Below, piece after piece: positions 1 through 38,308 of a DNA stretch of 38,308 nucleotides. The stretch covers positions 1 to 38,308 of the forward strand of contig WFQP01000039.1 of assembly GCA_015487015.1 (NCBI GenBank), read 5' to 3'. This stretch comes from Thiomicrorhabdus sp. GTDB lineage: Bacteria > Pseudomonadota > Gammaproteobacteria > Thiomicrospirales > Thiomicrospiraceae. A program made the translations under genes and the position numbers. Positions within the stretch are counted from its first letter, which is position 1. Every line of letters begins with the position of its first letter. The notes under the pieces were generated by a model. That model was not told the origin of the DNA and ran no database searches. It was given only the letters and a program-made list of their open reading frames with translations.

Positions 1-60
1 GTTCAACTTCCATAGGGTAATAATGGCAGGTAGTATAAAGGGATTTTGAAAAACAGGCAT

Positions 61-85
61 AAAAAAAGCGTCAAAAGACGCTTTT
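61..85 (-). terminator. Intrinsic terminator downstream of the minus-strand PEP-CTERM gene
   Basis: AAAAGCGTC-aaaa-GACGCTTTT hairpin; reading the minus strand it ends in a T-run. Confidence 0.75.
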
Positions 86-120
86 AAGGGCTATGGTATT
101 TTTTTATCTGTTTAGCTTAA

Positions 121-789
121 TTAAGCCGTGCGACGACGTCTCATGGCCATAAAACCAACCAATCCTAAACCGCCTAACATGAGGGCATAGGTGGATGGTT
201 CTGGTACCGCAGATACTTGAATTTCGGTGATGCTGTAATAATTGTCATCATAGCTAGGGTCATAATAGTTTCCTACAAAATTTGACATCGTAAATTGGTT
301 CACGAGAGGTGTTGGGTAGTCGAATTCAAATAAATCATTAATGCGGATGGAGTCGTTATTAAAGTCTCCAAAAGGGATTCCTGTTTCCGTGAAGCTAAGG
401 CCTAAGGTTGGGAAACTAAAGGTTACCTCTGTAATCTGACCTGGAATCTTGTTGTTTGTAGGCCCACCAAACAAGCTGACGCTGTTTAAGGCATAGTAAT
501 CATCTAAAAAAACGGTGATGGAGGTGTTGTCATCTCTACGAAACAGTTGTGTTGTCAATACACTGTTGCCAATAACCCCATCAGCAAGGGTTCCTGTGCC
601 ATCGTCATAGTTTTCAAGCCCTCCACCAATGTCTATAATATTTCCAGTATAACTGTGTGTCCAATCACCTGTTCCAGAAGGCGCAGCATTTTCAACGTTA
701 TAGCCAGTAATAGTGGGGGTGATGGGAGCTATGGCCAGTGCCGACGTGCTAAAAAACATGGCGGTAAGTAATAATGAGAGATTTTTCAT
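121..789 (-). CDS. PEP-CTERM sorting domain protein (secreted)
   Basis: N-terminal signal peptide MKNLSLLLTAMFFSTSALA; C-terminal VPEPSTYALMLGGLGLVGFMAMRRRRTA. Confidence 0.85.
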   Translation of the reverse strand: MKNLSLLLTAMFFSTSALAIAPITPTITGYNVENAAPSGTGDWTHSYTGNIIDIGGGLENYDDGTGTLADGVIGNSVLTTQLFRRDDNTSITVFLDDYYALNSVSLFGGPTNNKIPGQITEVTFSFPTLGLSFTETGIPFGDFNNDSIRINDLFEFDYPTPLVNQFTMSNFVGNYYDPSYDDNYYSITEIQVSAVPEPSTYALMLGGLGLVGFMAMRRRRTA

Positions 790-931
790 GAAGGTATTCC
801 TTTTGCAAAGAGTAGAATAAAATGATGTTATTTTCTTGCATCTTCACATAAATAAGGAATTTAGTCAAGTAGGTTTACTTACTCTCTTGTCTTATTTAGT
901 ACGACTTAATAGTGTACTTGTGGTCATCTCT

Positions 932-2623
932 TCAGGGGTACTCTTGAGTTTGATAGTGGTCGGCTAAGGTTTTAAGTTGTTCGCCTAGAGAGTAAAGCTG
1001 TTCAGAAAGAGCGGTGTTTTCTTGAACCTGTGCCGCATTTTGCTGTAATGAGTGATCCATTTCAGTAATCGAACTTGAGCTTTGTTGAACGCTTAAGGCT
1101 TGTTCTTGAGTTTGACGCGCTATTTCTGAGACCAATGCACTGACTTCGTTTACTTGATTTTCAGTGGCTTTTAATAGTTTAGCGGTATTTTGAACTTTTT
1201 CGGTACCAAGTTTGACGCGCTCCGTGGTTTGGCTAATGAGTTTTCCAATCTCTTTAGCGGCATCGGCAGAGCGTCCAGCTAAATTACGCACTTCGCCTGC
1301 GACGACGGCAAACCCACGTCCGTGTTCGCCTGCTCGTGCCGCTTCTACCGCCGCATTGAGCGCCAATAAGTTTGTTTGAAAGGCAATGCCATCGATGAGG
1401 CTGACAATATTGGTGATTTGCTCACTGACCTCTCGAATACTCTCCATTGCTTCGATGCTCTCTTGCATTGAAACTCCACCAGCTTGTACTGATGTCATGG
1501 CCGATTGGGTAATCTCCTGTGAGCGTTTAGAGTGTTCGGTTGATTCATTAATTTGAGTACTAAGCTCTTGCATGGTGGTTGATGTCTCTTCAATATCCCC
1601 CGCTTGTTTTTGAATACGTTGTGATAAATCTTGATTGGAATGGGATACTTTTTGAGCATTACTGGCAATTTGGTGGGCTTGTGTTCTGAGTTTGCCAAAG
1701 GATTGACTGAGTTGTTCATTTCCTTCATTAACGGCTTTTTTTAAACGATTCCAGTCCCCTTGGCACTCCATATCAATACGTTGTGTTAAGTCACCGTTTG
1801 CCATGGCATTTAAAATACCCGCACTGAGTTCCAGTATTTTTTCATCGTGAACTTGCAGGGTAATGTCTCGAACAAATTTAATTACTCTAATTGGGTTACC
1901 ATCGGCATCATAAACGGGGTTATAGTTGCCTTCAAGCCAAGCAATGCCTCCTCCTTTTCCAACACGTTCAAAGCGACCACTAAATATTTCACCTTTTGCC
2001 AATCGCTGCCAAAAGGCTTTGTATTCAGCAGAATTACGATACGTTTCTGTGGTAAACATAGAGTGGTGCTTGCCTACAATTTCATTGAATTGATAGCCTA
2101 CAATTTCTAAGAAATTTTGATTGGCACTTAGAATGATGCCATTGAGATCAAACTCGATGCGTCCAAGCACTCTATTGATGGCATCGAGTTCCGCTTTTTG
2201 AGCTTGTTCTTTTAATATGTCGTCCGTAATATCACTGGCCAGTTTAACGACTTTAATAACGTTCCCTTGAGGGTTTCTAACGGGAAAGTAGGTGGCATGA
2301 ATATGACAAAAAGATCCGTCTTTTTTGACGCGCTTAAAGCTTCCTGACTGTACATGAGCCGTGGCTAACTCTTTCCAAAATGTTTTATATTGCGGGCTAT
2401 TTTTATCTTCTTCGGTTAAAAACATGGAGTGATGTTGGTTTACAACTTCATTTTCAGCGTAACCCACAAGGTTTAGAAAGTGGTCATTGGCTCTCAGTAT
2501 TTTGCCATTGGGTGAGAATACTATGACTGCGGTAAAGGCTTTAAAGGCTTCTTGTGTGGCAAAAAGTTCTTCTACTTGCTCTTTTAAAAGAGTGATTTCT
2601 TTTTTTTCTGCTGAACAAAACAT
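932..2623 (-). CDS. Methyl-accepting chemotaxis protein with two tandem PAS domains, no obvious TM segment
   Basis: Two repeated PAS segments ([16 protein letters not shown].. and [16 protein letters not shown]..), HAMP-like segment, conserved signalling hairpin [44 protein letters not shown]. Confidence 0.93.
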
Positions 2624-2736
2624 ATATATTCCCGTATAAAAGGGCTTTTGTCAGCCCAGAAAATGAGTGTTTAACGAGCTAAATTACGGTGTACAGTGTA
2701 AGTTTTAAGAAATTCAGTATGCCAATGTTTTTAAAA

Positions 2737-2773
2737 AAACAAGCCGTAATATTACCTATTTATGGGCTTGTTT
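2737..2773 (-). terminator. Hairpin terminator after the exonuclease gene
   Basis: AAACAAGCC ... GGCTTGTTT inverted repeat with flanking A/T runs. Confidence 0.6.
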
Positions 2774-2782
2774 GATTTTTAG

Positions 2783-3664
2783 TTATTTTGCCCGTACCGA
2801 AAAGCTATCCGTGGCACTTAATTTAACCACAGTAGGGTTAGGGGTATTGTGCTCGATAAGCCAAGCCAGTTCATCTTGTAATAGGGCATCTTCCATCACT
2901 TTTTGCCATACACGCTCGGAGACATTCCAACGATATCCTCGGCTACGCAGGTCGTCTTTAATATCAAACGGCGCACCCGAGGCTTTCAGCAGTGATTTAC
3001 TTTGACGTACTGCATGCAGTAAAAAGCTCAGAGCGGGTTGTTGAGAATCCGAAATAGGAAGCGACAGCAGTTGGCAGAGGGCTTGCACATCATCCAATGC
3101 TCGGTGTGCGGAGTAGAAAAATTGCCCAATTTTCCAGCACAAAAACTCTTGGCTTTTAGAGCCAACATCGGCTAAGTTTGTCCAGTCGATTTGAGCCACA
3201 GAGCAGCCCCAAATTTTATTGATAAACAGATCGTGATAGCGTTCTAAAATAGGACGATCAAACCCTGCATTGTGTGCCACGCATAGTTGTACGGGGGCGA
3301 TGTCCACTTCCACCTCTTCCCATGGGATTTGATGGCCTTGCACATCGTTTAAGGTGAGTCCCGTTACGCGAGTCACTTCGGCACTGATCTCTCCTTCGGG
3401 CTCATTTAAGAAATTTTTGGCACACAATACGCGGTAAAAATGCCCCGAGGAATCAAACTCAATCACCTGATAGCCCAGCTCAATGATTTCACAGTTTTCA
3501 GTATCCAACCCCGTGGTTTCGGTATCAATAATACAAATACGGTGGCAATTGTTTGGCGTAGGCTCATTAAAGACAGTTTTAGGCTGTAGTCGAGCAAGCA
3601 CTTGATAGTCATCAGATTGATTGAGTTGTTCGGCACAAAGGGCTAGGGGGCTGGATTCAGACAT
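2783..3664 (-). CDS. 3'-5' exonuclease, DnaQ/RNase T-like (DEDD)
   Basis: IIDTETTGLDTENCEIIELGYQ ExoI motif, VAHNAGFDRPIL, HRALDDVQALCQLL; start taken at internal ATG (MSESSPL) rather than the longest ORF start at 3721. Confidence 0.85.
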   Translation of the reverse strand: MSESSPLALCAEQLNQSDDYQVLARLQPKTVFNEPTPNNCHRICIIDTETTGLDTENCEIIELGYQVIEFDSSGHFYRVLCAKNFLNEPEGEISAEVTRVTGLTLNDVQGHQIPWEEVEVDIAPVQLCVAHNAGFDRPILERYHDLFINKIWGCSVAQIDWTNLADVGSKSQEFLCWKIGQFFYSAHRALDDVQALCQLLSLPISDSQQPALSFLLHAVRQSKSLLKASGAPFDIKDDLRSRGYRWNVSERVWQKVMEDALLQDELAWLIEHNTPNPTVVKLSATDSFSVRAK

Positions 3665-3724
3665 ATTGGCTCTCTTAATGGTTGTGGTAGGCGACTTCCT
3701 TTTGAGTAGGAATTGTAACAACCC

Positions 3725-4156
3725 TTATTGGATTTTAAATCGGTTTTTAAGTTTTTTAAGTACTTGTTGCTGTTTGATCCAAAAACAGATCAGTTGAATT
3801 TTTAAGGTGAGAAACCAAGACAAATGGAGTTGAAGTTGGCAATCAATTTCGATCTGTTTGCCTTTTTGTGCAAAGTGGATGACAGATGGCTGGTATTGAA
3901 TGCCCGCTTTGATTGATGGAGAGAGTTGCTTGGCCAGTGCGCGTGGCACATAACCTAAGAGCAACTTGGCTTTGGAGTTGGTTTCAGCGGGGGGGTAAAT
4001 AGGGCTGTAAACCTGAATGGCGTGCGGGTCGTAAGGGTTATCGGGTTCAGGCTTTAATATTAAAGGCATGTTTAGGGTGAGGCATTGTGTTTCAAGCGCC
4101 AGCTCAGCAGCATAATAGAAAGTTCCTTTTACGGGAAACTGAATGGTTTTGATCAT
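3725..4156 (-). CDS. HIRAN domain protein
   Basis: FYYAAELALETQCLTLNMPLILKPEPDNPYDPHAIQVY...LLGYVPRALAKQL typical HIRAN pattern. Confidence 0.75.
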   Translation of the reverse strand: MIKTIQFPVKGTFYYAAELALETQCLTLNMPLILKPEPDNPYDPHAIQVYSPIYPPAETNSKAKLLLGYVPRALAKQLSPSIKAGIQYQPSVIHFAQKGKQIEIDCQLQLHLSWFLTLKIQLICFWIKQQQVLKKLKNRFKIQ

Positions 4157-5175
4157 ATCGTACGCTCATCAAATGGCTCTTGGTGATAGAGGTTGCGCTG
4201 TTTTTCGGTTAAAGAGAAGATACGTGTTACTTGCTTGATAGGGCAGACAAATTCGAGCTGATCGGCGGTGAGCTGTAAGTCGAGCTGAGGGACGCTACTG
4301 TTTAGCTCAAGGTTTCCGTATAAGCGATCCCCCACAATCGGATAACCTGCTTGTGATAAGTGTGTGCGTATTTGATGCTTTCGCCCCGTCTCAATGCTAA
4401 TTTTCACACGGGATAGTTGAGGTTTAGACGCTTGAAGAGATGAAATAGAGGGGGGGGAGAAATTCTTTAATAACTGTACATGGCTTATGGCTGGCTTCTC
4501 TTGCACTGGTGTGCTAAATGTTTGGGGTGTGGAAGGAAACTCCCTCCAAACATTGGCTTGATAACACTTCTTAATCTGTTTTTGTTCAAACAGTTGACTC
4601 AATTGAGTCGCCATTTTTTTACTGTGTGCAATCAGCATTAAGCCACAAGTGGCACGGTCTAAACGGTGTACAATCCAGCACTGGCGAGGTTGGTTATTGG
4701 GCAGATAATGCATCTCAATCCAACGGTACAGAGCAGTATGGTCGGCCCATTTAGAGCCTTGAGATAACATTCCTCGGGGTTTGATCCAAACCGAATACTG
4801 CTCAAAATCAGCCATTAAAGTAGGGGGTGTTGGTTCAGTGTGTAAGAGGTCTGGGGCATAATAAAAGTCCAGTCGATCTCCATGATTGAGTTTGTTTTTA
4901 AGTCGTCTTAATCGTTCGGGTTTACGAGGATTAGCGTGTGAATTATTTTCTCCTCCCTCCGTTTTTAAGCGGGCTTTAGTAACCCAAACGGCTCCTTGTT
5001 GGGCGTAGTACTTAAGAGCCTGTTTGCTGATGTTCAGCTCCGAATACTGGCTGTGTAAATGGCTGTGTAGTTGCTCTAATGCGTGGGCACCTTGTTGTTG
5101 AATCACAAGCGTTATATGGTGTTTTATGGGGGGTAAAGGCGAGGGCATCGTTTGAAGTACACTTAATAGAATCAA
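4153..5175 (-). CDS. RluA-family pseudouridine synthase
   Basis: HRLDRATCGLMLIAHSKK catalytic motif, GRKHQIRTHLSQAGYPIVGDRLYG; ATGA overlap with the HIRAN gene. Confidence 0.9.
   Translation of the reverse strand: MILLSVLQTMPSPLPPIKHHITLVIQQQGAHALEQLHSHLHSQYSELNISKQALKYYAQQGAVWVTKARLKTEGGENNSHANPRKPERLRRLKNKLNHGDRLDFYYAPDLLHTEPTPPTLMADFEQYSVWIKPRGMLSQGSKWADHTALYRWIEMHYLPNNQPRQCWIVHRLDRATCGLMLIAHSKKMATQLSQLFEQKQIKKCYQANVWREFPSTPQTFSTPVQEKPAISHVQLLKNFSPPSISSLQASKPQLSRVKISIETGRKHQIRTHLSQAGYPIVGDRLYGNLELNSSVPQLDLQLTADQLEFVCPIKQVTRIFSLTEKQRNLYHQEPFDERTI
4450..4464 (+). repeat. Dispersed poly-G motif copy (G8AGAAATT) inside the RluA-family gene
   Basis: GGGGGGGGAGAAATT. Confidence 0.8.
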
Positions 5176-5266
5176 TGTGTAATAGTATAAATGAGTTTAA
5201 AATTTAATTTACAATGAGTCGACCTAATTTACCAAAAGCTAACCAAGTTATTTAAGCGTTTACACA

Positions 5267-6073
5267 ATGTTAAATCTATTTACCGATACGCAACCCTTAA
5301 CGCACCATCAAGTGGGCGTACACACTTTGCCCATTGTGCGTACGGTACGAAAAAACTCAATTGCGTTAAAACATCGTGAATCTCGCCACTCTCGCAACCG
5401 TGGAGGGGAGGTGGTGATTTTAGTACCTAAGACGTACTCGAATAAACGGCTTAAAAAGGTGTTGTTATCGAATCAAACGTGGTTAGAGCAAAGTTTAAAC
5501 CGTTTGACATTACGTTTACAAAAGGCAATATCTTTGCCTAAATTTTCAGGTAAAAAAGGGGAATCGTTCTCTTTTTTAGGCGAAGAGGTAGTGGTGGTTT
5601 ATGAGTTGGCTGAACCAAAAGGGAAGGAAGTTTCCCCCCCCCCTATGGTTCATATTAAAAATAAACAGTGTACCATTCGGTTGATTCAGGCCCGTTCTTT
5701 AAAGAGTGAGCGGCAAGTCTGTTTGGTAATTGAGTCTTTTATGAAACAGGCTTTACAGGATTATCTCTCCCCTGTTCTAGAACACTATGCCCAACGCATT
5801 GGGGTAATGTATCAAGCCGTGACCGTTAAAGGCTACAAAGCGCGTTGGGGCAGTTGCTACTCCGATGGGCGATTGCAATTTAACTGGCGTTTAATACAAG
5901 CGCCTAGTTGGGTGGTTGATTATGTGGTGGTGCATGAACTGTGTCATTTGGTTCACCCTAATCACTCCAGAGATTTTTGGGCATTAGTGCAAGCGCATTA
6001 TCCCAAAACCAATGAAGCCAAGGCGTATATAAAACAACATGGTAAACAGTGGATTTCGTTTTTACAAAAATAA
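5267..6073 (+). CDS. YgjP/DUF45-type metallopeptidase
   Basis: RWGSCYSDGRLQFNWRLIQAPSWVVDYVVVHELCHLVHPNHSRDFW (HExxH). Confidence 0.88.
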   Translation: MLNLFTDTQPLTHHQVGVHTLPIVRTVRKNSIALKHRESRHSRNRGGEVVILVPKTYSNKRLKKVLLSNQTWLEQSLNRLTLRLQKAISLPKFSGKKGESFSFLGEEVVVVYELAEPKGKEVSPPPMVHIKNKQCTIRLIQARSLKSERQVCLVIESFMKQALQDYLSPVLEHYAQRIGVMYQAVTVKGYKARWGSCYSDGRLQFNWRLIQAPSWVVDYVVVHELCHLVHPNHSRDFWALVQAHYPKTNEAKAYIKQHGKQWISFLQK

Positions 6074-6118
6074 AATTCCCCCCCCACCCTCTATTGTCTT
6101 TCTTTTTGAGTAAATAAA

Positions 6119-8971
6119 ATGATAAACCAAATTCATATTACCGCCAACAGTCGTTTAAGTGCGACTTTAAAAGCACATGCCATTCAAAGCAAGCACACTT
6201 CGGTGGCCGAAACTCCGTTGGTGATGACCTTGGTGCAGTGGTGGCAACAGTGGCGGGAGACGTGTTTGATTCGGGGCGAATTACCGTTAGAAGAGCTGCC
6301 CACCAAGGTGTTAAATAGTTTTGAATCGCTCTGGCTGTGGGAGCAGGTGTTGCAACAGACGATGGAGAGTCGAGAACAGGGGGGGGAGAAATTTGAACCC
6401 TCGGATGAAACGATGGTTGAATCTTTGACTGAGCCTCAATCTGAAACGCCTCGTGTTAACCAGTCGATTGCCCTGCTCAATGTGGCCAGCACTGCCAAAT
6501 GGTTGCAACAAGCGTGGGCGCTCTCTCAAGAGTGGTTACCAGAGTCTTGGTTAGATTCACCCTATTTATCCGACGAAGCGTACCTGTTTAAACAGTGCCA
6601 AACCCGTTACCAGCAAACCTTAGAGCGTAACGGTTGGCAGGATGAAGTACTGGCACAACAGCAAATGTTAGACTGGCTGGCGCAGGACAAAGGGGCATTG
6701 CCACAACAGTTTATCCTGCATGGTTTTGATGATGTTCCGCCATTTATGCAGCAGTGGCAACGCATTGTTGAAGCGCGTGGCGTATTGTGTAAAACCGTTC
6801 CTGTCACCACCGTTCCCCCCTCTCAAACTGCTTTTTTATACGATGCGCAAGACGCACAAGATGAAGTGCAGCAGATTGCGCTATGGTGTGTAGCGCAGTG
6901 GCAAGCCCTGTCTCAAACCAAGCCAGTATCTGAGGTTAAAATAGGGGTGGTTTCGCCCAGTTTAGCGGACTATAAATCAGTATTAACTCACACGTTAGAC
7001 GAACAGTTGTTTGCACAAGGGTTACAACCTTTGCAAACGCAACGCACCCAGCCACCCTTTTACAATCTCTCGTTAGGGGTTCCGTTGTCGGAGTGTGCCT
7101 TAGTGCAAAATGCACTGCTCAGTATGCAACTGTTTTTAATGCCCAATAAATCGTGTGATTATCAAACATGGAGTTTATGGCTTACCTCAGCGTACACCAG
7201 CGGGGATTGGGTAGAGAGACAGCAAGTTGATGCCGCGTTTCGTCAACTACAATGGGCCAGCTTTTGTTGGCCAACGTTATTGGAGACTAAGGCCGCTAAA
7301 AACCTGCCTAAGGCGTTGTTATCGTTGCTACAAAAAGAGGTGGTTCAGGCCAAAGAAAATAACTATTCGACCTGCTCTCTACCAGCCTTTGTTACCGAGT
7401 GTAGAGCCTTGTTACAGCGTATAGGTTGGGTGAGTGCACGGGGGTTAAGCAGTGATGAATACCAACAAAAACAGGCGTTTGAACAGGCGCTTACCCAGTT
7501 TGCAAGCTTAACCGAAATCAGTGGAAAACAGTCTATTCAGGCATGGTTATCCCGTTTTAAAGGCTTTTTGAGCGAACAGTTGCACCAGTCGCAAAGCAAA
7601 GGTTTGCAACCGATTCAGATTATGGGAGTGCTGGAAGCGGGGGGGCAGGAATTTGATGCACTTTGGGTGATGGGCTTAACCGATGAGGCATGGCCCAGAG
7701 CGGCCAACCCCAACCCCTTTTTACCGATGGCGCTACAGCGAGAGGTGGGTGCGCCGCGTTGCGATGCCAAGCGTGAGTTAACTTACGCCCAGCAGGTCAC
7801 CGAACGACTGGCAAGCAGTGCGCCCGATATGGTTTGGAGCTACGCCCAGCATAAAAATGATGCCGAACAACTGCTCAGTCCTTTAATTGAAAAAATGGAT
7901 TTACAAGCGTATGCGGCCAAACCGTATCAATCGTTGGCATTGCAATCGTTTCAACAGCGTGGAGAAAATTCACCACAATGGGTGTTGGATGCCCACGCAC
8001 CTGAAATTCCCATCCATCAGAAAGAAGAGAGCATTGCCCCTGGTGGTACGGGATTTTTAAAGGCACAAAGTCAGTGTCCATTAATGGCCTTTATGGAGTA
8101 TCGCTTGGGCGCTAAATACGGACTGCAATCGGTTGAAGAGGGGGTGCAAACCAATAAACAAGGCATTTTAGTCCACCGAATATTAGAGCTATTTTGGCAA
8201 GAAACTCAAACCCAAGTGGCGTTGTTGAGCTTGAATGAAGAAGCCTTAATGGCTCGTTTGCAAACTCATATTGAACAGGCATTTGAAGAGGCATTTTCCA
8301 AGGTTGATACGCCCTATTTAAGACAGGAACAAAACAGACTGTTTGAGTTATGTATTAACTGGCTTGATATGGAAAAACAACGCCCCAGTTTTAGCGTGAT
8401 AGAAACCGAAAAACAACACAATATTGAGCTGGCAGGCATCCATTTTAAAGTGGTGATTGACCGTGTGGATAAAGTGTATGAAGGTGAATCCTTGTCCGAG
8501 ACAGGGGGGGGGGAGAAAATTATTTTAGACTATAAAACAGGGCTGGCTAAGGTCAGTGATCTGCTTAAAACACCCAATAAAGCACCTCAATTAGCGGTAT
8601 ATTTACACGCGATGTCCGATTCAAATACAGAAAACGACAATGTCGCTGGCATTGGCTACGGAATCTTACACTCCGATGACGGCGTTAAATTAAATGCCAT
8701 CGTGTCTGAAGAGGGGGGTTTGCCAAAATCCCGTTCTATCACCGTATTTGCCAAGCTGGCTGAAAAAGAGGGGGGGGAATTTTTTGAAACCACTTGGATA
8801 CACTTTTTAGAGCATTTAAAAATACAAGTATTAGAACTGGCACAACAAATTCAACAAGGCTTTGCCCCGATGGTGTTTGATAAAGAGACCGATCTTCAAT
8901 ACGCCCACTGTAAGCTGGCTTTACGATTGCCTGAAGTGAAGCTGCAATCGAGTGCAATGACTGACCCTTGA
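6119..8971 (+). CDS. AddB-like PD-(D/E)XK nuclease / inactivated helicase ('probable DNA repair protein' family)
   Basis: GVLEAGGQEFDALWVMGLTDEAWP, C-terminal nuclease VVIDRVDKV...IILDYKTG; followed downstream by an AddA-like UvrD helicase. Confidence 0.8.
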   Translation: MINQIHITANSRLSATLKAHAIQSKHTSVAETPLVMTLVQWWQQWRETCLIRGELPLEELPTKVLNSFESLWLWEQVLQQTMESREQGGEKFEPSDETMVESLTEPQSETPRVNQSIALLNVASTAKWLQQAWALSQEWLPESWLDSPYLSDEAYLFKQCQTRYQQTLERNGWQDEVLAQQQMLDWLAQDKGALPQQFILHGFDDVPPFMQQWQRIVEARGVLCKTVPVTTVPPSQTAFLYDAQDAQDEVQQIALWCVAQWQALSQTKPVSEVKIGVVSPSLADYKSVLTHTLDEQLFAQGLQPLQTQRTQPPFYNLSLGVPLSECALVQNALLSMQLFLMPNKSCDYQTWSLWLTSAYTSGDWVERQQVDAAFRQLQWASFCWPTLLETKAAKNLPKALLSLLQKEVVQAKENNYSTCSLPAFVTECRALLQRIGWVSARGLSSDEYQQKQAFEQALTQFASLTEISGKQSIQAWLSRFKGFLSEQLHQSQSKGLQPIQIMGVLEAGGQEFDALWVMGLTDEAWPRAANPNPFLPMALQREVGAPRCDAKRELTYAQQVTERLASSAPDMVWSYAQHKNDAEQLLSPLIEKMDLQAYAAKPYQSLALQSFQQRGENSPQWVLDAHAPEIPIHQKEESIAPGGTGFLKAQSQCPLMAFMEYRLGAKYGLQSVEEGVQTNKQGILVHRILELFWQETQTQVALLSLNEEALMARLQTHIEQAFEEAFSKVDTPYLRQEQNRLFELCINWLDMEKQRPSFSVIETEKQHNIELAGIHFKVVIDRVDKVYEGESLSETGGGEKIILDYKTGLAKVSDLLKTPNKAPQLAVYLHAMSDSNTENDNVAGIGYGILHSDDGVKLNAIVSEEGGLPKSRSITVFAKLAEKEGGEFFETTWIHFLEHLKIQVLELAQQIQQGFAPMVFDKETDLQYAHCKLALRLPEVKLQSSAMTDP
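6379..6394 (+). repeat. Dispersed poly-G motif copy (G8AGAAATTT) inside the addB-like gene
   Basis: GGGGGGGGAGAAATTT, encodes GGEKF. Confidence 0.8.
8504..8524 (+). repeat. Dispersed poly-G motif copy (G10AGAAAATTATT) inside the addB-like gene
   Basis: GGGGGGGGGGAGAAAATTATT, encodes GGGEKII just before LDYKTG. Confidence 0.85.
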
Positions 8972-9011
8972 GGTTTCCTTAGGTCTTGTACCGTCAGTCG
9001 TTATTTTTTTT
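8959..9011 (+). terminator. Possible terminator after the addB-like gene
   Basis: GACTGAC ... GTCAGTC arms followed by a T-rich run; loop is long (27 nt). Confidence 0.4.
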
Positions 9012-9220
9012 GTTGTAGATGAAGTGGCTTTATTCCTAGGGTTTTTTACAGGGGGGTTAGGTGTTAATATGCATGTTTATTGCATTTTTATAGGGGTTTT
9101 TGTAAACTAAAGGGGCTTGGAGAAATAAGAGTCGTCTCGAAAAATTACTTTTATTCTAGGACAAGCTTCTAACCAATCAATAGTTTGTATGTCATTAAAT
9201 TGTAATTTTAGGGGAAGAAA

Positions 9221-9835
9221 ATGAAAAAAGTAATTGGATTTTTAGCACTTGGCCTTTTTGTTTTTATGGGCTCTGCAAACGCTGCCACAGTCATAGACTT
9301 TGAAGATGCTTATGATGATTTAGGCTATACAGGGCAGCCAACAAATTATTATTCAGCGGATGGTTTAACAATAGGAGGCAATTATTTTGGTTTAATTGGA
9401 GGGGTTTTCCAAGGAGATCCAGGGAATTTTGACATTGATGGTACGAATGGCCCATCATCATTAGCTGTAAACACGATTGGTCATACAATAGATTTAATGT
9501 TTGATTCTGCAGTAAATTTAGATTTAGACTTTGGTGTTTCATTCGGTGAGACATCTAATGTAACGATTAGTTCCTATTTAAATGGTGGGCTGATAAATAG
9601 CTCTTTAAATACTTATACTGACACGATTAATAATGGTCTAGGAACTTGGTCAACGTTAAGTTGGTCAAACATTGACCGAGTAACGCTTAATGCCACAAGT
9701 GGATGGCGTGCTTGGTCGGTCGATAATCTTAGTATCTCTCCTGTGCCAGAGCCTAGTTCTATTGCTCTGATGTTAGGTGGTTTAGGGTTAGTTGGCTTCA
9801 TGGCGGCGCGTCGTCGTAAAGTAGGAGGCGCTTAA
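9221..9835 (+). CDS. PEP-CTERM sorting domain protein
   Basis: MKKVIGFLALGLFVFMGSANA signal; VPEPSSIALMLGGLGLVGFMAARRRKVGGA C-terminus. Confidence 0.87.
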   Translation: MKKVIGFLALGLFVFMGSANAATVIDFEDAYDDLGYTGQPTNYYSADGLTIGGNYFGLIGGVFQGDPGNFDIDGTNGPSSLAVNTIGHTIDLMFDSAVNLDLDFGVSFGETSNVTISSYLNGGLINSSLNTYTDTINNGLGTWSTLSWSNIDRVTLNATSGWRAWSVDNLSISPVPEPSSIALMLGGLGLVGFMAARRRKVGGA

Positions 9836-9865
9836 GTCGTTACCCGTTGTGTTGGTTTTTAATAG

Positions 9866-9898
9866 GGTGTTGGTTTGTATAAATCAACGCCTTTTTTT
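9866..9898 (+). terminator. Intrinsic terminator after PEP-CTERM gene
   Basis: GGTGTTGGTTT-gtat-AAATCAACGCC stem (with GU pairs) followed by T7. Confidence 0.7.
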
Positions 9899-9998
9899 AT
9901 GTTATAAAAAAGGTAAACTCATTTCTTTATAAATCCGCCCGCCACAGCTCACTGTTGTATAATTTTCCGATACTTTTCATTAATCGGTTTCCTCCCCC

Positions 9999-12900
9999 AT
10001 GTCTGAACACTCTCCTTTGTCTGAAAAAATTACCCCCCCCTGTTTAACCTCGTTATTGGGCGTACAAAAAGACGCTAATTTATTGGATGGAGACGCGCGT
10101 TTTGAGGCAATCAATCCATTTGAATCTTACATTGTGCAAGCGCCTGCGGGATCGGGTAAAACCGCATTATTGACTCAGCGCTTTTTGGCATTGCTGTCAC
10201 AGGTCGCTCAGCCGGAACAGATTGTAGCGATGACCTTTACCAAAAAAGCAGCGGCTGAGATGCGGGATCGGATTATGGGGGCGCTTAAGATGGGGGTGCG
10301 TATCAAAGAGCCGCCTGAGGGGGTGAATAATTTTAATACGTGGCAGTTGGCACAACGGGCGCTGCTGCAAGATAAACATCATGGCTGGCATCTGCTCGAC
10401 AACCCGAATCGTTTGCGCATTAAAACTATCGATGGCTTAAACAGTTATTTGGTGGGGCAGATGCCACTGTTGTCTAAAATGGGTGCGCCTTCTGCGATTT
10501 TAAAAAAGGCCGAACCTGCTTATCAAGAAGCGGTGAATCTGACTCTAAATACCTCTGAACTCGAGACGGATTTAGCGCGGTTACTGCGTTTGGTGAATGG
10601 TAATTTTAACCGTGCGCAAACATTGTTGGTCACTATGTTGCAAAAGCGTGACCAGTGGATGGGCTCGGTGTTGGCCTATACGGGCGATGAGGCTCGGGAT
10701 TATTTAGAGCAGGCGTTGGAGCACATTGTGTCGCAAGAGCTATCGCAACAAGTGGCGCATTTAAGCCATGTTCGATCTTACTTGGAAGAGGCGTGTGAGC
10801 AGGCCAATTACGCCGTGCAAAACGATCAACCCCAGCTTGAGTGTTTGTGTGGTGCATGGCCGTTAAGGGATTCATTAGAGGATTTGGAGGCGTGGCGCAC
10901 CTTAGCCGATTGGCTGTTAACAAAAGACGGGAGCATTCGTAAAAGAGTGACCAAAAACGAAGGGTTTGTTGCAGGAAAAGGCAAAGCCAAAGAGCATAAA
11001 GATCAGTTTTTAAATGCCCTCCAAAGCTTAAAAGAGGCGGCATACTCACAACAAGTCGCTGAGAGCTTGGTGGTTTTAAGAGGCTTGCCCGATCCCAAAT
11101 ACAGCGATGATCAATGGGAGGATTTGCAAAGTATTTTAAGCTTGCTTAGAGTCTCCGCCGCGTATTTAAAAGTGGTGTTTCAATCGATGGGGCAGGCTGA
11201 TTTTATCGAAACCGCTCAAGCCGCCACCAACGCCTTGGGCAACGAATTAGAACCAACCGATTTAGCGCAACAGCTCGATTATCAAATTCAGCATCTCTTG
11301 GTGGATGAGTTTCAAGACACCAGCAGTGAACAGTATGCGCTGATTCGCAAACTGGTTGCAGGCTGGCAAGCGGACGATGGGCGTACGCTGTTTATTGTGG
11401 GCGATCCCATGCAGTCGATCTACCGTTTTCGAGAAGCCGAAGTGGGTAATTTTCTAAACGCATGGCAGGGTCACCTTGGGCAAGTGAGGCTTAATCCGAT
11501 TCAACTGCATGTGAACTTTCGTTCCTCTCAATCGGTAGTCGATTGGGTTAATGAGCACTTCAAAAAAGTGTTTCCGTCAGAGAATCAAATTGAAAAAGGC
11601 GCGGTGTCTTACAGCGCCTCACACTCTTATCATCAAAATACCGAGGAGGAGGCTAATTTTGCAACACCCGCTGTCATTACGCACTGGGAGATCAATCAGT
11701 CGCATGAGGATGAAGCCAAAGCCGTGGTGGCTCAGATCACCCAGCGTTTAAAGGCTTTTCAACTTGATGGTGACGATGATGGCAAACGCATTGCCGTATT
11801 GGGGCGTACCCGTTCCAGCTTAACGGGTATTGCGCGGTTGCTTAAACAGCAGCAAATGCCTTTTAGAGCGGTGGAGCTTGAAAGCCTAAATGAACGCCAA
11901 GAAGTGCAAGATGCACTGGCGTTAAGTCGCGCCTTACTGCACTTATCAGACCGTGCCGCATGGATTGCACTATTAAGATCGCCTTTGGTGGGCTTATCGC
12001 TCAATGATTTATATGCCATTATGGGCGAAGATCGTAGGCAAGCGGTGTGGTCATTGGTTGCGCTCTGTTTAGAAGCGGAGAACGTTTTGTCCGAAGAGGG
12101 ACAGCAACGCTTAATGCCGGTTTTTCCTATCCTGCAACAAGCGTTGTCCCGTTTAGGCAGCTTGCCTTTTTCAGTGTTGGTACGCGAAACATGGTTGCAA
12201 TTGGACGGTCCGCAAACGGTAGAACAGGCATTGGCGCTTGAAAATGTAGACGTATTTTTTCATACATTAGCCGAACTAGATGGCCAATCGTTAGACTTTG
12301 AGCAACTCAGCGGGTTAATGGACAGCCTTTATGCCCGTGCCGACAGTTCACCAGAGAGTCAGCGCATTGAGTTGATGACTATGCACAAATCCAAAGGCTT
12401 GGAGTTTGATACGGTGATACTACCAGGCTTGGGGCGCAAGCCGCGTAGTGATGATACGGCATTGGTTACTTGGTTTCAATTTATGCTAGCTGAACAGGGG
12501 GGGGATTTTTTAGAGCATGAGATTGAGCAAATAGACACGCAATCATTAGAGCGTTTAGTGATTGCACCGCTTACTCAAAAAGGCCAAGACAGCTCAAAGC
12601 TCAGCCAACTGTTAAAGCGTTTTGAAAGCCAAAAACAGACTTACGAACAGGGGCGACTGCTCTACGTTGCTGCCACGCGTGCCAAACAGCAGTTACACCT
12701 GTTTGGGCAAATAACCGTAAAAGAGAGCGCAGACTCTGAAAAAACCTTCTCTCCTGCAATAAATAGCCTGCTGGAAACCCTATGGCCGTGTGTAGAAAAT
12801 GACTTTAATCACTTGATTGCCTCGTATGATTTTAGCCAAGACAATCAGTTGAGCTTGCTGGAAAATTCGGAAGGTTTAGAGGGCTTAGAAGAGACTGGAA

Positions 12901-13610
12901 ATTGGCCAAAAGTCAGTCGTTTGCCAGTGGATCGAAAGCGAATCTATGGCACCCAAAAAGAGAACAATCCTTCATCAAGAACTGAAAAAGATAAAAGTAA
13001 TTTTACCGATAAAAATATGCTGGATTCACATGCCTTACTCAACACCTCCGTAGGCAACTTGGTACATGCCGTGTTAGAGCAGGTGGTGCAAGAGGGCATA
13101 CAAAACTGGCCAGAATTGCCCCAAGAAATCAAACAAAAACTGGCAGAACGCCAACCGTTTTACCAACAATGGTTGGAACAGCAAGGGCTTAAAGAACCAG
13201 AACTTTCACAAGCCATCGTGTCGGTTTTACGCTCACTTAATCATGCGTTGGGTAATACTAATATGCGCTGGGCATTGGATCATCAGCTGGGCGAATCCGC
13301 TGTAGAGTACCCGCTCACCTCTGTGAATGAAGAGGGTGAAGTAAGCCACCACATTGTGGATCGAACCTTTATCGATTCAGACGGCACTCGCTGGATTATT
13401 GACTACAAAACCAGCGTATTTGACGAACATAAAACCGACAATAAGGGGGGGGAGAAAATAATACGAGAGCAGTTCATCGAATACCAAATAACCCAATACC
13501 AACCCCAACTCGCCCGTTACGGAGAGCTGTTTTCTCAATTGGAAGATCGTCCTCAAAAATGGGTGTTGTACTTTAGTTATTTGGATGGTTGGGTTGAGGT
13601 GGGAGAGTAA
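9999..13610 (+). CDS. AddA/RecB-like UvrD-family helicase with C-terminal nuclease
   Basis: VQAPAGSGKTALLTQRFLALL, AMTFTKKAAAEMRDRI, LLVDEFQDTSSEQYALI, TMHKSKGLEFDTVILPGLG, DGTRWIIDYKTS. Confidence 0.92.
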   Translation: MSEHSPLSEKITPPCLTSLLGVQKDANLLDGDARFEAINPFESYIVQAPAGSGKTALLTQRFLALLSQVAQPEQIVAMTFTKKAAAEMRDRIMGALKMGVRIKEPPEGVNNFNTWQLAQRALLQDKHHGWHLLDNPNRLRIKTIDGLNSYLVGQMPLLSKMGAPSAILKKAEPAYQEAVNLTLNTSELETDLARLLRLVNGNFNRAQTLLVTMLQKRDQWMGSVLAYTGDEARDYLEQALEHIVSQELSQQVAHLSHVRSYLEEACEQANYAVQNDQPQLECLCGAWPLRDSLEDLEAWRTLADWLLTKDGSIRKRVTKNEGFVAGKGKAKEHKDQFLNALQSLKEAAYSQQVAESLVVLRGLPDPKYSDDQWEDLQSILSLLRVSAAYLKVVFQSMGQADFIETAQAATNALGNELEPTDLAQQLDYQIQHLLVDEFQDTSSEQYALIRKLVAGWQADDGRTLFIVGDPMQSIYRFREAEVGNFLNAWQGHLGQVRLNPIQLHVNFRSSQSVVDWVNEHFKKVFPSENQIEKGAVSYSASHSYHQNTEEEANFATPAVITHWEINQSHEDEAKAVVAQITQRLKAFQLDGDDDGKRIAVLGRTRSSLTGIARLLKQQQMPFRAVELESLNERQEVQDALALSRALLHLSDRAAWIALLRSPLVGLSLNDLYAIMGEDRRQAVWSLVALCLEAENVLSEEGQQRLMPVFPILQQALSRLGSLPFSVLVRETWLQLDGPQTVEQALALENVDVFFHTLAELDGQSLDFEQLSGLMDSLYARADSSPESQRIELMTMHKSKGLEFDTVILPGLGRKPRSDDTALVTWFQFMLAEQGGDFLEHEIEQIDTQSLERLVIAPLTQKGQDSSKLSQLLKRFESQKQTYEQGRLLYVAATRAKQQLHLFGQITVKESADSEKTFSPAINSLLETLWPCVENDFNHLIASYDFSQDNQLSLLENSEGLEGLEETGNWPKVSRLPVDRKRIYGTQKENNPSSRTEKDKSNFTDKNMLDSHALLNTSVGNLVHAVLEQVVQEGIQNWPELPQEIKQKLAERQPFYQQWLEQQGLKEPELSQAIVSVLRSLNHALGNTNMRWALDHQLGESAVEYPLTSVNEEGEVSHHIVDRTFIDSDGTRWIIDYKTSVFDEHKTDNKGGEKIIREQFIEYQITQYQPQLARYGELFSQLEDRPQKWVLYFSYLDGWVEVGE
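13445..13463 (+). repeat. Dispersed poly-G motif copy (G8AGAAAATAATA) inside the addA-like gene
   Basis: GGGGGGGGAGAAAATAATA, encodes GGEKII. Confidence 0.8.
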
Positions 13611-13671
13611 GGTTGGATTGGGCTCTGATTCTTTGATTCTTAATAGGGACGCTACCCTTTTATGGGTGCCT

Positions 13672-14463
13672 TTAGGGTGCTTTTTTACTTAATAGTAGTA
13701 GAAAAAACATGGTGGCGACCATGACGATGGCGGGGCCGGTGGGGAGGTCGGCTATGTAGGAGAGCCATAGGCCAATGAGTACGGATAGGATGGCGAGGAT
13801 AAGGCTGATCCAGAGCATTTTTTCGGGGGTGCTGGCGAGCCGTCTTGCAGCAGCGGCGGGGATGATGAGTAGTGAGGTGACGAGCAGTACGCCAACGATT
13901 TTCATGGAGAGTGCGATCATTAGGGCGAGCAGGAGAATAAATTGCAGTTGTACTTTTTTAACAGCGACTCCCTCTACATGTGCCAACTCAGGGTTAAGGG
14001 TGATGTTAAGTAGGTCTTGCCAGTGTCGTCGGTAAAAGAAAAAGATGAGTACGGCAATGAAGGCGATTAGGCTTAAGTCGGTGGTGTTGATGCTTAAAAT
14101 ATCACCAAAAAGATAGCTCATGAGGTCTATTTGTACGCTGTCTTGTAGGCTGATAATGATGAGGCCAAAGGCGAGGCTGCTGTGGGCTAAGATACCGAGT
14201 AGGGTATCGGATGAGAGTTGTTTGTAGTGGCTGAGTTGAAAAATAGCCCACGCAATGAGGAGTGAGACCACGACCACGGTTAGGGTGAGGTTGGTTTCTA
14301 AAAATAGCCCAATGCTGACGCCAAGTAGGGCGGAGTGTGCGAGGGTTGCGCCAAAATAGGACTGTCGTTGCCATACTACAAATACACCTAATGGTGCAGC
14401 GATGATGGCGAGTCCAAGGCCGCCAATGAGGGCGAGGGTCATAAATTCTGGAAACCATGCCAT
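13672..14463 (-). CDS. znuB: Zinc ABC transporter permease ZnuB
   Basis: ABC-3 permease composition (AAPLGVFVVWQRQSYFGATLAHSALLG); start at ATG 14463 (MAWFPEF), just downstream of the znuC stop. Confidence 0.88.
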   Translation of the reverse strand: MAWFPEFMTLALIGGLGLAIIAAPLGVFVVWQRQSYFGATLAHSALLGVSIGLFLETNLTLTVVVVSLLIAWAIFQLSHYKQLSSDTLLGILAHSSLAFGLIIISLQDSVQIDLMSYLFGDILSINTTDLSLIAFIAVLIFFFYRRHWQDLLNITLNPELAHVEGVAVKKVQLQFILLLALMIALSMKIVGVLLVTSLLIIPAAAARRLASTPEKMLWISLILAILSVLIGLWLSYIADLPTGPAIVMVATMFFLLLLSKKAP

Positions 14464-14464
14464 A

Positions 14465-15313
14465 TTAGCGTGCCTCTGACTTGTTAGGGGGAGGAGAAAT
14501 TTGGGTTTGACCGTGCGTGTGTTCGCAGGTGGAGTGGTTGTGGTGGTGCTCGTAGAGTGCAATCCCTTTAGGCGCACTGTTTAGGCCAGAAAATAGGGTT
14601 TGATACTCTGGGGATTCGCTGACATTTTTAGGGTGACCTGAGCAGCAGATGTGCTGGTTTAGGCAGAGCACTTGATCGGTGTGTTGCATGACGATATGCA
14701 GATCGTGGCTGACCATTAAGATGCCACAGCCGTATTGATGCCGAATTTGGTTAATGTACTGATAGAGCTCGGCCTGCCCTTTTAGGTCTACACCTTGCAC
14801 GGGTTCGTCGAGTACCAGCAATTCGGGTTCTCGAATAAGTGCTCTGGCGAGAAGGATGCGTTGCATTTCTCCCCCTGATACTTGTTGTATGGGTTGAGTT
14901 AGTAGGGCGGACAGGTTGAGTTCTTTGGTGATTTTTTCTAGCCTTGTGCTATCATAAGCCGCCGTAAAAAATAGGTTCTTGAGCTGTGCTTTAAGTGAGC
15001 TGCTTTTTTGTTGATTGGGCTTGAATCCCAGTTTTAAAAAGCGTTCGACCGACATGGGCAGGGTGGCATCAATTTGAATTTTTTGTGGCATAAAGCCAAT
15101 TTTGAGCCCTTTTTTAGTTTTGACATGCCCCGATGAGGGTGGGATTAAGCCAAGCAGTATTTTAAGCAGGGTGGATTTTCCTGCTCCATTGGGGCCAATA
15201 AGGGTCACAATCTCTTTGGCGTGAATGCGAAGTGAAACATGATTTAATACAGTTTTTTGGTCAAAGGTTTGGCTGATGTTGGTGGCTTCAATAAGGGGAT
15301 GTGTTGTGACCAT
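14465..15313 (-). CDS. znuC: Zinc ABC transporter ATP-binding protein ZnuC
   Basis: GPNGAGKSTLLKILLGL, VSGGEMQRILLARAL, LLVLDEPVQGVDLKGQ, His-rich tail. Confidence 0.9.
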   Translation of the reverse strand: MVTTHPLIEATNISQTFDQKTVLNHVSLRIHAKEIVTLIGPNGAGKSTLLKILLGLIPPSSGHVKTKKGLKIGFMPQKIQIDATLPMSVERFLKLGFKPNQQKSSSLKAQLKNLFFTAAYDSTRLEKITKELNLSALLTQPIQQVSGGEMQRILLARALIREPELLVLDEPVQGVDLKGQAELYQYINQIRHQYGCGILMVSHDLHIVMQHTDQVLCLNQHICCSGHPKNVSESPEYQTLFSGLNSAPKGIALYEHHHNHSTCEHTHGQTQISPPPNKSEAR

Positions 15314-15437
15314 TTGAGTCTCTATGAGGGATTCTGTTTAGGGTATTTTAGCGAGAATTTTAGGCTTAGGCGTAAAAGTTAGGAAATAAAGGGGTGGGGT
15401 ACGATGGTTTTTTGGAAAAAGTGGGTTGTTTTTGAGC

Positions 15438-16418
15438 ATGCTTAGGACTTGGCTGATTTGTGTGTTGGCTTTAGGTGGCTTATTTGGCGGCCTGCTAAGC
15501 AGTGCATCCTCTGCTTTTGCCGTGACGGTTACGGTCTCTATTCCACCTTTGGCGGGCATGGTAGCGCCTTTATTGGGCAAGGACGATCAATTGAATGTAT
15601 TGTTGAAGCCGGGCGTCTCTCCGCATGGGTTTCAGTTACGTCCCTCCCATTTACGTACCTTACAAAACAGTGATTTGGTGCTGTTTGTGGGCGGGGGCGT
15701 GGACGCTTGGATTGAGAAACCAGTTGAGTCGATGACAAAGCCGCATGTCAAAATGATGGCTTTGCCTGATTTAACTCGATTATCGGTTAGAGAGGGGGGG
15801 CTTTGGACAAAGAATGCCGATCGTGATACGCATGGTGACGGACATTCGCATGATCATGATGGGTACAGTGAAACCGATAATCATATTTGGTTGTCGTTGC
15901 CCAATGTAATATTAATGGTGCAAGCGGTTAGCAAACAGTTGCAATCACTTTTGCCGGAGCAAGCGCACGTGATTCAACGGCGTGAACAGCGTTGGTTGTC
16001 TACGTTACGAGCCACCGATCAACAGCTGATGCAGTTATTAGCCCCCGTTAAGGGTCAGCCGTTTTTGGTGTTGCACGATGCCTTTCAGTATTTTGAAGAT
16101 CATTATCAGTTGAAGGGGGTGGGAACGATTCGGTTAAACCCTGAGTTGCCCCCGAGTTTAAAACGGATTCATCAGTTGCGAGAGCAAATTAAAGCGGGCA
16201 AGGTTCGCTGTGTCTTTAAAGAACCCCAGTTTTCAGAAAAACGCTTGCAGGCGGTGATCTCTGGTTTGCCGATACGCGTGGGGTCGTTGGACCCAATGGG
16301 GCAGTTTGTTTTGCAGCGAACCCCTCAGCCTATTACCGATTATGTATTGTACGATGCCTTTTTAAAACAGATGGCTAATGCGTTTGTTGAGTGTTTGGCT
16401 GAGCGTAAAGGAAAATAG
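15438..16418 (+). CDS. znuA: Zinc ABC transporter substrate-binding protein ZnuA
   Basis: Signal peptide, HGFQLRPSHLRTLQNSDLVLFVG, His-rich loop DTHGDGHSHDHDG, NHIWLSL; divergent from znuCB; ORF could also start at 15426. Confidence 0.88.
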   Translation: MLRTWLICVLALGGLFGGLLSSASSAFAVTVTVSIPPLAGMVAPLLGKDDQLNVLLKPGVSPHGFQLRPSHLRTLQNSDLVLFVGGGVDAWIEKPVESMTKPHVKMMALPDLTRLSVREGGLWTKNADRDTHGDGHSHDHDGYSETDNHIWLSLPNVILMVQAVSKQLQSLLPEQAHVIQRREQRWLSTLRATDQQLMQLLAPVKGQPFLVLHDAFQYFEDHYQLKGVGTIRLNPELPPSLKRIHQLREQIKAGKVRCVFKEPQFSEKRLQAVISGLPIRVGSLDPMGQFVLQRTPQPITDYVLYDAFLKQMANAFVECLAERKGK

Positions 16419-16942
16419 ATGACTGAGCTGGCGTTAAATAAGCGTTGCATTGTGGTGACGGGATTACCCAGCAGTGGTAAAACGCGGGTGATTCAGGCGG
16501 CTTTAACGCAGTTACCCAGCTTAGCTAAAGAGGTGAGCCTGATTGAATCCACTGATGTTCGGTTGACTGAAGAAGAGAGTAGCCTCCTCAAGATCAATCA
16601 AGTTTGGTGTGGTTTTACTTCAAAGAAGGGGGGGGAATTAATTCCCCCCCCCCTATCGGCGTTGCAATTCTTCTCTTTTAAGGTGGGCAAACTCTCATTA
16701 GAGCATCTTTTATTTGGTTTGGACAGTTCAATACAGAACTTAGGCATGAAAATCGTTAGGGTGTAGGGGTTGTTGAAACCTTTGAGTATGTCAACTTAGT
16801 GGCGACTGAAGGCAGTATGCTCCGTTGGGATACCTTTGCAGCCAAACCCGAAGAGGTTGCGGGGACGCTGGTGATTGTGGGGATTGATTTGGAGTATTTT
16901 TGGTTGGAAGAGTTGGTGAATGCGAGCCTTTTACCTGGGTGA
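16419..16942 (+). pseudogene. Decayed CobW/G3E-family GTPase (P-loop remnant plus CobW C-terminal-like segment in another frame)
   Basis: VVTGLPSSGKT Walker A in ORF 16419-16766; after stop at 16764, a second frame reads VGVVETFEYVNLVATEGSMLRWDTFAAKPEEVAGTLVIVGIDLEYFWLEELVNASLLPG*, like a CobW C-domain; most of the G domain is absent. Confidence 0.65.
16628..16653. repeat. Head-to-head palindrome of the poly-G motif (G8AATTAATTC10)
   Basis: GGGGGGGGAATTAATTCCCCCCCCCC; perfect 24-bp palindrome at 16628-16651. Confidence 0.9.
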
Positions 16943-17062
16943 AAAATTGATATGCATTAGTGCGTACCAGCGGGGGTTTTGATGGTATCTTGTTGTTTTT
17001 TATCGGAAAAGGTGTGAAACTTCGTGCATCATTTTCAGTGGCTTTTAATGGACTTTTGGGTA

Positions 17063-17087
17063 ATATCCTACTAAAATGGTCGGATAT
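17063..17087. promoter_or_regulatory. Candidate IscR type-1-like operator upstream of suf
   Basis: ATATCCTACTAAAATGGTCGGATAT, 25 nt, matches the remembered ATASYYGACTRWWWYAGTCRRSTAT pattern at 21 of 25 positions by hand alignment; arms AATATCC/GGATATT perfectly inverted. Confidence 0.6.
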
Positions 17088-17132
17088 TAAAGTTTAGACA
17101 TAATTTAGATAAAAATGTAGGCGATTACGTGA

Positions 17133-18620
17133 ATGGTTGACGCAAAAAACATCAGCGAATTAGGTTCTTCTGACACGCAGTATCAAGAGATTAATGATCT
17201 GCTGGATAAGAATCAGCATTATAAAGAGGGTTTTTTCACCTCTACGCATGTTGAAACCTTTAAAAAAGGGCTGAATGAAGACGTGGTGCGTGCAATTTCT
17301 GCCAAAAAGAATGAACCCGATTGGATGTTGGACTTTCGTTTAAAAGCGTTTAAACATTGGCAAACGCTAGATGAACCTCATTGGGCAAAAGCGGAATACA
17401 CGCCGTTAGATTATCAAGATTACAGCTATTATTCTGCTCCTACCTGTGGTTCGTGTTCTGAGGATGGTGTAGAAGCAGAGATTGATCCAGAAGTTGCCAA
17501 AGCGTTTGCAGAGTTGGGCGTGCCGATTGCAGGCGATGACGCAAACATTGCTGTTGATGCGATTTTTGATTCCATTTCAGTCTCGACGACTAAACGCGAA
17601 GATTTAGCCGAATTAGGTATTATTTTTTGCTCTTTTTCAGAGGCGGTACAAGACTACCCCGAACTGGTGCAAAAATATATGGGTACAGTTGTACCGTATC
17701 ACGATAATTTTTTTGCAGCGCTTAATTCGGCTGTGGCCTCTGATGGTACGTTTGTTTATATTCCTGAAAACGTACATTGTCCCATTGATCTGTCAACCTA
17801 TTTTAGAATTAATGAAGCCAAAACAGGGCAGTTTGAGCGCACCATTTTAGTGGCCGATAAAGGCAGTTATGTGAGTTATTTAGAAGGCTGCTCTGCCCCT
17901 GTTAGAGATACCTATCAACTTCATGCTGCGGTGGTGGAAGTGATTGTATTGGACGATGCCGAAGTCAAGTATTCGACCGTTCAGAACTGGTACCCAGGTG
18001 ATGATGACTGCAAGGGTGGCATCTTAAATTTTGTGACCAAGCGTGGGATTTGTGAAGGTAAAAATTCAAAACTTTCTTGGACACAAGCGGAAACAGGTTC
18101 GGCCATTACATGGAAGTATCCGAGTTGTATTTTAAAAGGGGATAACTCCATTGGTGAATTTTACTCTGTAGCATTGACTAACCGTCGTCAGCAAGCGGAT
18201 ACGGGTACTAAAATGATTCACATCGGCAAAAATACTCGTAGCACTATTATCGCCAAAGGGCTTTCGGCCGGAAAGAGTGACAATACCTACCGTGGACTGG
18301 TTAAAATTTTACCCAGTGCAGAGGGTGCGAGAAACTTTACCCAGTGTGATTCGATGTTGATTGGAGATCAATGTGGTGCGCATACCTTTCCGTATATTGA
18401 AGTCGAAAACGCAACGGCTCAGGTGGAGCATGAAGCCACTACGTCTCGTATTGGAGAAGACCAGCTGTTTTATTGTAAGCAACGTGGAATCAGTGAGGAA
18501 AATGCGATTTCGATGATTGTAAATGGCTTTTGCAAAGAGGTCTTTAGTGAGTTGCCGTTGGAGTTTGCACAAGAGGCCGAAGAGTTATTGGCCATTAGTT
18601 TAGAGGGCTCGGTTGGGTAA
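17133..18620 (+). CDS. sufB: Fe-S cluster assembly protein SufB
   Basis: Full-length SufB pattern, e.g. [48 protein letters not shown]. Confidence 0.95.
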
Positions 18621-18681
18621 AGATTTACCTCCCTAGCTTAATCGTCTATAAGACATTTAACGTTTAAAAAAGTAGTGAACC

Positions 18682-19434
18682 ATGTTGTTAACAATTGAAA
18701 ATCTTCAAGCTGAAATTGATGAAAAACAAATTTTGAAAGGGCTTAATCTGGATATTAAGCCCGGTGAGATTCATGCCATCATGGGGCCGAATGGTGCGGG
18801 AAAAAGTACCTTAGCCAGTGTGTTGGCAGGAAAGGATGCTTATGAGGTAACAGCCGGTTCTGTCATGTTTGATGGTCAGGATCTATTGGAGTTAGGTCCT
18901 GAAGAGCGTGCACGTAAAGGGCTATTTTTAGCATTTCAATACCCGGTGGAAATTCCAGGGGTGAGTAATAAGCTGTTTATGCAAACAGCAGTGAATGCGG
19001 TGCGTGAAGAGCAAGGACTGCTTGCATTAGACATGTTTGATTTTGATGAATATGCAAAGGACAAAATTGAGTTGTTGGAGATGCGTCCTGATCTGCTGGA
19101 GCGCTCTGTGAACGTAGGCTTTTCAGGGGGGGAGAAAAAACGGAATGATATCTTCCAGATGGCTTTGTTACAGCCTAAATTGTGTATTTTAGATGAAACC
19201 GATTCGGGATTGGATATTGATGCGCTGCGTTTGGTCGCCAATGGCATTAATGCATTGCGTTCAGAATCGCGTAGTTTTATTGTGGTAACGCATTACCAAC
19301 GATTATTGGATTACATTAAGCCTGATTTTGTACATGTTTTATACGATGGAAAAATTATAAAATCAGGTGGCTTTGAGCTGGTACACGAGTTGGAAGAGCA
19401 TGGGTATGATGAGATTATTCAACAAAGTAAATAG
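18682..19434 (+). CDS. sufC: Fe-S assembly ATPase SufC
   Basis: GPNGAGKSTLASVLAGK, FSGGEKKRNDIFQMALL, LDETDSGLDIDAL. Confidence 0.96.
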   Translation: MLLTIENLQAEIDEKQILKGLNLDIKPGEIHAIMGPNGAGKSTLASVLAGKDAYEVTAGSVMFDGQDLLELGPEERARKGLFLAFQYPVEIPGVSNKLFMQTAVNAVREEQGLLALDMFDFDEYAKDKIELLEMRPDLLERSVNVGFSGGEKKRNDIFQMALLQPKLCILDETDSGLDIDALRLVANGINALRSESRSFIVVTHYQRLLDYIKPDFVHVLYDGKIIKSGGFELVHELEEHGYDEIIQQSK

Positions 19435-19454
19435 TCATAACACTTCGCATTGTT

Positions 19455-20867
19455 TTGAGCGTTAAGGAATTTTTGAACAAGATGTTAAAAAAGAATACCC
19501 GAAAAATTTCTCCGATGGCGAAAGCAGCCGTGAGTCACTATATTGAAGCCTCAGAGCAGTTAAATAAAGAGAGTGCTCAAGAAGAGGTGGTGGCTTGTCG
19601 TACACGTGCGCAAGCACTGTTGTTAACGCAAGCCTTTCCAACCTTGCGTGATGAAGCGTGGCAGTACACCAAATTAGTTCAGTTTGTTCAGAACCGTTTT
19701 GAGGTCGCTCATCTAACGCCTCAACAACATGGCTTAACGATCCGTGAAGTTCAAAGTTTTCTCCCCCCCTATCAGGCCATTAAACTTATTTTTGTGGATG
19801 GTGTCTTAGATAAGGCGCTTTCGGACGATTGTACCGCACTGCCAAAAGGGTTAAGTATTGAGTTTACGCGAGAGGCTGTTCAAAGCTCAAGTGAGGTTGA
19901 AGTATGGCTTGAACAGGAAGACTTGGTGAATTCCGAGCCATTTGGCGTGTTAAATAATGCTTTATTGGCGGAAGGGTTTGGGTTGAAAGTGGCTGAGAAT
20001 ATGGCCATTGAAACGCCTGTTTTTGTTTTAAATATACAAACGAAACTGAATCAAATCAGTGTGTTAAGTAACCGTGTTATGGTGGGAAAGAATGCCGAGC
20101 TGACCTTGGTTGAGCACTTTGTTACGCTGTTAAATGAAGCTGAGCAGGAGGGTGTGGAAGCTTGTACCAATGTGGTGACGGTGATGGATATTGCAGAATC
20201 TGCTCGTGTGCGTCAGGTGGTATTACAGCAACAGTCCGATTTGGGCTATTACTTCCATAATCAGTTTATTTTTCAGTCTGAACAAAGTGACTTTAATTCC
20301 TTTTACGGTGGCTTAGGTAGCCAGTTATCTCGCCACCAAAATCATCTGTTTATGAATGGTGAGCGGATTGAAAACTCCCAAAATAGTGCCTGTTTGGCGC
20401 ATCAAAAACAGCTGGTAGACTCCCGTACAAATACTCAGCATACGCAGGAGTGGGGTGCGAGTCGTCAACTGCATAAGTTTGTGTTAGCGGATTCAGCCGT
20501 GGGTGTTTTTGATGGCATGATTGGTGTAGCAAGAGCAGCGCAAAAAACTGATGGGCAGATGGATAATAAAAATTTATTGCTCTCCAATACGGCCAAAATG
20601 AACAGTAAGCCTCAGTTAGAAATTTATGCGGACGATGTAAAGTGTTCGCACGGTTGTGCAACGGGACAGATTAACCAAGATCAAATCTTTTATTTGCAAG
20701 CGCGTGGCATTTCAAAGCCAAAGGCGACTGAGATGATTACCAAAGCCTTTTTGATGGAGTCTGTAGAGACCATTGATCGAAAGGATATTCAACAGTGGGT
20801 GGCTCAGGAATTTTCGGAAGCTTTGTTGTCGGGTGCGTATTTTAAAACAGATACAGCGACGGAGTAG
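19455..20867 (+). CDS. sufD: Fe-S cluster assembly protein SufD
   Basis: KPQLEIYADDVKCSHGCATGQINQDQIFYLQARGIS. Confidence 0.93.
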   Translation: MSVKEFLNKMLKKNTRKISPMAKAAVSHYIEASEQLNKESAQEEVVACRTRAQALLLTQAFPTLRDEAWQYTKLVQFVQNRFEVAHLTPQQHGLTIREVQSFLPPYQAIKLIFVDGVLDKALSDDCTALPKGLSIEFTREAVQSSSEVEVWLEQEDLVNSEPFGVLNNALLAEGFGLKVAENMAIETPVFVLNIQTKLNQISVLSNRVMVGKNAELTLVEHFVTLLNEAEQEGVEACTNVVTVMDIAESARVRQVVLQQQSDLGYYFHNQFIFQSEQSDFNSFYGGLGSQLSRHQNHLFMNGERIENSQNSACLAHQKQLVDSRTNTQHTQEWGASRQLHKFVLADSAVGVFDGMIGVARAAQKTDGQMDNKNLLLSNTAKMNSKPQLEIYADDVKCSHGCATGQINQDQIFYLQARGISKPKATEMITKAFLMESVETIDRKDIQQWVAQEFSEALLSGAYFKTDTATE

Positions 20868-20878
20868 GATTTAGGATA

Positions 20879-22108
20879 ATGTCAGATATGCAATTAGACT
20901 TTGCTCAAATTCGAGCCCAATTTCCAATTTTAGATCAAATTGAAAATGGCCAACCACTGGTCTATTTAGATAACGGTGCCACGTCCCAAAAACCGTTGTG
21001 TGTGATTGAGAGTATTGATACCTATTATCGTTTGCAAAATGCTAATGTACATCGCGGTGTGTATGGCCTGAGTGAACGCGCGACTGAGCTGTATGAGGGT
21101 GCACGAGAAACTGCACGAACGTTTTTAAATGCGCGTTCGACCAAAGAAGTGGTGTTTGTTCGTGGCACAACTGAGGCTATTAATTTGGTGGCGCAAAGTT
21201 GGGCAAGAGCCAACTTAAAAGAGGACGATGAAGTCATTGTGACGGAGATGGAGCACCACTCCAATATCGTACCGTGGCAGTTATTACGAGATCAGTTGGG
21301 GATTCGCTTAACCGTTTTAAGAATCAATCAAAAAGGCGAAGTGTGCTTAAACGCGCTAAAAGGTTTGGTGTCTGAAAAAACCAAATTGCTAGCGGTGACG
21401 CATATGTCCAATGCATTAGGCTCGATTAACCCAATTAAAGAGATGGTCGAAATTGCACACTCTGTGGGGGCAAAAGTTTTAGTCGATGGCGCGCAAGCCA
21501 CACCGCATATGGCGGTGGATGTGCAAGATTTAAATTGTGATTTTTATGCACTTTCAGGGCATAAGATGTATGGCCCTACGGGCATTGGTATTTTGTATGC
21601 CAAAGAAGCTTTACTGGAAGCAATGCCACCTTATCAAGGTGGGGGCGATATGATCTACTCCGTGACCTTTGAGAAAACCGAATACAATGTATTGCCGTAT
21701 AAGTTTGAAGCGGGCACACCCCATATTGCGGGTGCGATTGGCTTAGCGGCGGCTATGAATTTTTTAAATGAGATTGGCTTGGATCGTATTGCGGCCTATG
21801 AAGCTGAATTATTGAGTTATGCCACCGAGCAGTTGAAGCAAATTGATGGCTTACGCATTATCGGCGAAGCGGAACAGAAAGGTGGGGTCATCTCGTTTGT
21901 GATTGATGGCATTCACCCACATGATATGGCCACACTTATGGATCAAGAGGGTGTCGCTGTTCGAGCGAGCCATCATTGTGCGATGCCCGTTATGCAGCAT
22001 TTTAATGTGCCAGCTACGGTACGTGCCTCATTTGGTGTCTATAATAATCTGGATGATATTGACCGCTTGGTTTCAGCAATTGAAGAAGCTAAGGCAATGT
22101 TGTTGTAA
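20879..22108 (+). CDS. sufS: Cysteine desulfurase SufS
   Basis: YLDNGATSQKP, HRGVYGLSERATELYEGAR, ALSGHKMYGPTGIGILY, RASHHCAMPVM. Confidence 0.95.
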   Translation: MSDMQLDFAQIRAQFPILDQIENGQPLVYLDNGATSQKPLCVIESIDTYYRLQNANVHRGVYGLSERATELYEGARETARTFLNARSTKEVVFVRGTTEAINLVAQSWARANLKEDDEVIVTEMEHHSNIVPWQLLRDQLGIRLTVLRINQKGEVCLNALKGLVSEKTKLLAVTHMSNALGSINPIKEMVEIAHSVGAKVLVDGAQATPHMAVDVQDLNCDFYALSGHKMYGPTGIGILYAKEALLEAMPPYQGGGDMIYSVTFEKTEYNVLPYKFEAGTPHIAGAIGLAAAMNFLNEIGLDRIAAYEAELLSYATEQLKQIDGLRIIGEAEQKGGVISFVIDGIHPHDMATLMDQEGVAVRASHHCAMPVMQHFNVPATVRASFGVYNNLDDIDRLVSAIEEAKAMLL

Positions 22109-22257
22109 ATTTTGTTTGATCGACGGTGAACACTTCTTAGGCGTATTCTGCGCCTGCCCCCCCCTCTCTTTTTTTTCTAGTTAACCTAATTCTATTTTCT
22201 TTGGTTATTATGACGTTAACTGTTTAGTTCCAAAAATATTGTTATGGTGAGATTATT

Positions 22258-22719
22258 ATGAATAAGAAAAAGTTATCCATTCTGGCGGTTGTACTGTTAG
22301 GGTTGGCCTTTATTGTATTTGGGTTGGCAAAGCTGTCTCAGGATGTAAGTTTGAACGACTGGGAGAGTCAAGCAGCGGGTTATGCAAAGGCATTGCAACA
22401 GCAACAACAAACAGGTAAGCCAATTGTGGTGCTTTTTTATACCGATTGGTGTGGCAGTTGTAAGGTGTTAAAGGCTGAAGTACTGTCTTCGTCGGAGGTG
22501 AAAGCTTTTATAAATGATGAGGTGTTAGCGGTTAAGATTAATCCTGAGCTTAGCGCAGATGTGGCGGGTTTAGCAAAAGAGTTTGGGGTGATTGGTTACC
22601 CAATGGTATTTGTAGTGCTTAATAGAAAGAAAGGGGTTGATATTCGCTGGATTCGTAAAACCAGCCGTATTTCACCACAACAGTTTGTTGAGCAAGTACA
22701 GCAGGTTATTGGGCGTTAA
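22258..22719 (+). CDS. Thioredoxin-fold protein, membrane-anchored or exported
   Basis: N-terminal hydrophobic segment; VVLFYTDWCGSCKVLKAEV CxxC motif; GYPMVFVV. Confidence 0.82.
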   Translation: MNKKKLSILAVVLLGLAFIVFGLAKLSQDVSLNDWESQAAGYAKALQQQQQTGKPIVVLFYTDWCGSCKVLKAEVLSSSEVKAFINDEVLAVKINPELSADVAGLAKEFGVIGYPMVFVVLNRKKGVDIRWIRKTSRISPQQFVEQVQQVIGR

Positions 22720-22733
22720 TATGAGTTTAAGTC

Positions 22734-23465
22734 TTACTTAGTGACCAGTTGTTGTTTCTTTTTAGCACGTCTTGCAGCGCCAAACATCATTAAGCTGCCT
22801 AAGCCTAGTAGTGCAAGAGTAGATGGTTCGGGTACTGGAGATACCGCCTCTGCCATTGGTTCAGCAATTACAAAGGCACCTGTGGTTAAGTGTTGTACAG
22901 AGCTTGCCTGGTTGAAGGTGATGGAGCTGGTGCTGCGAGAGTCAGCAGTTCCAACCCATGAGTCGGCTTCTAACAGCTCGGTCAGAGTTGTAGAGGTCTC
23001 AATGTTGTAATCTGTACTGAAGTTGAGTTCTAATTTTGTTTCGGCATTGTTTTCAAAAAAGGCAATGCTGAGTCTATCACTTCCTGGTGTAAGGCCGTCA
23101 TAGCCAGGAAGCAGTTTAAGGTAGGCACTATCCGCCCCGATTCCATCAGAGATAAAATGAGTGACATCACCGCTTACGCTTGTATAGGTAATATCCCAGT
23201 CTGTTATGTTGTATTCGATGGATGAAAAGATGGGGGAGAAAGACTCATTAAATGATGGCGAGTCAAGGTCGGTTGTAAAGGTTCCGCTCAAACTACCATT
23301 AATGCTGTCATTAAGAGAGGGGCTACTGATTCCACCAGTAAGAGTAAATTCTTCGTAAGGTGTGGCGTGAGCTATTTGTGGCAGTAGAAAAGAAGACAGG
23401 ATAATTGTGCTTCTTAGCCCAATGGTTAAGGTTTTTTGATAAGCATTCCGCATTTTTAGAAACAT
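22734..23465 (-). CDS. PEP-CTERM sorting domain protein
   Basis: Signal peptide; VSPVPEPSTLALLGLGSLMMFGAARRAKKKQQ C-terminus. Confidence 0.87.
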   Translation of the reverse strand: MFLKMRNAYQKTLTIGLRSTIILSSFLLPQIAHATPYEEFTLTGGISSPSLNDSINGSLSGTFTTDLDSPSFNESFSPIFSSIEYNITDWDITYTSVSGDVTHFISDGIGADSAYLKLLPGYDGLTPGSDRLSIAFFENNAETKLELNFSTDYNIETSTTLTELLEADSWVGTADSRSTSSITFNQASSVQHLTTGAFVIAEPMAEAVSPVPEPSTLALLGLGSLMMFGAARRAKKKQQLVTK

Positions 23466-23652
23466 CTCTTTTAGATAGTTTAAATGAGTGGTAAATAAAG
23501 ACCATGCTCATAGTAGGTTTTACCTATACTTAAGTCAAGTTTTTAGGGAGCGAAAAGTATGTTTTTTTTACAGAGTTATTCGTCTCATTTGTAAAAGCAT
23601 TGTATTATATGGCGCATAGAGTCAGTTTAATGGGATAGAAGTTGCAGCGGTT

Positions 23653-25029
23653 ATGAAAGATCAGGTAAAGCAAATACATTTTGTAGGCATCGGTGGTGTT
23701 GGAATGGCGGGGATTGCTGAGGTGTGTTTAAACCTTGGTTATACGGTGAGTGGTTCTGATCTTAAACATAATAAGACGGTTGCACGGTTAGAGTCTTTAG
23801 GGGGGTTGATTCAGCTAGGGCATGAGGCATTGCATGTGAAGCAAACTGATGTGGTAGTGGTTTCAACGGCTATTGGAGAAGGAAATCCTGAGGTAAGTTG
23901 GGCGAAAGAAGCGCGTGTTCCTGTGATACCTCGTGCAGAAATGTTGGCTGAGTTAATGCGTATGCAATTTGGTATTGCCATTGCAGGTACACATGGAAAA
24001 ACGACAACGACGAGTCTTGCTGCGGCCATTTTAACGCAAGGAGGAATGGATCCAACGTTTGTCATTGGAGGAAAGCTTAATCAGGTGGGAGCTAATGCAC
24101 GACTGGGTACCAGTCGTTATTTATTGGCGGAAGCGGATGAATCGGATGCCTCTTTCTTGCATCTCTCGCCCATGATGTCAGTGGTGACCAATATTGATGA
24201 AGACCACATGGAAACTTACCAAGGGGATTATCAAAATTTAGAAAATACCTTTGTGGAGTTTATTCACCGTTTGCCTTTTTATGGTGAAGCGATTATGTGT
24301 ATTGATGATGATAATGTACGTGCAATGCTGCCTAGGCTGGCTCGAAAATTCAGTACCTATGGCTTTATGGAGGAGGCAGATGTTCGTGCCATTAATGTTG
24401 AAGCCAGTGGGCTTCAGATGAATTTTCAGGTGTTAGTGGGGCGTGAACAAAGTTTTGATGTGATATTGAATACCCCAGGCCATCATAATGTATTAAATGC
24501 CTTGGCCGCGATAACCATTGCATTAAAGTTGGATGTTTCTATTGAGGCGATTCAACAAGCCTTGCTTGAGTTTGGCGGGGTTGGACGACGTTTTGAAGTG
24601 TATCCTAATCGTAAAATTGGCCATGCGAATGTTACGTTGGTGGATGATTATGGACACCATCCGACAGAGCTAATAGCCACGATTAAAACGGCAAAAGAAG
24701 CGTTTCCAAATCAGCGTTTGGTATTGGTATTTCAGCCACATCGTTATAGTCGAACCCGAGATCTGTTTGATGAGTTTGTTCAGGCGCTGCTTATGACTGA
24801 TTTAGTTGTTTTAACGGAGGTATATTCTGCCGGAGAGGCGCATTTACCTAATTTTGATTCGAAAGCCCTGTTGCAAGCATTACGAGTACGGGGTGGGGTT
24901 GGTTTTTTTGCAGAAGACTTGGAGCAATTGAATGTTATTACGGAAGAAATTTTGCAAGATGATGATGTTTTATTGCTCATGGGAGCCGGTGATATTGGTC
25001 AAGTTGCCAAGCAGTGGAAAGGCGACTGA
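23653..25029 (+). CDS. murC: UDP-N-acetylmuramate--L-alanine ligase
   Basis: HFVGIGGVGMAGIAEV, AGTHGKTTTTSL, DDYGHHPTELIATI, FQPHRYSRTRDL. Confidence 0.96.
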   Translation: MKDQVKQIHFVGIGGVGMAGIAEVCLNLGYTVSGSDLKHNKTVARLESLGGLIQLGHEALHVKQTDVVVVSTAIGEGNPEVSWAKEARVPVIPRAEMLAELMRMQFGIAIAGTHGKTTTTSLAAAILTQGGMDPTFVIGGKLNQVGANARLGTSRYLLAEADESDASFLHLSPMMSVVTNIDEDHMETYQGDYQNLENTFVEFIHRLPFYGEAIMCIDDDNVRAMLPRLARKFSTYGFMEEADVRAINVEASGLQMNFQVLVGREQSFDVILNTPGHHNVLNALAAITIALKLDVSIEAIQQALLEFGGVGRRFEVYPNRKIGHANVTLVDDYGHHPTELIATIKTAKEAFPNQRLVLVFQPHRYSRTRDLFDEFVQALLMTDLVVLTEVYSAGEAHLPNFDSKALLQALRVRGGVGFFAEDLEQLNVITEEILQDDDVLLLMGAGDIGQVAKQWKGD

Positions 25030-25047
25030 AAAGAGGGTTGGTAGTAA

Positions 25048-25956
25048 ATGAATTTTGGTAAGGTTGCAGTATTAATGGGAGGGCCAGCTGCGGAAAGGGA
25101 GGTCTCCTTAAACAGTGGCAAAGCCGTTACGCGAGCATTAAAAAATCAAGGTATTGATACAACAGCTGTAGATGTGAATACGTTGCATGATTTGGTTGAG
25201 GTTGCAAAACACTACGATCGTGCTTTTATTGCGTTGCATGGTCGCTGGGGAGAGGATGGGGTGGTTCAGGCGATTTTAGATGACCTAAAACTTCCTTATA
25301 CTGGCAGTGGTGTTGCGGCTTCTGCTATTGCGATGGATAAGTTAAGAACCAAGTTGCTTTGGCTGGGGGCTGGGTTGAACACTCCCAAATTTATTTGGGT
25401 CTCTGAGCAGGCTCCTTTAGATATGGAGGGCTTTTCAATTCCTTTTCCCGTAATTGTAAAGCCATCAAGAGAAGGTTCCAGTATTGGAATGCGTAAGGTT
25501 GAGAATATTTCACAGCTTGAAGAGGCGGTGGTGTATGCACAGAAGTATGACTCTGACGTTTTGGTGGAACAGTGGATTACAGGACGAGAGTATACCGGAG
25601 CGGTTTTGAACGGGGATGCATTGCCGCTGATTGAATTAAAGACATCGCATGATTTTTATGATTTTGATGCGAAGTATTGTTCGAATGATACGCAATATCT
25701 TTGTCCGTGTGGATTGGACTCTGAATTTGAAAGCGAACTTAAATCATTGGTGTTACAAGCCTTTAGTGTAATTGGTGCAGTGGGTTGGGGGCGAGTGGAC
25801 TTTATGTTAGATGATCAAAATACCCCGTGGTTAATTGAGCTGAATACAGTACCGGGTATGACGGATCACAGCCTGGTTCCTATGGCAGCACAAGCGGCTG
25901 GATATTCTTTTGAGCAGTTAGTGGTTGACGTTTTATTATCGACTAAAGAGGCATGA
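25048..25956 (+). CDS. ddl: D-alanine--D-alanine ligase
   Basis: VLMGGPAAEREVSLNSG, KPSREGSSIGM, WGRVDFMLD, ELNTVPGMTDHSLVP. Confidence 0.95.
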   Translation: MNFGKVAVLMGGPAAEREVSLNSGKAVTRALKNQGIDTTAVDVNTLHDLVEVAKHYDRAFIALHGRWGEDGVVQAILDDLKLPYTGSGVAASAIAMDKLRTKLLWLGAGLNTPKFIWVSEQAPLDMEGFSIPFPVIVKPSREGSSIGMRKVENISQLEEAVVYAQKYDSDVLVEQWITGREYTGAVLNGDALPLIELKTSHDFYDFDAKYCSNDTQYLCPCGLDSEFESELKSLVLQAFSVIGAVGWGRVDFMLDDQNTPWLIELNTVPGMTDHSLVPMAAQAAGYSFEQLVVDVLLSTKEA

Positions 25957-26018
25957 TGAATGTTCGAGTGTTCTTGTCGTTTGGTTCGTTAATTCACCTT
26001 ATGTTTTTTGGAGGGTAA

Positions 26019-26711
26019 GTGATTAAACGGCGTAGCTTGGTTATTTTGGTTGTTATTTTCTTAAGTGCATGGGGCATCTCTTGGTTGTTTAGTGATAAAG
26101 CCTCTCCGCTTTTTAAACCGATTGAACACTATGAATTAGCCGGCGACTTACATTTTCTTCAAGCAGAAGAGGTGGATCAGGTTTTAAGCCATTACTTTGG
26201 TGCCTCTTTTTGGCAGGTGGAGTTGGACGTGATTCAGTCAGAGTTGGTTCGCCTAGAGTGGGTGAGTCAGGCGGTGGTAAAGCGACACTGGCCCAATCGG
26301 CTTTATGTTGAGGTTGAGGAGCAAGTTCCCGTGGCTCGTTGGGGAGGTGCCGGTTTAATTAATCAAGTGGGAGTTGTTTTTTTTCCAAAAGAGCGTACTG
26401 GGTTTGACCAGTTGATCTTATTGGAAGGTGAACGAGAGGATGCAAAAAAGATATTAAGTGCGTTGGCTCTTTTTCAAGAAACATTAAGTTCTATTGGGTT
26501 TACGATCTCGTCTTTGAGGCATCAGTTAGACGGCGTTTGGAGGATAACACTGGCGAATGGATCTGAAATTGTTTTGGATTCTAAGGAGTATGGTCATAAG
26601 TTAGAGACCTTTGTTGCGGCTTACCCTCAGCTTGTAAAGACGTTGAGAAAGTCAGCACAAGTGTATGATTTACGCTATAGTAACGGTTTTATTGTGGGGA
26701 AAACACAATAA
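26019..26711 (+). CDS. ftsQ: Cell division protein FtsQ (GTG start)
   Basis: Single N-terminal TM, POTRA-like region, VSQAVVKRHWPNRLYVEVEEQVPVARWG. Confidence 0.9.
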   Translation: MIKRRSLVILVVIFLSAWGISWLFSDKASPLFKPIEHYELAGDLHFLQAEEVDQVLSHYFGASFWQVELDVIQSELVRLEWVSQAVVKRHWPNRLYVEVEEQVPVARWGGAGLINQVGVVFFPKERTGFDQLILLEGEREDAKKILSALALFQETLSSIGFTISSLRHQLDGVWRITLANGSEIVLDSKEYGHKLETFVAAYPQLVKTLRKSAQVYDLRYSNGFIVGKTQ

Positions 26712-26782
26712 TTGAATTGAGCTTTTTGTCCTGACTCATGCAAAGGTCTCTTATCGGTTTTTTAAAGAAGGTAATACAGAGT

Positions 26783-28030
26783 ATGGCGCGAAAACAGCAA
26801 GCTTCTAATATGGTCGTTGGGTTGGACATTGGAACCTCAAAAATTGCTGCGATTATTGGGAAGATAAAATCGGATGGTGAAATTGAAGTCGTTGGAATGG
26901 GTACACACCCTTCGAAAGGCTTAAAGAAAGGGGTTGTGGTTAATATTGACGCAACCGTTGAGTCGATTCAGCACGCTATTGATGAAGCAGAAAGAATGTC
27001 AGGGTTTACAGCCAGCTCTGTGTATGTGGGCATCGCGGGCAGCCATATTAAAAGCTTTAATTCAAATGGTATGGTCGCCATTCGAAATCAAGATGTGCAG
27101 CCAGATGATATTGATCGTGTGATGGAAGCCGCACAGACTATTGCAATCCCCGGTGGTGAGCGTGTTTTGCATATTTTATCGCAAGAGTACATTATTGATA
27201 ATCAGGGTGGTATTCGTGAGCCAATTGGTATGTCAGGTGTACGTCTTGAGGCCAAAGTACACATGGTGACGGGCTCAGTAAGTGCTGCACAAAATATTAT
27301 TAAGTGTGTGGAACGTTGTCATTTAGGCGTTGCGGATATTATTCTTGAGCAGCTAGCCTCCAGTGAGTCGGTGCTGTCGGAAGATGAAAAAGAGTTGGGT
27401 GTTTGTTTGGTAGATATTGGCGGGGGCACCACGGATATTGCTGTTTTTCAAAATGGTGCCATTCGGCATACAGCGGTTATCTCTGTGGCGGGAGATCAGG
27501 TTACAAATGATATTGCCGTTGCATTTCGAACACCCACCCAAGCGGCAGAAAATATTAAAAAACAGTATGCTTGTGCTCTACCTCAGTTAATTGATAAAGA
27601 TGAAGAGATTGAAGTGCCGAGTGTGGGAGATCGCCCAGCTCGTTGCTTGTCAAGACGAACACTGGTTGAAGTGGTTGAACCTCGGTACGAAGAGTTGTTT
27701 CAGTTGATTCAGGCGGAGTTACGCAGTGCGGGGTTTGAAAATATCTTGGCAGCAGGAGTCGTATTGACGGGGGGGAGTTCTTTGGTAGATGGTGCGGTTG
27801 AGCTAGCAGAAGAGGTATTTCACATGCCCGTCCGCTTGGGATACCCTCAGGGCGTAAGTGGTTTAACAGACGAGGTGAATAGTCCTTCGTTTGCTACCAC
27901 AGTGGGGTTGTTGATGTATGCAAAAGAACATTTTGGTGGTGTTTTAGCCGAAGAGCCAGAAAAAACAACCTCAATGGGTGTTATGGATATTTTTGATCGA
28001 ATGCGAAACTGGTTTAAGTCGAGTTTTTAA
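26783..28030 (+). CDS. ftsA: Cell division protein FtsA
   Basis: VVGLDIGTSKIAAIIG, VDIGGGTTDIAVF, VVLTGGSSLVDG; C-terminal amphipathic helix FDRMRNWFKSSF; start at internal ATG preferred over 26738. Confidence 0.93.
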   Translation: MARKQQASNMVVGLDIGTSKIAAIIGKIKSDGEIEVVGMGTHPSKGLKKGVVVNIDATVESIQHAIDEAERMSGFTASSVYVGIAGSHIKSFNSNGMVAIRNQDVQPDDIDRVMEAAQTIAIPGGERVLHILSQEYIIDNQGGIREPIGMSGVRLEAKVHMVTGSVSAAQNIIKCVERCHLGVADIILEQLASSESVLSEDEKELGVCLVDIGGGTTDIAVFQNGAIRHTAVISVAGDQVTNDIAVAFRTPTQAAENIKKQYACALPQLIDKDEEIEVPSVGDRPARCLSRRTLVEVVEPRYEELFQLIQAELRSAGFENILAAGVVLTGGSSLVDGAVELAEEVFHMPVRLGYPQGVSGLTDEVNSPSFATTVGLLMYAKEHFGGVLAEEPEKTTSMGVMDIFDRMRNWFKSSF

Positions 28031-28126
28031 TTATCCTTGTTTAACTTATTCGAATATAAAAGTAGCTTAATCAGTTATGCTAAAATAGCTTTTTGAGTTG
28101 ATGTATACAAAAAAGATGGAACGCCC

Positions 28127-29050
28127 TTGAATCAGAGAACAGTTGCAAATCAAATTAAAGCCAAAGGCATTGGGTTACACACTGGACACGAGTCAGTAAT
28201 GACGTTAAAGCCCGCTCCTGTCAATACAGGAGTGGTTTTTCGTCGTATTGATTGTGATCCAGTGGTTGAATTTAAAGTCTCTCCTGATATTGTTGGAGAG
28301 ACGATGTTGTGTACAACCATTGTAAAAGAACAGAAAAATCAAAAGGTTAAAATTGCAACCATTGAACATTTAATGTCTGCTATTGCGGGTATTGGAATCG
28401 ACAACCTTTATATTGATATTACCTCGGATGAAGTGCCTATTATGGATGGCAGTGCGTCTCACTTTATTTTCTTATTGCAATCAGCAGGCATTAAAATTCA
28501 GGATGCCCCTAAAACATTTGTAAGAATCTTAAGCTCAATCCGTGTTGAAAATGATAAGGGTGGTTTTGCTGAGTTTAAACCACATGAAGGGTTTCGATTA
28601 AATTTTTCAATTGATTTTGAGCACCCCGCATTTCAAACAACCGCTGAAAAAATGACGTTAAATTTTTCGTCAACATCGTATTTTAAAGAAGTGAGTCGTG
28701 CGCGTACATTCGGTTTTATGAAAGATATGGAGATGCTGCGTGCTAAAAACCTAGGCCTCGGAGCCAGTTTAAAAAATGCCATTGGTTTAGATGATGAAGG
28801 GGTCATGAACGCAGAAGGGTTGCGCGATAAAGATGAATTTGTGCGTCATAAAATTTTAGATGCCGTAGGGGATTTGTATATGTTGGGTCACCCTATTGTC
28901 GGTGAATTTACTGCTCATAAATCAGGGCACGCATTAAATAATCAACTTTTACGAGCCTTAATGAAGCAAAAAGACGCGTTTGAGCTGGTTACTTATGAAA
29001 ATGATGGTAACCAACCTATCCGTTATGGCAGCAGTAAAGTTTTGTTATAG
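28127..29050 (+). CDS. lpxC: UDP-3-O-acyl-N-acetylglucosamine deacetylase (TTG start)
   Basis: NQRTVANQIKAKGIGLHTGHESVMTLKPAPVNTGVVFRR, EHLMSAIAGIGIDN, MDGSASHF. Confidence 0.95.
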   Translation: MNQRTVANQIKAKGIGLHTGHESVMTLKPAPVNTGVVFRRIDCDPVVEFKVSPDIVGETMLCTTIVKEQKNQKVKIATIEHLMSAIAGIGIDNLYIDITSDEVPIMDGSASHFIFLLQSAGIKIQDAPKTFVRILSSIRVENDKGGFAEFKPHEGFRLNFSIDFEHPAFQTTAEKMTLNFSSTSYFKEVSRARTFGFMKDMEMLRAKNLGLGASLKNAIGLDDEGVMNAEGLRDKDEFVRHKILDAVGDLYMLGHPIVGEFTAHKSGHALNNQLLRALMKQKDAFELVTYENDGNQPIRYGSSKVLL

Positions 29051-29081
29051 TTTTGAGTTTATTGATTGAGCTTAAATGTAA

Positions 29082-29107
29082 ACCCCTCTTTATGAGGGTT
29101 TTTTTTT
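29082..29107. terminator. Hairpin terminator between convergent lpxC and dciA-like gene
   Basis: CCCTC-tttat-GAGGG followed by T9; overlaps the 3' end of the dciA-like CDS. Confidence 0.7.
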
Positions 29108-29563
29108 GGCTCTGAGACTGAGCTTATTCAGTGCTTTTTTGAGTCCTTCAGTAGGCATTTTCTCACTTAATTGTTGCATTTCAGAGGCATCTTGAGTGCT
29201 GGGGTAGCTGGTTATTTTCCACTCTTTTTTGGCCTGTTTGGGTTGAAGAAGGGTTTTTACCTTAACTCTGTTCAGCTCTAAATGAGGAAAGTGCTCTTGA
29301 AAAATTCCCAGCAGTGTTGGCTCATAAAAGCGTAACTGGGTGGCCCAAATGCTTTCATCAATTTGTAAGATTAGTGCTTGTTGTTCAAAGCTTACCCCGA
29401 TTAAATGGGGTTGCAATGTTTTTGGAAGCGTATCTTGTCCAACTTCAAGCAGTGCTTGATACAGTTGTGCACTTTCGAGTAAGGTGTTGAGTGCGCCACT
29501 GGCTTGATTTAGTAGAGGTTTCATGCAGATATTATCTATGACTGTGGTAGAATATTTTGTCAT
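29090..29563 (-). CDS. DUF721 / DciA-like protein (replicative helicase loader family)
   Basis: LESAQLYQALLEVGQDTLPKTLQPHLIGVSFEQQALILQIDESIWATQLRF; position between lpxC and secA is typical for this family. Confidence 0.65.
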   Translation of the reverse strand: MTKYSTTVIDNICMKPLLNQASGALNTLLESAQLYQALLEVGQDTLPKTLQPHLIGVSFEQQALILQIDESIWATQLRFYEPTLLGIFQEHFPHLELNRVKVKTLLQPKQAKKEWKITSYPSTQDASEMQQLSEKMPTEGLKKALNKLSLRAKKKPS

Positions 29564-29648
29564 TTTATCGCATTATTGCGAAGGCAAGCGTAAAATATCT
29601 GTCGCATACTTTTAAGTTGTTTAAATTTTAAATCGGAAAATACCTTTA

Positions 29649-32375
29649 ATGGCCTTTAAAATCTTTCAAAAAATCTTTGGTAGTCGTAATGAACGAATGC
29701 TTAAGCAATACCGTAAAACCGTACAACAAGTCAATGAATTAGAAGCCTCCATGGCTGAATTGACGGATGAGCAGTTACAGCAAAAAACGCCAGAATTTAA
29801 AGCGGCGATTGAATCTGGAAAGACACTGGATGAACTTTTGCCTGAAGCCTTTGCTGTTGTTCGAGAAGCCGGTAAACGTGTGTTTGGTATGCGTCATTAT
29901 GATGTTCAGTTGATTGGTGGAATGGCACTGCATGAAGGCCGTATTGCAGAGATGCGTACAGGAGAGGGAAAAACCCTTGTTGCAACGTTACCCGTTTATT
30001 TGAATGGACTGTCGGGCGAAGGGGTGCATGTTATTACGGTCAATGACTACCTTGCCAAACGTGATTCGGAGTGGATGGGAAAACTATTTGAGTTTTTAGG
30101 GTTATCAACAGGTGTTATTTTAAGTGGTCAATCTCAAGAAGAGAAGCAGTTAGCGTATTCAAAAGATATTACTTACGGAACCAATAACGAGTTTGGTTTT
30201 GATTATTTGCGTGACAATATGGCCATTTTTACCTCTGAAAAAGTTATGCGAGGTCAACCGTTTGCCGTTATTGATGAAGTGGATTCTATCTTAATTGATG
30301 AAGCACGTACGCCTTTAATTATTTCAGGGCCAGCGGAAGATAAAGCCGAACTATATCAAAAAATTAATCCATTAATTCAGCACTTAGAGCAGGGTGAAGA
30401 GGATAAAGAACTAAAAACATCTTCAGGTGATTTTACGATTGATGCAAAATCAAAACAGATTTACTTAACTGATCAAGGTCATGCCAAGGTCGAAGAGTTA
30501 TTAGCTGAGGTAGGTTTGCTTGATGAGGGCGATAGCCTTTACGATGCAACTAATATTGGATTAATGATTCATATTAATGCTGCATTGCGTGCTAATTTAT
30601 TATTTGAAAAAGATCGTGACTACATTGTTGAAGACAATGAAGTGGTCATTATTGATGAGTATACGGGTCGTAAAATGGCCGGTCGTCGTTGGAGTGAGGG
30701 GTTACACCAAGCGATTGAAGCGAAGGAAGGCGTTAAGATTCAACAAGAGAGTCAAACGTTTGCTTCGATTACCTTTCAAAATTACTTTAGACAGTACAAA
30801 CGTTTATCAGGTATGACAGGAACCGCAGATACCGAAGCGGGTGAGTTTTTATCTACCTATAACTTAGAAGTGGTAGTTATTCCACCAAATAAAGAGCCAC
30901 AACGTCAAGATTTAGCCGATTTAGTTTTTTTAGATATTGAAGGAAAGTTTGCCGCCATCGTAAAAGAAATCAGCGAGGTGACCAAAACACAACAGCCCAT
31001 TTTAGTGGGAACCGCCTCGATTGAAATGTCTGAGCTGTTATCTGACTTATTAAACAAAGCAGGGGTGAAGCACTGTGTTTTAAATGCTAAACACCATGAA
31101 AATGAAGCGCATATTATTGCCAATGCAGGGATGCCGGGAGCGGTTACCATTGCGACCAATATGGCTGGGCGTGGAACGGATATTGTTTTAGGGGGAAGCT
31201 TAGAGGTTGAGTTGTCTAAACTCAAAGACCCTACGGAAGATAAAATAGCCGAAGTAACCAACGCTTGGCAAGCACGACACGATGCCGTATTAAGCCACGG
31301 AGGGTTAATGGTGATTGGTTCGGAGCGTCATGAATCTCGCCGTATTGATAACCAGTTACGTGGTCGTTCGGGTCGTCAAGGAGATCCTGGGCTTACTCGT
31401 TTTTACCTGTCGTTAGACGATGATTTAATGCGTCGTTTTGCGTCTGAAAAAGTAAAATCCATGATGAAGCGTTTAGGCATGACATCGGGTGAAGCGATTG
31501 AGCATAATATGGTCAGTAAATCCATTGAACGAGCACAAAAACAAGTGGAACGTTTGCATCAAGATGAGCGTGCGAACTTATTGAAATTTGATGACATTTC
31601 TAATGAACAACGTAAAGTGGTTTACACTCAACGTAATGAGTTGATGGAATCGGACGATGTATCTGAAGTGTTGGATGATTTGCGTGCTCAAGTTGTTGAA
31701 CAATTAGTTGCTACTTATATTCCAAAAGGGTCTTTGGCAGAGCAGTGGGATATTCCTGGCTTAACCCTAGCGATTCATGAAGAGCTGGGTACAGAGTTTG
31801 ATATTCAAGCTTGGTTGGATGAAGATAAAGAGCTTTATGAAGAGACCTTGATTGAAAAGTTGGTGACAGAATTAGAAAACATCTATGCCACTAAAATGTC
31901 AGTGGTGAACCCAGAAACACGCCACCATTTTGAAAAAGAAGTGCTGTTACGTACCATTGATAAAAAATGGCGTGAGCATTTAGGTGAAATGGACTATTTA
32001 CGTAAGGGAATTCATTTAAGAGGCTATGCTCAAAAAGACCCGTTCCAAGAGTACCGTCGTGAATCGACTGAGATGTTTAAAAGCTTCTTACAAGAAGTGA
32101 TGTTTGAAACGGTTAAAGTATTGTCTTTGGTTCAAATTGAAGGGGCAAAAGATGTGGATGAGTTTGATGAACAAAATGCTGCTGAGCGTCCTAAAGATTT
32201 AGAAGCAACGCATCCAGAAGCGGCAGGAATGGCTTCGACATCGAATGCAACGCATCCAGAAGCGCAGTCAGGTGATACTACATTTAAAAGAGACACGCCA
32301 AAGGTGGGACGTAATGATCCTTGCCCTTGTGGGTCTGGCAAAAAGTATAAGCAGTGTTGTGGCAAGTTAACGTAA
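29649..32375 (+). CDS. secA: Preprotein translocase ATPase SecA
   Basis: [52 protein letters not shown]-terminal zinc motif [16 protein letters not shown]. Confidence 0.98.
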
Positions 32376-32411
32376 AACGGTTTGATTTACATACATTGCA
32401 TAAATGATTAA

Positions 32412-32435
32412 AGCCCACCTTCTGGTGGGTTTTTT
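32412..32435 (+). terminator. Intrinsic terminator after secA
   Basis: CCCACC-ttct-GGTGGG followed by T6. Confidence 0.85.
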
Positions 32436-32470
32436 AATGAACTAATTTAAGAGTGTTTAGGGGATATGAA

Positions 32471-33682
32471 ATGAGTGAGTTAACCGTGGAAATGCACCCT
32501 ATCTCAGGTGTTTATTTAGGAACCTGTGCAGCGAATATTAAAAAAAATGGTCAGCCAGATTTGGTGATTATTGAGTTGGCTCAAGGCAGTTTAACCGAGG
32601 CAACGTTTACGCAGAATGCTTTTTGTGCCGCGCCTGTTACGGTCGCTAAGCAGGCTCTCGCCGAAGCAAACCCTCGTGCCTTAGTTATTAACAGTGGCAA
32701 TGCCAATGCAGGTACGGGCAAACAGGGCATGATAGATGCTGAGCAGACCTGTACTTGGGTGGCGGCGGAGTTGGGGTGTAACCCTAATGAAGTGTTACCT
32801 TTTTCAACAGGAGTGATTGGTGAAAACCTACCCATGGATAAGCTGCAATCAGGGATTCCTGAGGCGCTGGCTAATCTTTCTATTATGGGTTGGCCACAAG
32901 CGTGTGAAGGAATTATGACCACGGATCTAGTGCCTAAAGCGGTCAGTCGAGAGGTCATGGTAGAGGGGCATTCGGTGATGATTTCTGGTATTTCTAAAGG
33001 TTCGGGGATGATTCACCCTAATATGGCGACCATGTTAGGATTTGTGGCAACGGATGCTAAAATTACTCAATCGTGTTTGCAACAGTGTTTAAGTGATGCG
33101 GTAAATGTATCATTTAACCGTATTACGGTGGATGGTGATACCTCTACCAATGATGCCTGTACCTTAACGGCGACACAGCAGGCAGATATGCCCGTGATTG
33201 ATTCGCAAGACTCCAAGGCGTATCAAGACTTTTCAAAGGCGATTTCTGAGGTGATGACTGAGCTGGCGCAGATGATTATTCGTGATGGTGAAGGCGCAAC
33301 TAAGTTTGTAACCGTTCTAGTAGAGGGGGGGGAGGATTCTGAAGAGTGTTTAAAAGTAGCTCATGCGGTAGCCCTGTCGCCTTTGGTTAAAACAGCACTA
33401 TTTGCCTCGGATCCAAACTGGGGGCGTATTTTAGCCGCCGTGGGTCGTGCAGGAGTTTCAAATTTAGATATTGATGCGATTAAACTGTTTTTAGGCGATG
33501 TATGCATTGTTGAAAACGGGGGGCGAGCTGACAGCTATACTGAAGAAGCGGGGCAAGCGGTGATGGATCAAACCGATATTACCATTACGATTCAGCTGAA
33601 TCGTGGAAAGGTAACTGAGGTGGTATGGACCACCGATTTTTCGTATGACTACGTTAAAATTAATGCGGAATATCGGAGTTAA
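32471..33682 (+). CDS. argJ: Bifunctional glutamate N-acetyltransferase / ornithine acetyltransferase
   Basis: KGSGMIHPNMATMLGFVATDA, VDGDTSTNDACTLTAT, SPLVKTALFASDPNWGRI; start at ATG MSELTVE preferred over 32453. Confidence 0.95.
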   Translation: MSELTVEMHPISGVYLGTCAANIKKNGQPDLVIIELAQGSLTEATFTQNAFCAAPVTVAKQALAEANPRALVINSGNANAGTGKQGMIDAEQTCTWVAAELGCNPNEVLPFSTGVIGENLPMDKLQSGIPEALANLSIMGWPQACEGIMTTDLVPKAVSREVMVEGHSVMISGISKGSGMIHPNMATMLGFVATDAKITQSCLQQCLSDAVNVSFNRITVDGDTSTNDACTLTATQQADMPVIDSQDSKAYQDFSKAISEVMTELAQMIIRDGEGATKFVTVLVEGGEDSEECLKVAHAVALSPLVKTALFASDPNWGRILAAVGRAGVSNLDIDAIKLFLGDVCIVENGGRADSYTEEAGQAVMDQTDITITIQLNRGKVTEVVWTTDFSYDYVKINAEYRS

Positions 33683-33710
33683 TTTGGGGTATCAATAAGT
33701 ATTGAAATTA

Positions 33711-33758
33711 AATTATTTCCCCCCCCTTTAACGATAATAGGGGGGGGAGAAAATTATT
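33711..33758. terminator. Inverted pair of the poly-G motif between convergent argJ and hisC; candidate bidirectional terminator
   Basis: AATTATTTCCCCCCCC-tttaacgataata-GGGGGGGGAGAAAATTATT; 8-bp G:C stem plus partial A/T extension; overlaps the hisC stop codon. Confidence 0.55.
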
Positions 33759-34824
33759 AAGGTGTTGTTTGAATGATGCTTTGAAGGGCTTGACTGAATT
33801 GTCTATTTTCGGCATCGGTTCCGATGGTAATACGTAGGTATTGATTGATTCGCGGTTTGTTAAAGTAGCGCACAATAATGGATTGCTTTCTCAGAGCTTG
33901 TGCCAGTTGTTCTGCGGGATAGTTGGGGTGAGAGACGAAAATAAAGTTGGCCGCAGAAGGAATGATGTTAAAGCCCAGTGCTTGCAGGGTGTTGGTTAAC
34001 CTGTGTCGTGTTTGAATGATTTTTTGACAGGTCTCTTGAAAGTAGGCTTCGTCTTCAAAGGCCGCTTTTGCACCATAGATGGCAAGACGGTCAAGTGGGT
34101 AGGAGTTAAAGCTGTTTTTAACACGCTCTAAGGCCTCAATTAAATCTGGATGCCCTAGGGCAAACCCGACTCGAATTCCTGCTAAAGAGCGGGATTTTGA
34201 GAGCGTTTGTACGACCAGTAAATTGGGGTATTGATTGATAAGCGTTGCGGCACTCTCTCCTCCAAAATCAATGTAGGCTTCATCCACTAGTACCACTTTG
34301 TTGGCATGCTTTTTAAGTAGATCTTCAATGTTTTTTAGAGCGAGTAACCGGCCGGTTGGGGCATTGGGGTTAGGGAAAATGATGCCTCCGCTCTCTTTGT
34401 GGTAGTCATTAATATCGATTTCAAAGTTTTCGGTGAGTGGTATGGTTTGATATTCCATTTGATACAAACCACAATAGACAGGGTAAAAACTGTAAGTAAT
34501 GTCTGGAAACAGCAGAGGTTTATCTTGTTTTAACAGCGCTTGAAAGGCGTGTGCGAGGACTTCATCGGAACCGTTCCCAACAAAGACCTGATTACTGTTG
34601 AGCTGGTGGTATTGTGCAATGGTTTGTTTTAATACATCGGAATTTGGATCAGGATAACGCTTGAGAAGCTCCCCTGTTTGGGCTTTGATTTCTGCCAGTA
34701 CTTTTGGAGAAGGTGGGTAAGGGTTCTCATTGGTATTGAGCTTAATGAGATTGTTTATCTTGGGCTGTTCACCAGGAACATAAGGGGTAAGCGAGTGAAC
34801 AAGAGGGCTCCAAAACTGGCTCAT
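33757..34824 (-). CDS. hisC: Histidinol-phosphate aminotransferase
   Basis: [59 protein letters not shown]. Confidence 0.93.
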
Positions 34825-34919
34825 AAAAAGGCATCCATTTTTTATACGATATTGATAATGATTCAGAGGTAACCTGAATGGTTGCGGATATTTTACCGTA
34901 AAATCAAAAGGTAAGTGGC

Positions 34920-35867
34920 ATGGACTATAAAGAGATTGCGATTGGTGTGCTTAGGCGAAAGGGTTTGGTTTGCTTAGCTTTAAGACGGGCACATCAATCG
35001 TTTTCGGACTGTTGGGAGTTTCCTGGTGGAAAGATTGAGAAGGGAGAGTCTCCCGTTGAGGCGTTAACGCGAGAAATACAGGAGGAGCTGGGTATTGTCG
35101 TCTCTCAATGGCAGCCATTAATTGTGATTCCTTGGCAGTACGAGAGCTTTGCAGTGCGGCTGCACGTTTTTGAGAGTGAACAATTTCAGGGTGAGCCCAA
35201 GGGGTGTGAAGGGCAAACAGTGCGTTGGGTTGCGGTGGATGAACTGGATCAGGTGAGTTTTCCTAATGCCAATAAGGGGATTGTGACAGCATTGCAGTTG
35301 GCCAATCAGTATATGATTACCGGCTCTTTTTCTAATGAACAGGACGCCTTAAGGCGTTTAGAGAGCGCATTTAAACAACAGGGGATTTCACTGTGTCAAT
35401 TGCGTGCTAAATCACTGAGTGAGACGGCCTTTGTTCAGTTAGCACATCAGGCTCAGTCACTGGCCGAGCAGTATGGGGTTAAGCTGCTGTTAAATGGTTC
35501 GCCCGCATTACTTGACGCTTTGCCGAATGCCGCCGGTATCCAATTGGCCTCCTATGCGATATTTCAGTACGACTCAAGGCCGATTCCATCCAATAAGTTG
35601 TTAGGGGTGTCGACACATAATCCAGAAGAGATTGCACAGGCGTTAAAAATAGGGGCTGATTTTATTTTATTATCTCCCGTAAAAAGAACTGCATCTCACC
35701 CTGATATGGAAGGGATGGGGTGGTCGCTGTTTGCAGAACGGGTGGCGGATGTGCCTATTCCTGTATTTGCGCTGGGTGGCATGCAGGCTGGATATATTAA
35801 TCAGGCGAAACAGTTAGGCGCGCAAGGTGTGGCGGCTATTTCTGGTTTTTGGCCAGCTTTATTGTAA
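34920..35867 (+). CDS. Nudix hydrolase (MutT-like) fused to a ThiE-like domain
   Basis: Nudix box [25 protein letters not shown]-terminal half [12 protein letters not shown]...[24 protein letters not shown]...PVFALGGM. Confidence 0.9.
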
Positions 35868-35875
35868 GCTGTTTT

Positions 35876-36517
35876 TTAAGCCTTTTTTGGGGGGAATAGG
35901 CGCTGAAGCTGTTGCTGTAAGTGCGCTAAGTCTCCGGTGTTGTCAATAACGGTATCTGCGATGGCGAGGCGCTCTGCTCGGCTGGCTTGTTGGTCGATGA
36001 TCTTTTGTATCTGTTCTGGGGTCGCTTGATCGCGTTGGCTGGCGTATTGGCATTGTTGCTCGGGCGTAATATCCACCACCCAAATTTGATCAAGATAGTG
36101 GGGGCTTTGTCCGTCTTTTTGAATCTTCTCGGCCAGTAGTGGAATGGCCACGATAATAGCAGGTGCGTTTGTGCTGTGTTTTAGCAGTGAGAGTTTTGCT
36201 TTGACGCTGTATTCAATTAAGGGGTGTAAAATAGCTTCTAGCTGCTTTTTTTGGGCGGGATCATTAAAAATGATTTCTCGTAATTGGCCGCGATTTAAGC
36301 TGCCATTCTGATTTAAAATCCCTTTTCCAAATTGTTGAATAATAGCATTTAGCCCAGCTGAGTGGGGTTGGACAATCTCTTTTGCAATAGCATCAGTATC
36401 AATGGTCGGGATTTGGTATAGCTCAAACAGGAGCTGGCTTACTGTGGATTTACCAGAGCCAATTCCCCCAGTTAGTCCAACAGTGATGGGAGGTGGGGGG
36501 GAGAAATTATTTGGCAT
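35876..36517 (-). CDS. coaE: Dephospho-CoA kinase
   Basis: VGLTGGIGSGKSTVSQLL, IDTDAIAKEIV, HPLIEYSVKAKL. Confidence 0.95.
   Translation of the reverse strand: MPNNFSPPPPITVGLTGGIGSGKSTVSQLLFELYQIPTIDTDAIAKEIVQPHSAGLNAIIQQFGKGILNQNGSLNRGQLREIIFNDPAQKKQLEAILHPLIEYSVKAKLSLLKHSTNAPAIIVAIPLLAEKIQKDGQSPHYLDQIWVVDITPEQQCQYASQRDQATPEQIQKIIDQQASRAERLAIADTVIDNTGDLAHLQQQLQRLFPPKKA
36495..36511 (+). repeat. Dispersed poly-G motif copy (G7AGAAATTATT) across the coaE / EAL-protein overlap
   Basis: GGGGGGGAGAAATTATT; contains the EAL gene stop codon and codons near the coaE start. Confidence 0.8.
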
Positions 36518-38308
36518 TATAAATTTTGAGTAGGCTGGTGGGTTTACTTAATAGGTAGCCTTGAATATGGGTCGCACCCGCCTGCTTGGCTTTTTCGAGC
36601 ATATCTTCTGTTTCAACGCCTTCTAAGACTAGGTCGTAACCTGCATCTCGCACCATTTTTGCTGTGGAGCGAATGATATTTCGGGTTTTTTCATCCCCCT
36701 CCAAAGCCTGGGTCATGCTCATATCAAACTTGATAATATCAACGGGCATGTGGGCGAGATAGCGAATGGAGGAGTAGCCACTGCCAAAGTCATCCAGTGC
36801 AATCAAAAACCCTTGGTTTCGTAGTGTATTTAAGACCGTTTTGGCATACTCCATGTGATCGATTAGGGTATTTTCAATGATTTCGATAACGATTTTATAG
36901 TCTTTTAAATAAGGCAAAAAAGGCTCAAACAAGTCGACAAAATTAGGTTTTAATAACGTTTTACCTGATACGTTGATTGATACCCCAGTATGTTGGGGGA
37001 TTTGCCCTTTTTGAAAAGCTGAGAGCATTTGGTGAATAATTTGAGTATCCATTTCAACTTCTAGTCGTCGACGTTCGACCACCGAAAAAATATCTTTGGG
37101 GTAGATAAATAAATCGTCTTTTTGAATACGAATGAGAGATTCATAATAGAGTTTATTTTCTCGTACGGAGTGAATGCCTTGTAAGTGCATATCAATGTAC
37201 TGCCCAGTATGAATTGCTTCGACAATGGTATTGATGACTTGACTGGACACCAGTGACAAGCTCTCTTGCTCCAGTTGGCTTGCATAGCATTGTATTTTGT
37301 GTTGATGAGATTGTTTGGCCTTGTACATGGCGATGTCGGCTTGGCGAGGCAGGTTGAGCAGATCGTCACGTAAGTTCTTAGACGTTTGATGCGCAAGGTG
37401 GCTGATCCCAATACTGAAAGAGAGTTTTTCTTTAATGCCGATGCCACAAAAATTATAATTCTTGAGTGCTTTTAAGCATTTTTTTGCGATATCAAACGCT
37501 TCATGTAGTGGGCGATCTTGAATGATGACCACAAATTCATCCCCCCCTATTCGAAAGACATCGTATTGTGAAGGGAGGTTTTTTTGGATGGTTTTTGCGG
37601 TAATTCGAATCACATCGTCTCCGATTTCGTGACCATAGGTGTCGTTTAGGGCTTTAAAAAAGTCACAATCAAATAAAATAAAGCTAATATCGCTTGGATT
37701 GTATTCGTAGGAGGCCACTAATTTATTCCACATTTCATCAAAGGCACGTCGGTTGAAGATGCCTGTTAGCGCATCTTGTCTGGCTTGTTTCCATACTTTT
37801 TCGTACTGTGTGTTAAGCTCGGTTTGAGTCGTTTGCAGGTCTTGATGGTAGTCATGAATGGAGTGTTTTAAGGCTTCCAATTCTTTAACGAAGAACGTCT
37901 CTTTTGGTTGAGTGTGAGTGGTGTCGGTGTCTTTTTTAAGTTGCTGAACATAGTTAGCAAGAGTTTGCATGGGACGACTGAAGAGTCGCTGGAAGATGAC
38001 GATCATTAATAGAGTAAACACGCTGAGTAGAATGACGATATCCACAATAAAGTTTTGAATTTGCTGCCAAAGTTCATTGGCAACAGTGTTTTCAATAGGT
38101 TCAAAGATTAAGAGAGAGGAGAGGTCGGATAAGTCTGTAGGGTGTGTGCCTGTAAATTGAAGGGTTTGCGTATTGATGTATTTAAATTCATTCTCTTCAA
38201 TTAAGTAAGGTCGCAGTGCAACGGATATACCAACGTAACCTAAAAGGGTTTGTGAATCGCGTGCAAAGATAGGTTCAAACATATGAAGGTAAGCTTTATA
38301 AGGGGAGA
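36507..38308 (-). CDS. GGDEF-EAL protein with N-terminal sensor/TM region, truncated at the right edge
   Basis: FRIGGDEFVVII; EAL domain YYESLIRI, DDFGSGYSSIRYL, QGYLLSKP; frame stays open to the end of the window. Confidence 0.92.
   Translation of the reverse strand, partial: SPYKAYLHMFEPIFARDSQTLLGYVGISVALRPYLIEENEFKYINTQTLQFTGTHPTDLSDLSSLLIFEPIENTVANELWQQIQNFIVDIVILLSVFTLLMIVIFQRLFSRPMQTLANYVQQLKKDTDTTHTQPKETFFVKELEALKHSIHDYHQDLQTTQTELNTQYEKVWKQARQDALTGIFNRRAFDEMWNKLVASYEYNPSDISFILFDCDFFKALNDTYGHEIGDDVIRITAKTIQKNLPSQYDVFRIGGDEFVVIIQDRPLHEAFDIAKKCLKALKNYNFCGIGIKEKLSFSIGISHLAHQTSKNLRDDLLNLPRQADIAMYKAKQSHQHKIQCYASQLEQESLSLVSSQVINTIVEAIHTGQYIDMHLQGIHSVRENKLYYESLIRIQKDDLFIYPKDIFSVVERRRLEVEMDTQIIHQMLSAFQKGQIPQHTGVSINVSGKTLLKPNFVDLFEPFLPYLKDYKIVIEIIENTLIDHMEYAKTVLNTLRNQGFLIALDDFGSGYSSIRYLAHMPVDIIKFDMSMTQALEGDEKTRNIIRSTAKMVRDAGYDLVLEGVETEDMLEKAKQAGATHIQGYLLSKPTSLLKIYNAK

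Follow-up and report, generated by a model that had tools for sequence, protein, structure and literature searches.

Few gene neighbourhoods are as well conserved as the ftsA-ftsZ pair, the linkage of which is often attributed to the balancing of FtsZ and FtsA from one transcript. In the window, i.e., the whole stretch of 38,308 nucleotides analysed here (C39, a contig from a draft genome of Thiomicrorhabdus with 144 contigs and 85% completeness), ftsA is followed directly by lpxC and no ftsZ lies between them. This raises the question of where ftsZ is, how the junction arose, and what sets the amount of FtsZ in such a genome. A first-pass annotation of the window had left two options, namely that ftsZ had moved or that the assembly had lost about 1.2 kb.

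The ftsA-lpxC junction and the place of ftsZ in the genome

The window carries the 3' half of the split dcw cluster on the forward strand, opened by murC at 23653–25029 (TIGR01082, 539 bits) and continued by ddl at 25048–25956 (NF002378, 392 bits), ftsQ at 26019–26711 (NF008043, 97 bits, which is under the curated cut-off, with position considered as well), ftsA at 26738–28030 and, with a TTG start, lpxC at 28127–29050. The first-pass annotation had described FtsA as complete and lpxC as normal, and both descriptions held, as FtsA gave a full match to TIGR01174 (494 bits) and the intact lpxC a match to TIGR00325 (356 bits). The conserved 3' neighbour secA was found at 29649–32375 (forward strand), while znuB, znuC, znuA and sufB, sufC, sufD, sufS (13672–22108) lie 5' of murC, all assigned with NCBIfam. 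Immediately preceding znuB, the window has an addB/addA-like pair (6119–13610; TIGR03623 and an AddA/RecB-like helicase), at a site that is occupied by lgt-thyA-folA in genomes G003 and G009. The window also encodes three proteins whose C-termini carry PEP-CTERM-like sorting signals (121–789, 9221–9835 and 22734–23465).

The 96 bp that separate ftsA from lpxC (28031–28126, forward strand) are non-coding, as first reported: they contain no ORF and no FtsZ match, and no FtsZ remnant was found when one was sought there. An extended -10 motif, GTTATGCTAAAAT, is present inside this gap and is kept as GTTGTGCTAAAAT in two near relatives (L061 and L062), which makes the gap the probable promoter region of lpxC, with GTTATGCTAAAAT as the putative -10. 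The longest ftsA-lpxC gap of the family (approximately 710 bp, in G016, locus L249) has no ORF of at least 60 aa.

The full genome was searched for FtsZ, as the first-pass annotation had proposed, and the gene was found on two other contigs. The PF00091 search returned one FtsZ, at the end of contig C122, and a full-length FtsZ query located the other half of the gene at the end of contig C85. Since the two ends have exactly the same 151 bp inside ftsZ, C122 and C85 were considered neighbours, and the gene is complete across both. The resulting order is mraZ-rsmH-ftsZ-ftsL-ftsI-murE-murF-mraY-murD-ftsW-murG-SDR-MCP-lgt (gene names by NCBIfam on G003; ftsL and murD named by position and similarity), in which the ten dcw genes from mraZ to murG follow each other as expected, with ftsZ among them; the window holds the other half (murC to ftsA, lpxC). 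In G003, G009, G020 and G024, both halves were found on one contig and on the same strand, separated by MCP, lgt, thyA, folA, znu and suf genes, the znu/suf stretch thus preceding murC as it does in the window.

Distribution in the family and a second lineage

The comparison covered 63 genomes from 7 genera of the Thiomicrospiraceae, mostly sulfur-oxidising bacteria and the single family of the order as sampled. Wherever both genes could be measured (60/60 genomes), rsmH directly precedes ftsZ, with 86–224 bp between the domain matches. The first-pass annotation had also suggested a synteny check, in case close relatives keep ftsZ at the original site; none of them does, as all 60 genomes with ftsA and lpxC on one contig, single-contig assemblies included, show ftsA directly before lpxC without ftsZ. 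Outside the family, ftsZ comes right after ftsA in 130 of the 132 gammaproteobacteria for which both genes were among the matches listed, in agreement with the earlier statement that this order is nearly constant in the class. As the class-wide sample consisted of the best 150 matches per list (FtsA and FtsZ), very divergent genomes are under-represented in it. Set against this base rate among the matches listed, the missing ftsZ after ftsA is far from chance. Taken together, the compared gene orders establish, at the level of sequence, that ftsZ was relocated and that its new place became fixed throughout the family. Of the two initial options, the move was the correct one, with an intact ftsZ elsewhere in the genome and the same junction in all testable relatives. 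A search of the literature, largely of papers available without subscription, found no prior report of such a relocation in Thiomicrospiraceae.

Nine genomes of the class sample with 97–100% completeness (G028, G084, G096, G102, G108, G148, G163, G244 and G249) had no FtsZ match, a possible consequence of masked stretches or bin losses; in three of them (G102, G148 and G244), FtsA scored over the curated cut-off.

Compared with the canonical dcw cluster of the E. coli type (mraZ ... ftsQ-ftsA-ftsZ, then lpxC), the family has the same genes, on the same strand and in the same order bar one, as well as a promoter with MraZ-type repeats before mraZ, but its ftsZ does not follow ftsA and lies between rsmH and ftsL, and several genera are additionally split between murG and murC. 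The extent of this split differs: in g17 and g20 (G041, G043 and G057) the cluster is contiguous, ftsZ lies between rsmH and ftsL, and ftsA follows 13–14 kb downstream, in g1, g18 and g22 the distance from ftsZ to ftsA is about 28–58 kb, and in g21 the dcw halves lie far apart or on opposite strands. Because the contiguous cluster of g17 and g20 already has ftsZ at its 5' end, the move is older than the split. On the reading preferred here, ftsZ shifted in the Thiomicrospiraceae ancestor within a contiguous dcw cluster from between ftsA and lpxC (3' end) to between rsmH and ftsL (5' end), and a later break between murG and murC in several genera, including Thiomicrorhabdus, left ftsZ and ftsA some 28–58 kb apart or unlinked.

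Both exceptions among the 132 outside genomes, G142 and G238, are members of a single family (f81) and have the order ftsZ-mraZ-rsmH-ftsI...ftsQ-ftsA-lpxC; ftsZ-mraZ-rsmH was found in each of the five f81 genomes whose FtsZ match was good (G142, G238 and G269–G271). Like the Thiomicrospiraceae, f81 has ftsZ at the dcw 5' end behind 10-bp-spaced GTGG-type repeats, which stand directly 5' of ftsZ (G142 and G238 have them in a regular form, the remaining three genomes in a looser one), and lpxC after ftsA (in the two f81 genomes read across the site). Unlike them, it has ftsZ before mraZ and not after rsmH, an FtsZ without the two loop deletions described below, and a cluster that is contiguous in G142 and G238, where several Thiomicrospiraceae genera are split. 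The nearest named FtsA to f81 is that of 'Thiotrichales bacterium SI047_bin108' (83%). A tree of MurC, FtsA, LpxC and SecA placed f81 apart from Thiomicrospiraceae, and a joint clade of the two was not rejected in the AU test (p = 0.116). Two independent relocations are likely, as the ftsZ positions differ and the FtsZ deletions are not shared. In the f81 relative L129 (JABHVM010000088.1), neither ftsZ nor lpxC was found within 3.3 kb after ftsA (after 11227), and G238 encodes a second, divergent FtsZ-like protein (G238:C28:44766-45206; 334-aa frame, PF00091 70 bits).

The control region before mraZ

At its new site, ftsZ is the third gene (mraZ-rsmH-ftsZ) behind a promoter that, in the genome studied, is near consensus (TTGACA-17-TATAGT), and the -10 box of which is overlapped, then followed, by 10-bp-spaced AGTGG repeats. 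TGGG triples, the MraZ operator pattern tried first, gave no match before mraZ. In each of the 15 family loci that were read, at least 3 evenly spaced GTGG repeats with a 10-bp period overlap or follow the promoter before mraZ, the arrangement looked for in an MraZ-controlled operon, and 12 of the 15 have the strict form AGTGG-N5-AGTGG-N5-AGTGG, which occurred neither elsewhere in approximately 0.47 Mb of sequence nor in shuffles. The repeats look like a candidate MraZ operator and agree with MraZ sites as described elsewhere, which are direct repeats located in the mraZ promoter, such as AAAGTG[T/G] in Mollicutes and the MraZ boxes of E. coli (PMC8475190). What the first-pass annotation missed is that the move is old and family-wide, that the new site is the promoter-proximal end of the cluster, and that a candidate MraZ-type operator lies there.

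Between rsmH and ftsZ, no conserved terminator was found (3/38 loci vs. 2.1 expected) and no strong or conserved promoter was seen in the gap of the 38 loci, a scan of which gave weak promoter-like matches in only 5. We therefore infer transcription of ftsZ from the mraZ promoter, a reading against which count the rsmH-ftsZ gap, as long as about 120 bp in some family members, and the weak promoter-like matches within it. MraZ would bind the repeats and control the operon, ftsZ included, so that the FtsZ level would follow MraZ autoregulation, uncoupled from FtsQ and FtsA on another transcript, and the relocation probably alters the control of FtsZ abundance. Overall, we consider an ancient relocation of ftsZ inside the dcw cluster, which would have brought it under promoter-proximal MraZ control, the probable explanation, its regulatory step being predicted from the arrangement of genes and repeats.

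The closest functional parallel is the mraZ-mraW-MG_223-ftsZ cluster of Mycoplasma genitalium, where ftsZ likewise stands close behind mraZ and mraW (rsmH), a few genes downstream, repeats of the MraZ-site type are found in the mraZ promoter, as in Mollicutes generally, and MraZ represses ftsZ, the expression of which rises upon MraZ loss (PMC8475190). Mollicutes, however, are unrelated, wall-less bacteria with a reduced four-gene cluster, and theirs is not a move inside a complete one. The family, which includes free-living cultured bacteria, has been without the ftsA-ftsZ link since its common ancestor, and together with f81 it offers natural strains in which linkage, ratio and MraZ control could be told apart, as well as a specific candidate target of MraZ in bacteria that have a cell wall.

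Alternative origins and the FtsZ protein

The relocation could also be real and neutral for regulation, i.e., a chance rearrangement after which ftsZ uses its own promoter and MraZ has no special part. The dcw clusters of other lineages do break up and lose genes (PMC8871954, PMC9395523), and the weak promoter-like sites 5' of ftsZ in 5/38 loci point the same way, but chance does not readily account for an rsmH-ftsZ junction that persists in 7 genera, including those with an otherwise fragmented cluster, for a gap devoid of a strong or conserved promoter, or for a second lineage with ftsZ directly behind operator-like repeats; we regard this alternative as somewhat unlikely.

The protein itself bears on whether the gene is native. 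The FtsZ of G003 scored over the curated equivalog cut-off of TIGR00065 (392 vs. 295 bits), the copy of the genome studied has the GGGTGTG signature, and the GTPase domain is complete in the FtsZ of the family. The C-terminal tail, to which FtsA and ZipA bind in E. coli, reads YLDIPAFLRRQAD in most genera (YLNIPSWIRKQAN in g17 and LDIPTFLRRQAD in g20), and because this tail is kept, FtsZ and FtsA should still meet in the Z-ring. In alignments to FtsZ of solved structure (8h1o and 2vaw, among others), the family FtsZ lacks 3 residues (ITK before GLGAG in 8h1o) and 2 residues after FE in FEGKKR. Both deletions were present in all family FtsZ read, and the full-length TKGLGAG and FEGxKR loops, which are common in FtsZ and not definitional, are thereby absent; both shortened loops presumably adjoin the nucleotide (GTP pocket). 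Among the outgroup FtsZ read, L232 has the first type of deletion only and L097 the second only. A more far-reaching proposal, which we hold as tentative, is that both lineages independently put ftsZ behind an MraZ operator, that MraZ would set the FtsZ dose directly, and that the FtsZ GTPase would have been re-tuned in Thiomicrospiraceae.

Such an unusual FtsZ, with two loop deletions, an N-terminal extension and, in many members, a longer linker, could suggest that a foreign ftsZ, inserted after rsmH, took the place of a native gene that had been lost. The best matches outside the family are, nevertheless, gammaproteobacterial, with approximately 60% identity over the whole protein including the tail, similar to FtsA (about 63%), and none of the outside FtsZ read has both deletions, which makes such a replacement quite improbable. 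A related gammaproteobacterial ftsZ copy may have replaced the native gene at the new site, a point against the relocation reading preferred here. The remaining first-pass option, that assembly collapse or deletion removed approximately 1.2 kb, including ftsZ, between 28030 and 28127, as the draft state of the genome and the near-universal ftsA-ftsZ adjacency in the class (among the matches listed) might suggest, is rejected, given the complete ftsZ on C122/C85 and the same junction in 60/60 testable relatives, several of them single-contig.

Within the genus of the window, a subclade (G011, G013, G020, G024 and G065) has an FtsA only about 46–50% identical to that of the window, with LpxC near 75–80%, as well as an FtsZ whose linker is much longer and whose tail ends in RRQKD; FtsA and FtsZ may have changed together there.
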